A program made the translations under genes and the position numbers. DNA of 64,000 nt, from the NCBI GenBank assembly GCA_009761415.1, contig QUOL01000009.1, forward strand, positions 1,054,001-1,118,000, read 5' to 3'. Positions 1 to 64,000 of the stretch are shown piece by piece; positions within the stretch are counted from its first letter, which is position 1, and every line of letters begins with the position of its first letter. A model generated the notes under the pieces. The model did not search any database and was not told the origin of the DNA. It saw only the letters and a list, made by a program, of their open reading frames with translations. Source of the DNA: Sarcomyxa edulis. Taxonomy: Eukaryota > Basidiomycota > Agaricomycetes > Agaricales > Mycenaceae.

Positions 1-550
1 AGATGTAATATGGATGAAACTCACCAGGTTCGATACCATTGAGGGAATTCGTCGCTCGCATTGAATATAGAAAATTTGAGAGATCTCTGGTCAATACTTG
101 CAAGCTCGTCTAGGTCGTCGTCTGAAGTTGAGCGCTGTAAGAAAAGGTGAGGCAAGAATAACAAAACGAGTTTGTGTATGTATAAGTTCCAGAACCTCGG
201 ACGTCCCGAGGGAGATCTTAGATACCGATCCCCATTTGCAATCGTAACGTGCTTTCAAGGCCTGCAGACGGAATCGAAATTTGAATGGAATAGAATAACT
301 AGTACGAGTAGTAAGGAGAGTGGGTGGTATAGCGTAGCGTGTCATAAAATCCGCTGCTGTGGGCACACTGTTTATAAGGAAGGTGCGTATTACACGAGGT
401 CGAAAGAGAAAGGCAGAAACAAAATAGAAAAAGCAGGAATATAGAGAGATATAGAAGTAGGAGAAAAAGAGAAAGAATGTGGTGCAATATATAAATTCGA
501 AGAACGAGGAAGCATAGCAGAAGTGCTTGGTTATGTACACAAAGCGCGTA
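1..550. other. 3' flank of the epsin gene, no gene seen
   Basis: This stretch lies downstream of the minus-strand epsin stop codon. Open frames on both strands are short and low in complexity, and I see no convincing exon. It could hold the epsin 3' untranslated region and the edge of a gene outside the window. Confidence 0.4.
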
Positions 551-582
551 TTAGATATCAAAGAACGGTCGTTCACCATTCT

Positions 583-613
<31 letters not shown>

Positions 614-2408
614 AGCAAAAGGATTGTGACCCGTCGTTTGGGACAGGACATTTCGCCCAGCAGGAGTATAACCATATCTGGACATTCAATTACGACGAGT
701 CAGTGGCATACTTTTCGATCAGCTCAAAAGACATTCATACCTGAGCTGACCGATGTTTCCAAAAGTATCCTGACCGTCGTCTCTGTTGGCGAAGAGACTA
801 GCCAAGTGAGCATGCTCTTGGTCGGCTCTTGTCTGTCGTGGTGGTCCTGTATTAGATGGTGGAGGAGAGGAGAATTGCGATGAGGCTGATGATGTCGATC
901 GAGAGGGTGGGGTGTTGGCGTATGTGCCTTGGAGGTTGAAGGAAGGACCCGTTGAGCTTGATGGGGACGGAACTGGTGGGATGGATGGCGAGACGGCAGG
1001 AGCGAATGGGTTGTTGGAGCTTTTATTGAGAGATTGTTGAATATGGAATTAGCAGCGAGACGATTCAAAAGAACATACCCAAACCCTGTAGGTTGAGCCA
1101 CGAGAGGCTGTTGAGGCTGCAAGAACTGTTGTTGCTGCTGCTGCTGCTGCTGGAAAAGTTGTTGCTGACGCATCCATTCTTCCTGTTGCTGTTGTTGCTG
1201 CTGCTGCTGTTGCTGCTGTTGCCAAACCTGTTGCTGACGTAGATACTCGGCCTAGAGAGCTCGGTGAGTTATACTACAAGATTAGAGGGCAGAGCCTACC
1301 TGCATAGCCTCCTGTTCCGCTTGCTGCTGATATGGGTTGAACGAGGTGAACTGAGGCTGCATTGGCATCTGCGTATACTGGGGTTGAATCTGTGTGAACT
1401 GTGGTTGGAGGCCAACAGTGTACGGTGTGGGGTCGTTTAGGCCAAATGAAGGGAACGGGTTGGTGCTTGGGGGCGCTCTGGAATGAACATGATTAGAGAG
1501 ACGGTTGTCTACAACAACGACAACACTCACAATTGGTTCTGGTCATCGAACAGAGCACTTGAATTGGAGTCCTCGACTGCTTTGTTCCTTTTGGCCTCCT
1601 CCTCCTCACTCAACTTGATAGCTTCCATCAAATCCTTCTCTTCCGCAGTCAAATGTCCCTGCTTAGCTTGCTCAGCGGCCAAAGTCCTCTTGCTCTCCTC
1701 TATAGCCTTCCTGAGCTCATCTTCATCACGGTTCGGTCTGACTCCGTTCAATCCTTTGGAGTGTATCTGCCTCCTGCGTTCATTCTCATCTTCGTCTTCC
1801 TCCGGCTCGTCAGACGCCCCTCCGCGGATCATCCGATCCCGCATAGACGCACGACTTCTTCGTTCCTCTCTCAATCGTCCCTCATCTTGCAAGAGATTAG
1901 TGATATCCTTGGCCTTTTGACGCACATTCGCTCCCTGATCCTTCCCGTCCTCGTCAATGTATTGGAATTCCTTGAGAGTCTTAATGATATAGATATTGTC
2001 TCGGAAGTAAATCACCACATTTTCGGAGCCAGCGTGTAGGCAGTAGTCGAGTACAGTCAAGCTCTGGGTATTCAATGCAAGTGTCAGTACATCGGTCGAG
2101 GAACGCCAGAGATAGATACACGCACTTTGAATACATGACGCCAATTCTTACCCTTGTCATTGAGTCGTTTATCGAGCATCTCCATGATTTCCACAAAGTC
2201 CCCCCTTGAGAATACATGTTAGTATACCTCAAGATTCGAATGATTATACCCACTGATTATAAGTCATCTGAGCGATCTCGTTCATTTGTGTACCCGAAGG
2301 TCCCCATGGATCGTTCGATGTGGCATCCCGAACTTTGGCCTGCGTGTCCGAGTACCCTTTGGTGTAATTCTTTGCTACTCTGAGTGCGCCTTTTCCGAAA
2401 TGCTGCAT
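551..2408 (-). CDS. Epsin, ENTH-domain endocytic adaptor (Ent1/Ent2 type)
   Basis: Seven exons on the minus strand join to 507 codons: 2408-2254, 2204-2126, 2063-1531, 1477-1300, 1251-1079, 1019-741 and 677-551; all junctions are GT-AG and keep frame. The N-terminus carries an ENTH domain (about residues 8-145, with KGALRVAKNYTKGYS, TSNDPWGPSG and LTVLDYCLHAGSENVV). Two ubiquitin-interacting motifs follow (EDELRKAIEESK and EKDLMEAIKLSEEE). After them come glutamine-rich stretches encoded by CAG/CAA runs and three NPF motifs (TNPFPSF, NNPFAPA, HNPFAQQ), the last near the C-terminus. In the family the ENTH domain binds PtdIns(4,5)P2, the UIMs bind ubiquitylated cargo and NPF motifs bind EH-domain proteins, so it should act at clathrin-coated endocytic sites. 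The start at 2408 gives the usual short leader before KGALRVAKN; an upstream exon cannot be excluded. Confidence 0.92.
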
Positions 2409-2691
2409 GACTGTACCCTGCTATGTGAGATGTGAGTTTGAAAGTGGGTGGGGCTGCGGTCAAGCAACACACAGCTCGCGGCCGGTTTAGTCAATCTTGA
2501 ACACAACGCCCACGGCGCCAATCTCCCATCTACTCAAGTTGCTTTCTTGCTCAAAGTATACAATCAAGGTATATCGTCTGGTATTGATGGCTGTCAAAAT
2601 TGATCTCAGAGCGAATTTTTAGCGTAGAATACTAGTAAAAATTGATTGACTTCAGAATCAAGATCAAATTGCACTCGACGTCGAGCCCATC

Positions 2692-3637
2692 ATGTCTACA
2701 GTAAACTCTACAATAAAATCAATCAATGCAACCGATATTCCTCGATACACATCGATAGAAGAGAACAGGGCTCTCCTCTCCTCAACTCCCACTTCTTTTG
2801 CCGATATCCCACCCGTTTTACTGCACAAAGAAGATTCTGTCAATATCGTTCTCGATCCTCCAGTAGAGGGTTTCAGTACTCCCCAGGAGCTGGCTGGAAC
2901 GCTCTACATACTCAATAGGCAGATATCTTTCAAGTCGTCGTTTCATTCCACCCACTTACAGTACTTTCTAGTGCCCTAATTTTCATGTCCAGCGTTGGCC
3001 ATGGTTTTCAGATACAATACCCATCGATCACTCTTCATGCTATATCTCACAAAATCGAACCCGGGCCGTACATATATTGCCAGATAGACGAGCCATCCGG
3101 CAAAGAAACCGAAGAAGTAGTCGGTGAGGACGAACTTGGGCAATACTGGGAACTCAAGATATTCCCTACCACGGAAGAAACTAAGGAAACCTCTTGTACG
3201 CACCTATCCTTTTTACAAGGGTGCGACAGCCATTCTGACATCTGCTTGTAGTGGAGGGAATGTTCTTAGGGTTATCCACTGCCGCAGCTATGAACCCCGA
3301 CGCACCCCTAGAAGACGAATTCGAACAGAGCGACAACTTCGACACGGTGGACGATGAGCAGGAAATGAGTGAACTAGGGAGGGTGCGCAGTGATTTCTTG
3401 AACAACAATCGATTCGCGCCGTACTAGACCATCCTACCTTTCCAGCATACTCTCGAATATCTACAAAGTATTCTTGTATATCCGGACGGGGATCCTTCCT
3501 CTACCGAGGTAGATGCTGATGAAAATGCTTTCGAAGACGCCGACGAGCAGCAAAAACATGGGGACGAGATCGAGCACTCCGAAATAGACCTCGACGGGCG
3601 GCAGACCAACGGGGCTGAGAAAGATGAGACGACTTGA
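2692..3637 (+). CDS. ICln/Lot5-type (Voldacs domain) PH-like protein
   Basis: Four exons (2692-2918, 2972-3195, 3252-3382, 3428-3637) give 263 residues. The conserved core reads GFSTPQELAGTLYILNSAL then FMSSVGHGFQIQYPSITLHA, a close match to the pICln fold. After it come an acidic loop, LKIFP, LEGMFLGLSTAAAMNPD and an acidic tail. In animals pICln is an assembly chaperone in spliceosomal Sm-ring formation; the role in fungi is less settled. The first intron (2919-2971) has to start with GC rather than GT to preserve the core, so it appears to be a GC-AG intron. The gene is divergent from the epsin gene, with 283 bp between the two start codons, which may hold a shared promoter. Confidence 0.85.
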
Positions 3638-4868
3638 ATCTATTGAATGTACGACCAATATATATTTACACGCTTGCTTGATTTGCTGAACCGTCATCAT
3701 TGCCCATCCTTCCAAATATATTTGCGTTGGAGAGGCGCATCACATGTTGTACCGTGCACCGATCGTCAAAGCTTGGCTGCTCATCCAAGGTCTTATTGCT
3801 CAGCTAGTTGATTCGAAGCTAACGCGAATTTCTAAGACAGATGAAGAAATGCCACCTACGGTGAGTCTGTGGCGCTTTTGTCCTTCGTAGCATGTCTACT
3901 AAATATGTTATGATTAAGGTGTTGTTCACATTTTTGTAATGACCACCTTGTTCGTCCATGCGGCCGACTTTGCTAGATTGATGGCGCATTTGGCAGAGTT
4001 TGTTTCCCAACGGTCCCTTCAACGAGTCGGTATCAAATCTATGATGTGACATGACGCCCGTATCACTTACCTCGAGATCGAACCTCGAACCTCGAAACCC
4101 GCTCTGAATCCGCTATCCTTCTTCACCGATGTCCATGATGTTCGTTGAACTGCCCGAGGTTGGCCCGATGCCCATTGTCGTATTTGGATCTGTTTGAGTC
4201 CAATGGTGATAGCTGTGTCGGCCAATTTCTAACTATTCCCAACTCCTGAGGTTGCTAAGTAGATATTTACCCTGTTGTAAATGTGCATAAACCCTGGTGA
4301 GCTTTCCAACGATATCCAAGATGATGGTGTGCTGTTCAATATCCATCCAGTCATTATCAGAGCTCTTAGATAGACTCTCATCAACAGAGCCCTATTGAAA
4401 CGTGTACCTTGCGTGTTCCACGCCTATGGACTCACATACTTGTTATTTATGGACATGTGTACGCCAAATAGTTCTATCAGGTTGCGTCGCTTCATTGGCC
4501 CCAACGGCTACAAGACAAGAATGAATCAACTACTTTGATAAGTCTGAGTAGGGTGCCATCTTCTCAAGAGACGCCTTGATACATCAAGACGATCATCCGA
4601 GTGGCAGGTGTGTGGCTACGCTTCAAGATTGGGCTCTCCAAACCTGCGCGAGTATCTCACCCACAACTAAATGTCGCCGGAGATTGATCTCATTGCCGAG
4701 AGATGATTGTCTCCTCGATCTGTGGATGCTCAAAAACTTGCAGACCTTGTGACCGTCCCTGGCGCTTCCAGATGACTCAAAAAAATACTTAAGTAAACGA
4801 TAGGGCTTCTTCTCTGATCTCACTGCCCATCAGTCTGCCCTCTCTGTACCTTCACGTCCAGCCCAGGT
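3638..4868. other. Intergenic, nothing supported
   Basis: About 1.2 kb between the ICln-type gene and the membrane protein gene. Only short frames without family resemblance or consistent splice sites occur. A cluster of TCGAACC near 4076-4100 resembles a tRNA B box but has no matching A box. Confidence 0.5.
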
Positions 4869-5914
4869 ATGCCCGCTAACGTCCCTCCAAATTTCAATTA
4901 TGCCAAGTTCTTCGGCATAGAGTCTGTTGCTGCGTCTGTCATCTTCGTCGCTCTCTACATTGGTTTGCTTGTGCGATTCATCCGTCAATCGATACGGATT
5001 CAAACATATGTGCACATCGTCTTGGTGTTTTTCTGTGTCAGTGGGTATCGATCTAGTCTGAATCCTGCGAGGGTTGGATCAGTATTGACTCCCTGATTTG
5101 GGCCCCCTCTATAGTGCGTATAACGGCGTTCGTAACGCGTACAGTCCTAGCGTCTTCTGACGGTGCTGGTCAGAATATAAGACTCCTCGTCGCCAACCAA
5201 GTCTTCTTCAATGTGGGATTCTTCGGTCTCTTATACTCCGCTTACACATTGGTCCTCGATCGGTAAGTACAAGTGTTTTCAAAGGGCATCATGGTGAACA
5301 CCTAGTCCCTCCAGGGAAATCATATATGGTGTTCCTACAAAGTTCAGCATCATCTTCCGTATAACTCACGACCGTCGCATATTCCGATTCCTCCTCTTGA
5401 CTGCAGTCATCCTGGGGACCGTAGGTCTCTCTAGATCGTTAGCTCCTCATGCGTCTCAGAGCGAGCTCAACGCCGCAAACGCATTACGCAAAGCCGGTAT
5501 CATTCTTTTCCTGATCCTCACTGTGGTCCAAGCATTCCAAACGGGAGTCCTCGCAAGTGTTGAACATCGGTATCAGGGTATGTATAATCGCCTTTTCTAG
5601 CTTCGTCCCGACTAACGAGTCATCGTGTTCCAGCCAAGCTGAACGACAAATCGAAAGAAGAACCATGGGGCATGCGCCATGCCACCCACATCCTCTGCGT
5701 TGTTTCGATCCTCCTGATCGTCCGTGAGGCCTTCTTCACTGCCACCATCGGGAATATCAAGCAGGCTGGTAACGAGCACCTATGGTACCCCCTTGCAGCT
5801 CTATCAGAGCTCCTTTGCGTCATTCTTTATGCGGCACCAGGACTCATTCCACCGAGGTCGGATCTTCACGAAAGGCAGACGGATGATAAAGAAATGGAGA
5901 CTGTTGACGCGTAA
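4869..5914 (+). CDS. Seven-helix membrane protein of unknown function (fungal, DUF7702-like)
   Basis: Four exons (4869-5040, 5115-5262, 5315-5577, 5634-5914) give 287 residues. Hydrophobic segments can be seen at about residues 16-36, 45-65, 75-105, 125-145, 165-190, 212-235 and 248-268, separated by short basic loops such as VRFIRQSIRIQ and RITHDRRIFR. The C-terminus is acidic and cytoplasmic-looking (DDKEMETVDA). The layout matches a large basidiomycete family of seven-transmembrane proteins that I associate with DUF7702; that assignment is from memory and unverified. No catalytic motif is visible. The function is unknown; a receptor-like role would be a guess. Confidence 0.75.
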
Positions 5915-6138
5915 TGGAGAATCGATGTTGCGAAGACAGGTTGTACGCGCAGATATTCGTCTTCCTGTCGCGGTTTACAACTGTCCCTAACATCGAATTG
6001 TGATGGTGCAATAAAATCGGAAGCTTCGTTGTGCAGTAGCGCCTCGTTGAGACACAAAAGTATGTGCCACTCCCCATAGTAGATCTGAACCCGGAGAATC
6101 TACAAGTCCACGAACACTTCAGTCAACCCCCCCCTCCC

Positions 6139-6184
6139 AACCTCTTAGGTTGACAAAATTGACAGAATATATAACCTAAGAGGT
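6139..6184. repeat. 11-bp inverted repeat
   Basis: CCTCTTAGGTT at about 6141 is followed 22 bp later by its reverse complement AACCTAAGAGG. It marks the left edge of the degenerate repeat block that ends at the retrotransposon. It could be a terminal fragment of a small DNA transposon. Confidence 0.5.
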
Positions 6185-6770
6185 ATGAGTGCCCATGGGC
6201 ACGTGGTTAATCCCAAGATATCTTGGGCTTCCCCAAAATTCCTATGGGACTGTCAGTGGGTGCGGGATCTTGGGAACATCCCATCTTTGGGTATGTCCTA
6301 GAAGGCTTGCCCATGTCCCACTTACCCATGGGACAGCCCATGGCTGCTGGGCTTCCCCAGAATGTCACAGGGTGTCTGGGGTCACTTTTCCATTTTTTTC
6401 CTAGCATTTGCGTTTAGCACCAGGTATCATTGTTATGGTTTATTAGCATCCGAGAGTGGTGCAGTACAAGGCCTGTCATTGTATACAAGAAAAAGGATCT
6501 TATACGAGGTGTACAGAGCAGGTCTAACATGAGGGAAACAGGTGGGCGTTGCAGGAGGAGTGTTGATATCCATGTTGGTGTCAAAGTCCAGATCTGACTG
6601 ATATTGGTTGTAGTCCCCAACCTCTGTCATGTCATCACAGATGGGGAAATTGGTGGAGGAAGCAGAAGAGGTGAAGGATTGCTCAAGAGTGGTTATGGGC
6701 CAAAGACAGGGCCGACAAAGGTGAATGGGCATGTACAAGGGAGCATGGTGTGATCTAGAGATAGTACTGT

Positions 6771-7256
6771 TCAGGCTGGTGTAGTTGTTATTGTGATGGT
6801 GTTAGCGTTGGCGTTGTTAGTGCGGAGGATGGTATTGGAAACAGATACGGCTAGACTGTGCGTTGGAGAGACAGTGTTGTTGGAGAGGGGCTGACAACAA
6901 CGATTGGCAAGTTTACCAGAAGATTGGAAGGTGAGAGATGGTGCTGCTCGCAAGGGTTTGGGAGTTGTTTCTAGAAATGGGTTGTTTAGGTGATTGAGAG
7001 AGTCTCTGCCTGAGTGCAGACAGAAGGTAATGGCTGGCTCTGTGTCCTTATTGGGTGATGAGGCAATGATTACAGATTTGTCAGAGATATCTGTTGACAG
7101 CTCTGCGTGTGTTGCGTGAGGAGAGCGATGACCTGCTAGTGGTAATACTGCTGAATTGGACTTTGGGATAATCCGCTGTTGTTGACGCATGCTAAGTGGA
7201 TGACTACCTTTATGATTTGAACTCTCAATAAGGCTTATTATACCTTCAATCAACAT
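6771..7256 (-). pseudogene. Unrecognised open frame, likely transposon-gene remnant
   Basis: A 161-codon minus-strand frame begins MLIEGIISLIESSNHKG, continues through a serine- and asparagine-rich stretch and ends in a TITITTTP tail. The codon content is plausible for coding sequence, but I recognise no domain. Frames to its left (6433-6738) might once have been further exons. Its place in degenerate repeats favours a decayed transposon gene over a host gene. Confidence 0.25.
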
Positions 7257-7309
7257 GTCTTATATGTACCATATCACTCTTCCCAGGGAATGTAGCACTC
7301 TTCCCGGGG

Positions 7310-7408
7310 AAGCATCACTCTACCCAGGGACAAACTATCTCTACCCGGGGACAGACTATCTCTACCCGGGGACAGACTATCTCTGCCCGGGGACAAACTA
7401 TCTCTATC
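7310..7408. repeat. 21-bp tandem repeat, about four units
   Basis: The unit is CTACCCGGGGACAGACTATCT with small variations. The same CCCGGGGA core recurs singly on both sides (about 7275-7310 and 7445-7475). The CCCGGG centres make each unit self-complementary. Confidence 0.7.
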
Positions 7409-7702
7409 CAGTCATGACCTTGGTCCATTGGGAAGATATATGTTTTACCCGGGGAAGACATATGTCTACCCGGGGAACATGTATATCTTCCCTGGGAAGA
7501 TACACATCTTTCAGGGATGTTCCCAACTCCTTCCACATACTACGTGGGCTTCCCTAATATCATGTGGGACCTGACCATTAATTTAGGGAAGTCCCACAGA
7601 GTAGTAGAGAAATTGCCTCACTTGCTACAACATAATATCACTTATGCATCACTTTCTAACAACTTGATATATTTGTTAGCCAAAACAATACTAACTAACT
7701 AT

Positions 7703-7733
7703 GTAGTCCATGGCAATCATGTGGGTTACACGG
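7703..7733. repeat. Interrupted copy of a roughly 60-bp direct repeat at the insertion site
   Basis: GTAGTCCATGGCAATCATG followed by GGGTTACACGG abuts the left LTR. A nearly identical copy with GGGTAACACGG lies at 25,291-25,319, just beyond the right LTR. Sequence after the right LTR begins ACGGGTATGGGCC, as does sequence after the second repeat copy, so the element split one unit. ACGG flanks both LTR ends (7730-7733 and 25247-25250) as a 4-bp target duplication. Confidence 0.7.
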
Positions 7734-8723
7734 TGTGAGGATGCCAGCATCCCCAGCCAAGGAATCGACAACTATACAACGACCTACTCTTATGCGACTC
7801 CCCAGACATAGCTAACTACAGAAATACTGGTGATATTACCACAAACGACTTACTTTTCGAATGACCGGACACTGAAAGACACCAAGTACCCACTACTTGA
7901 CGGTTCCTCCCCGAAAGCGGCCTCTTCATCCACTCACGAAATGCTAACCCGCCTTCGGTCACGTCTCAGAACGTTTCGGAATACTTGAAATCACACACGA
8001 ACAACTTCTCCAAAGGAAATCTACCGCCAGAACCCAATTCCCTATCGTCGTTTCACCTGACCGAAGGCCCAACGTACTCGATCACCTCTCCGCAGCCCCC
8101 TAGATCCTTCGGACAGATCCCAAATCGTTTCAGCAGGTTCCCTTTCACCTCTAGAAGACCTCATCGAGAGATACTTCACCGACAAAACATTGCCACCAGT
8201 TGACATACCGCCAACGTGATGCTTGCTGCCCTGAGCTGTTCTTCCTATCAAATCGGACATATTCCCTTTACATTGCGATCTCAATTCACACCTTTCTATG
8301 CATCTGGACGCCTCGTTAAGACCTCCGTCCACCCTGACCAAGTGGTGCTACGGAATATTCTTCCCTCTGTGTTTATCACATGACACAGCACTTGTAAGCG
8401 AGGTATCGCCCGCTAACAAAGACACTACAGGTCTCCGCCTAGCAACCCACATCAAATTCACTCTTCTCGGACAACTTTGGCCGTCGCATCTTGGAAAAAT
8501 CTATCGGAAGCTCCCCATCATCCTGCTCACTCGGACATGTTTCATCCCTTCGCAAATTCACCTTGCAACGCTTTCAGAAAACACCTCAGGCCCTAACCTT
8601 TCACACTGAGCGAGGTTCGGACACATCAAAACCAATACCGGATCTGTTTCATCATTGGAGATCTCGGGGACCTTGGGATGGCACTCGGGGTGAAGAATTA
8701 GGCAAGGACAGGGAAGGAATTCA

Positions 8724-8732
8724 TATATAAAG
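8724..8732 (+). promoter_or_regulatory. Probable LTR TATA box
   Basis: TATATAAAG about 1 kb into the LTR is the best core-promoter match. Transcription would then start near 8755 and leave roughly 720 bp of R-U5, including the AGCTSTCCGA array, in the RNA. Confidence 0.5.
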
Positions 8733-8944
8733 TAGGATAGGACGTGGAGAACGGTAGATAGAACCAGTGTGGACGAGAACCAGAGGAACATACCCGAATC
8801 GACCAACTACCCAGTCACTCTCTATAGGAATTCTATCTCTTTCTCATACTTCTGAAACCGAGACAAGGAACGATTACAGGAGTCGGTCAAAACAAGAGAA
8901 AAAGGACTTGATTCAGTCGGCAGTACCACTCCCGGAACAAAGGA

Positions 8945-9245
8945 AGCTCTCCGAAATCAGTCCAGAGCTGTCCGAAAACCCTCGAAGCTCTCCGAAATCA
9001 GTTCAGAGCTGTCCGAAACCTTCGATAGCTCTCCGAAGACGTTTTATAACTATACAAAGCATCGGTCAGCTCACCAAAAGCTGTCCGAGGCCCTCGTAGG
9101 TTCTCCAAGATCGAACTTATAGCTGTCCGAAGCCCCCGATAGCTCTCCGAAGACGTATTATAAGCCGTCCGAAGCATCGATCAGCTCTCCGAAAGCTGTC
9201 CGAGGCCTTCGTAGGTTTTCCAAGATCGAACCTATAGCTGTCCGA
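8945..9245 (+). repeat. Direct-repeat array AGCT(C/G)TCCGA in the LTR
   Basis: I count eleven exact copies of AGCTCTCCGA or AGCTGTCCGA and one AGCCGTCCGA within 300 bp, separated by irregular 8-60 bp spacers. On the reverse strand each reads TCGGASAGCT and so carries one CGG triplet, the half-site bound by Zn(II)2Cys6 proteins. The same array is present in all three LTRs of the window. Confidence 0.75.
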
Positions 9246-9481
9246 AGCCTCTAAACGGCCTACCGAGAACGATCCTACAAGTCCGAAGCTTACCTTACAC
9301 CTCATCATCTCATACCCGCCTCACCGCCATACGAACACATTATCCAAACACAAGTCACTGGGCATTAGGATTTCTCGCTACGTAAAATCCCCTCCGAGAA
9401 AACGTCACCTTACCCCCTAGAGGCGAACTATAGTTAGGAGTCTAGCCCATCTACTCCTAGCGCTGCAGTCCTCATCACAAC

Positions 9482-9499
9482 TGGAGCCCACCGCGAGGG
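9482..9499 (+). promoter_or_regulatory. Putative primer-binding site
   Basis: TGGAGCCCACCGCGAGGG starts 2 bp after the left LTR. The leading TGG complements the CCA end of a tRNA. The implied tRNA has U before CCA and an acceptor strand starting GCCCACC; I cannot name it from sequence alone. Confidence 0.55.
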
Positions 9500-9509
9500 G
9501 ATTTAAAAG

Positions 9510-12143
9510 GTGTCTACTAGACGAGTTACCCGAGCCCAAACTCGTTTAGCTGAAGCAGAGCTTCAAGCCTTCTCTCAAACTTCCCGTATACCACATTTAT
9601 CCGTCGAATATCCACAAAGCGACCTTTCCGAAGAAACGACTCCGCCCGAATCGTCACCGCTATCGGACGTACCATCAATAAATCTTGATTGGTTGCCATC
9701 CCAAACACCTCCTTCCAACATAGATACCTCAGACGAAGAATTGCTCCCACGTTCCGTTGAATCGGACACTATTTCAACAGAAGCCTCCCTTACGCCCTCG
9801 GAAGACTCGGTTAGCCTAGCCCAGGGAAACGAACCGTCGAACAGTTTACCAGCCGAACCCTTATCTCACCTCCAATTGGAGTCTCGAATCCTATCCATCC
9901 CTTCCCGCCAAACTTCAACACAAGACCAAACGCAGACTCAGCCACCTCCTCCGTCTCAGATACCGTTACCATCGAATCGCATAAACCCTCGAATATCCCA
10001 ACCCCGAATACAGAAAAACCTTCCGACAATGACGTCAAGACCGCCGCCCACCCGGACCAGCAGGGATGCTCCAAAATTTGATGGTCTCGACGAATCTGTT
10101 ACAAGGTATTTCGAAGACATAGACCAAGTATGCACGGCGGCTGGGAAAGCGTCGGATAAAGAGAAAATCGACATGGCTAGGTACTACCTTGGGGCGGAAG
10201 ACGAATCGCTTTGGAAGGTGGTTACCGCAAAAGACTGGGACGCCTTCAAATCCGAAGTCCGGAAGCTTTATCCCGGATCAGACGAGAAAAAGAAATATAC
10301 GCTCAATGATCTAGAGGTCTTGCTTGCAAAAGAAGCAGCAATACCGATTAACACCAAATCGGACTTTGGAAAATACCATCGTTCTTTCACCAGGATATCG
10401 CATCATCTCAAAGACCAAAACAAGATCTCTGCTAAAGAAGAGAATCGCCTCTACGTAAAAGGACTCCACCCGCAGTTTCTGGTCCAGCTAATGGCCCGAC
10501 TAAAAATCAAGAAGCCCGACCAGGAACTCGACGAACCATATATGATCAATGACCTCTACAAGGAAGGCCAACATATCCTAGGAGGACAGGTTCTTTACAG
10601 CGGAACACAGACGACTGGAATGGATCCGGTAGTTAAACAAGAAATAGACGAAATGTCGAGGGAAATAAAGGCGCTTAATAGGGAGTTGGCAGCAAGCATG
10701 AGTACGTTGGCAGCCACGTTATCAAACATGGGGGCAAACCAGGCCATGTCATACAATAACCGTTACCAAGGCTATGTCCCGGCGCAGGGAAGGGCACCTA
10801 ACCCATTCCTCGATCGATCCCCTGTCCGAAGAACTCAAAACGGTCCAGGAAACGGCTCGGTTTGTGCGTTCTGTTCGGACACGTCTCACTTCATTCGAGA
10901 TTGTCCGAAGGTCGCCGAATTTATCAGAGACGGGAAATGCATGCGAAACATGAACGGAAAAGTCGTACTTCCGAACGGAGCATGGGTTCCTTCAAATATA
11001 GAAGGAATCAACTTGGCTGCCAGAATCAACAGGTACCATGAAATGTATCCGGGGTCGATTATAAATGGCGTCAACTTTGTACGCGATGCACCTCCCCATG
11101 CCTCTACCATGTGGTTCGCATCGTCCGGAGAAACTTCTAGTTCGTACTACAAAGAGTCAAGGATCGAGGAGATCGAGGAAGAAGAAGAAGATATCGGAGA
11201 AGTCCTAGCAAACGAACAAGCAAGAAAAACCCGTAATGGCAAACCGCTGGAACCTACGGAGAAACCTGTACCTGCTATGCGAAGGAAAGGACCCCCCGGA
11301 CGACCTCAGCCGCTCCCTGACGATCCGGTCAGCCAAGTTCCTCCCAAAAGGAAAACGGTAGAATTCGAAAAGGATGCGACCGAAGGAAGGAAGCAGGTAC
11401 AAACTGGTCCGCAGTATAAATTCTCAACGCCGATAGAAGATCCGGAGTTGGCAAAAAGGGTCTTGAACCGATCACTTGATACTCAGATATCCATCTCACA
11501 AAGAGAATTACTTTCGCTTAGCCTAGACGTCAGAAAACAGTACAAGGAACTGGTGTCTACTAAAAGGATTCCGACGGTTGGACGACTCGAGTCGATTAAT
11601 CCGGACAACATCGACGAACCGGACTCCAGTTATATCCTTCGGTACGAAAATCCGAACGGACCGGACGAAGAAATTCTCCTCACGGGCTCATCCATTGAAA
11701 AACTCAGAGTAATCTACCCGACTATCGAGGATGAAAAGGTCGAATGTGTGTTGGACGGAGGGTCGGAAATAATTGCCATGAACAAGGGACTTTGGCAGAA
11801 ACTCGGAATACACTTGAGACCGGACCATAAAATCACTATGGAATCGGCCAATAGCCAGCATGACACGACTACGGGGCTTATCGAGGACCTTAAATTTAAT
11901 ATCGGAGGACTCGAAATCTATCTGAAGGTCCATGTGGTGGAAAACGCTCCGTTCGAAATACTAATGGGACGACCATTCTTTAAACTAACGGGATGCGTTA
12001 CCAAGGACTACACGACCGGAAACCAGGACTTGACCTTGACCTGCCCTAATACAGGAAAGGTTGTCACAGTTCCAACGTTCGTCAAACCAAAACGATCTTC
12101 ACCGACATCGGTGGGTTTTCGCCCGGTCGGAGGCCGTCAGTAG
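9510..12143 (+). CDS. Copy 1 gag-protease polyprotein
   Basis: The frame is open for 877 codons. A serine/proline-rich N-terminus (about 170 residues, starting STRRVTRAQTR) leads into a helical capsid-like region (FDGLDESVTRYFEDIDQV to about residue 400). A canonical CCHC zinc knuckle follows at about 451 (CAFCSDTSHFIRDC), and an aspartic protease with active-site motif VLDGGSEI at about 747. The first codon of the natural-looking N-terminus is GTG, preceded by an in-frame stop at 9504; the first in-frame ATG is at 10029. Either the initiator has mutated, initiation is non-AUG, or translation starts at 10029. The last codons contain the slippery heptamer at 12113, so pol is probably made by -1 frameshifting. 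Confidence 0.88.
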   Translation: MSTRRVTRAQTRLAEAELQAFSQTSRIPHLSVEYPQSDLSEETTPPESSPLSDVPSINLDWLPSQTPPSNIDTSDEELLPRSVESDTISTEASLTPSEDSVSLAQGNEPSNSLPAEPLSHLQLESRILSIPSRQTSTQDQTQTQPPPPSQIPLPSNRINPRISQPRIQKNLPTMTSRPPPTRTSRDAPKFDGLDESVTRYFEDIDQVCTAAGKASDKEKIDMARYYLGAEDESLWKVVTAKDWDAFKSEVRKLYPGSDEKKKYTLNDLEVLLAKEAAIPINTKSDFGKYHRSFTRISHHLKDQNKISAKEENRLYVKGLHPQFLVQLMARLKIKKPDQELDEPYMINDLYKEGQHILGGQVLYSGTQTTGMDPVVKQEIDEMSREIKALNRELAASMSTLAATLSNMGANQAMSYNNRYQGYVPAQGRAPNPFLDRSPVRRTQNGPGNGSVCAFCSDTSHFIRDCPKVAEFIRDGKCMRNMNGKVVLPNGAWVPSNIEGINLAARINRYHEMYPGSIINGVNFVRDAPPHASTMWFASSGETSSSYYKESRIEEIEEEEEDIGEVLANEQARKTRNGKPLEPTEKPVPAMRRKGPPGRPQPLPDDPVSQVPPKRKTVEFEKDATEGRKQVQTGPQYKFSTPIEDPELAKRVLNRSLDTQISISQRELLSLSLDVRKQYKELVSTKRIPTVGRLESINPDNIDEPDSSYILRYENPNGPDEEILLTGSSIEKLRVIYPTIEDEKVECVLDGGSEIIAMNKGLWQKLGIHLRPDHKITMESANSQHDTTTGLIEDLKFNIGGLEIYLKVHVVENAPFEILMGRPFFKLTGCVTKDYTTGNQDLTLTCPNTGKVVTVPTFVKPKRSSPTSVGFRPVGGRQ
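12113..12119 (+). promoter_or_regulatory. Candidate -1 ribosomal frameshift site GGGTTTT
   Basis: In the gag frame the bases fall as G GGT TTT, a canonical X XXY YYZ slippery heptamer, 24 nt before the gag stop. The pol frame is exactly -1 to gag and is open from about 12052, so slippage here would fuse Gag-Pro to Pol without a pol start codon. Confidence 0.6.
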
Positions 12144-12187
12144 TCGAGACGAACCTTCGAAAAAGCATATCGGTCAAGTATTTTACG

Positions 12188-15100
12188 GTGACCGACGATA
12201 CCCAGACTGCTGAAATTAACGATCATAATGTAACGACGAACTCGACGACACGATTTTCCCCTTCCAGACTGGGCCACCCAGCAAGTAACATATTTACCGG
12301 AACACGCTACGAAAACATGGAAACGGAGGGAGCGGAGCAAACCCTCAACCAGCCCTCATGTGAAAATTGTATACTAAATGAAAATACGCAATGCCTGACG
12401 CTTTCGGACAACAAAATACCGCAGAAGAGAAAGAAGGGGAAGAAGTACAAACCGGTAGATAAAAGGACCCAACCGGTCGCTGCTACGCTACCAGAGGAAT
12501 ACAGGATAGTACGAAAGTTCCCGTCGGACCCGCTGGAAACGCTGCCTGAGCTACCAACGCATCCACCGCGATTCGAACCAGGCACGAGATATACGATGGA
12601 AAGGATGATGGAACAGAATATCAACCCGGACGGCTTTTTATGGCCTGAGGAAGAAAAACTAGTCCATCATATAATCAAAACGCACGAAATGGCGTTCGCC
12701 TGGAACGAGATGGAAAAGGGCCACTTCAGATCGGACTACTTCGAACCGATTAAGCTCCCAGTTCTTGAACACACCCCTTGGAGCTATAAAAACATTCCGA
12801 TACCACCGGGGATACGAGATAAGGTGGTACAGGCAGTCAAAGACAAGATAGCGGCAGGAGTATATGAACCATCGAATTCATCGTACAGGTCGAGGTGGTT
12901 CTGCGTGCCAAAGAAGGATGGGGTATCGTTAAGGATTGTGCATGACTTACAGCCTCTTAATGCTGTAACGATAAAGGACGCGGGCTGCCCGCCAATCGTC
13001 GAAGTCTATGCGGAGTCCTTCGGTGGGGCCACAATATATGGAATGTTCGATCTGTTTGTGGGATTCGACCACAGAATCCTCGCTATACCCTCGAGGGATC
13101 TTACGACGTTCCAAACGCCGATGGGCACTTTCAGGTTAACAAGGCTTCCACAAGGATACACTAATTCGGTCCAGATACAACAGGGAGATGTTTCGTTCAT
13201 CCTGCAAGACGAGATTCCGAGCATCACACAACCGTTCGTGGACGATTGTCCGGTGAAGGGACCAGCAACGTACTACCAATCGGAAACTGGGGAATACGAA
13301 ACAATACCGGACAACCCAGGGATAAGGAGATTCGTGTGGGAACACCTGGTGAACGTCAATCGAATCGTTCACCGAATAAGGCATGCAGGAGGAACGTTCA
13401 ATGCCAAGAAATCATTTCTGGCAGTACCATCGGTCGTCATTGTTGGCCACCGCTGTAACGTGCATGGCAGGGTCCCGGATGAAACAAAGGTCCAGAAAAT
13501 CAAAGATTGGCCGCCCTGTGAAGATTTAACAGATGTCCGAGCCTTCCTAGGAACGCTCGGACTAATGAGAATCTTCATAAAGAACTTTTCGCTACATGCG
13601 CGGCCGCTGGTCATGCTTACACGAAAGGATGTCGATTTCGTCTTCGGATTGCCACAGATAAAAGCCATGGAAACGCTCAAACATCTCTTAATAACCTCTC
13701 CGGCACTCCGAGCAATAGACTACCACTCGGAAAGGATGGTCTATCTAGTTGTCGATTCGTCTTGGAGGGCGATGGGCTGTGTCCTGCTGCAACTCGGACA
13801 AGACGGGATCGAATATCCATCCAGATTTGGCTCTATTACATGGAATGAACGCGAGCAAGGATACTCCCAGGCAAAAATCGAACTCTATGGCTTATTCAGG
13901 GCCCTCAGGGCTTATAGGTTATACATAGTCGGGGTTAAAAACCTGACGGTCCGAACAGATGCGAAATATATCAAAGGGATGCTAAATAATCCGGATATAC
14001 AACCTAATGCGGCTATCAATAGATGGATAGCAGCTATCCAGCTGTTCACGTTCAAACTAGAGCACATTCCAGGAACGGCGATGGGGCCGGCGGACGGTCT
14101 ATCTAGACGACGAAAGGCCCCGGAAGACTCGGAAGAAGAAGACGACGTCGAAGAATGGATCGATAGGGCATGCGGATTTTCGGTCGAAATGCTAAACTGG
14201 AACGAAAACAAAGCTCGGTCAATATTGGATACGGTGCCGCCTCATCGATTAATGATAAATGACCGCGATTTTCCCGAAGCCATAGCAAAGGCATATTTCG
14301 CCTCGTTACCTGGCCGAAGAAGAGAAGTATCGGCAGTCCTTATTGGCGAAGTTGTCCCGAACGTGGTTATTCCTCAGTCGACTCTCGCCATCAAACAAGA
14401 CGAAGAACTCGTACGAATAACGGAGTACCTTGAAACGGCGAACAGGCCCGAAGGATTGTCCGATAAACAATTCAAAGCGTTTATGAAGAAAGCAGCTCAC
14501 TTCTTTGTCCTAAATGGGCAATTATGGAGAAAGGACAGGCAGCTGAAACACAAAGTCGTACTCCCACCGGAAAAGAGGATTCAAATAATGGCCGAACTTC
14601 ATGATAAATTCGGGCATAAAGCAACGTGGACAACGAAGGTCAGGCTGATGGATAGGTTTTGGTGGCCAAGCATGAGCAGAGATGTGTCCTGGTTCGTCAG
14701 GACGTGTCACCAATGTCAACTCAGAAACAGTTCGAAGATCCACATTCCTCCGACTGTGGCGGTTCCGTTTCCGCTATTTGGGAAAATCTACATGGACACA
14801 ATGCACCTTCCTACAGTCGATGGCTTTCATGTGATTGCTCATGGACGATGTTCGCTCAGCTCATATCCGGAGTGGAGAATGCTGAAAAATGAAAGCGCTG
14901 TTAATCTGGCCAGTTTCATCTTCGAAGATGTCCTATGCAGATGGGGAAGTATAATGGAAATCGTCACGGATAATGGGAAACCTTGGGTCAAAGCGGTCGA
15001 TCACCTCAAAAAGCAATATGGAATCAATCATATACGAATTTCGGGTTATAATTCGCAAGCGCAGGGGGTCATCGAGCGAAAGCACTACGATGTCCGAGAA

Positions 15101-15862
15101 TCGCTCATTAAGTCGTGCGATGGGAATCAATCAATTTGGCCGAAAGCAGCGCATGCCATATTTTGGGCCGAGCGGATTACAATTCAGAAATCCACGGGGT
15201 ATTCGCCATATTACATAGCGCACGGTGTCCAGGCGATACATCCGTTTGATTTGGAACAGTCAACATACATGCACCCGTTTATCGACGAAGAAATGGACTT
15301 CGGAGAACTCATAACGCGAAGAGCGATGAAGCTTCAAAGACGGGAAAAGGAGCTATCGAAAATACAGAGAGACAAGTACAAGGCTAGGCTCGAGTCGGCA
15401 GAGCAATTCCTGAAGAAGTATGAAGGACAGATTTACGATTTCAAGTTCGCCCCGGGGAGGCTCGTACTCATCAGAAACACAAGGATCGAGAAGGAACTGA
15501 ATAACAAGATGAAGCCCCGATATATAGGTCCGATGGTTGTTGTCCGGCAAACGAAATCGGGAAGTTATATACTCTCCGAAGTCAATGGTGCGATCGCGGA
15601 ACATCGATTTGCGGCGCACCGACTGGTACCATACTTCAGGAGGAACGAAATCACTATCCAAGTCACAACTTTAGTAGGTAAAACTACGAAACAGCTGAAC
15701 GAGATGGCGGACGACGATACACCAGACGAATACAGCTTGGTGGAGCCAGGGGACGACTCGCTACCAGGAACATACAGGACGAGACTTTGGCAGTTCCCCA
15801 GGAAACCGGAACACGAAGGGACGACGTTAACGCCAGAACAAACGGGGCAAAAGAGGACGTAG
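12188..15862 (+). CDS. Copy 1 pol: reverse transcriptase, RNase H, integrase
   Basis: The frame continues for 1,224 codons from a GTG and is also open upstream into gag, so it has no start codon of its own (first in-frame ATG at 12316). Reverse transcriptase spans about residues 220-400, with WFCVPKKDGVSLRIVHDL and the catalytic FVDD in PFVDDCPVKGP. RNase H (about 515-640) has VDSSW, the acidic E in KIELYGL, RTDAK and the terminal DGLSRR. Integrase has an HHCC zinc module (HDKFGHK with CHQC, about 805-843) and a DDE core (MDTMHL, VTDNGKPW, GVIERKH). A GPY/F-like segment (RYIGPMVVV) with HRLVPYF follows, then an acidic tail. All key residues are present, so the enzyme looks intact. PVKGP after FVDD is, from memory, typical of Agaricomycete Gypsy elements. 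Confidence 0.95.
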   Translation: MTDDTQTAEINDHNVTTNSTTRFSPSRLGHPASNIFTGTRYENMETEGAEQTLNQPSCENCILNENTQCLTLSDNKIPQKRKKGKKYKPVDKRTQPVAATLPEEYRIVRKFPSDPLETLPELPTHPPRFEPGTRYTMERMMEQNINPDGFLWPEEEKLVHHIIKTHEMAFAWNEMEKGHFRSDYFEPIKLPVLEHTPWSYKNIPIPPGIRDKVVQAVKDKIAAGVYEPSNSSYRSRWFCVPKKDGVSLRIVHDLQPLNAVTIKDAGCPPIVEVYAESFGGATIYGMFDLFVGFDHRILAIPSRDLTTFQTPMGTFRLTRLPQGYTNSVQIQQGDVSFILQDEIPSITQPFVDDCPVKGPATYYQSETGEYETIPDNPGIRRFVWEHLVNVNRIVHRIRHAGGTFNAKKSFLAVPSVVIVGHRCNVHGRVPDETKVQKIKDWPPCEDLTDVRAFLGTLGLMRIFIKNFSLHARPLVMLTRKDVDFVFGLPQIKAMETLKHLLITSPALRAIDYHSERMVYLVVDSSWRAMGCVLLQLGQDGIEYPSRFGSITWNEREQGYSQAKIELYGLFRALRAYRLYIVGVKNLTVRTDAKYIKGMLNNPDIQPNAAINRWIAAIQLFTFKLEHIPGTAMGPADGLSRRRKAPEDSEEEDDVEEWIDRACGFSVEMLNWNENKARSILDTVPPHRLMINDRDFPEAIAKAYFASLPGRRREVSAVLIGEVVPNVVIPQSTLAIKQDEELVRITEYLETANRPEGLSDKQFKAFMKKAAHFFVLNGQLWRKDRQLKHKVVLPPEKRIQIMAELHDKFGHKATWTTKVRLMDRFWWPSMSRDVSWFVRTCHQCQLRNSSKIHIPPTVAVPFPLFGKIYMDTMHLPTVDGFHVIAHGRCSLSSYPEWRMLKNESAVNLASFIFEDVLCRWGSIMEIVTDNGKPWVKAVDHLKKQYGINHIRISGYNSQAQGVIERKHYDVRESLIKSCDGNQSIWPKAAHAIFWAERITIQKSTGYSPYYIAHGVQAIHPFDLEQSTYMHPFIDEEMDFGELITRRAMKLQRREKELSKIQRDKYKARLESAEQFLKKYEGQIYDFKFAPGRLVLIRNTRIEKELNNKMKPRYIGPMVVVRQTKSGSYILSEVNGAIAEHRFAAHRLVPYFRRNEITIQVTTLVGKTTKQLNEMADDDTPDEYSLVEPGDDSLPGTYRTRLWQFPRKPEHEGTTLTPEQTGQKRT

Positions 15863-16053
15863 GGCCGGCGAGGCAACGATAAAGACTTCTTAAATTTCAC
15901 CTTATATTCATCTGGCTTATTTAACAAGAAATCGATTCATATTTCTACATTAAAGGTGGTGTCCACCGAGAAAAGGGGGGGGGGCGTACAAAGTCGGAAA
16001 TCTGCGACGGGTTATCAAAAACAAACAAGAAAATACGAGAAGGTGGACTTGTG

Positions 16054-17540
16054 CTACAAGAACGCCATAGCAATCTCCTCCTCGTCCGCCTCATCGATAG
16101 CATCCTCGATCAAGACGCGATACGCCAAACCAATTTCCTTCATTACTTGATCAATAATCGGGGTCATATGATCAACGACAACGGGGCTTAGCACGCCAAA
16201 AGCGGACGAATCACTGGCACCGTCGAGAAGACGGGACCTAGAATTGCGAACGATGGCATCCATTTTCTCGCTGCGTGCGATACTGGAATCAGATCGTGGC
16301 CGAGGATGGTGCTCCGGAGACAGGCGAATGACTGGACGTCTGGGGTCAATACGCGAAAGGGAGCCAGAAGCCACGTTACGAAGGAGGGGAAGGGCTGACG
16401 AACTAGCAGTCGGGTTCGCCGATGTCTTAATCTCACCGGACGCCTCGCTGGAAACGACTTCGGGCCTTTTTAGGACCTTGATGCAGCCGGTAGCGCGAGC
16501 CATTAATTCGCCTACAAAGGGGAAAGAATTTCTATGGTTGCAGTTGTGTCCGTCACTACAGGGAGAAGGCTCACTGAGGTTATCCTCTCCACCTACGAGA
16601 TTGCATGCGGACTGCTTCCCTTCACAGAAGTCGCATGCTTGAGACCTGAAACCGGGGCAAGAAACGTCATTGCGAATACATTCGGAACATCGGTAGTCCT
16701 TGAAGAGGGTAAAAGATGGGGTCAATGACTTGAAAAACATAGGATGAGATACGGGGAAAGACTGACTCTGGCTCGGATAAAAAAGAGGCGGTTCTTTCTG
16801 GATGCTCTATCCTGTTTCGCTGAAGAAAGTGTTCGATAGGCTTCAACTGCTGGGAGGACGGTGATTTTGGGTACGGGGAAGCCGGTAACTTTTCTCAACC
16901 GACGGGTAGGTTGGCTGGTCCGTTCCCTCCCCGGAGAGTCGCTTTGGGGCTCGACATCGCTAGCAGCTACGACCATTCGGACGCGGGCAACTTTAAATGA
17001 CCGGCTTACGGGCGCGAGAAGAGTACTTACAAGAATCGGCCAACTCGTCGCTCGAAAACTCAGGATCGAAATTAGCAACGGCCACGGTGCGCGGAAGATT
17101 ATACGAAATGGCCTCGAGAAGAAAGTCGGGAACGTAGGGAAAGTTATTAATGAACTTTATAACGGACGAATTCAATTCCGGAAAATTGTGGAAATAGGCT
17201 GGCGGAGCCCTAGGATAACCGATCGATAAAAGGGTGAACATCATGGACCTCAATTCTTTCGACGACTTCGTGATACGATCAGGCATTAATTGCCTGTAAA
17301 CACCGAAAAGCGAACCGGGAATTCGTCTAGTCGATATAAGGGCGCTTCGCTGAGCAGCGGAGAGGGTTCGCAAATCAGTATCACCAGAAAGGGCGGACAA
17401 GAGAGGCTGTGCGACGGTGCCATCCAGAATATCTGAACAAAAAGCTTGTTATCAAACCAACTATGGACGATGAAGGAATATCGCGAACCCGTGATCGACC
17501 TATTAAACTTTCCTGAAAAAGCACCAGTGGTGGACGACAT
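16054..17540 (-). CDS. Z1: antisense Zn(II)2Cys6 zinc-cluster protein
   Basis: Minus-strand exons 17540-17525, 17432-17031, 16990-16767 and 16698-16054 join in frame to 428 residues. Exon 2 encodes a conserved helical region (STRRIPGS to VPDFLLEAISYNLP). Exon 4 starts with DYRCSECIRNDVSCPG and continues to CDFCEGKQSAC. The spacing C-x2-C-x6-C-x7-C-x2-C-x6-C is that of the Gal4-type binuclear zinc cluster, which binds CGG triplets in fungi. A second gene of the same build lies in copy 2 (49400-50746), about 50% alike in the exon 2 region. The cluster sits in the middle of the protein rather than at the N-terminus, which is unusual. Z1 is transcribed towards pol. A role in regulating the element is inference. 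Confidence 0.75.
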
Positions 17541-18223
17541 ATCTAAGAACCCTGATGGACGAAGAAGATACCGTCAATAAAAGAGGTTTCGAGAATAAAA
17601 GACCTCTCCTAAAAAATCTCAGCCCGGGTATCTCCAGCCACGTGGAAAAGAAGCCGAATCGATTGCCGAAACGATAAGGTCTTTGGTAAACAACCGCTCA
17701 CAAAAAGAAGGATGGCGGTCTATGAGGAGAAGAGGAAAAGGATGCTGCTACGCACTAATAGCAATAAAAACCTGGAAGTCAAAATACGAACGTTAAATTG
17801 GAAGAACACGAAAGGAAGAAATACGAAGAACCGAAATACGAGACAAGCAAGAAAGAATAGTATGGTTGGCGCATGGGGCTTATAACCTCGTAACGGAACG
17901 GATAGAGAGCGACGGCTCTCCTGTACACAGTGACGAAATACTGCGAAAAGACCACGGACGACAAACGATCGAAAGAAATTGGAAGAAAACGACTATGCGG
18001 GGTTCGGAGACGGTAGATCTGGCTGGCCAGCGGATCTACCGACGCAGACCGAACCCAATTATGCGCTGATATGATTAAAAGTATGCAACTCACGACGTTT
18101 TACAGATTTACAAGGAGACCGAGACGCTAGGCCTCACACTATGCAAAATTATGAACGAATTATGCGCCTGTTATCAGGCATTTATTTTACAAGAGACAAG
18201 GAATCGGAAACTCATCGGACGGT
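17541..18223. other. Spacer between Z1 and P5 in copy 1
   Basis: Short frames only. Positions up to about 17,896 differ strongly from copy 2, whereas 17,897 rightwards is nearly identical to it, so the mosaic junction lies in this spacer. It presumably holds the Z1 promoter and the P5 3' end. Confidence 0.45.
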
Positions 18224-19159
18224 CTACAGAATGGTAGTATCAGGCACCGCTCCAGCTCCTCGACGATTAACCCTTGCCCCTCCGCGACCTCTCCCACGCG
18301 TCGCAGCGTTCCGAGGATCTACCTGTCCGAAAGCTCCAGGGCCGAAATGAACTTGGTGGAGGCCTCCGAGACGAGGATCGGGAACGTCTCCATGAAGACG
18401 GACCTCTTCAAAGCCCTCTTTTACGGGAAACCTCGCGACGAAGGGGACAAGAGGATATTGAGGAGCGGGAAGAACAGGATTGGGAACGAAAGCCGCCCGC
18501 AATCTGAGCAGGTCGTTAACTTGCTGCTGCTTCATTTCGGGGAGCACGCCGTACACGTTGTACGCATCGGACGACTCAAATCCATCGAAATCCAGGGCAG
18601 TTCCGACGTATCCGACCTAGAAAAAGACGAAAAGAAATAAATCAACGAAGAATGAGAACCAAGAAATATGTAAAACGTGCCTGGGCAACCATCTCGCTCT
18701 TCACCGACGACAAAAGATACCCAACGTTCCTAACGTTGACCGCAACGTAGTCCCCCTCGAAACCAAAGTTCTTCAGAAAGAACTCGAGCATGGCGACGGT
18801 AGTGGTGGCTTGAGCGGGAATTGGAATGGTATCCCAAGAGCCTGATTTAATGGCCTCGGAGGCTCGGAGTTTCATAGCTTGATGCTGGACGGACGATGTT
18901 GAAAGAGGAACGATGAAGGAAAAACAAGCGAGCCGCTTACTACGTAATTGACGATCCGGGTGAGGAGGGTCCTGACCCAGAGCCTTTCCTCGAGAGGAAC
19001 GTCCGTCGGACACCTCCCATTTACGGAGAGATGAACGATGCCTAGGAGGCTACGAATTGACCGAGACCAGATGGTGGTCGGAGACCTCTCATTTTCGAGG
19101 TCGGGATCCTGGGGATTTTCGGGAAAGCGATTTGCAGACAAACGGAGAATAAAGGACAT
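18224..19159 (-). CDS. P5 (copy 1): antisense paralog family member, 270 aa
   Basis: Exons 19159-18944, 18884-18681 and 18616-18224. The N-half contains WSRSIRSLLGIVHLSV and the C-half IPIPAQATTTVAMLEFF and GFEGDYVAVNV, both matching the pattern shared by P1-P4. The first intron lies at the same place and phase as in the other members, just after the hydrophobic end of the N-half (RIVNY). The second intron begins GC (CAG/GCACGT), so it is a GC-AG intron. The C-terminal 100 residues are proline-, glycine- and arginine-rich and unique to P5. A TATATAAA sequence lies about 52 bp upstream of the start. No known domain; function unknown. Confidence 0.75.
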
Positions 19160-19260
19160 CGTTGATGGAACTTTACTGACTTAAGGATCAGAGCAAACGA
19201 TTTGGGGAGGTTTATATATGCAGACTACAATAAGTGGCATATGATTCTGGGAGCGTTACT

Positions 19261-19979
19261 TTACTCCGTCGTTTCCTCCTCCGACCCTGGCCAGTCCTCT
19301 GCGTCGCTATATCCTGCACCTTCGGACTCCCCCTCGACTACGACAACGCGCTTAGGTACGACCCTTTCGAGGAGATCGAGACGGATCGATCTGGTCATCG
19401 CGCTTTCCAACGCGGCAACCCCGGGCTTCTCGTACTCCGGCCAATCAAAGGCATCTTCAGCCGACGCGTAAGCTGCCAGGGCGCGTATGCTAAGCTCGGT
19501 AAGAGCTCGGACGGCTTCGACCTCCCAATGAATGGGGCTTGCTGGCTGAATTCGGACAGCCCGACAAATCAAGCGCAAATGGCTGATCGTTCTATTCATC
19601 TCGGACGGAATCGTGTATAATCGTCTGTCCTGCTTGTTCAGGTCCTGCCACTGGCTGTGGAAGTGGACCTGTTACCGATCAAGTGAAAACCCGTTAAACG
19701 ATAAGATCGATAAGGGTCGAGTTTAGACCAACGTACCGCGAGGAGCAACACGATTTGCGCATTGCAGTAGTAGGGAACCCTCTCGCGACCAGTTAAAGCT
19801 ACGAAGTAGCCATCGGGCCCGAGTTCACGGAATATAAAATCGGCAACGAGGCCGACAGCGGGGCGCAGGAGGCACCTGAGATAGTGAATCATTCCGTCAC
19901 GATCAAGGATATCGAACGTTGCTGCCTCTTGGGTAAGAGTGTTCAAAAGGACTTGGTGTAGGGGTTCCATAATTTTCAT
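19261..19979 (-). CDS. P4 (copy 1): antisense paralog family member, 216 aa
   Basis: Exons 19979-19737 and 19668-19261, separated by a 68-bp intron. The N-half has DGMIHYLRCLLRPAVGLVA and the C-half has TIPSEMNRTISHLRLI, fitting the family pattern. The C-terminus is acidic (AEDWPGSEEETTE). A TATAAAG box lies about 41 bp upstream. Copy 2 differs by one residue (D/N in VADFIF against VANFIF). Function unknown. Confidence 0.75.
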
Positions 19980-20064
19980 GGGCTCTGCGGTGACCTGTAC
20001 GGAGGAATTGATTCACCCTCTTTATACTAAAAATATCGCGCTATTCAGCTATCGGACACCCCTT

Positions 20065-20660
20065 CTACTTGCCCGTACCCTCCCCTGCCAACCGTATCAC
20101 GTACTCCGGAAATTCTACGGCAACTGCCTCTCGGTGCATTACAGGGACGATAGACCAAAGGAACTCCTTCGTTAAATCCTTCCTCTTCACAAGTACATCT
20201 TCATCGTACCCGAGCTCAACTCCGTGATGGATAAGGAATAGCTGCACCATGCTTGCGAGGCGCAACGCTTCTGACGGAACCACGGCCTCGTCTCCTCGGC
20301 CAATTGCCGTCACTCTATCCCTAAACCGTAGAATGGCATCCTAGAAGACGTAAGATTAACACTCCGAAGCTCACCGAGTGAACCACGGACGCCTACCAAA
20401 TGATCCAACACGATGCGGAACCAGCCTTTCGTCTCGCTCCATATGATCGGTTCAACGGTGTCTCTCGGGGAACTCGTTATAAGATAAGCCGCGTACCCCC
20501 GCTCGACGATCTCCACCATAGGGCGGAGGCGGAATCGAAGGAAGTTTGTAAAGCCCTCAGTAGGAGCGAAATCCCCGGCAAGAACTTCAGGAGGATGAGC
20601 GTACGACAAAAACTCGTCTCGGAGAGCTTGAGTAAACGATGAACTAACGACATGCGACAT
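20065..20660 (-). CDS. P3 (copy 1): antisense paralog family member, 179 aa
   Basis: Exons 20660-20397 and 20340-20065 around a 56-bp phase-0 intron. The N-half shows EGFTNFLRFRLRPMVEIVE, the clearest form of the family signature, and the C-half VVPSEALRLASMVQLFLI. A TATAAAG box lies about 43 bp upstream, and the palindrome GTCCG-N2-CGGAC about 92 bp upstream (20752-20763). No signal peptide, membrane segment or known domain is evident. Confidence 0.78.
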
Positions 20661-21722
20661 TTTGGCTGGAATAACGATGGCTATCCTGCGCCAGCTGGCG
20701 TTCTTTATACCTCATCGGACTTAGGACTGACGTCTCGGACCGATAAGAGGTGTCCGAACGGACTCCGTGCAGCCACTGTTAACCGTTGGATTTTCCGGAC
20801 CGTGCCTTATCAGAAGCAGTAAAGACGCATGTTCTTCGGTATAGATGCTCACGGAACGATTGCGAATGCCACATGCAAAAGAACACGAGCTGGCCGCCAC
20901 GTCGCGCCGCTACCCTGGGACCATCTTTTCGACTATTGTCGCAGGTCCTTGCCTCACCTGATACACTTCGCCGTGTCTCGTTCCTTCGCAAAGATTTCGC
21001 AAGATCGCGGTCACATCACCCGCACACGTATTAACCCGCACAGTCTCAACTGCGCCGTAAGAACAACGACGATCAGGACGCAAGCCACCTCGATCTAAAC
21101 GGCCATGACTTCATGAAGCCACTGGCGCTTGACGGCTGTCGGCTTTGAGCGCTGTAGAAATGCAACTGCATCATCTTGAAGAAGAGAACAGCATCTTGCG
21201 CCGGCCGAGTTATTGAACGGGACGAGAAGATCATCCTGACATCGCATATCGGCGAGGCTACGGAAGAACGAAATGATGACCAGGCCACTGAGCGATATAG
21301 CGAAATTGTAAAGGAGAAAAGCTCTGAAAGCATTAATAACCTCTCTCCGTTCTCATCTCACTCGCCTCCCCTCTGAACTTTCCTCTCATCAAGAGCCGCT
21401 GACGGAGTTACGAACTGTCCGCGATTCAAATGTCTGCGCACAGCGGGTGGAATCATCGGACATCGGTACCCTTTATAAAGGAGGTTGGGAGGCTGCCCGA
21501 GATCGTTGTTGCCCTCCGGACTGACAGTGCATTCCATAAACTACAAGATCTCTGAACACGGCACGCGAAAGGAGTGTTTACCCATTAAAGTACCAACGAC
21601 GACAAAAACCCCCTCGGTCACATCCAGGAAAGCTTCCCCGCTACGCGTGCGTTCTGAAATGCGAATTTCCGACTATTAGTATCCCTCTGAGGGGCCCAAA
21701 GAACGAGACCGACGGCGCCTGC
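20661..21722. other. Region between P2 and P3 in copy 1, unresolved
   Basis: About 1 kb with several overlapping open frames on both strands and none that I can assemble into a gene. On the plus strand (the gag-pol sense) one frame at 20786-21034 has RYRCSRNDCECH, and frames at 21150-21376 look like a charged coiled coil broken by a frame change. TTTATAAAGG near 21,470 is a TATA-like palindrome. It may hold a sixth, decayed or strongly spliced gene. Confidence 0.35.
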
Positions 21723-22307
21723 TTACCAGAACACCAGGTCCTCAAATTCGGGATACTCCTTTGCCCCGCCAGTCAATGAAGCGTTAACGTCGGCCTCATC
21801 TTTTAGTGACTGAAGCATTTCCCTCCTCTGACCGACGCTGCTGAGGGCCCAGTCCCCGTGAAATCCGACCTTGTCATAAACGATAAGACTGAACTCCATC
21901 ATACGGGATACCTCTGAAGGAATTTTAAATTCGGCGGCGTTGGCATCGGTCCTGGCCCGCTGACGGTATGCAACGATGAGTTCCTGCGCAGAAGGATTTT
22001 TTAGTATCTCTGCGTTGCCCCGCTGAAAAACGGTGGAAGCCCGTACAACGTTCTCGACGAAAAACCGCATAAGCCGCCTCGACAGCGTATACTGCCCGAT
22101 AACGCTATCGGTGTCATCGGGAAATGCTGTCACCCTATGGGGAAGCGTCGCCTGGATGACACCGAACATCATACGAAGGCGTTTGCGGAAGAATCCATCG
22201 AAGCCCTCGTGCGGATAGAAGACGGGTCGAATGAAGGACGGGACGTTCAGCGTCATGAAGTAGTCGCAGAGTCTCTCGCGAGCCATTTGCATACTGCGGG
22301 CAGGCAT
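21723..22307 (-). CDS. P2 (copy 1): antisense paralog family member, 194 or 173 aa
   Basis: The ATG at 22307 opens a frame to 21723. It contains EGFDGFFRKRLRMMFGVIQ and KIPSEVSRMMEFSLIVYD followed by GFHGDWALSSV, the two family signatures. A 63-bp stretch with GT and AG ends lies in frame exactly where P3, P4 and P5 have an intron; if removed the protein is 173 residues. A TATAAA box lies about 30 bp upstream. Function unknown. Confidence 0.72.
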   Translation of the reverse strand: MPARSMQMARERLCDYFMTLNVPSFIRPVFYPHEGFDGFFRKRLRMMFGVIQATLPHRVTAFPDDTDSVIGQYTLSRRLMRFFVENVVRASTVFQRGNAEILKNPSAQELIVAYRQRARTDANAAEFKIPSEVSRMMEFSLIVYDKVGFHGDWALSSVGQRREMLQSLKDEADVNASLTGGAKEYPEFEDLVFW

Positions 22308-22402
22308 TTCGATTTTCAACACGAAAGGACTCGTCGTTTATATGTACATGATGACTGCATGCCCTCGATCACCTCTCCGAACCCTTCCCTCTTCTTGCCG
22401 CC

Positions 22403-23341
22403 TCATGCCCCCGACAAATTGTTTAGTCCCTGTTCGATAATCGCCGCCCCGCCAATCAAACCGTTCCTCTCCTCTTCGGATAACGTCTCCAAAAGCAGGC
22501 GAAATGCCCCGTGTGTTGCCAAGCTTGCGAGTGGCTGGACTGTACCTCTCCGATCAGCTCGTTGCCGCACCGCTAAAGTGTCAGAATTCTTACCGGACAA
22601 GGCCCTTTCTACCTCGGCCACCTCCATTTCTTCGTCCCCGTCGTCCGTTGCAATACTTATGACGGATATGCCTTCGTCTTCGTTGTTAGCCGGATTTTCT
22701 TCCCCCTCGAGGCTGTTGCCCCTGTCCGTACTAATCGTACCATCTCGATGTACCCTGGGACCGCTGTATGGATGCTTCTTCAACACGGCATGCGCATGGA
22801 ACCGACCACGCGGGTCCGCCTCGATGTAATCGAAAGCGACGCCGAATGTCGATCGGCGGGCGTATTCTTCTATGAAGTACAAGATAACGTCGATCTTATG
22901 TGCCTCGTCCTCGTCCTGATCCCCGGAAAACCCTACGACGTGGACGCACCGCTGCACCTGGTAAACGGCGGTCACTGCTTCCTTGGGAAACGGCTCCGTG
23001 GTATCGTCCATGCACCTCCCCTTCAGTACCCATCTAAGTCTGAGCATGAATACCTTGACCTTCGCAATTAGCACGGACCCCCTGAAAGGCGCACACGCAC
23101 TCACCATGTGCTGGCACAAGATTTTAACGTGCTTTCTCAACGTATATACACCGTGACTCGAGAACTCCGGAAGGAGAACGTCCGCCACTGCATCCTGAAA
23201 AATGCAGCTAACAACTAGGTGAACCATGGGACGGATATTGTTACGCAGGTATCCGAGGAAAGTTGCCATCGTAATATCGCCATCTATCCCGTCTAGATCG
23301 AGGCAGCGCGTAAAGAAGAGTTCTTTTGCTATGGGATCCAT
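22403..23341 (-). CDS. P1 (copy 1): antisense paralog family member, 312 or 297 aa
   Basis: The first antisense gene after the right LTR. The N-half reads TMATFLGYLRNNIRPMVHLV and the C-half FPKEAVTAVYQVQRCV with GFSGDQDEDE, so it belongs with P2-P5. An in-frame 45-bp GTGAGT...AAG segment sits at the shared intron position. A C-terminal extension of about 130 residues, absent from P2-P4, is acidic in the middle (ATDDGDEEMEVAEVE) and ends helical. TATAAAT lies about 50 bp upstream, and the palindrome ATCGACCG-N4-CGGTCGAT at 23461-23480. Confidence 0.75.
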   Translation of the reverse strand: MDPIAKELFFTRCLDLDGIDGDITMATFLGYLRNNIRPMVHLVVSCIFQDAVADVLLPEFSSHGVYTLRKHVKILCQHMVSACAPFRGSVLIAKVKVFMLRLRWVLKGRCMDDTTEPFPKEAVTAVYQVQRCVHVVGFSGDQDEDEAHKIDVILYFIEEYARRSTFGVAFDYIEADPRGRFHAHAVLKKHPYSGPRVHRDGTISTDRGNSLEGEENPANNEDEGISVISIATDDGDEEMEVAEVERALSGKNSDTLAVRQRADRRGTVQPLASLATHGAFRLLLETLSEEERNGLIGGAAIIEQGLNNLSGA

Positions 23342-23460
23342 TTGGCTTGTTGCTTTCAGGAAAGCCCTGGCTGTCTTAACCTTGGAATTTATAGGTCCTT
23401 GGCCGGTCGTCCTTGCCCTGTTTTGGTCACGGGCACGTTGTTGTGTTTGCCCTCCGGATG

Positions 23461-23480
23461 ATCGACCGGGGACGGTCGAT
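23461..23480. promoter_or_regulatory. Perfect 8-bp inverted repeat with CCG/CGG arms
   Basis: ATCGACCG GGGA CGGTCGAT lies between P1 and the right LTR. The arms give an everted CCG-N4-CGG pair, the type of arrangement Zn(II)2Cys6 dimers can use. It may act in the P1 promoter or simply be LTR-proximal structure. Confidence 0.5.
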
Positions 23481-23491
23481 ATTTAAAAGTT

Positions 23492-23500
23492 AGGAGGAAG
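23492..23500 (+). promoter_or_regulatory. Polypurine tract
   Basis: AGGAGGAAG directly abuts the right LTR, the standard position for plus-strand priming of an LTR retrotransposon. Confidence 0.75.
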
Positions 23501-25246
23501 TGTGAGGATGCCAGCATCCCCAGCCAAGGAATCGACAACTATACAACGACCTACTCTTATGCGACTCCCCAGACATAGCTAACTACAGAAATACTGGTGA
23601 TATTACCACAAACGACTTACTTTTCGAATGACCGGACACTGAAAGACACCAAGTACCCACTACTTGACGGTTCCTCCCCGAAAGCGGCCTCTTCATCCAC
23701 TCACGAAATGCTAACCCGCCTTCGGTCACGTCTCAGAACGTTTCGGAATACTTGAAATCACACACGAACAACTTCTCCAAAGGAAATCTACCGCCAGAAC
23801 CCAATTCCCTATCGTCGTTTCACCTGACCGAAGGCCCAACGTACTCGATCACCTCTCCGCAGCCCCCTAGATCCTTCGGACAGATCCCAAATCGTTTCAG
23901 CAGGTTCCCTTTCACCTCTAGAAGACCTCATCGAGAGATACTTCACCGACAAAACATTGCCACCAGTTGACATACCGCCAACGTGATGCTTGCTGCCCTG
24001 AGCTGTTCTTCCTATCAAATCGGACATATTCCCTTTACATTGCGATCTCAATTCACACCTTTCTATGCATCTGGACGCCTCGTTAAGACCTCCGTCCACC
24101 CTGACCAAGTGGTGCTACGGAATATTCTTCCCTCTGTGTTTATCACATGACACAGCACTTGTAAGCGAGGTATCGCCCGCTAACAAAGACACTACAGGTC
24201 TCCGCCTAGCAACCCACATCAAATTCACTCTTCTCGGACAACTTTGGCCGTCGCATCTTGGAAAAATCTATCGGAAGCTCCCCATCATCCTGCTCACTCG
24301 GACATGTTTCATCCCTTCGCAAATTCACCTTGCAACGCTTTCAGAAAACACCTCAGGCCCTAACCTTTCACACTGAGCGAGGTTCGGACACATCAAAACC
24401 AATACCGGATCTGTTTCATCATTGGAGATCTCGGGGACCTTGGGATGGCACTCGGGGTGAAGAATTAGGCAAGGACAGGGAAGGAATTCATATATAAAGT
24501 AGGATAGGACGTGGAGAACGGTAGATAGAACCAGTGTGGACGAGAACCAGAGGAACATACCCGAATCGACCAACTACCCAGTCACTCTCTATAGGAATTC
24601 TATCTCTTTCTCATACTTCTGAAACCGAGACAAGGAACGATTACAGGAGTCGGTCAAAACAAGAGAAAAAGGACTTGATTCAGTCGGCAGTACCACTCCC
24701 GGAACAAAGGAAGCTCTCCGAAATCAGTCCAGAGCTGTCCGAAAACCCTCGAAGCTCTCCGAAATCAGTTCAGAGCTGTCCGAAACCTTCGATAGCTCTC
24801 CGAAGACGTTTTATAACTATACAAAGCATCGGTCAGCTCACCAAAAGCTGTCCGAGGCCCTCGTAGGTTCTCCAAGATCGAACTTATAGCTGTCCGAAGC
24901 CCCCGATAGCTCTCCGAAGACGTATTATAAGCCGTCCGAAGCATCGATCAGCTCTCCGAAAGCTGTCCGAGGCCTTCGTAGGTTTTCCAAGATCGAACCT
25001 ATAGCTGTCCGAAGCCTCTAAACGGCCTACCGAGAACGATCCTACAAGTCCGAAGCTTACCTTACACCTCATCATCTCATACCCGCCTCACCGCCATACG
25101 AACACATTATCCAAACACAAGTCACTGGGCATTAGGATTTCTCGCTACGTAAAATCCCCTCCGAGAAAACGTCACCTTACCCCCTAGAGGCGAACTATAG
25201 TTAGGAGTCTAGCCCATCTACTCCTAGCGCTGCAGTCCTCATCACA
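23501..25246 (+). repeat. Copy 1 right (3') LTR
   Basis: 1,746 bp, same ends and length as the left LTR, with no difference noticed by eye. It is followed by ACGG, which also precedes the left LTR. Confidence 0.95.
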
Positions 25247-25377
25247 ACGGGTATGGGCCAATAGATAAATAAATACCAACTAAGGAGGTAGTCCATGGCA
25301 ATCATGTGGGTAACACGGGTATAGGCCAATAAATATCCACCAACCAACCAGTCGAGAACAATACAATTACATATACA
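25247..25377. repeat. Right flank of copy 1: short degenerate repeats
   Basis: Two units of a CCAATA(G/A)ATAAATA-type sequence followed by GTAGTCCATGGCAATCATG. They match the left flank at 7660-7733 and lie against the 3' end of the KDZ transposase gene. Confidence 0.55.
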
Positions 25378-28300
25378 TCAGAATTCCTCTTCGTCTTGCA
25401 TCCTGTTACGTTTTCTTGGTGATCCTTCTCGGTTTGGTGTTCCTTTAATAGGTGACACGTTTCTGCTGTGAATCGGAGTTTGAAACACCATAGAGGTACG
25501 TGGGATGTCAAGTCCTGTTGTAGTATACGCAGATTGCAATGCATCCGTAAATGTGAACTGTTCGATGGCTTCAATAAGTTCTTCTTCCATTTCATAATCT
25601 GCTTGTTCTTGTTCATCTTCCTCCTCCGAGTCGTCATTGTCATTCCCACTCCCAGCACCCAAACTCATCGCCTTATCAATCTCCTGTTGTGATGGACCCC
25701 ATGAATCGGGCATGTCGTGAAAACACCCAACGGCTATCACTTTAGCCTTCCAGATTCCGCATAGCCTAGAAAGAGATTGCGCCCTTAACTTGAGTTGATA
25801 TTCAAGATGAACATCATTGCATTCATTCATGAGAATGGTGATGCATGCCCACTCCTCCATCATCCAGTCCTGCATGGAACATCTCTCCTTTGACAAGCGG
25901 ATCTCCTCTTCCTCACAACGATCCAACTCCAAGAGACTTTTGATCGCTTGTCGAACATATTCATCGCCAAGCCACAACGGAACAGCATTGGCATCGTCTG
26001 TAGCTTCATCTAACCCAATGTCTTGCCAGATATCATCATCAACATCCAAGTCAAAAAGCTTTTCTCGGTTGATCTGGGGAGGTATGATTGCGCCTCGTGG
26101 TGCTTGTTTTCCAGCTTTCAGAGTCGCCATTTCAGTACACAGTTTGTTGTACTTGGCAGCCAATTGAACAATGCCAGGCTCTTTTCTTTTGACCTGACTA
26201 GCCGTGTGACTGTGAAGCTTTTTTTCTGAACAGGATACAATCAAGACATGCACCACAGTCATTTGAGTCAATCAGACTTACCATTGCTAGTCTTGCGGTA
26301 TGCGCGTTCTAGACGGTCCAATTCAAACTTCCTCTGTCTGAGACGGTCACGAATGCGAGACTTTAATGCGCGTGCGTTCATGCGTAGCCTGAGGAACTGG
26401 TTTCCAACCAACGAAGCTAAACGTGCTTTGCCAGTAACCCCAAGTGCCGATCTCTTCCGTTTCAGAGTCTCAGCTAGACTCTTGATTCTATCTTGAACCT
26501 CGTCCCGTTGACTGCTTGCCTCCACAGCATCCATATCATCCTCATACACACCAATAGCCAACATCTTTTCAATGTCCACCAGTTCCTTCTTGTACGCTTT
26601 CTGACAATCTTCCAGTGTCATTATCTCTTCAATAATCTTGTCTGCCTTGTCTTTCGATTGACCTTGAGTCAAAAACGCATCAAGAAATCATGTCTATCAT
26701 GAAAATACAAAATACTCACGTTGCAAAGGCTTGGTTTGTTCGATGACCTGTGCCTTCCATTCTGCCCTGATCAAAAGCTCCCAATCATCTCTGGAGACCC
26801 TTTCGTCCGTATTGGCATTACAAAACTCTGTTTCTGCAGCCAACTTCCGCTTCTGACAAGCCTCCCACTTCCGCTTCAGCCAATCACCAAGACTGTTCAG
26901 CGACTTGCCATCCAGATACCTGACTTGGGTATCAAGCACGTAGAGTCTGTGGTGATATCCAGAAACCCGTAAAGATGGGATAAGCAACTTCAGCGCGCTC
27001 CAAAACCTTTCACAACCTTCCCCATCTGACCATCCAAAGCCTTTGCACTTGCGTGGATGATAAATCAATTGGCAGGGCCACTGGTGCCCGTACGCATGAA
27101 AGACGGATATCCCAAAAGTGATCCGATCCAAGTATTCATCCAGAAAACCCCACTTTGCGCAGCTCCTGTGTATCTGACATCCGATGTCATAAAGCCAGCC
27201 CACAGTCATATCAGAAGGTATGTTCTCAAATAGCTTCTGAATCAAAGCCAAAGAATAATGCTGCTTCTCTCCCGCTGAAGTCATATTGGCCAACCACAAG
27301 ACCCGGTCATGTCTGCAAAGCAAAGCCATGACACCTGTGTCCGCAAAAAATTGAGTGCTGGCCTTCTTCCTTCTTTCATCAGCAGCTGTGAATGATTCGT
27401 TACATTCCTCCAGAACAGACGTTGGAACCTTCATGGAAGGTTCATAATCATCTTCCTTATCAGCATTGGCTTTACCAGCTTTCTTTTTCTGTGAAGGTCG
27501 GGAGGGCCTCTGCTCAGAAACCTTGGCTTCCATGGCCTTTACTTCCTCTTCCGTGAGAAAAACCGTGTTGGAATGGAAATATGGAGGGTCACGATAGCCG
27601 CCTTTGCTGGTTTTCCGTCTCAATTGGGTGAAACAAGCATCAGAGCTTACAATGACATCAGCGCTGGAAGCAAGTCATTGAATGCGTAGACACTATGCGT
27701 GAAAATGACACTTACATTGCATTTGGATCATGCACCAAGTCACCACCAAAGCACAGTGGGCACCGCTGCCTCAAGTACTCGGTTGGTCTTTTGAGATTGT
27801 CACGTGCGCTGGAAGAATTAGCTGCAAACAGTCTAAGTCAAGTTTCATGTAAAAAATGGTAAAGCTTACAAGACTCGTTCTCATCCTGCAAGTCTTCTTC
27901 TTGTTCCTCTTGTTCCTCTTTGTCCTCAATCAAAGTTGCTCGAACATGGTTGATCTTTTTATCCACCATTTTAACGGTTTCGTTTCCTAAGTAGGAATAC
28001 CATAGCAAGGCATTGCCAAATCTCCTTCGAAGAGTATTCTGAATAATGACCTCAATCAAAACATGATATTTCATAAACATGATCAAGGACTCACTCTAGC
28101 CTGTAGAGTATAATTACGGTCCGAGAGAAAGGTCTCCACCGCATCACTCCAAGCTGTAACATTGGGAGCAGTCCGAACAAAGAGATGATTGACAAAATCG
28201 AGCATGTTGATGTCGACGGCAAGCGATGGCTCAAGCGGAGCACAAGGAAATAGGCCACGCGATAGAAGAAGCTGGGCGGGAGCACATGTACAGATGGTTA

Positions 28301-28831
28301 AAGTCTTTATTTCTGCATTTATGTCAGTCCTCAGACCAAAGACCAGACAGTACTTCACTCACTGTCAAAATAAACACAAGTCACTGAAATCTTCCTGCGT
28401 GTAGTGCCACATTGGCAGTGGAGAGCTTCGCACCGTTCCATGGAACGCAATGACTGCGACTCAGAAAGGACACGGAGGTAGGGAAGCAAAAGCTCTGGAA
28501 TGACTTCGTTCTTCCATGTATTCCACTGTTTAAGTCTCTTTTTGCTCGCAGAACTTGTGTGTGGTTTAAGAACAGCAGCATTGATTATCTCGGGCTCACC
28601 GGCTTCATCATCAAAGTCCAGTAAGTTCTCCGAGCTCCTGCTGGGACTTCGAGTGACGGGCTGAATAAACCGACCCTCTGGAGCATAAAGGTCCGTCCTG
28701 GGAAACATTGTTACTCCTTGGATACGCTGCCGTCCATGTTCTAGAGCAGGAACCATAGCAAAGGGGTCTATCTTGTGAGGTGAAGTGGAGGCTGTGAAGC
28801 GTCGTCTCAGATTGGGAGTACGGAAAGACAT
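25378..28831 (-). CDS. KDZ transposase with CxC1-like cysteine cluster
   Basis: Seven minus-strand exons (28831-28363, 28312-28095, 28038-27870, 27821-27716, 27663-26720, 26662-26282, 26225-25378) join in frame to 1,044 residues. Exons 1-2 hold a CxC1-type cluster (ERCEALHCQCG, TICTCAPAQLLL, RGLFPCAPLEPSLAVDI). The KDZ catalytic region follows, with CPLCFGG, VSSDACF (first Asp), YDIGCQ (second Asp) and WSDGEGCERFW (Glu). A lysine/arginine-rich helical C-terminus and an acidic tail complete it. KDZ (Kyakuja-Dileera-Zisupton) proteins are cut-and-paste DNA transposases abundant in basidiomycetes. The frame is intact, so the enzyme could be active. I did not find convincing terminal inverted repeats. 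Confidence 0.9.
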
Positions 28832-29282
28832 CTTATAGCACAGCAGTGGGGGAGAAAGAAAGGGGGGAAAGAAACCTGTTGGTGCCAGCACACCTTAGTA
28901 TTTATGTCTGATCATGAGAAGTAAATGATCTTATTTTTGAACATTCAACATGTGATGTCCATTCTATTATTACAAGGCATGCTATTGACTGATAAGTCAA
29001 CAGCACACCTAAGACAGATTATGGTCAATCCAAATTGACACTGATCAAGATATGTCGCCGATCTGTAGATCGACGACGAGACAATACTATCCAAAAAATA
29101 CGTGTATGTGTAAAGAAGAAAAAAAACGACGCCAGGCCTGACCCCCCGAAAGGACACTGCAAGATACTACTAGATATGTATGTACTTTAAGCATGCACAA
29201 TATTCGTGTATGGAATTGTGCATGCTTAGTGACTACGGTTAGTATGTACGTATACAAATGTCAGTTCGATCTAAATGTCCAG
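28832..29282. other. Spacer between KDZ gene and gene X
   Basis: No gene. It contains the KDZ upstream region, a poly-A/purine stretch near 29115 and a 14-bp perfect stem listed separately. Confidence 0.5.
29188..29228. repeat. Perfect 14-bp stem-loop
   Basis: TAAGCATGCACAAT (29188-29201) and ATTGTGCATGCTTA (29215-29228) are exact reverse complements around a 13-base loop. It sits 55 bp beyond the stop codon of gene X, so it may be a 3'-end signal or a transposon scar. Confidence 0.75.
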
Positions 29283-32152
29283 CTAAGTCGCGGGCGAGCA
29301 AGCCAAGTGAGACGGGATCTGGCGAGGGCAGACTGCAGCGCGACCAAACGTGTTGTAGAAGATCTGGCAATATGTCTGTGCCAACATCTTTTCGACGTCG
29401 CTGATTTTCTTCGAACAGTTTGTCCTGGACATCTCCGCAAACGAAGGGAGACGGACCCCATTGAAGAGACGGCGCGTACCATGCGACATGGGCCAGTCCG
29501 ACATGACGAGTCGGAGACAATGGAGGAAGGGGGCCTTCTCAGCAAAGTGGACAGCAGCGAGTCCTCGGTTCCTATCTGGCATTTCTACCATGTACCCGGT
29601 ATCTCCGAAAAAGACGTCTTGGATGGCTTCGTTGCGTGTCCCGGCGTTGTCTTCTACCCACAAGTCCGGCCTAAGATGACGATCCAAAGCGAGCAGTTCG
29701 AATCGGAAGTTCAACTCGCACAACTCCCAAAGAATCTCGGACTCGATCTCGGGAGTCAGAGCCTCGTCCATGGCGGCCTCATCGTAGGTTTCAAAGACAG
29801 TGCCGTTCCAAGCAACTTGCGGGGGGACGGTGGTTTGTTGACCAAACAGGTCATGGACACGAGCGACGCGCGCGGCGTTGTGTGTCTTGCGGCGGGTGGT
29901 GGAAGGGGGAGGGGGAAGCACAGCATTCTTGTCGCCAGACACGTTAGCTTCATCTGCTTCATCGGCATGGTCAGATTTGTCGACTTCTTCGTTGTCTGCT
30001 CCGTAGCCTTCGTCAGCTTCATCGCCTTCTTCATCTTCGTCAGGCAGCAGGCTAGAATCATCCCTGAGACGTCGCAAAACAGGAGCAACCGCTGATTGGG
30101 GTGCAAGATGCAAAAAGCGGCCTAAGAAAGCCCTCCAATCCTGGTTGCAGACTGCTCGAGGAACAAAGTTCACAGCCCACATCGAGAGTAAAACCGCGCT
30201 ACGTGCTGCAATCCAATTGATGAAGTAGCGAAGTCGATTTTTGGTCGAAATGAACAAACCGTGCTCGGGGAAGAGATATCCCGTTGTCGGCATCTGTTTG
30301 GTGGTCTCGACGCTTGGACGATTTGTCGTGTTCACCTTTGAGAGCCCCAAAGCCCAAGCAGGAATGGCAGGGGGCATCGTTTTTCCCACTATTTCCTGGA
30401 ATTTGTTCCGACCAGGATGTTCATGAGCCTTCCCCTTTCCTTTGTTTGTTTTCCTTTTCTTCTTTGGAGGCTTCGAAGGGGACTCCTCAATGGAATCGGT
30501 CGAAACGATATCGCGCGTGGGGGTAGACGTTGTGTCTCCAGATTGGGAGACGGCAACAGAATGGGATGTAGTTTTAGAGACGGTGGAGGAGGATCTGCCC
30601 GTGAAAGCCGACGTTGTGCCTGGAGGAGGCTGTGACACTGTGAAGGACTTGGAAATAGAGGTGCTCGACTTCGACGTTGACGTTGACGTTGACTTCGACG
30701 TTGACTTTGACATAGCTCGCGAAGGTGCTTGGCGGCGTGAGCCAGACTTAGAAGGACGAACATCTAAGTCATCTTCGTTGCCTGGATTGATGCTAGGCGC
30801 GTCAACATCCACGGCAGGATTCGATCCAGCCAGCCTCACAGGAGCACAAGTCGGGGGCTCAGCAGAGAATGTCAAAGGTTGAGGAGGTGCTACCAAGACA
30901 ACCGCAACAAGTCAGTTTCACGTAGATAGCATTCAAATTGGCAATAAATACCTCGATTTGGCCTGGCTTCTCCGCTCCATAGTTCGTAGGTGAAGGAGTC
31001 CCAATGTAATGGGTCACCATCAAGCCGGGTTGGAGCTTCGCGAATACTCTGACCGACTGGGATCATCCGAGCGGGTGCAGGCTCGTCATCGCGCAGACTA
31101 AGGCCAGGATATTTTCGGCCGTTTCGGCGGATTGCTCGACCAAGACTCTCTGTGGCATCACCAAAGTAGACAATGTCAAAGGGCGCTGATTTTCCAGCCT
31201 CATCGCGGAAGTGAACGCCTACGATGTCGACGGGAGCAAGCTCGTCAACGACTTTGTTGATGTTCATGCGGGGAGGTAACTCGTGCTTCCGGCGTGAGAG
31301 CCACACGGGAATGCGCATCTTCATCATGTTGGCGACAACATACGGATCGCTCGTGATACAACCCAACAAGTCGGCCTCAGCGGGTGGACAGTCCGTTTCG
31401 TCAAATTGGTCCTTCAACCTGGGGATATAGACGGTGTAAAATCTAACGAAGGAGACGATATCTAGGTACAATCTTTGAAACTCTGCAATCTGCAGAACGA
31501 GCTCGGCGGGAGTCATCGGGGCGTACATCAGTTGTGTCCAGAGAAAACGAATGGCGTTGTGCGGATGGTAGAGGTAGCTGATATTTGGGTTTTGGTGACA
31601 ATGCCACTCATCAAACTTCTTACAAGCCTCCTTGTACAAAGGCTTTAGCTGCTCTAGCCTCGATTTTCTCAGAACACCAATGGTCATGCGAAATGCATTG
31701 TTGAGATCGAGATGAAGATCATCAACGGTAGGAGTCCAGTAAGCCATAAAGAGGGGATTTTTGGGATCCTTCGTGGGGTAAGGGAGAACGCATGTATGTT
31801 GGTATGTTCTGGTCCACCATTGTGGCCACCGAGAGAACTCGTACTGCGCAAAGCGACCGTCCGCTCGAGCCTGAAGAATTGCAGGGCCGTAAAAAACACG
31901 GGGAACTGTCTCGGCGTTGGGCGATGTGATGATGTGCCATTCCCGGACAATCGAATTAGGGAGTACAGGGTCAGAGAGCCAAGGACTGATTGCAAGCACT
32001 CTGGCATCAAGCGCATTGTAATGGCCTGAATAAAGAGTTGTTTGGATTTAGTCAATTCCAAGTGGACAAAGTTGCAACTTACGTTTCTCGTCCGGCCGAT
32101 GAAAACGCGGGAACGTGGGCCGTTGCGGGTTGTACCAGTTCTGCGACTGCAT
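29283..32152 (-). CDS. Gene X: large nuclear-type protein of unknown function, 916 aa
   Basis: Three exons: 32152-32083 (MQSQNWYNPQRPTF), 32025-30952 and 30889-29283. The N-terminal half is globular and aromatic-rich (WPQWWTRTYQH, HNAIRFLWTQLMYAP, FQRLYLDIVSFVRFY). A long serine/threonine/lysine-rich linker follows, then an SV40-like nuclear signal (PPKKKRKTNKGKGK), a conserved-looking block (STKNRLRYFINWIAARSAV to QDWRAFLGRFL), an acidic stretch and a C-terminal globular part (FELLALDRHLRPDLW, FFGDTGYMVEMPDR). I recognise the general type as a multi-copy Agaricomycete family but know no function. Its leader consists of several noncoding exons with four intronic three-hairpin elements. It is divergent from gene Y, which has the same kind of leader. 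Confidence 0.8.
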
Positions 32153-32248
32153 TATATGCGAGAAGGAGTTGTGACGGGAGAGAAAGACCAACTACGGAAC
32201 AGATTGCACCGTTAGAAAAATTCAAAGTCAAATAATCAAGACAACCTT

Positions 32249-32373
32249 GGCGATCCAGCCCCGAGACAGACAAAAGAGTCAATGTCTCGGGAACCACAAC
32301 GGACAGCAGAGTCAACGTTGTGGTGAGCCAGGAGGTGGACAGCAGAGTCAACTCCTCCTGGCTTGGATAAACC
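32249..32373 (-). ncRNA. Three-hairpin element 1 (intronic, gene X leader)
   Basis: Read on the minus strand, the stems are GCCAGGAG/CTCCTGGC, CCACAAC/GTTGTGG and CCCGAGAC/GTCTCGGG, all perfect. The loops are GTTGACTCTGCTGTCC (twice) and ATTGACTCTTTTGTCT. The ends TATCC and GGAT can pair as a closing stem. The intron is 32411-32192. Whether a stable RNA is made is unknown. Confidence 0.6.
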
Positions 32374-32550
32374 AGAGAGAAAAGAGAAACAAAGAACGGA
32401 CAACGACTTACGAGGAAGAACTAAAAGCAGCAAGACCGAGCAGAAGCGAGAGCGAGAGATATAAAGGCAGAGCAAAATGGAGAGAAAGCGACTGCAATGT
32501 ACGGTAAGTCAGTATCCTTCGAACCGAATAAAAAATTCGAGAAATGAGCT

Positions 32551-32675
32551 GGTGATCCAACCCCAAGACAGACGAAGGAGTCAATGTCTCGGGGACTACG
32601 ACGGACAGCAGAGTCAACGTCGTAGTGAGCCAGGAGGTGGACAGCAGAGTCAACTCCTCCTGGCTTGGATAAACC
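32551..32675 (-). ncRNA. Three-hairpin element 2 (intronic, gene X leader)
   Basis: Stems GCCAGGAG/CTCCTGGC, ACTACGAC/GTCGTAGT and CCCCGAGAC/GTCTTGGGG (one G-T wobble). Same loops as element 1 with small changes. The intron is 32713-32492. Confidence 0.6.
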
Positions 32676-32852
32676 AGAGAGAAAAGAGAAACAAAGAACG
32701 GACAACGACTTACGAGGAAGAACTAAAAGCAGCAAGACCGAGCAGAAGCGAGAGCGAGAGATATAAAGGCAGAGCAAAATGGAGAGAAAGCGACTGCAAT
32801 GTACGGTAAGTCAGTATCCTTCGAACCGAATAAAAAATTCGAGAAATGAGCT

Positions 32853-32977
32853 GGTGATCCAACCCCAAGACAGACGAAGGAGTCAATGTCTCGGGGACTA
32901 CGACGGACAGCAGAGTCAACGTCGTAGTGAGCCAGGAGGTGGACAGCAGAGTCAACTCCTCCTGGCTTGGATACACC
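32853..32977 (-). ncRNA. Three-hairpin element 3 (intronic, gene X leader)
   Basis: Nearly identical to element 2 and one 302-bp unit away. The closing sequence reads GGTGTATCC against GGATCACC. Confidence 0.6.
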
Positions 32978-33154
32978 AGAGGGGAAAGGGAAACGAAAAA
33001 TGAACAACGACTTACCGGAAGAACTGACAGCAGCAAGACCAAGGAAAAGCGAGAGCGTGATATAAAGGCACAGCAAGATGGAGAGAAATGGACTGCAACG
33101 TAGAGTATGTCAGTATGTGTCAAACGGAGGGAGAAGAAATTGGAGAAATCAGCT

Positions 33155-33278
33155 GGTGATCCAACCCCGAGACAGACGAAGGAGTCAATGTCTCAGGGAC
33201 CACAATGGACAGTAGAGTCAACTTTGTGGTAAGCCAGGAGGTGGACAGCAGAGTCAACTCCTCCTGGCTTGGATGAAC
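33155..33278 (-). ncRNA. Three-hairpin element 4 (intronic, gene X leader)
   Basis: Diverged copy. Its stems are GCCAGGAG/CTCCTGGC, ACCACAA/TTGTGGT and CCTGAGAC/GTCTCGGG (one wobble), so pairing is kept although the bases differ from elements 1-3. Confidence 0.58.
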
Positions 33279-33335
33279 TAGCGACGAAAGGGAGGGGAAA
33301 GAGAAAAACAGACAAGAAAAAAAAGACATACCTTT

Positions 33336-33942
33336 TTACAATGTCAAGATAACCGGCAGAGTAGTGAAACCCAACGTGACGAGAACGACGTAAAGAGTGG
33401 CAGCGAGAATAAGGACAAAGAGGACGGCAAGAGGGACGACGATGAGGGAGGTGAGGAGGATAGTGGGATCAATGGTGATGGTGGTGATGGTGGTGGTGGT
33501 GGTAGTGATAAAGACGTGGGAGGGACTTGGCGACACAAACAAGAGCTCCGAAGCGGAGTCAAAGCGGAGTCAGAACTTGCCGGCACATGACTGGTCGCGT
33601 CCTGTCAATCTTGCACCAAGTGTCGCGTCCTCAACAACACCAACAACACAAACACAGGTATGTTCTCTTCATTAAATTCAGGAATAATACTCATTTTATT
33701 TCTTGGGTTTACACTCTGGCTCAAATGTCCCAGAAACTATTAACTAGGCCGTGTCAACATTTCCAACCCAATTAGGCATGCGTTCGAAGTTTGAAGTTTG
33801 AACTTCGAACCGCCGTAACGCCACTTCATCTTTTTTCTTCATCACCATCACCATCACCTTCTGTGGTCGTCGTCGCCCTCTCTCGTCGCCGTCTTCATTG
33901 TCGCCGTTCTCAAGTCGATTAGTATTTATGTCTGAAGCACAG
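33336..33942. other. Centre of the X-Y divergent leader region
   Basis: Likely promoter zone of both genes, because leader introns run outwards on both sides. It contains a GGT/GAT microsatellite (about 33470-33510) and short frames without protein features. Confidence 0.4.
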
Positions 33943-33988
33943 GTAAGTAAATTTATCTTGTCTTTTCTCTCCTTCTCCCCCCTCTCGT

Positions 33989-34113
33989 GGTCTATCCTAT
34001 CGAGGGAGAGTTGACTCTTCTGTCCACTCCCTCGATTGCTACAACGTTGACTCCATTGTCCGTTGTAGCCTCCAAGACATTGACTCCGTTGTCTGTCTTG
34101 GGGTTGGATCACC
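33989..34113 (+). ncRNA. Three-hairpin element 5 (intronic, gene Y leader)
   Basis: Stems ATCGAGGGAG/CTCCCTCGAT, CTACAAC/GTTGTAG and CCAAGAC/GTCTTGG, all perfect, with the standard loops and flanking TATCC/GGATCACC. It lies in a putative leader intron 33943-34173 (GTAAGT...TAG). Confidence 0.6.
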
Positions 34114-34173
34114 CACTCATCTTTTTTCAAACTATCTGAAGTTCAGCATCTAACAATCATCACTATAATATAG

Positions 34174-35606
34174 ATTCCGAGTCTTTGTTGCTCACTCTGT
34201 CGTGTTCTTTGTCTCACTCTTGTTTCAAACCCTTTGTACGTTCTCAATCTTGTTGTCTTGTAGCTCAATATATGCTGACATTGATCATCATTACAGCCTT
34301 GATTTCCTTACTCTCTTGTGTTCTCGCTCTCAATCTCGTTCTCGTGCACGTCCTCGATCTTGTTGTCTTTCAGCTGTGTCAGTCTCCCTGCAGAACCAGG
34401 TTGAATCGTACGTGGTAACTCAATGCCTAGCTCCACGGATACTAATGCTAGCGCAGAGTCAAACTCGCAATGTTGCTTGTTTTTTGCTCTGTGTTTCTCC
34501 GAGAGTCTAATTCCTTGTGAGTCATTTCTGATTCGAATTTATTTTGCCTCTCGATGTTTTCCTTCTCTGGTCCATCTTCTGTCGGTGCCCCAAGTTATCG
34601 CCTCTTATGTCTGTTGTGGGGTTGTATCACCGTTGTTTCAGACACTGTATGACCTCGACTACCACTAACTCCGTTCACCTTGCAGGTTCTTGTGTTCAAT
34701 CTCGCTCCAACGTTCTAGATAGTTTGCTTTGCTACCATTGATCGTAACATCATTTCAAGGTATATATTTTACTGCATTGATTCTCCCTTCTGACCTAACA
34801 TCACACAATTTCAGCTTGTCCAAAGACTGACCACGGTCGCATGATATTTGCAAGCAAACTCCTCTTCCAGAATCCCATGGTATCAATATCGCTCATGCAC
34901 TCGTTCACTCTGTGCTAGAATACCAGTGCTTCCTTGAAGTGCTGGGATCTTTAGATAGTCACCTTTCTATGCGCTTGTTTTTGCAGCGATCTCGATGTGT
35001 AGGTTGTCTGCACGCTCTTGCTTTTCCTCGTAGGTTCATTGGAGTTTGACGTTTGGACTTACGGAGTCTGTATACGTCTCGCCGCACCCAAATTCTACAG
35101 CTTTTCCTGATTTTATCTTCCATTGCACGGACCTGTCAAGATATTCAAGCAACATATGCGTGTATCTCACCTTTTTCAGTATTGTGCCTCGATCCTCCGA
35201 ACAATATGGAGCTGAATTGAATCGGAACATTGATACTAATGCTACAATCAGGATACCCTATTACAGACGGACGCGTCACTGCACAAGGACGCGTCTGGCT
35301 TCTCGTGACTAACTCAAGCACGTGACCAAACAAACAAACAAACTGCCTGCGGGCTCCCTCTTTTTTTTTCCATTGTTTCTTCTCATCGTTTTTCTCCCTT
35401 GCTCTCTCTTTCCCTCCGTCTCTCTCTCTCTCGCTCTTGCTCTCGCCCTCGCTCTTGCTCTCGCTCTCCCCCTCGCTCTTGCTCTCGCTCTCGCTCTCGC
35501 TCTCCCCCTCGCTCTCGCTCTCCCCCTCGCTCTCACTCTCGCTCTCACCCTCGCCCTCGCTCTCACTCTCGCACTCATTCGCTCGCTCTCAAAATAAAGT
35601 CGCCAG
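34174..35606 (+). other. Gene Y leader: CT-rich noncoding exons and introns
   Basis: Many TCTCG/TCTTG-rich tracts resemble the 80-nt leader exons of gene X. No long open frame with protein features is present. The exact exon pattern cannot be settled from sequence. Confidence 0.4.
35399..35590 (+). repeat. CTCGCT/CTCTCG microsatellite
   Basis: About 190 bp of nearly pure CTCGCT, CTTGCT and CCCTCG hexamers on the plus strand. It seems to form an expanded version of the pyrimidine-rich leader exon and ends just before the donor at 35607. Confidence 0.85.
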
Positions 35607-35664
35607 GTAATTGTTTTTTTCCTTCGCGCTGTTCTCGTCGTCTTCCCCCACTTTTTTCTTCCGT

Positions 35665-35789
35665 GGTCTATCCAATTGAGGGAGAGTTGACTCTTCTGTC
35701 CACTCCCTCAATCACCGCGACGTTGACTCTGCTGTCCGTCGTGGTTCCCAAGACATTGACTCCATTGTCTGTCTTGGGATTGGATCACC
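35665..35789 (+). ncRNA. Three-hairpin element 6 (intronic, gene Y leader)
   Basis: Stems ATTGAGGGAG/CTCCCTCAAT, CCGCGAC/GTCGTGG (one wobble) and CCCAAGAC/GTCTTGGG. Against element 5 the first stem shows a C-to-T change matched by G-to-A on the other arm. The intron is about 35607-35846. Confidence 0.6.
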
Positions 35790-36105
35790 ACCCTTCGTTG
35801 CTTTGACTATCTTCTTGGTTCAACTTGCTGATGTGTATCAATTCAGGCTCCCCTCAATACATACTCGCTCCAAAATTTTCTCCCATTCCGATTACTTCCA
35901 CACACACCCTTACCCACCCCCGCTCATTGTCAGGATTTGTTGTTGACGCCAACAGGTTAGTTCGATATTGTTCTTTTGGACCGTGGCATGACAACTAATA
36001 TATTTCACGCAGCTTTTCTGCCTCCTCAGCTTTGCTGTACTGTTCACGGTATTCCAGTGCCTCGTAAGTCAATTTCCTCATGTCATGGTAGCATATTTTC
36101 TCGGC

Positions 36106-36230
36106 GGTATATCCAAGCAAGGGAGAGTTGACTCCTTCGTCCACTTCCTCGCTGACCACGATGTTGACTCTGCTGTCCATCGTGGTCCCCGATACATTGA
36201 CTCCTTCGTCTGTTTCGGGGTTGGATCACC
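36106..36230 (+). ncRNA. Three-hairpin element 7 (intronic, gene Y leader)
   Basis: The second stem is perfect (ACCACGAT/ATCGTGGT); the first (AGCAAGGGAG/CTTCCTCGCT) and third (CCCCGATAC/GTTTCGGGG) have one mismatch each. It lies in intron 36064-36284, whose acceptor is 15 nt before the gene Y start codon. Confidence 0.58.
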
Positions 36231-36299
36231 ACCCATTCCTCATTCTGTCGTGTCTGAATTTTCTGACGGTTCGTTCTCACGCAGTGCTCGATTTTGTCT

Positions 36300-38865
36300 A
36301 TGGCCCCTCCAACTCAGAGTCGTGTAACGCGTTCCGCGACGCGTCTTGTGCAAGACGCTCCGCAATCGCAGCCTTCTGCGGAAAACCAGGTAAGCAATAT
36401 TGTATATGCAGCACCCGCCTTCTTATTAACGATGTTCTTGCGAAGGGGAATCGAGGAAAGTGGGCGGCTAAAGGGAAGAAGAAATCACAGCCTACCCACG
36501 AAGCGCTGCCATCGTCTTCGGACCACGAGCCTGCTTCGTCAGACGACGAACCCGGCTCCTCAGGCCATGAATCTATGCCAACTGAGCCTGAAAGGAAGAC
36601 CAAACGGAAGGTTGGACGTCCGCCTCCTGGGACTGTAAGTATTATTATTATCATCATTATTATTGAGTTGGTAGTTACAATAATTCGTAGAAACGAACGG
36701 CTGCTATGAAAGGAAAACAAAAGGCCCCTGTGACAGCTGCACCCAGTCCTGCAGTTCCAAGTAATTCCAGCATTTCGACGGCGTCAACGATGTCATCCGC
36801 CTCAACCGCTGGAAAAACCAAAAAGCAAGACGTTGGCACAAGTGCAAGGTCCACGGTGCCCTCAAAGTAAGCTTTTTTTCGTTCCTGCATTGAATTCTAG
36901 TACTTGACTAACTACGTATTGTATAGATCATTCTATGTCGAGGTACCGTCGCTCTCGGAGTCGATCTCTGGACGGCAATCCCTCGAGAGTCGAGCGACAG
37001 GCCGAAAGGATCCTGCTGGTCAAGGGTAAGTCGTTGACACCTATCTGTCCTATTCATCTTACTTACGATTGAGTAGGGTATTTCCGGGGCCAGCTTCCAC
37101 TCTCGTCCCAGGCATCAAGGACCGTCTGCCGTTGGACGGTTCTGCATCGGGCTCCAGTCTTACGGTCCGGTACTTCTCTCGGGCGGCGGCTATGGTTGCA
37201 CAAGCGAGAGCCTCACGGGACATTGACGATACCGACCAGGAAGCGACCCCTCGTCCCACTGCTTCTTATCAGCAGAAGGGTCATGTTGAGGATCTGGGCC
37301 CCGCTTACTCCGCCTCTCTCGCGCGGTTTGTACCGTCACCTCCACCACCATCGCAGCCGCGAACTCAGTCGCGCGTCCCACCTGCAACGCCATCGGCTTT
37401 GCAAAGAAGACCCCCTCCTGCAACACCATCGGCTTCGCAAAAAAGACCTCCCCCGGCAACACCCTCAACATCACAGAGGAGACCTCCTGAGACTCCATCA
37501 GCATCGCATAAGGGAACTTCTGCAGCAACTTCATTAGGTTCCCAAGTTGCGGCTACTCCTCCATCGCGAACGCCAACCCAGTCAAATCCGCCTCCCACAC
37601 CATCTGTCTCCCGTGTCCGCAAGACACGGGGGATTGATCGGTCTGCGTCTATCGCAACCCACGTCTCGCCCCACCCGCCTGTCGATCCTAAGTTGTACAA
37701 GGTCACATTTCCACCATCGGCCGCTCTGCAGCCTTATAGGCGACCGAAAGGAAATTTCGCTTATAATTATGCCTTCTATCATGCCAGGCTCAGAAAAACA
37801 CAATACGTCCAATACCTCGGAGAAGCGCCTTTCCTGGGCGCTCCCAAGGATGTCGAAGAGGCGAACCGACTTCGCAAGACCAAGATCCAGGTGTACGCAA
37901 CGGAGGAATTCGATCCCCTCCCTGCAGGCTGGATTGCTCCTTCCAACAGCCTTATGGATCCTGACCAGCTCGCGGATGGATACGATCGATGGCTTGAGAA
38001 GAGGCAGCCTACTGTTCAGCAGCGAGACGCCGGTGCTGGTCCCTGGTTTGCAGTCCTGAAGGCTCCACCAGAGACGCACGAGCCCACTCCCAGTCCACCC
38101 GAGACGCGCGAGTCAAGTCCCAGTCCGCGCGAACGTCCTAGCTCGCCATTCGAAGTCATTGGTCAGAATCCTGACAATGACTTGCTCATGGAAATCAACA
38201 GTGACTATGTTTGTGACCCGGAAACGGGTGACGTTGTCGATGTTTCTGAGTTAAAGGGGAATGAAGAAGAGGATGGAGAAGATGATGAGGCTCCGATTGT
38301 GGAGTCTTCGCCCTCTGGCAGTGACTGGAGCCAAGATCGCCAGGAGCAGGAAGTGAAGTTGAATTTCCGGCGTAAATTAGGGTACGAAGAGCCAGGTACT
38401 GAGGAGGAAGATGAGGCGGAAGACTTGGAACTTGCGGAGGATGTTGTGCAGAGTCCGGAGCGAGTGGATCGTAAAGGCAAAGGGAAAGCAAAAGAAGTAT
38501 ATGTAGATGAGTCTGAGGATGGTTCTGACTCTGACACTGAGGAAACCACCACCGCTGATCAGGGGGAGTTTAAGAAAGGTCCTTTCTCCAAGAAGGAACT
38601 TGCGCAAATTGATGCACTTGGCTCTCAAGTTGACGAACTCATCACCAACCTTGCGACAACTCTCCGAAGGTCCCCGGAACAAGTCAAGAAGTACGCCGGT
38701 CTCAAAATCACTCCCTCACGCGCTGGAAACTTGTGGAATTTGTATGAGCGTTTCTTTGCTCTGGATCATCCACCGCCGGCTGTTAGGCGACAGTCCCCAG
38801 ACTCGGTCCCAGACTCGAAAACGTCACAACCCTCGTGGTCACTCGTGTTATTACATATGATATAG
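36300..38865 (+). CDS. Gene Y: large acidic, proline-rich nuclear-type protein, 780 aa
   Basis: Five exons (36300-36389, 36446-36634, 36691-36866, 36927-37025, 37077-38865), all in frame. The N-terminus has basic and serine-rich stretches with an AT-hook-like core (KRKVGRPPPG). A proline/threonine repeat of about 10 residues follows (PPATPSASQKR and variants, about five units). A conserved-looking central block (LYKVTFPPSAALQPYRRP to RKTQYVQYLGEAPFLG) precedes acidic stretches. The C-terminal helical block is ELAQIDALGSQVDELITNLA and RAGNLWNLYERFF. The type is familiar from other Agaricomycetes, but no function is known to me. It shares its divergent leader architecture with gene X, so the two may be a functional pair. 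Confidence 0.8.
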
Positions 38866-38910
38866 TAGTTACATCTGTTTGTACATATAAAAGATGCACG
38901 GACGGATAGT

Positions 38911-39023
38911 TGTAGACATCCTACAACTACCCATCCTATAAGCCATCGAGACCTTACTCTTAATAGAGCTTGTTTCAGTTTATACTGGGTTGCTTGCTAA
39001 GGACATCAAACACCCACTCTACA
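38911..39023 (+). repeat. Possible short (113-bp) LTR of a second retroelement
   Basis: The segment starts TGTAGACATCC and ends TCTACA, giving TGTAGA/TCTACA inverted ends, and lies 91 bp upstream of a gag start codon. Its partner LTR is not in the window, so this is only a structural suggestion. Confidence 0.35.
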
Positions 39024-39114
39024 CTTTTTTAAACTTCAAGATATTCTATTAAAAAGATAACTTCCGCGAAAATTCGAATCGGATACTACACCAAGTAAAA
39101 TTTTCGTTCAAAAA

Positions 39115-41559
39115 ATGAGCCTACTTCAAGATGGTTCACCCATACATACCCCGACGACGATGGTTGAAGGATCTAGTGATCTAACTCCATCCTCGACGGG
39201 TAGAATTGGATCAGACGGTCCAACCGATATTATCCTCGGAGTCCAAGGATCCGAAAATGGAAGCGACGGCCAACGTAACTCCCAATCTTCCAACGAAGAC
39301 GGCCGTGAAGAGATCAACCGGCTGTCTCCTCTATTCCCGCTCAATTTCGAGCTTGATGGAGTGCAGTACCATGTCGACCCCGATACTGGAGTGGTATCCC
39401 GAGTACCAACCACTCCCTCTGAAAATTTGGAACGATTCATAGACCACGACGTACCGCCCCATTTATCATCTGGAACTCGGAACGAGGGACAATTTTTCAA
39501 TCGACAAAACGCTCAACGTGTCAATTTGGCCGATACGGTCCAAAACCCACGTAGCAGCAATTCCGGATCACCCCACACCGTACTTGGGTCCCCTACCATA
39601 CCTACGGACATCGCCAACGCACTACACGGATTGCGGGGCGACATGGGATTCGTTAGGCAGAGGTTGCTTATGACCACTAGCCTAGTCGCAGGCCACCAAA
39701 ACCAGAACGTCATTATGCATAGCGCGTTGAACGATATTCGTTCCGAGACTATGTCCAGAATCAATTCACTACACAACGAGATCGCTGGCGAACGATCCCG
39801 GGTCAATAGGATCCTAGAAGACAACATACGGGTATTACAAGAAGCAGGGACGTCTGAAATCGAGATGAGGGAAATAATCGACTCTCTCGCTAATCAGCCA
39901 TCCTTCGTCACCGCCCCAGAACCTGTCAGCATGGTAAACGCCAGGCACTCGGCCGCTGCTTTACCAGACGACATCCAGAGAGCAATGGAGAATGCAATCG
40001 ACTCGCAGCGCTCGGACGAGAACATTGACGAGTTTGACCAACGAGGCCGTGCTGCCCTTAACACACAAGCTAGGGCACGACAATCATTTGCTCACGGACG
40101 ACCCGCCCAATCTGATTCTTCCGAGTCAGTCGAGTCGACGATTCCCATCGATCAGGGCCCCATCAGTCGTCCATCAGGTCGAAAGGCTAGAGTTAGTTTC
40201 CCCCCGGATATTAACTCAAGCATCGATTACAGACGCACCCTGGATAGTACGACGTTATCCGGGAACAATGCGAGAGATCGACGAGATAGCATCACCCCTC
40301 GATACTCGGGACTACCAGTCAGCGAGGATCGTAGCTTGGCTTATCTCGATCAAACTAGATTACCAGGCAATCCATCTGTATCCGCATATTTCGGAGAAGC
40401 ATTACCGGACGCCATGGCTGCGTATACTCACGAAATCCAGAGTAAACTTCGTGAATTAATCCGTTGGAGAGTAGGCAGACTGTTGGCCCCGCTACCAGCT
40501 GGGGTAAAGCAGCCCAAAATACCTAATCCATCGATATATCGAGGAGATAATAATCACGACACGTTCCTCAAGTTCTTAGAAAACTACTTAGGTTGGTTAA
40601 GGGCGCATAATATATGCGGCCCTGACACCGACGAGCATAGAATCACGTTTCTGGGCCAGAACTTGGATGGAGCCGCGCGCGATTGGTTCAACGATGAAGT
40701 AGACAGTCCGGCTAGGATATCGTCAATAGTCGATTTCGCCGACGTAGTCTGCGCAATGCATAATAGATTTGTACACGCCAATACAGCCCAGCAATGTACG
40801 CTAGATTTCGAATCCTGCACTTACTCCATCACCGATGGAGTGGAGGGGCTGTACGAAAACCTTAAGAAATACGCTGGAAGAATGCGCGAACCTCCCATGG
40901 TTTACACTTTCAAACGCGAGTTTCTCAAGAAATTGCCTCAGTGGATATTCACTAAGCTGGTTAGGGACCGAGCACTATCTGCCGAATACTCCACCCTTGA
41001 AGTATTAAGGGCTAGTGCCAGGCAATTAGAAGAAACTCGTAATATTGAACGTGCGGAGGGCCAATCCGTTACACCACCCCGACTGGACAATATCGACAAA
41101 AGAAATAAAGCGGTGCAAAATCGTATACGAACTAAACACCAAGACGCTGTAGCGAAGGCGGTCGCTCCTAGAGAGACACGAGACACATTGCCAGCAAATC
41201 GTAGCCACAAAGAAGGAGGACCTTCGAACCGAGATCGACCCCCTCAACGTTCCGACGAACGCACCTGTTTCTCGTGCGGAAAAACTGGTCATATAGCCAG
41301 TGATCCCACTTGCGCCAATTTTTCAGAACGGGCCAAGGCGAGACTACACGCTCAGCGTATAGCAGATCCCGACGACTATAACGATGACGCAGACCGGTCC
41401 GAGGAGGACATTCCTGAAGACGATTGGAATGGATCCCAGTACGACACCGATGAGGTGATGGGAGATAGCGAGTCTACTGAAGATGAACGCGACCACGCGC
41501 CATCCGTAAGGATTGGTAGCATGTATAACCCCAATGTCATACGATTTGGAAGCTCCCGC
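39115..41559 (+). CDS. Gag protein of a second Gypsy-type element, cut off by copy 2
   Basis: The frame starts at ATG 39115 and runs 815 codons to the LTR of copy 2, then reads 21 codons into the LTR before a stop at 41620. It has a long disordered and coiled-coil N-terminus, a retrotransposon gag/capsid domain at about residues 465-650 (FLKFLENYLGWLRAHN, LDGAARDWFN, REFLKKLPQWI) and a zinc knuckle (CFSCGKTGHIASDPTC, about 721-736). The knuckle spacing is C-x2-C-x4-H-x6-C, slightly longer than canonical. An acidic tail follows. No protease or pol remains next to it. Confidence 0.85.
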
Positions 41560-43305
41560 TGTGATGAGGACTGCAGCGCTAGGAGTAGATGGGCTAGACT
41601 CCTAACTATAGTTCGCCTCTAGGGGGTAAGGTGACGTTTTCTCGGAGGGGATTTTACGTAGCGAGAAATCCTAATGCCCAGTGACTTGTGTTTGGATAAT
41701 GTGTTCGTATGGCGGTGAGGCGGGTATGAGATGATGAGGTGTAAGGTAAGCTTCGGACTTGTAGGATCGTTCTCGGTAGGCCGTTTAGAGGCTTCGGACA
41801 GCTATAGGTTCGATCTTGGAAAACCTACGAAGGCCTCGGACAGCTTTCGGAGAGCTGATCGATGCTTCGGACGGCTTATAATACGTCTTCGGAGAGCTAT
41901 CGGGGGCTTCGGACAGCTATAAGTTCGATCTTGGAGAACCTACGAGGGCCTCGGACAGCTTTTGGTGAGCTGACCGATGCTTTGTATAGTTATAAAACGT
42001 CTTCGGAGAGCTATCGAAGGTTTCGGACAGCTCTGAACTGATTTCGGAGAGCTTCGAGGGTTTTCGGACAGCTCTGGACTGATTTCGGAGAGCTTCCTTT
42101 GTTCCGGGAGTGGTACTGCCGACTGAATCAAGTCCTTTTTCTCTTGTTTTGACCGACTCCTGTAATCGTTCCTTGTCTCGGTTTCAGAAGTATGAGAAAG
42201 AGATAGAATTCCTATAGAGAGTGACTGGGTAGTTGGTCGATTCGGGTATGTTCCTCTGGTTCTCGTCCACACTGGTTCTATCTACCGTTCTCCACGTCCT
42301 ATCCTACTTTATATATGAATTCCTTCCCTGTCCTTGCCTAATTCTTCACCCCGAGTGCCATCCCAAGGTCCCCGAGATCTCCAATGATGAAACAGATCCG
42401 GTATTGGTTTTGATGTGTCCGAACCTCGCTCAGTGTGAAAGGTTAGGGCCTGAGGTGTTTTCTGAAAGCGTTGCAAGGTGAATTTGCGAAGGGATGAAAC
42501 ATGTCCGAGTGAGCAGGATGATGGGGAGCTTCCGATAGATTTTTCCAAGATGCGACGGCCAAAGTTGTCCGAGAAGAGTGAATTTGATGTGGGTTGCTAG
42601 GCGGAGACCTGTAGTGTCTTTGTTAGCGGGCGATACCTCGCTTACAAGTGCTGTGTCATGTGATAAACACAGAGGGAAGAATATTCCGTAGCACCACTTG
42701 GTCAGGGTGGACGGAGGTCTTAACGAGGCGTCCAGATGCATAGAAAGGTGTGAATTGAGATCGCAATGTAAAGGGAATATGTCCGATTTGATAGGAAGAA
42801 CAGCTCAGGGCAGCAAGCATCACGTTGGCGGTATGTCAACTGGTGGCAATGTTTTGTCGGTGAAGTATCTCTCGATGAGGTCTTCTAGAGGTGAAAGGGA
42901 ACCTGCTGAAACGATTTGGGATCTGTCCGAAGGATCTAGGGGGCTGCGGAGAGGTGATCGAGTACGTTGGGCCTTCGGTCAGGTGAAACGACGATAGGGA
43001 ATTGGGTTCTGGCGGTAGATTTCCTTTGGAGAAGTTGTTCGTGTGTGATTTCAAGTATTCCGAAACGTTCTGAGACGTGACCGAAGGCGGGTTAGCATTT
43101 CGTGAGTGGATGAAGAGGCCGCTTTCGGGGAGGAACCGTCAAGTAGTGGGTACTTGGTGTCTTTCAGTGTCCGGTCATTCGAAAAGTAAGTCGTTTGTGG
43201 TAATATCACCAGTATTTCTGTAGTTAGCTATGTCTGGGGAGTCGCATAAGAGTAGGTCGTTGTATAGTTGTCGATTCCTTGGCTGGGGATGCTGGCATCC
43301 TCACA
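41560..43305 (-). repeat. Copy 2 LTR (reverse orientation)
   Basis: 1,746 bp from TGTGATGAGGAC to GGCATCCTCACA, the exact reverse complement layout of the copy 1 LTRs. By its position next to P1 it is the 3' LTR. Its outer end interrupts the gag frame at 41560. Confidence 0.93.
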
Positions 43306-43464
43306 CTTCCTCCTAACTTTTAAATATCGACCGTCCCCGGTCGATCATCCGGAGGGCAAACACAACAACGTGCCCGTGACCAAAACAGGGCAAGGACGAC
43401 CGGCCAAGGACCTATAAATTCCAAGGTTAAGACAGCCAGGGCTTTCCTGAAAGCAACAAGCCAA

Positions 43465-44403
43465 ATGGATCCCATAGCAAAAGAACTCTTCTTTACGCGC
43501 TGCCTCGATCTAGACGGGATAGATGGCGATATTACGATGGCAACTTTCCTCGGATACCTGCGTAACAATATCCGTCCCATGGTTCACCTAGTTGTTAGCT
43601 GCATTTTTCAGGATGCAGTGGCGGACGTTCTCCTTCCGGAGTTCTCGAGTCACGGTGTATATACGTTGAGAAAGCACGTTAAAATCTTGTGCCAGCACAT
43701 GGTGAGTGCGTGTGCGCCTTTCAGGGGGTCCGTGCTAATTGCGAAGGTCAAGGTATTCATGCTCAGACTTAGATGGGTACTGAAGGGGAGGTGCATGGAC
43801 GATACCACGGAGCCGTTTCCCAAGGAAGCAGTGACCGCCGTTTACCAGGTGCAGCGGTGCGTCCACGTCGTAGGGTTTTCCGGGGATCAGGACGAGGACG
43901 AGGCACATAAGATCGACGTTATCTTGTACTTCATAGAAGAATACGCCCGCCGATCGACATTCGGCGTCGCTTTCGATTACATCGAGGCGGACCCGCGTGG
44001 TCGGTTCCATGCGCATGCCGTGTTGAAGAAGCATCCATACAGCGGTCCCAGGGTACATCGAGATGGTACGATTAGTACGGACAGGGGCAACAGCCTCGAG
44101 GGGGAAGAAAATCCGGCTAACAACGAAGACGAAGGCATATCCGTCATAAGTATTGCAACGGACGACGGGGACGAAGAAATGGAGGTGGCCGAGGTAGAAA
44201 GGGCCTTGTCCGGTAAGAATTCTGACACTTTAGCGGTGCGGCAACGAGCTGATCGGAGAGGTACAGTCCAGCCACTCGCAAGCTTGGCAACACACGGGGC
44301 ATTTCGCCTGCTTTTGGAGACGTTATCCGAAGAGGAGAGGAACGGTTTGATTGGCGGGGCGGCGATTATCGAACAGGGACTAAACAATTTGTCGGGGGCA
44401 TGA
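43465..44403 (+). CDS. P1 (copy 2): antisense paralog family member
   Basis: Same protein as P1 of copy 1, residue for residue as far as I compared. ATG at 43465; TATAAAT at 43413-43419; possible in-frame intron 43702-43746. The palindrome ATCGACCG-N4-CGGTCGAT lies upstream, between 43,326 and 43,345. Confidence 0.75.
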   Translation: MDPIAKELFFTRCLDLDGIDGDITMATFLGYLRNNIRPMVHLVVSCIFQDAVADVLLPEFSSHGVYTLRKHVKILCQHMVSACAPFRGSVLIAKVKVFMLRLRWVLKGRCMDDTTEPFPKEAVTAVYQVQRCVHVVGFSGDQDEDEAHKIDVILYFIEEYARRSTFGVAFDYIEADPRGRFHAHAVLKKHPYSGPRVHRDGTISTDRGNSLEGEENPANNEDEGISVISIATDDGDEEMEVAEVERALSGKNSDTLAVRQRADRRGTVQPLASLATHGAFRLLLETLSEEERNGLIGGAAIIEQGLNNLSGA

Positions 44404-44498
44404 GGCGGCAAGAAGAGGGAAGGGTTCGGAGAGGTGATCGAGGGCATGCAGTCATCATGTACATATAAACGACGAGTCCTTTCGTGTTGAAAATCGAA

Positions 44499-45083
44499 AT
44501 GCCTGCCCGCAGTATGCAAATGGCTCGCGAGAGACTCTGCGACTACTTCATGACGCTGAACGTCCCGTCCTTCATTCGACCCGTCTTCTATCCGCACGAG
44601 GGCTTCGATGGATTCTTCCGCAAACGCCTTCGTATGATGTTCGGTGTCATCCAGGCGACGCTTCCCCATAGGGTGACAGCATTTCCCGATGACACCGATA
44701 GCGTTATCGGGCAGTATACGCTGTCGAGGCGGCTTATGCGGTTTTTCGTCGAGAACGTTGTACGGGCTTCCACCGTTTTTCAGCGGGGCAACGCAGAGAT
44801 ACTAAAAAATCCTTCTGCGCAGGAACTCATCGTTGCATACCGTCAGCGGGCCAGGACCGATGCCAACGCCGCCGAATTTAAAATTCCTTCAGAGGTATCC
44901 CGTATGATGGAGTTCAGTCTTATCGTTTATGACAAGGTCGGATTTCACGGGGACTGGGCCCTCAGCAGCGTCGGTCAGAGGAGGGAAATGCTTCAGTCAC
45001 TAAAAGATGAGGCCGACGTTAACGCTTCATTGACTGGCGGGGCAAAGGAGTATCCCGAATTTGAGGACCTGGTGTTCTGGTAA
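44499..45083 (+). CDS. P2 (copy 2): antisense paralog family member
   Basis: Identical to P2 of copy 1. ATG at 44499 (MPARSMQMARERL); TATAAA at 44464-44469. The in-frame intron candidate is 44760-44822, giving exons of 261 nt each and 173 residues. Confidence 0.72.
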   Translation: MPARSMQMARERLCDYFMTLNVPSFIRPVFYPHEGFDGFFRKRLRMMFGVIQATLPHRVTAFPDDTDSVIGQYTLSRRLMRFFVENVVRASTVFQRGNAEILKNPSAQELIVAYRQRARTDANAAEFKIPSEVSRMMEFSLIVYDKVGFHGDWALSSVGQRREMLQSLKDEADVNASLTGGAKEYPEFEDLVFW

Positions 45084-46145
45084 GCAGGCGCCGTCGGTCT
45101 CGTTCTTTGGGCCCCTCAGAGGGATACTAATAGTCGGAAATTCGCATTTCAGAACGCACGCGTAGCGGGGAAGCTTTCCTGGATGTGACCGAGGGGGTTT
45201 TTGTCGTCGTTGGTACTTTAATGGGTAAACACTCCTTTCGCGTGCCGTGTTCAGAGATCTTGTAGTTTATGGAATGCACTGTCAGTCCGGAGGGCAACAA
45301 CGATCTCGGGCAGCCTCCCAACCTCCTTTATAAAGGGTACCGATGTCCGATGATTCCACCCGCTGTGCGCAGACATTTGAATCGCGGACAGTTCGTAACT
45401 CCGTCAGCGGCTCTTGATGAGAGGAAAGTTCAGAGGGGAGGCGAGTGAGATGAGAACGGAGAGAGGTTATTAATGCTTTCAGAGCTTTTCTCCTTTACAA
45501 TTTCGCTATATCGCTCAGTGGCCTGGTCATCATTTCGTTCTTCCGTAGCCTCGCCGATATGCGATGTCAGGATGATCTTCTCGTCCCGTTCAATAACTCG
45601 GCCGGCGCAAGATGCTGTTCTCTTCTTCAAGATGATGCAGTTGCATTTCTACAGCGCTCAAAGCCGACAGCCGTCAAGCGCCAGTGGCTTCATGAAGTCA
45701 TGGCCGTTTAGATCGAGGTGGCTTGCGTCCTGATCGTCGTTGTTCTTACGGCGCAGTTGAGACTGTGCGGGTTAATACGTGTGCGGGTGATGTGACCGCG
45801 ATCTTGCGAAATCTTTGCGAAGGAACGAGACACGGCGAAGTGTATCAGGTGAGGCAAGGACCTGCGACAATAGTCGAAAAGATGGTCCCAGGGTAGCGGC
45901 GCGACGTGGCGGCCAGCTCGTGTTCTTTTGCATGTGGCATTCGCAATCGTTCCGTGAGCATCTATACCGAAGAACATGCGTCTTTACTGCTTCTGATAAG
46001 GCACGGTCCGGAAAATCCAACGGTTAACAGTGGCTGCACGGAGTCCGTTCGGACACCTCTTATCGGTCCGAGACGTCAGTCCTAAGTCCGATGAGGTATA
46101 AAGAACGCCAGCTGGCGCAGGATAGCCATCGTTATTCCAGCCAAA
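45084..46145. other. Region between P2 and P3 in copy 2, unresolved
   Basis: Reverse counterpart of 20661-21722 and equally unresolved. The TATA-like palindrome is near 45,329-45,340, and GTCCG-N2-CGGAC at 46043-46054 belongs to the P3 upstream region. Confidence 0.35.
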
Positions 46146-46741
46146 ATGTCGCATGTCGTTAGTTCATCGTTTACTCAAGCTCTCCGAGACGAGTTTTTGT
46201 CGTACGCTCATCCTCCTGAAGTTCTTGCCGGGGATTTCGCTCCTACCGAGGGCTTTACAAACTTCCTTCGATTCCGCCTCCGCCCTATGGTGGAGATCGT
46301 CGAGCGGGGGTACGCGGCTTATCTTATAACGAGTTCCCCGAGAGACACCGTTGAACCGATCATATGGAGCGAGACGAAAGGCTGGTTCCGCATCGTGTTG
46401 GATCATTTGGTAGGCGTCCGTGGTTCACTCGGTGAGCTTCGGAGTGTTAATCTTACGTCTTCTAGGATGCCATTCTACGGTTTAGGGATAGAGTGACGGC
46501 AATTGGCCGAGGAGACGAGGCCGTGGTTCCGTCAGAAGCGTTGCGCCTCGCAAGCATGGTGCAGCTATTCCTTATCCATCACGGAGTTGAGCTCGGGTAC
46601 GATGAAGATGTACTTGTGAAGAGGAAGGATTTAACGAAGGAGTTCCTTTGGTCTATCGTCCCTGTAATGCACCGAGAGGCAGTTGCCGTAGAATTTCCGG
46701 AGTACGTGATACGGTTGGCAGGGGAGGGTACGGGCAAGTAG
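46146..46741 (+). CDS. P3 (copy 2): antisense paralog family member, 179 aa
   Basis: Exons 46146-46409 and 46466-46741. Protein as in copy 1. TATAAAG at 46097-46103. One base in the region differs from copy 1 without changing P3 itself. Confidence 0.78.
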
Positions 46742-46826
46742 AAGGGGTGTCCGATAGCTGAATAGCGCGATATTTTTAGTATAAAGAGGGTGAATCAATT
46801 CCTCCGTACAGGTCACCGCAGAGCCC

Positions 46827-47545
46827 ATGAAAATTATGGAACCCCTACACCAAGTCCTTTTGAACACTCTTACCCAAGAGGCAGCAACGTTCGATATTCT
46901 TGATCGTGACGGAATGATTCACTATCTCAGGTGCCTCCTGCGCCCCGCTGTCGGCCTCGTTGCCAATTTTATATTCCGTGAACTCGGGCCCGATGGCTAC
47001 TTCGTAGCTTTAACTGGTCGCGAGAGGGTTCCCTACTACTGCAATGCGCAAATCGTGTTGCTCCTCGCGGTACGTTGGTCTAAACTCGACCCTTATCGAT
47101 CTTATCGTTTAACGGGTTTTCACTTGATCGGTAACAGGTCCACTTCCACAGCCAGTGGCAGGACCTGAACAAGCAGGACAGACGATTATACACGATTCCG
47201 TCCGAGATGAATAGAACGATCAGCCATTTGCGCTTGATTTGTCGGGCTGTCCGAATTCAGCCAGCAAGCCCCATTCATTGGGAGGTCGAAGCCGTCCGAG
47301 CTCTTACCGAGCTTAGCATACGCGCCCTGGCAGCTTACGCGTCGGCTGAAGATGCCTTTGATTGGCCGGAGTACGAGAAGCCCGGGGTTGCCGCGTTGGA
47401 AAGCGCGATGACCAGATCGATCCGTCTCGATCTCCTCGAAAGGGTCGTACCTAAGCGCGTTGTCGTAGTCGAGGGGGAGTCCGAAGGTGCAGGATATAGC
47501 GACGCAGAGGACTGGCCAGGGTCGGAGGAGGAAACGACGGAGTAA
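46827..47545 (+). CDS. P4 (copy 2): antisense paralog family member, 216 aa
   Basis: Exons 46827-47069 and 47138-47545. TATAAAG at 46780-46786. Differs from copy 1 by one residue (N instead of D in GLVA(D/N)FIF). Confidence 0.75.
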
Positions 47546-47646
47546 AGTAACGCTCCCAGAATCATATGCCACTTATTGTAGTCTGCATATATAAACCTCC
47601 CCAAATCGTTTGCTCTGATCCTTAAGTCAGTAAAGTTCCATCAACG

Positions 47647-48582
47647 ATGTCCTTTATTCTCCGTTTGTCTGCAAATCGCTTTCCCGAAAATCCCCAGGAT
47701 CCCGACCTCGAAAATGAGAGGTCTCCGACCACCATCTGGTCTCGGTCAATTCGTAGCCTCCTAGGCATCGTTCATCTCTCCGTAAATGGGAGGTGTCCGA
47801 CGGACGTTCCTCTCGAGGAAAGGCTCTGGGTCAGGACCCTCCTCACCCGGATCGTCAATTACGTAGTAAGCGGCTCGCTTGTTTTTCCTTCATCGTTCCT
47901 CTTTCAACATCGTCCGTCCAGCATCAAGCTATGAAACTCCGAGCCTCCGAGGCCATTAAATCAGGCTCTTGGGATACCATTCCAATTCCCGCTCAAGCCA
48001 CCACTACCGTCGCCATGCTCGAGTTCTTTCTGAAGAACTTTGGTTTCGAGGGGGACTACGTTGCGGTCAACGTTAGGAACGTTGGGTATCTTTTGTCGTC
48101 GGTGAAGAGCGAGATGGTTGCCCAGGCACGTTTTACATATTTCTTGGTTCTCATTCTTCGTTGATTTATTTCTTTTCGTCTTTTTCTAGGTCGGATACGT
48201 CGGAACTGCCCTGGATTTCGATGGATTTGAGTCGTCCGATGCGTACAACGTGTACGGCGTGCTCCCCGAAATGAAGCAGCAGCAAGTTAACGACCTGCTC
48301 AGATTGCGGGCGGCTTTCGTTCCCAATCCTGTTCTTCCCGCTCCTCAATATCCTCTTGTCCCCTTCGTCGCGAGGTTTCCCGTAAAAGAGGGCTTTGAAG
48401 AGGTCCGTCTTCATGGAGACGTTCCCGATCCTCGTCTCGGAGGCCTCCACCAAGTTCATTTCGGCCCTGGAGCTTTCGGACAGGTAGATCCTCGGAACGC
48501 TGCGACGCGTGGGAGAGGTCGCGGAGGGGCAAGGGTTAATCGTCGAGGAGCTGGAGCGGTGCCTGATACTACCATTCTGTAG
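47647..48582 (+). CDS. P5 (copy 2): antisense paralog family member, 270 aa
   Basis: Exons 47647-47862, 47922-48125 and 48190-48582; the second intron is GC-AG as in copy 1. TATATAAA at 47588-47595. Protein as in copy 1. Confidence 0.75.
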
Positions 48583-49399
48583 ACCGTCCGATGAGTTTCC
48601 GATTCCTTGTCTCTTGTAAAATAAATGCCTGATAACAGGCGCATAATTCGTTCATAATTTTGCATAGTGTGAGGCCTAGCGTCTCGGTCTCCTTGTAAAT
48701 CTGTAAAACGTCGTGAGTTGCATACTTTTAATCATATCAGCGCATAATTGGGTTCGGTCTGCGTCGGTAGATCCGCTGGCCAGCCAGATCTACCGTCTCC
48801 GAACCCCGCATAGTCGTTTTCTTCCAATTTCTTTCGATCGTTTGTCGTCCGTGGTCTTTTCGCAGTATTTCGTCACTGTGTACAGGAGAGCCGTCGCTCT
48901 CTATCCGTTATGGGTTTATGACTCCCATGGCGCAAACTTGTCCGTTTCGTGCTTGCTTTAATCGTTCGTTCTTCTTATTGACTTCCTGGGTACCGTTTAA
49001 CCCATAACTTTTATGTTCGATGACTTCCGTTATTTCATTTCCGATCGTCCTTGTTCGCCTGGATATGCTTGCTCCGACGATTTTTATCTCCATGATTGTC
49101 GTTCTCCGGTCTCGACTTTCTTCGTTCTTCGATGTGATCGAGCCCGATCTCCTTTAGGCTGTCCGATCCTTCGGTTACCAGTGGATGTTTGGCATTGGCT
49201 TCCCCTTTGTTTGGCGCCGCCGCGAGATACGAAGCGCGATTAGATCGACACGTGCCTGGAGATACCCGAAATGAGATCGCCGAGGTATGGAATCACTTTC
49301 GAACTTTATCGATCAAATCTCTCTCGCCCTCTGCCCACCATCTTTCCAGCACCAAACGCGCCTCGATCACCTCTCCCATTACCTCCCAAAACCACTCTA
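48583..49399. other. Spacer between P5 and Z2 in copy 2, with mosaic junction
   Basis: Near-identity to copy 1 stops abruptly at about 48,905 (after CTCTATCCGTT). To the right only patchy resemblance remains. No gene is evident; the Z2 promoter should lie here. Confidence 0.5.
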
Positions 49400-50746
49400 A
49401 TGGCTCCACCATCGTCAACGTCCCAGATCGCCCCCGATTTCACGTTCTCCGAAGCCTTCAATTTCGCGCTATCCGGTGGCCTCCCCACCACCAAGGTTCC
49501 AGCACAAGTTTCGGCCTCTATGAGGTCGACACGAAGGATTTCAGGTGCCGAGTATGGTCTGATCGAGGCGCTCCGTCCAGCTACCGCAAGAAGTCGCGAG
49601 GAGCTCCACTCGGCTTGTGTGGCTTTTCTACACATCGGGTGGACGCCTCCATTCCCTCCTGCGTTCGATGATTTCCCTGCCTTGGATGACGATATTATCG
49701 GCTTCGTTCGCCAGCTGGTTGTTATTCCCGACTTTTTCTTAGAGGCCCTCGAATATAATCTCCCCGCTCGTCGCACTCCCCTCTTCCTTCCTGCTAAGGA
49801 AGAGACTCCTGCTCCGTGGTACGGCAGCTTTGAGAAGATACTGGGGACGTCCGAGTTTCCCGACTTGTCCGAGGACGAGATCGACGAGCTCGGTAAGTAA
49901 GTTCTCACTTTCCCGTCCTCCTTTGACTGATTCCGATTTATCCTTTTCAGCCGAAGATACCGATTCCGGTCCTAGCGGCGTCGCTATAGTTCACGCGACA
50001 GATCCCCCCCCGGCGACCATCGGTGCCTCGAGCATCGTTAATCCCGAAAGTTCGGAAGGAGACGCTCCGTTCCCCGATATGAGAGTCAGGCATCCTCGGG
50101 GAGTTAAACGCGCAAGGGAGGAGTCCGATACGGACGTCGTTCGTTCTCGTATCGTAGTTCTTCCTCCCTCAGCGACTCGCGCGGTTCCCATCAAGAAGCC
50201 CCCCGGTATCTCTTCGAAAAGAGCAGGTCGCATCTTGAAGGCTCAACAGCCGTACCTTATTCGTCACCTGGTACGTTTTTATTTTTCTCTTCCGTTCTTC
50301 CTTCTAGTACTAAGAGAAAAAAAAACCATTTATAGGACTGGCGTTGCAGCAGATGCATCAAGCACAACGTCACTTGTAACGGGCATCGTAGTCACGCCTG
50401 CGACAGATGCTTCGCTCGGAGAACTGGCTGCGACATTCACGAGGACGAAGGCCTTCTCGATCTCTCTCGCGCCATCGAACTGGGGGAAATTGTTATCGCC
50501 CCAAAGAAAGTCGCTCCCGTGCCCGAAACTTCCAGCGGTCTTCCCGGTCCTTCCACCCGTGGCTGTAACAGAAAGCCTTCAGCTCTGGCGCCAGCCACAA
50601 AAATTGATGCATCCCCCGTGTGTGTAGCCACGGCTGTGGCGTGGGAGCCTCCCGAGTGTTTATCATTCCGCCGCGGTACCAGCCACGGCCGTGGCAGTGC
50701 TGGTCCGCGGGACCTTCCCTGGCCTCTGACCTACGCAGTGAAATAG
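49400..50746 (+). CDS. Z2: Zn(II)2Cys6 zinc-cluster protein of copy 2
   Basis: Exons 49400-49892, 49951-50270 and 50336-50746 give 407 residues. The N-terminal region (STRRISGAEYG to IPDFFLEALEYNLPAR) aligns with Z1, and exon 3 starts DWRCSRCIKHNVTCNG and continues to CDRCFARRTGC with the same C-x2-C-x6-C-x7-C-x2-C-x6-C spacing. The intron before the cluster is at the same place as in Z1. The start could instead be an in-frame ATG at 49271. After the cluster the proteins no longer align, and the last 50-70 codons may run past the original element end. Confidence 0.72.
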
Positions 50747-50873
50747 GTGAAGCAGGCGCCTGAGCATCCTGTACCTCGTAAAGTCTTGTGTATAATATAC
50801 TTTGGGTCTAAATCCTTAGATTGAACAGTATTTAGCCCAAAGGGGGAATGTTACTAATATGTTGTCCACTACA
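50747..50873. other. Junction between copy 2 and the KDZ gene
   Basis: Contains an imperfect hairpin, CTTTGGGTCTAAAT (50800) with ATTTAGCCCAAAG (50830), then a purine run and TGTTAC. It marks where the rest of copy 2 is missing. Confidence 0.45.
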
Positions 50874-53800
50874 CTATGCTAGGAACGTGCCCTCAAGCCC
50901 TATTTCGAGGTCCAACAGCTCCGCCTGTTCTCTCTGGCCCACTGGCATCTCCCACTTCGCCCTGAATGAAGCTGCTATGTCTCGATGAACAGCAGCTTGG
51001 CGTGCTGCATAGGCTTGTTGGCCGGCTACCACCTCTGGAGTCCCTCCCTCACAGCAACGTTCCTCCCACTCTCTGACACGGTATTCTAGAAAGCACAGAA
51101 CACGCCTCATCTCTTCCTTCAGCAACAATACCTCTTCCTTCCAACGTGTCATGCGCGCCCGAGCCTTTGCCCATTCAACACGCACAGCTAGAGCATCCAT
51201 ATCAGTTCAGCGTATACGGTAAAATCAACTGACACTTACACGCATGCAAATTTGTTTCGTCGTCCTCGACAGGACCACCTTCGGACGTCCAGATCCAAGA
51301 CATGACCGCCCTACCACTCCCGCCTCTTGGTGCGCGTGGGCCCGCATTCCCTCCAGCACTTCCTAGCTTTCGTCGAGCCGCGATATCACTTGGATTTGGT
51401 GTATCAAGCTTCATGTGGTCTGCGGTGAGCTCACGAAATCGTGTTTCATAAGCTGTACTGCCCTTCAACGCAATAAGTGCCTCCCGACCTCGAGAGTACT
51501 TAGCAGCACACGCAGTGACCCTATCTCCAACCGACGAGATGAGTGATCTAGCGCGAGTGGTTGCTCCTTGTCCCGTTACATTGGCGTTGCGGAAAAGAAT
51601 AAGGTGTGACTTCGCATGGAGACGTGATCGAAGGGCATGAAGAGCGTCAGAGCACTGCGCCTCACGTAGCCGTACCTCCATTTCGGGAAGACCAGTCTTG
51701 CAGCCCTCAATTCGTTCAGATGCAGGAAGATCCGATGGCATCCAGATCTTAACATTCTCGGCCTTTGGAAGAGGTGCCTCACTGTCTCGCATTGCTTCCT
51801 CCAGAGCGAGTGAATGGACAGCGCCGGGCATATAGACCAATTGCAGTTTGCGGAACTTTTTGATTTTTGCGAGTAGGCTCAAGCGCTTCTCTACGATGAG
51901 TGCAGCCTGAGATGCGGTGAGTCTGTTTTCTCCCGTTACTTCAACGCGAATTCGGCGTCTGTCAAATTGGTCAGCATACAGTCTACGTTTAACTGATCAT
52001 CGGCAACTTACTGTGTGTCCTCAAGCTCAAGGCCTGCAACAAGAAAGGATGTTGCACTCGTTCCATGGATTTGAGCCGTGCCATTCTCAGCAGCCTCGAG
52101 TTCGTCCTTTTTGAGCTGTAACCGAACCTCTGCAGCCGTCAAATCTGCAGCTGATGATGGTGATGAACGTCAGTAAGGAGGGCTTGCCCAATAAATCAAG
52201 TAGAACCGCACCTGCACGTCCTGATATGTATGGGTTTGCCAAAGTTCGATCTTTGTCCCACGCCGACACCATTGCAGTCCACTCCTTAGACAGTGAATGA
52301 TCGAGTGTTTGATTCAGCTCGTTGAAACAGGTAACTTGATGGTTCCGCTCATTCGTCGCAATGATGAGCTTTCGTGAGAGCGTTTCGCCTGCAAGAATTG
52401 ATCAGTACATACATCTGAAGGGAATGTCCTGTATACTAACCAAAACCGATATTCTTCTCCCAATTGTGCCTTCCGATGGCATCATCAAGAAAGTCGTGTC
52501 GAGCACCTGGCCCCATTTCTTTGGTAGCTGGTGCTCTAGAGTTCAAACGTGCCCAGATTCGTTCAATTCCTTCACCATCTGCACGTCCTACACCAGTCTG
52601 ATATCCAAGAGAATTTTCCGCCTGGCAGGAGCTTTCATGCGCAGCTGCGTGCCATACCGGGACTCCAAACTGGATTGTCAAATCACCCGGAGCGCGTCGA
52701 ACATGTTCAGGCATTTTCGCCATACGAGATGGCAGGTTGACCTTCCATTGGCAGGCAATGTCATACGAGACCGTCAAGTATAGAAGGGTGATTCCGAGGA
52801 TTGCGGAAAGAAATATGTAGTCCATGTTTGAATATCTGATACCTCCCGTCAATATTCATTTGGACTGCGGTCAAATACACAGAGCAGCTTACCTTTCTCC
52901 TTTCTGGAGGTCTCCAATACCAAGAGGTCGCACCAATTCGTGCCTGGCACACACACATGCCCCAACTCCAGAGCTACGAAGGCCGGTTGTCATTTTCGTA
53001 TCCTTCTGCATCAAAGCGGCAAATACGATACAGGTGCTGATCTATGGACAATGTTAGTTTGTGACAAAGGATGATGTAATGAGGACTACAACTCACGTCG
53101 GCCTCTGAAACGTAGTTTTTCAAGTGCTCAAAATAGGGCTCATCCTTCACAAAATATGCCCACCCAGGTCCCAGAGATGGATCCCTCGCGTACGTTGAGT
53201 TCATCCCATTCTTCAGGCGAAAGTTTGCATCCATTGCAAGAATGAGCATGTAAAGAAACCTTTGGCATGGTGAGCTACCATTGCAATATGAGTGGACGCC
53301 GACTTACCTATATTTTGCCTCGATGTCACGCCAGCCCTCAGGAAGATTAATCCCGTCATGAGGGCATGCCCAACACTTCACAGCGCACTCGCCCGGAGCT
53401 GTGTTGTTCAATCCAGCAGGATCGTGACCCCTCCCTGATCTCTTTGCACGCTTTAGAAAAGCCCACTCGCGAAACATTCTCCCAAACGCCTTGTAGCGAT
53501 CCTAGAGATAAATGGCTGTCAGAGAGGTCATGCAATCAACGAAATAACAGCACATACAGGTACTCGTTGAACCCCAGATGCATCCGTACGGCGTTCCAGA
53601 GACCCGATGAAATCGTAAGTGCTCAGGCCACCGACGACATTGAGAAGATGAAAAAGATCCAGGACATTGAACGTAGCACAAGTTTTGGGATTACTGATTG
53701 TGGCGGGATACCACCGCTCTCGGAGAAGCTGAATGCGTTTTGAGACCCTCGAGGTACCACATCCGCATTCGTGCGCGGTGATCGAGTGAACACCGTTGAT

Positions 53801-54662
53801 GTCGATGACTACGAGGGAAATGGGCGGCTGCACTGGAGTTGGGCAGTCTTGCCCTCCATGCCCAAGGTGATATACAAGACCGAGATCTCGAAGGTTCCGA
53901 ATTGCCCAGAACGACCCATTCCATTCCTGGGATGGTGTCAATCAGCTCTCAACAGTATTCCAGTCAGCGGAAACAGAAACACACCTTGACGATATGAAGG
54001 GGGGTGTTCCTATGCCTTTTGAGACAACAGGACCGACATTCTACCAGGCTACCCGTGCAATCCGTACATTGGAGAAGACAGTCCTCCTCCTCCACGCGAT
54101 CTGGACTTTCAGAAGACATGCAACAGGTCTGGCAACCTGCAAGAGCACCGTCCGGCAAGCGCTCGTGACGAAGAATCTCAGCAAGGAATTCATCGGCGTA
54201 TGGTCTCCAGATCTTCATCGGCGAGTCCTGGAAGCTTTTAATTGAAAAGACATGATCCAGGAAATCAAGACCTACCGAGCTCAGATAACGCTTCCGTTTC
54301 CTGCTGAAGATTTCAAGGACTTGTGATGCTCTTGTCCCGTTAATCTCGTCATCTTCATCGTTCTCAACATCAACCACTATTTCCGGACCTTCCACCTCAT
54401 TTCCCTCGGGGAAATATCCATCTTCATCATCATCGTCAACGCCAGCTGCCCACGACGCGCCAAGTTCGTCCACGTCGGTCGGGTTGAGACGCCTCTTCTT
54501 TGCGACATGCTTGGGTGCTTCGGTTTGCCTTCTACCATCCGCTGAGATGATGAACGTGCGGTGGGTATTGACACTCGGGGAAGTGGAGACGGGGAGTATT
54601 GCTCGAGTAGATTCTGCTTTCTTGGGGCGGCCGGCTCGACGCCCTTTGCTAGGAGACAGCAT
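50874..54662 (-). CDS. KDZ transposase with CxC2-like cysteine cluster
   Basis: Ten minus-strand exons (54662-53985, 53926-53558, 53501-53308, 53259-53097, 53041-52893, 52835-52441, 52388-52212, 52144-52012, 51958-51240, 51187-50874) join in frame to 1,096 residues. The N-terminus has an AT-hook-like RRAGRPKKAE and a basic/acidic linker. The CxC2 cluster follows (GCQTCCMSS, CLLQCTDC, CRSCCLKRH, PLHIVKEWNG, YHLGHGGQDCP). The KDZ core then shows CWACPHDGINLP, LAMDANFRL (Asp), GVGACVCARHE, YDIACQWK (Asp) and GEGIERIWA (Glu). A helical C-terminus rich in arginine and glutamate completes it. It is intact and belongs to a different KDZ subfamily from the one at 25.4-28.8 kb. The TET/JBP gene lies immediately upstream on the same strand. 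Confidence 0.9.
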
Positions 54663-54835
54663 CTTGGTGGATCATAAAGACGGACTTTCGGAACTTGGAA
54701 AGTAAGTAAATGTCACATCAAGTCACACAGTGTTAAGTAGTTGGTACATTGATTGCTTACACGGACTCGGATGTGCGTCAAAGACCTTTGACTGATCCTC
54801 TCCGAGATCTTCAACTTGAGAAAACCCATCCCTGG

Positions 54836-56513
54836 CTACTTATTTTTACGGCTAAGAGCTTGATCATCCGCGAGATTCTCAAACTTCGAAAACATCGCCA
54901 GGGCATCTTGCCATCTAGAGTCGCCCTCTGCCTCGATACTCGCCAATCTCTCTTCACCTCCCTCCTCTCTCAAAATATCCTCTCGGGTGCGAAATCCGTA
55001 TCTGACCCAGCGAATCAAGCCCCCAGCACAGTATTGTGCGATAGATTGACGTGTTTCACCCTTTTGAATGGTGGTATTCCCGTGTCGTAAGGTGGCAGAT
55101 GGAAGGAGAATCGTAGACCCAGGAGGAAACTCTATGATCAATTTCAAATCAAACAGAACGATATGACCGCCTCTGGTGTAGTCGTAGTTCCCCAGGGCTG
55201 TAAGAGCGCAGATACCACCAGGCATATTTCCTGAATCCGTGTGTCCGAGCGACACGGTATTAGGGCCAGCGTTGATTGTCATAGCAGGGTAGCTACTATT
55301 GGAGAAATTACGGCGGAGCTCATCATGATGTTCGAACAGTTCGTCGATATTATCCGTCATGTGGCCGAAAATTCTTGGATAATAAAACGCAAGGGCACCT
55401 TTCGAGGCGTAATCAGTGCAAATCATATGCGGTGATACTGAGAACGTACTATTTTGTATCCCCGCGATTCTCTCTATGTCTTGGCTACATAAGATCCTGT
55501 TGATCGCACGCGTCGCGGCGTCCGTCGACTGGCAGAGATTCCCAGGCCTCTGTGTAGCAAGGTATATCAATAAAGGTGCAACTGCGTGAATAGCTGAGCG
55601 GCGCACCAGCTGCCCACCCCCATACGAAACCCCAGTAGCCAACGCAGCAAAGTTACCGCGTCGATGCTTGCGTGGAGTGATTCCCTCCTCCTGGCAGACA
55701 GTAGCTATTGTGTGACTTGCATCATGAGAAACTTGGTCCCAGGGCTTGGAGCTCGGATTGTCTTGCGGGAACCCAACGAGGGTGACCAATATACGCCCGT
55801 GCTGGTCGAGAATAACTTCAGATGTTCTATGAGAGATCGTTGTCAGCGCACGACGCAGGAAGACATGAAGGAGGTACATACCTTCCATCCCATCGACGCC
55901 TCTCGAAGCCTCGACCCATCAATTCCTCCAGCGTGAAAGGCTTTTTTCTGACTACGGGTTGTCGAACGCCAACAAATGCACTACGTGCTCTAGGGAGACG
56001 TGCTGCATCCATCGAGACAGTGGTTGTAGATGGGTTTCCGTAGTTGACTATGGCAGAGGAACGAATACGATACGATGGTGTAGGACCAGACAGGGACTTG
56101 GACTCGGCAGCTTTGATCCTCTTAGCCCGCCTTCGTCGTTTCGATCCCTGCTGTGCATGAAACGCCTTAGCCGAACGTTGCTTGGGAGTAAGCTGCATGA
56201 CCTTGGCCGGCAGCTTCGACCCCGAGTTCAGCGATGAGTCGATCGAAAAGAACGGTAGAGGCGCTGCTTTATTAGTTGTGGGTTGGTTCGAGTGTTCTAC
56301 ATGCAATTTCGTGGAGAAAATATCGCGCGACGAGGAGGGCGCATCTGCATCTGCATCACTGATGCTGAGGGATGACAGAGAGCTTAGCGAGGCCATGGAA
56401 GGAGTAGGAGATGAGGGCCGGTTCACGCCGTGGAATGAGAGCGGTAGATGTTCGTTGTCTCCTAATCCCAGTACATCACGCCGTATTTCTTCGTCGACGG
56501 ATTTCTGGAGCAA
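54836..56513 (-). CDS. TET/JBP-family 2-oxoglutarate/Fe(II) dioxygenase
   Basis: Two exons can be joined (56513-55883 region ending at 55882, then 55826-54836), about 540 residues. The N-terminal part is serine-rich with a basic nuclear signal (KRRRRAKRIK). The catalytic double-stranded beta-helix carries the metal and co-substrate residues in order: HTD in SLGHTDSGN, the distal His in SATLRHGNT, and Arg in KGETRQSIAQY, followed by GGLIRWVRYGF. This pattern is the TET/JBP dioxygenase family, which oxidises 5-methylcytosine or thymine; in basidiomycetes such genes are expanded together with KDZ transposons. The start is uncertain: the frame is open upstream without an ATG, so a first exon is probably missing here. 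It ends 173 bp before the KDZ start. Confidence 0.85.
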
Positions 56514-57238
56514 GGAACCTGCATCGAGATTGGTGACGATCGGTGTTGGTGTACTGAACGGCGAGAATTCGATTCCGGATCGAGTCTGGTGCAGCCCATC
56601 AGAACCAGCCTTCGAAGCTTCAGATTGTATGAGACTTCAACGCACCGTTTTGAACGCCATATAGATGAGGTCAGTAGAGATAAACCTATGTTGACGCGTC
56701 AGACAGTACAGGAGGGGATAATACGCGTCAATCAAGTCTGTCGACGCGTATAAGTAATCAAATTCCAACGCCCCGTCATAGTGCCTATGGGTCAGGCTCA
56801 GTGTACGGGGCGCCGGAGCATAATAGAAAACATGCATTCATAGGGCAAAGTATGAGCAGACTCACCAGAGCCTTCGAGGTGCCCGACTGTCGCTGCAGCT
56901 GGTTGACGTTGAGGAACGAAAAAAAAAATTAAGGTTGAGTTGAGGAAACCCGAACGAATTCGAAGCTCCGTTGCCAGCCGATATAAGAGTATAGGTTGAG
57001 TATAGACATAACTTGTTCTGGCACTGAGCGCTTACTGAGCGCCCAGAGCATGTTGACACGTGTTATGTTCAGAAGCTCAGCGCTCAGGTCGCGAACAATA
57101 GTCGCGAACATGGCCTCAAATCGAGTCTTTTCTAAGCCCATTCCCTTCACTTTTCAGAAATTTTCGTACCTTGCATTTATACCTCAACCCGTATCTCTAT
57201 TTACGCTACGGTCGTTTCTCGTTCTTCGTCTATGTGCT
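56514..57238. other. Spacer upstream of TET/JBP and gene A
   Basis: Probably a divergent promoter region and an unidentified first exon of the TET/JBP gene; a short frame MAFKTVR begins near 56,660 on the minus strand. No other gene is seen. Confidence 0.35.
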
Positions 57239-58113
57239 ATGACCCCAGAATCGAAAAAGAAAAAGGTTCCTAAAGCGAGCAAAGTCAAACACGCCATCTA
57301 TTATGCCAAGTGAGTACTTACAAGTCGAGCTCCTTCTCATGTTCGTCAATTTAACGATTCATTCCTCGAGCCATGCTCCTCGTCTACGAGAATCGTCGAA
57401 GCAACGGATGCGATTGAAAAGGTGAGTGATACATATTGCACAAAATGTGAAGGCGTGTATCTGAACCAACACTGTCTATCTTCAGAGAGGCCGTAAGGCT
57501 TGCTGCCTTGGATCTCGACGCCCGAGAGGGAAACGCGAGTACAGAAGTCAAACTATTAGGAGACCAAACTACTTCAGACACATCGTAAGCCTCAACCACA
57601 TTCCGTGCCATTCTGAATAACACCTGTTGCAGATTCGCAGACAAAAGAATTCGGGACCAGCTTCACTCCCCCGTCCATTCCCCCGATACTCTCGAGGATG
57701 AACCGGAAAATGACGCACTCGTACACTTCAGAGTCTACACCAGCAGCGACGACGATTACCAGGAGTATCCACAAGATCATCAGTCCCTTCCACGACTCTT
57801 CGAGCAGGTCCAGACATGGTCAGATCGTTGGGGTACGTCGGCGCGCTGGACCCATGAACTTCGCGAGGATCACGAGAGGGCTCTGGATAACTCAGGTGAT
57901 GGCATGCGGGTCTGGGTTGATGGATTGAAGAAGCACGCACGTCATGGACGAACGCTAATCCGGATAATAGCTCAGATAATTCATATGCCTCTCCCGACTC
58001 GAGAAAAGGATATACGACATATGTTCGCAGCCGCCATGGAATTGATGGACTTGCTATATCGTGGTATCGGATGTCTCGAAGCCAGGATTTCGATGATAGA
58101 TATGGAAAATTAG
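57239..58113 (+). CDS. Gene A: small basic-then-acidic protein, 233 aa
   Basis: Exons 57239-57309, 57371-57421, 57486-57584 and 57633-58113. The N-terminus is strongly basic and helical (ESKKKKVPKASKVKH, LRESSKQRMRLKREAVRLA), followed by an acidic linker and a helical C-terminus (FEQVQTWSDRWGTS, GMRVWVDGLKKHARHGRTL). Gene B, 340 bp downstream, has the same exon pattern and a similar basic N-terminus, so they look like paralogs. The type is familiar as a small multi-copy basidiomycete family that sits near DNA transposons; function unknown. Confidence 0.65.
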
Positions 58114-58452
58114 ATACGATCTCTCTCATTCATGATACCCATAGATTTGTTGTACTCTACATAATACCGATATGTCTTCAGAACATCTTCAAAGCATGCG
58201 ATGAACTTGTACCCAGAAGCAAGGACAATGATTCGTCCTTCAGCCAGACATAATTATATTTTGAGACAACAGATTTTGAACCCTGTATTCCCTTGCATCT
58301 AACAGATGTGCTGTCGCATTGTTCTGCATCCAGTGAGTGAGGTAGATGCGATTTCTGCAGGTGAAAGGGATAAAAGTCCGACGAAAGTTCAAGTCGCGTC
58401 CGTTTCGATCTAAGCTCATTACCAACCTTCCTCTGTCAATCCTCTGTACATC

Positions 58453-59235
58453 ATGGCTCGTCCTCGACTTTACAAGACTGTCGAGGAAAAGAAAGCTGCC
58501 GATCGAGCCAAACGAGCCAGGCACTATGAGAGGTGCGTACACTATGTACCCTTAGCAAACCACTGAATCAACAATTCCTCCATTTACATAGAAATCGCGG
58601 ACAGATCAACGCACGGAGGAAGGAGAAATACAGCAAGAATGTTTCGTACGTGAACTGAGATACGCCGAGGTGTACAGCAGACTCACCGACACATCTATCT
58701 GATACAGGGCGTCCTCGCTCTTGGTCAAACTAGGAGGGGGCGTGGTGTCGGAGAAATTGATATAGTGAGAATAGATCTCGTTGGCATTCAATCTCGTTTA
58801 CTACATGCTGATGAACAATCTAGCAAGGGCATCAAATGTCCAAGTCTTACCCAAAACCTTCACAAGGCCGAGCTCACATACCAATCGTTCTTGAATGGAC
58901 TGACTCCTACGGACTTTGTCGAGTCAGCATACGGTACCTATATCTCCGCTCGAGATCGCGCAGGCAAGGGAGACGGCAACGACTTAGACCCATGCGACGC
59001 TCTCACCAATCCAATCGAGACCCTAGAATCTATCCATACAGGAGTCGCCGCCGCTCGAAGTCAGTTGTTGCAGACTGACGGACTTGGAGATGGCTGGAGA
59101 CGTTGCGACGGTATTTGTCAGGAGATGAGACGCTTGATACGGTGGCTAGAGGACATCCTATGCTATGCGCTTATGGATGACGGGGAACTTGTGGATTTGT
59201 ATAACCGTGCTGCATTGCAGTTTCAATCGAGCTGA
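58453..59235 (+). CDS. Gene B: small basic N-terminal protein, 200 aa
   Basis: Exons 58453-58532, 58592-58645, 58708-58764 and 58824-59235 join in frame. The N-terminus is MARPRLYKTVEEKKAADRAK and then RNRGQINARRKEKYS, a basic pattern met in many Agaricomycete proteins. The third exon is the least certain. The C-terminal part is helical (LHKAELTYQSFLNGL, CQEMRRLIRWLEDILCY). No domain is recognised. The family resemblance to gene A lies in the basic repeats and exon phases. Confidence 0.6.
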
Positions 59236-59366
59236 ACGTGATACGGTTTGAGTTTCTTTACAGATCAATGAACGGATGTACGAATTTTAGCATTACAATA
59301 CAATATCGGAACACATCTGCATTCGTCTGGTTGAGAATAGTACACACACAACAAACCTACTCAAGC

Positions 59367-59755
59367 TCACTCGAACACTCGGTAGAACACAGATGAATAA
59401 CTGGAAATGAAGTGTCTCGCAACGTCTCTACCGTCATCCAATTCGTTTTCCTTAGCCCGCTTGCTCACCTCGAGAGCCTCTTCCAATTCTTTCTCCCTGG
59501 CTTGCCCGCTCACCTCAAGAGCCCGAAGCCTGGCCTTCTCTCTGTAATTTTCGTGCTTCCTCCACTCGGGCCATAATCGACAATAAATTTCCCACTGGCG
59601 ATAAGCAGCCTCGTCACTGTTGTCATAGATGACTGCAAACAGTCAGTTGGTCTCCAGGTGCATAGGTGGGAGTTTCTACCTTTCTCTTTGATGGGTATCG
59701 AAGGGTTAGGGTTTACCATCTTAGTAAGTGGAACTGGGGAAGTGACCGAGATCAT
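59367..59755 (-). CDS. Gene C: 113-aa coiled-coil protein with internal duplication
   Basis: Exons 59755-59680 and 59632-59367. The second exon encodes YRQWEIYCRLWPEWRKHENY and then a charged helix containing a direct duplication, ALEVSGQAREKELEE followed by ALEVSGRAKENELDD. The duplication is also visible in the DNA (about 48 bp). An internal start (MVNPN) is possible. It is convergent with gene B. Function unknown. Confidence 0.55.
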
Positions 59756-60864
59756 ACTGAATGAGTGAACGGGAAGGACGAAGAGAGAGGAAGCAGGAAA
59801 CGAACTTTGGGTGATCGCGGACAGATCGGAGAAGTTGGGAAGTCGTGACTGAGATGAGGATGAACTTTGGAGGAAACGAACTTTGGGTGGTCGCGGATAA
59901 GTCGAAGAACCCGGAGAAATTGTGAACTGCTTGTTATTGAGGGTCTCAATGGGTCAGTACAAAGTCGCCGAGCATAATGAGAGAGTAATCACTTGGCACC
60001 TTCGATTTTGACAATAACCTGAGGCCTTGAGGCCTTGAGGGAGGACGCGACTTTGAGAGGTGAGATGCTAGTCAGTGACCAGTGACTAGTGACTAGTGAC
60101 CGTGACCATTCATCTCTGTCGTTTTCAAGTTCTTTTGCGGGACTCTGGTCACTCTCGTGTGGGCTCGGAGTTCACGGAAAACAGATGCTCGTATATCTAT
60201 TGGTATAACCGCGTCCCTCCAGGAGGTTTACGCACAAACATCGACCGCAGTGCTTCACCAATGCCTTGACGAGAATTTCTACAATACCCGCATATCTCTT
60301 GTCAACCTCGAAAAGATCCAAGGTGATAAGCGTTCTATGTGCGAGAATAGTGAGTCTCAATGCTGCATCTGATATCATCAGAGCTAAAGTCCACTTTGCG
60401 CAGGATGTTCACCCAGCCACACCCCCCGAGGAGATTTCTATACTCAAACTTCTGAGGGCCCACAGTCGAGAGGTATCACAGACGTTCTTTTGCTTGGATG
60501 TAAGACTAGGTGCTCCAGGCAAGACAATCTACAGAGGTGAGATTCAGGTCTCATGACGATGGCAGTATTTGAACTTATCTATTCTCAGTCACCGTACACC
60601 TATCACCTGGGTCGCGCGATGTATCTACCTCTTCCGTCCTGTGCATTCCAGGTTATCCTACTGGTACAACACAATTCCATGAACCATCGCGTTGGAGCTA
60701 GACATAAAGACAACTCTACTCCTGTAGAGCTTGTATCCGAACTGTTTGCTGCAGCAGATCGGATGACATCATCACGCCTGTCCCACTTCTCCCTCTTCAT
60801 CTATTCGAGAGCACGCTCGCCTCTGTATACCTTATAGCTCCCGTAATATCGAAACGACTGCTTC
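59756..60864. other. Repeat-rich intergenic region
   Basis: Holds a duplicated motif (CGAACTTTGGGTG, 59800-59905), a GAGGCCTT repeat (60,020) and a GTGACTAGTGACTA repeat (60,075-60,110). Between 60,180 and 60,540 several exon-like frames are open on the plus strand, but I could not assemble a convincing gene. Confidence 0.4.
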
Positions 60865-63602
60865 ATGGCGCGAAAAGGCAAAAAAATGGACAAGAAGGAT
60901 CGACGGAATCAAAAGATGTGGGCAGAAGGGGCGCGAGAAGATATTTTACGCCCCCACATTCCAGCATACGCCGACGCACTTAGGCATGGTTGGGTAGCAG
61001 AACGCGACTACTTTGCCCGCATTTGCAATGAATATCACGTTTTAATCGACTGGCGTTTGGCGGACGACGAGGAGCCGGATTTGCCTTTGCCAGCGTATAA
61101 TCCGGCGGCACCGCCTCGCGAAGAAGAACTCACCGCCGAGGAAGTTGTTCTACGAGCCAATCGCATTGCTGATAGAAATGGGGTACGTCCATTTGTGCAT
61201 CGATCTTCTCTTCCAACCTGATTTGGCTCCATGTCAGGCCATCCGCCGTTGGCTGAAGTACAGAGTCAATCGTCTTCAAAAAGATCGCGTGCCCACAATG
61301 AACTTGAAAGCAGACCCATATTCCACTCTCCTCCTTTCCCTGACTGGGGTTTCAGCAAAGATACCCAAACGTCGCCAAGGCGCCCAACAACTCCAGTTTG
61401 AGCAAAGAGATACGATGAGGGCTGAGGTTGCATCCCAATGGTCAACCTTCCTCGAGGAGAATCCGACCTCCTTGAAGAAACATCCTGGTCCAGCGTTCCG
61501 CGCGAAAGTAGCGAAAGAGATGTACGAGGCACTTTCCAAGGAGGAGAGAGAGACGTTAATCAGGAACGCGGAAAAGGAGCGAACAAAAGCAGTCGACGCG
61601 TTCAAGGATGCCTCAACAAGACCTCCATCCAAAGCTCCTATTGATCGACAAAGGTATGTGAACATGTACTTGAACCTGACGCGATGCTTACATGATTCTG
61701 CTTCCAGATGCATCGATAATTTGGGGCCATTCCTTGCCCCAATTCTTGAAGGAATACAAGAACTTACTGGCTTACATTGTCTCGTCATTGTTGGCGGGTG
61801 TATGCCCAATCAAGATGGAGAGATTGGAACGCTCAGGTGTGTACCATATTTATTTAGATTATGCTATGCATTATAATATTTCCGTTGCTGCAGCTTCAGC
61901 CGAGGATTCAACCGTGCAGCCATTCCTCGTCTATGGCCTGAATGGCAGGCAGCGCGTTTCAACAGCGAGGTCTCGGGGTTCTTCAAGGAATATCTCGAGA
62001 CCTGCTATAGTAAGTACTCTATATTTCGTCTTCGCGTCCATTATTAACAATCAATACCTTGCAGCATCAGCAGATCGGGCAGCAGCTGCGTTACACGTAG
62101 ACGATCCCCTTGAATTTGCCCGGTACCAGATGGAGAAGGATGCGATGGAGGAGGGTATGGTTTCTGACTCTGATGAAGACAGCCATTCAGATGAGTCTGA
62201 AGATGAAGCTGAGGGGCAGCGGAAGAGGAAGAGGATGATGGCAAAGGAGAAGGAGAGGGAGAAGAAGAGGGGGAAGGAGAAACCCAACAGGGCCAAGAAT
62301 ACCAGACCAACGGCATTGTCGACGGGCGCCACCACCGTTCCTCCTGAACCCGCCGCCCTCACTGAACCCGCCGTCCCTACTGAACCCGCCGTCCCTACTG
62401 AACCCGCCGACCGTCCTGAACCCGCCCCTACTCCATCTACGTCGCCTCCACCTCTTACACCTACAGAAATTTACCAACGCGAGCGAAATGCAAACATTGC
62501 TCGGCACCAAGCCCTTCTCAAAGAAATGGGCCTCGACGCAGAGTCACAACGCAAAATCTTTGGAGACCCACCTCCAAAGCAAAAGACTGCTCCAAAGCCT
62601 CGTCCGAAACCTCGCCCTGTACAGCCAACCCGTCGATCAACGCGTCTGGACGCAATGGATGTGGACTCCAATGGCACGCCATCCTCGTCGGGTGCAAGTG
62701 AGGCAACAGAGATTGCTGATGGAGGAGAAGACTCAGGCGGATTGAAGAATGTCGGTTGCGACGTCGATAACCCGCAATCAGGACCTTCAACTGATATAAA
62801 CACCAACGCCGGTCATCCTTCTTCCACCACTCCACTTAACAGTGGTCTACCGTTTCATTCAACCGCGACAGCATTATCAGTCTCGACGGTCATGCCCTCC
62901 ATCCAGAACACACCCGACGATGTTCTTCAGACTCAAGTGGATGTCGATATACCACAAATTCCTCCAGGCCCAGCTATCAGAACTGGACCACTTACCAAGA
63001 TCCTGAATGGCGCGCCGACAGACTCCTCTAGCCCTAGTACCTCCGATGGAATTGGGATTCCTGACAATGCACCGCCGTGGTTCAAAAACGCAATCAAACA
63101 AATCCTTACCATTCGTCTGGGCGCAGAATTCGATGGCGTCCTCTGGCTTCTTATTCAACTCGAGACCTTGTATCAGTTTAAGAATGGCCGCGACGCGATA
63201 CCGAAAGCTGGGCGGCCTGACCAGCTTAGCGCTTGGATTATCGACGGACGAGGATCTCGCAGCAACAAGCCGCAGATTGTAACAGACGTGGATTTGTTTC
63301 GCAGGAGATGGCGAGCTTGGTGGATCTCGTTCCAGCCGGAATGGAGAGGACTGAAGACACCAGACGATTGGCCGTCTGCGGTGGATACATACAAAGAAGA
63401 TTGGGCAACACTCATCAAACCAGGTGCCAACGGGGTTATTGGAGTGGTAGCCTGCCTCTACTGGTGGGGATGCGCCGTACAGAACAAGGTCGAAGGTGCT
63501 AATAATGCTGGCGATATTGCGGACTGGATAGAAGCGGTCGACGATGTCGGATGGGTATTGCAGGGTCTAGTACAGCACCTCGAGATGAACCCAATCATCT
63601 AG
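60865..63602 (+). CDS. Gene D: large Agaricomycete family protein of unknown function, 838 aa
   Basis: Five exons (60865-61182, 61238-61653, 61708-61836, 61894-62009, 62065-63602). Exon 1 starts basic (MARKGKKMDKKDRRNQKM). Exon 2 has an HMG-box-like helical stretch (VASQWSTFLEENPTSLKKH to MYEALSKEERETLI). Exons 3-4 hold the conserved core (LGPFLAPILEGIQELTG, LVIVGGCMPNQDGEIGTL, RLWPEWQAARFNSEVSGFF). Exon 5 carries acidic, lysine-rich and proline repeats (EPAVPTEPAVPTEPAD) and a tryptophan-rich C-terminal block (WRAWWISFQPEWRGLKTPDD, CLYWWGCAVQNK). I know the core from multi-copy mushroom genes without assigned function. HMG-like DNA binding is inference. Confidence 0.75.
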
Positions 63603-64000
63603 TTACAGGTTCTATTATTTATTCCTATTTCTATTATGTAGTTAGTATTGTAAGCATCTAGAAATGTAGTTCCAGTATCAATATATTCTCTTTATAACAC
63701 AACATTGTGCTCCTAAAAGACATAAAGATTGTCGAAGAACAATCGAGGGACTTAGAATAATTCTTGAAGTCGGATGACATAATAAAGTTGGCCATGGACT
63801 AGTCTTGGACCCGTGGCCAAGTCCGACCTGGCCGGCAGATAAAACCAAGTGCCGTTCATCCCACTGGTGTAAATGGAGGCCAAGTCAAATAAAATGTTAG
63901 CCAGACCTGAAATCGAGGGCTTTGGCCAAGTCCAGCCTGGCCAAATGCATATTGAAGGGCGCGCATCCAGCCGGTATGGTGTGGATGCACCCTGTAAGGG
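63603..64000. other. 3' flank of gene D, then a repeat cut by the window end
   Basis: GGCCAAGTCCGACCTGGCC at about 63,822 and GGCCAAGTCCAGCCTGGCC at about 63,934 are near copies, with a further partial copy GGCCATGGAC at 63,791. They look like the start of another repeat family running beyond the window. Confidence 0.4.

What the first reader, a model, noticed from the sequence alone, without database searches (positions are those of the whole stretch)
32249..36230. Seven intron-embedded 125-nt three-hairpin elements with compensatory stem changes
Each copy has three successive hairpins within a possible closing stem (TATCC...GGATCACC). Loops are nearly fixed (GTTGACTCTGCTGTCC twice, then ATTGACTC-N4-TGTCT), stems vary but stay complementary: first stem GCCAGGAG, ATCGAGGGAG or ATTGAGGGAG; second stem CCACAAC, ACTACGAC, CTACAAC or ACCACGAT; third stem with G-T wobbles. 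Length is 124-125 in all seven. All lie 38-58 nt after a GTAAGT-like donor in leader introns of 220-240 nt, and all point in the sense of the adjacent gene (four minus for X, three plus for Y). Covariation with fixed loops is the mark of a selected RNA, or of a cruciform DNA site. I know no described class like this.
Basis: partly seen in the sequence, partly recalled or inferred. Interest (0 to 1): 0.93.

Follow-up and report, generated by a model that had tools for sequence, protein, structure and literature searches.

The report
Three-hairpin RNA in transposon leader introns
A large jumping gene of a fungus carries, inside the introns just ahead of two of its genes, many copies of a folded RNA made of three near-identical knobbed hairpins; natural selection has kept the fold while changing the letters, which suggests a so far undescribed RNA switch or docking site.

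Summary
Confirmed and extended. The seven 124-nt elements fold as a four-way junction of three hairpins, each: stem, 5' UU bulge, GAC/GUC, hexaloop UCNNNU. They belong to a dispersed family: 51 model matches in fetched stretches plus 10 elements (8 distinct) of a diverged family B. Covariation is strong: 22 of 44 pairs have compensatory changes; a tree places 37 double Watson-Crick replacements against 1-2 with slid partners. A model from family A alone finds all 10 B elements. In 39 of 42 unique contexts the element lies between donor and branch point/acceptor at set spacing (0.1 expected); 53 of 57 point in the sense of the next X or Y frame.
[quoted passage not shown] all 9 X copies found carry elements.
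Most likely mode: a sense-strand, three-site protein-binding RNA controlling X and Y leader splicing or fate. Its UU-G-A core matches the arginine-sandwich layout of TAR/7SK. Binder and effect are inferred. No Rfam match.

The parts
32249..32372 (-). three-hairpin element X-1
   Evidence: CM 144.5 bits; RNA MFE -62.0 kcal/mol, z -7.68
32551..32674 (-). three-hairpin element X-2
   Evidence: CM 146.1 bits; z -7.59
32853..32976 (-). three-hairpin element X-3
   Evidence: CM 145 bits; z -7.38
33155..33278 (-). three-hairpin element X-4
   Evidence: CM 141.1 bits; z -5.51
33990..34113 (+). three-hairpin element Y-1
   Evidence: CM 140.7 bits; z -7.17
35666..35789 (+). three-hairpin element Y-2
   Evidence: CM 146.9 bits; z -7.23
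36107..36230 (+). three-hairpin element Y-3
   Evidence: CM 135.1 bits; z -4.23
34527..34631 (+). possible decayed element (Y side)
   Evidence: CM 12.4 bits, E 0.17; weak
32192..32411 (-). leader intron of X holding X-1 (predicted from splice signals)
32492..32713 (-). leader intron of X holding X-2 (predicted)
32794..33015 (-). leader intron of X holding X-3 (predicted)
33093..33331 (-). leader intron of X holding X-4 (predicted)
33943..34173 (+). leader intron of Y holding Y-1 (predicted)
35607..35846 (+). leader intron of Y holding Y-2 (predicted; donor GTAATT)
36064..36284 (+). leader intron of Y holding Y-3 (predicted); the likely Y start ATG lies 15 nt after its acceptor
29283..32152 (-). 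gene X (approximate coding span; open frames 30890-31999 and 29283-30896; the first small exon and its ATG are read by eye); no Pfam domain
36300..38780 (+). gene Y (approximate; start read by eye; cut at 38780, where three other copies continue with another sequence); no Pfam domain
25378..28891 (-). KDZ transposase gene pieces (PF18758 in 26697-27623; downstream frame 25378-26271; upstream frame 28355-28891 resembles a frame at the same place in the C40:701876-722721 copy; that all belong to one gene is inferred)
25247..38780 (.). right-hand segment of the window's KDZ transposon copy
   Evidence: 97-99% matches to C34:664009-677276
6115..7733 (.). left end of the same transposon copy, starting CACTTCAG with a terminal inverted repeat of about 0.9 kb or more; split off by a nested LTR-type element (about 7734-25251)

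Best explanation
The elements are a family of structured RNAs that act on the sense strand of the pre-mRNA. They sit in the 5'-leader introns of genes X and Y, two non-transposase genes of a ~20.8-kb KDZ-superfamily DNA transposon. Each is a four-way junction presenting three copies of one small recognition hairpin (UU bulge, GAC/GUC, hexaloop UCNNNU) at a fixed place between donor and branch point. Most likely a protein, encoded by the transposon or by the host, binds the three hairpins and thereby controls splicing, export or turnover of the X and Y leaders, giving joint, copy-number-sensitive control of both genes. Shown: structure, covariation, placement between predicted splice signals, sense orientation, association with one transposon lineage, and a family-wide loop change. 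Inferred: transcription and splicing themselves, the protein, the effect, and the feedback.
For: Structure: 96.1% of cells paired against 89.5% in shuffles and 35.5-43.0% with slid partners; 22 of 44 pairs with double changes; 37 tree-placed WC-to-WC double replacements against 1-2 with slid partners. Core TTGAC...GTC exact in 112 of 117 aligned family-A hairpins. Independent test: a model from family A only finds all 10 family-B elements (8 distinct), E 5.6e-29 to 2.3e-07. B elements lie beside an X relative (51% identical) on C16 and short Y matches (39-42%) on C16 and C4. Loop position 5 is a pyrimidine in 134 of 134 kept family-A hairpins and A in 30 of 30 kept family-B hairpins (84 and 21 unique), a concerted change expected if a binder co-evolves. 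Placement: 39 of 42 unique contexts have donor and branch point/acceptor in a narrow window, 0.1 expected; whole-intron folds keep 38 of 43 element pairs in one window intron and all in the other six. Element identity median 81.5% against 48.4% in intron flanks (36.8% shuffled). All 9 X copies found have elements upstream (one search compared; at C21:30093 only a partly deleted one). UU bulge with G-C then A-U above it is the arginine-sandwich layout of TAR and 7SK (PMC6189040 passages).
Against: No transcript, splicing or binding data. No RNA-binding domain in the X, Y or transposase frames tested; the weak Pfam hits there (such as WWE_4 E 0.013, HTH_38 E 0.11) are below their cut-offs. Y has no relative in the protein search; X gave a poor structure model. 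Only basic stretches are seen (X2 KKKRKTNKGKGK; one in a frame beside the transposase), no clear arginine-rich motif. WC-to-GU against WC-to-AC single changes are only 36 to 23, and 25 more break the pair otherwise. Family B was noticed through its loop pattern and comes from two contigs. Only one genome could be examined at DNA level.
Confidence: 0.5

Rival explanations
1. Intron-hosted small RNA: the element is released from the spliced lariat as a stable ~124-nt RNP that acts in trans, for example on transposition or silencing, with X and Y leaders as host introns.
For: The element is a compact independently folding unit and ends 25-45 nt before a branch-point-like site; intronic box C/D snoRNAs are also held at a set distance from the branch point (~50 nt; PMC8162545 passage). 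Several copies per transposon.
Against: No Rfam match, so no known snoRNA type. A purely trans-acting RNA need not occur repeatedly in both leaders (one to five copies per leader).
Confidence: 0.22
2. Passive folding spacer: the hairpins only fold away sequence so that donor and branch point lie close, easing splicing of long leader introns.
For: Set donor and branch-point spacing; whole-intron folds keep the structure.
Against: Does not explain the near-invariant UU bulge, GAC/GUC and UC...U loop in hairpins with unrelated stems, nor the concerted loop change between families.
Confidence: 0.1
3. DNA site: the inverted repeats extrude as cruciforms, or the GTTGACTC motif is a duplex binding site for the transposase or another DNA-binding protein.
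For: DNA folding is also better than all shuffles on both strands of the two elements tested (z -5.51 to -7.00); TTGAC also occurs twice near the start of the terminal repeat; the G-U over A-C excess is modest; two copies are broken by insertions inside the element (L011 near 6687; L019 near 4148).
Against: Placement tracks splice signals in 39 of 42 contexts and orientation tracks the gene in 53 of 57; the elements lie mid-transposon, not at its ends; a duplex site would not need complementary stems.
Confidence: 0.1
4. Double-stranded RNA signal: the hairpins are Dicer substrates or decoys in the contest between transposon and RNA silencing.
For: Three strong hairpins per intron, many copies.
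Against: Stems are only about 9-10 bp below a bulge, short for Dicer (recalled); the loop and bulge letters, not the stem letters, are conserved, the reverse of what a guide-producing hairpin needs.
Confidence: 0.08

Closest known systems
HIV TAR and 7SK stem-loop 1 arginine-sandwich hairpins
   Same: 5' pyrimidine bulge (UU as in 7SK U40U41), then G and an A-U pair that forms the triple; TAR also ends in a hexaloop; repeated sites in one RNA as in 7SK (passages of PMC6189040)
   Different: Upper helix is 3 bp, loop is UCNNNU, three hairpins on a four-way junction, lies in predicted spliceosomal introns of a fungal DNA transposon; no arginine-rich partner identified; no sequence relation claimed
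Fungal TPP riboswitches in 5'-UTR introns
   Same: Structured RNA inside a leader intron of a fungal gene (passages of PMC5882874)
   Different: No Rfam match of any kind, TPP included; three repeats of one hairpin rather than one ligand pocket; carried by a transposon
Autoregulatory intron or 5'-UTR structures of fungal ribosomal-protein and lysyl-tRNA synthetase genes
   Same: Conserved structure in introns or 5' UTR, proposed to be bound by the gene's own product (passages of PMC8216456)
   Different: Host housekeeping genes; other structures
Introner-like elements of fungi
   Same: Many similar introns in one genome (PMC4457414: abstract start in the listing and two reference-list passages; definition otherwise recalled)
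   Different: Ours cluster in one transposon lineage and mainly a 124-nt core is conserved; no spread into host genes among the 100 listed places
Drosophila P-element third intron (splicing control of a transposon; recalled, no call)
   Same: A DNA transposon regulating itself through protein binding to its own pre-mRNA
   Different: P element controls its transposase by linear sites; here X/Y leader introns and structured triple hairpins
KDZ (Kyakuja-Dileera-Zisupton) DNA transposons
   Same: The carrier has a PF18758 transposase, CA..TG ends and 7-8 bp flanking duplications
   Different: The abstract, passages and section 3.2.1 seen of PMC12730594 ('hairpin' has 0 occurrences) describe no X/Y genes and no RNA elements

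Membership tests
Any Rfam 15 family | score at or above the gathering threshold, or E <= 1 in a permissive scan | tested here: not met
   0 matches in the whole window at gathering; 0 in 32100-36400 at E <= 1
TAR/7SK-type arginine-sandwich hairpin | paired nucleotide, pyrimidine bulge, then a stem pair that can form the base triple (A-U second above a UU bulge), G between | tested here: met
   Secondary structure and letters only: TTGAC...GTC in 112 of 117 hairpins; layout from PMC6189040 passages. The triple itself was not tested
TAR/7SK-type arginine-sandwich hairpin | arginine-rich protein that intercalates into the bulge | not testable with these tools
   Only basic stretches in X2 and in one frame beside the transposase; no RNA-binding domain over its cut-off
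Introner-like elements | near-identical introns spread through many unrelated host genes (recalled) | tested here: not met
   Of 169 pattern matches 100 are listed; 11 of these lie outside the transposon loci, and the reversed-pattern control gives 11 in all. The other 69 places were not listed
Intronic box C/D or H/ACA snoRNA | match to snoRNA models | tested here: not met
   No Rfam match; a snoRNA without a model is not excluded
TPP riboswitch | match to the TPP aptamer model | tested here: not met
KDZ superfamily transposon (carrier) | KDZ transposase domain | tested here: met
   PF18758 E 3.2e-62 in the window
KDZ: Zisupton lineage | TIRs and 8-bp target duplication (PMC12730594 passage) | tested here: inconclusive
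   TIRs present; C12 copy flanked by 8 bp caattcga; C40 copy flanked by 7 bp tccgacg
KDZ: Kyakuja lineage | 7-bp target duplication, CA..TG ends, no TIR (PMC12730594 section 3.2.1) | tested here: inconclusive
   CA..TG ends and one 7-bp case, but TIRs are present; no transposase tree was made

The most novel reading that the evidence does not exclude
A TAR-like regulatory system in a DNA transposon: an arginine-rich protein made by the element (X, Y or the transposase) sandwiches arginines into the UU bulges of three tandem hairpins in every leader intron and so senses its own dose, switching the leaders between productive splicing and retention or decay. Family A and B loops (fifth loop base pyrimidine or A) are then matched to their own binder, so co-resident transposon families regulate themselves separately.
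Probability: 0.25. Interest if true: 0.9.

Novelty: categorically new. Interest (0 to 1): 0.8.

Why it matters
It is a structured-RNA family with covariation support in about 50 copies of one genome, no Rfam counterpart, and a set place between predicted donor and branch point, in a kind of element (a KDZ DNA transposon) for which the one KDZ paper consulted here in part reports no RNA regulation. Transposons face the question of how to limit their own activity; multivalent RNA sites in the introns of both accessory genes give a directly testable handle. The shared UU-G-A core would be a convergent arginine-sandwich site outside viruses and 7SK, and the loop change between families A and B is a natural experiment in RNA-protein co-evolution. 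The class is new as far as tested; the likely mode of action has known analogues.

Tried and rejected
Fold of protein X (AlphaFold2 on alignment A2, 6 sequences): mean pLDDT 42.6, not used for fold searches. Solved-structure profile search with X: best E 0.61, not meaningful. Profile search with A2 added no relatives beyond the first five. Y found no relatives. X in viral contigs: none. Double-hairpin pattern in viral contigs: one match (L031), which does not fold as the element and scores at most 4.6 bits with the model, so taken as chance. Considered and set aside: tandem-repeat artefact (family B and diverged copies speak against it), introner-like elements, plain spacer, cruciform as the main reading. 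Upstream-ATG idea: the X leader exons have no ATG, but the hairpin introns hardly do either (0-1 in X, 0-3 in Y), and the Y leader segments do hold ATGs (1, 15 and 1; the 15 in a 1433-nt stretch whose splicing is unknown), so no uORF switch is evident.

Limits of the counts: alignment A1 holds 39 unique of 44 near-full-length copies, out of 51 nhmmer rows; the 7 partial rows were dropped. The spacing windows were set, and its shuffles were single-nucleotide. Hairpins were kept if 6 or more of 10 stem positions pair (164 of 183), which favours pairing; its re-pairing control used the same kept set. Family-B coordinates were set by hand, and the two C4 pairs are near-identical copies. A genome search lists only scored candidates, so copy numbers are lower bounds.
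Full report
What is there. The window is C40:1054001-1118000 of a 35.6-Mb genome in 40 contigs; its gene and transposon content looks like a mushroom-forming basidiomycete (inference, not tested). The seven elements are present at the stated places, 124 nt each. Folded as sense RNA they give the same shape, at -48.8 to -65.0 kcal/mol, better than all 200 shuffles in every case: a closing stem (ATCCA/TGGAT) around three hairpins. The fold holds within the whole intron: 38 of 43 element pairs in one intron and all of them in the other six.

A dispersed family. The Y-2 element found 40 scored matches in the genome, of 49 candidates. In the fetched stretches a profile found 51 rows, of which 44 are near full length and 39 unique; the covariance model R1 found 51 matches at E <= 1 in 17 sources, the weakest four looking decayed. 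The core TTGACTCNNNTGTC occurs 169 times in the genome against 11 for the reversed pattern; of the 100 places listed, 11 lie outside the clusters described here, and the other 69 were not listed.

Covariation. On the 39-sequence alignment (37 distinct rows), 96.1% of cells pair (shuffled 89.5%), 22 of 44 pairs have double changes (shuffled mean 11.1, 0 of 500 reach it) and 136 cells carry them (shuffled 38.5); sliding the partners by 1-3 columns drops pairing to 35.5-43.0%. On a FastTree tree with Fitch reconstruction there are 37 WC-to-WC double changes in 20 pairs, against 1-2 with slid partners, so relatedness is not the source. One-sided decay also occurs: 36 WC-to-GU, 23 WC-to-AC and 25 WC-to-other single changes. 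Among unique hairpins G-U to A-C cells are 35 to 20 in family A and 11 to 4 in B. The GU excess is what a sense RNA predicts, but it is modest. R-scape was not run.

Family B. The pattern search also showed clusters on C16 and C4 with loop UCUYAU. They hold 10 three-hairpin elements, 8 of them distinct since the two C4 pairs are the same; several have stems that bear no resemblance to family A. Model R1, built from A only, finds all 10, with E from 5.6e-29 to 2.3e-07. The 21 unique B hairpins pair at 86.8% of nine stem positions against 45.9% when arms are re-paired at random; the 84 unique A hairpins at 91.1% against 60.8% (hairpins preselected for 6 of 10 pairs, 164 of 183 kept). Loop base 5 is a pyrimidine in 134 of 134 A hairpins and A in 30 of 30 B hairpins. 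On C16 the neighbouring X relative is 51% identical to the window's X; Y relatives on C16 and C4 are 39-42% identical in stretches of 69-85 residues.

Intron placement. For 47 family-A elements (42 unique contexts) a donor-like site lies 35-60 nt upstream in 40, and a branch-point-like CTRAY 25-46 nt downstream followed by an acceptor at 48-70 nt in 41; both in 39, against 0.1 expected from shuffles (the windows were chosen). One of the three misses, L011:6567, is cut by another transposon copy. In the window the predicted introns are 220-240 nt; the X leader exons between them (77, 80 and 80 nt) and the pieces on either side have no ATG, while the Y leader segments do. Of 57 elements (47 A, 10 B) 53 point in the sense of the nearest downstream X or Y frame within 6 kb; one has its downstream side replaced by the insertion, and for three on C27 no frame was found. 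Median identity between copies is 81.5% in the element and 48.4% in intron flanks, where shuffled flanks give 36.8%.

The carrier. Window 25247-38780 matches C34:664009-677276 at 97-99%, and window 6114-7733 matches the remaining end. The window copy is therefore one transposon split by an LTR-type element (about 7734-25251) and cut again at 38780 inside Y, where the C34, C21 and C12 copies agree on a different continuation. Two copies define the ends: C40:701876-722721 (20,846 bp, read in full), flanked by tccgacg, and C12:76857-97675 (20,819 bp, of which 78001-80499 was not fetched), flanked on both sides by caattcga. Both have inverted terminal repeats beginning CACTTCAG, of about 0.9 kb in C12 and at least about 1.3 kb in C40. 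The transposase is KDZ (PF18758, E 3.2e-62). The Kyakuja elements of PMC12730594 have 7-bp duplications, CA..TG ends and no TIRs (section 3.2.1), and Zisupton has TIRs and 8 bp (passage), so the lineage is left open. Of 93 KDZ matches in the genome the ten best (E <= 2.9e-61; the next is 5.2e-45) stand apart; nine of these ten lie within about 6 kb of a hairpin cluster (in one, C21:9989, the transposase belongs to a copy nested in a hairpin element), and the tenth (C28:2955) lies near a contig end (one search compared). The window's own second KDZ match, near 52463-53252, has no element near it.

X and Y. X was found nine times, and all nine copies have elements upstream, at C21:30093 only a partly deleted one (one search compared). 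Its relatives elsewhere are five unnamed proteins, 44-51% identical, without Pfam domains. Y has none found. Neither has a domain over its cut-off. X2 contains a basic stretch KKKRKTNKGKGK, as likely a nuclear localisation signal as an RNA-binding motif.

How it most likely works. A repeated unit with fixed bulge and loop but free stems is what a protein that reads the bulge and loop would select. In TAR and 7SK the bulge pyrimidine caps an arginine through a triple with a base pair above it (A27-U38 in TAR), the arginine contacts G26, and the paired nucleotide before the bulge forms the base; in 7SK one such bulge is UU (passages of PMC6189040). Here UU-G-A with its GAC/GUC helix is intact in 112 of 117 aligned hairpins, and the pair below the bulge may be G-C, A-U or C-G. 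Three such sites per intron, in introns of both X and Y, suggest joint control by one binder. The place just upstream of the branch point suits control of splicing, and also suits an intron-hosted RNP (passage of PMC8162545). I give cis control by a bound protein 0.5, the intron-hosted RNA 0.22, spacer 0.1, DNA site 0.1, dsRNA signal 0.08.

Novelty. No Rfam family matches. Ten literature searches were answered; in their listings, and in the passages and one section read of six papers, I saw no description of this element or of X/Y in KDZ transposons. The library lacks most subscription papers, and no other fungal genome could be searched at DNA level.

Noticed in passing
window 7733-25251 and 41552-48987: A ~17.5-kb LTR-type element (1.75-kb end repeats 99.9% identical; frames 9510-15862 look like Ty3-type gag-pol by eye, not searched) is nested in the KDZ transposon with a 4-nt overlap at the junction; 7.4 kb of it recurs inverted at 41555-48987 (99.5%). 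Described only.
   Followed up: partly
window about 51200-55900: A second, diverged KDZ transposase (C40:1106463-1107252) next to a weak Tet_JBP dioxygenase match below its cut-off (54836-55888, E 0.0057): may be a KDZ element with a TET/JBP gene; no hairpin element there.
   Followed up: no
L011:6687/6688 and L019 near 4148: Two elements are broken inside the hairpin region by insertions (another copy of the KDZ transposon; an LTR-type repeat). Chance or preference for the hairpins is not known.
   Followed up: no
window 6115-6185: The first ~70 bp of the terminal repeat contain an inverted repeat (ACCTCTTAGGTT ... AACCTAAGAGGT, read by eye) enclosing TTGACA, a hairpin-like end.
   Followed up: no
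L026 and L027 (C4:185000-200000): Two Y-like regions with family-B elements lie inverted about 9 kb apart without a detected X between them.
   Followed up: no
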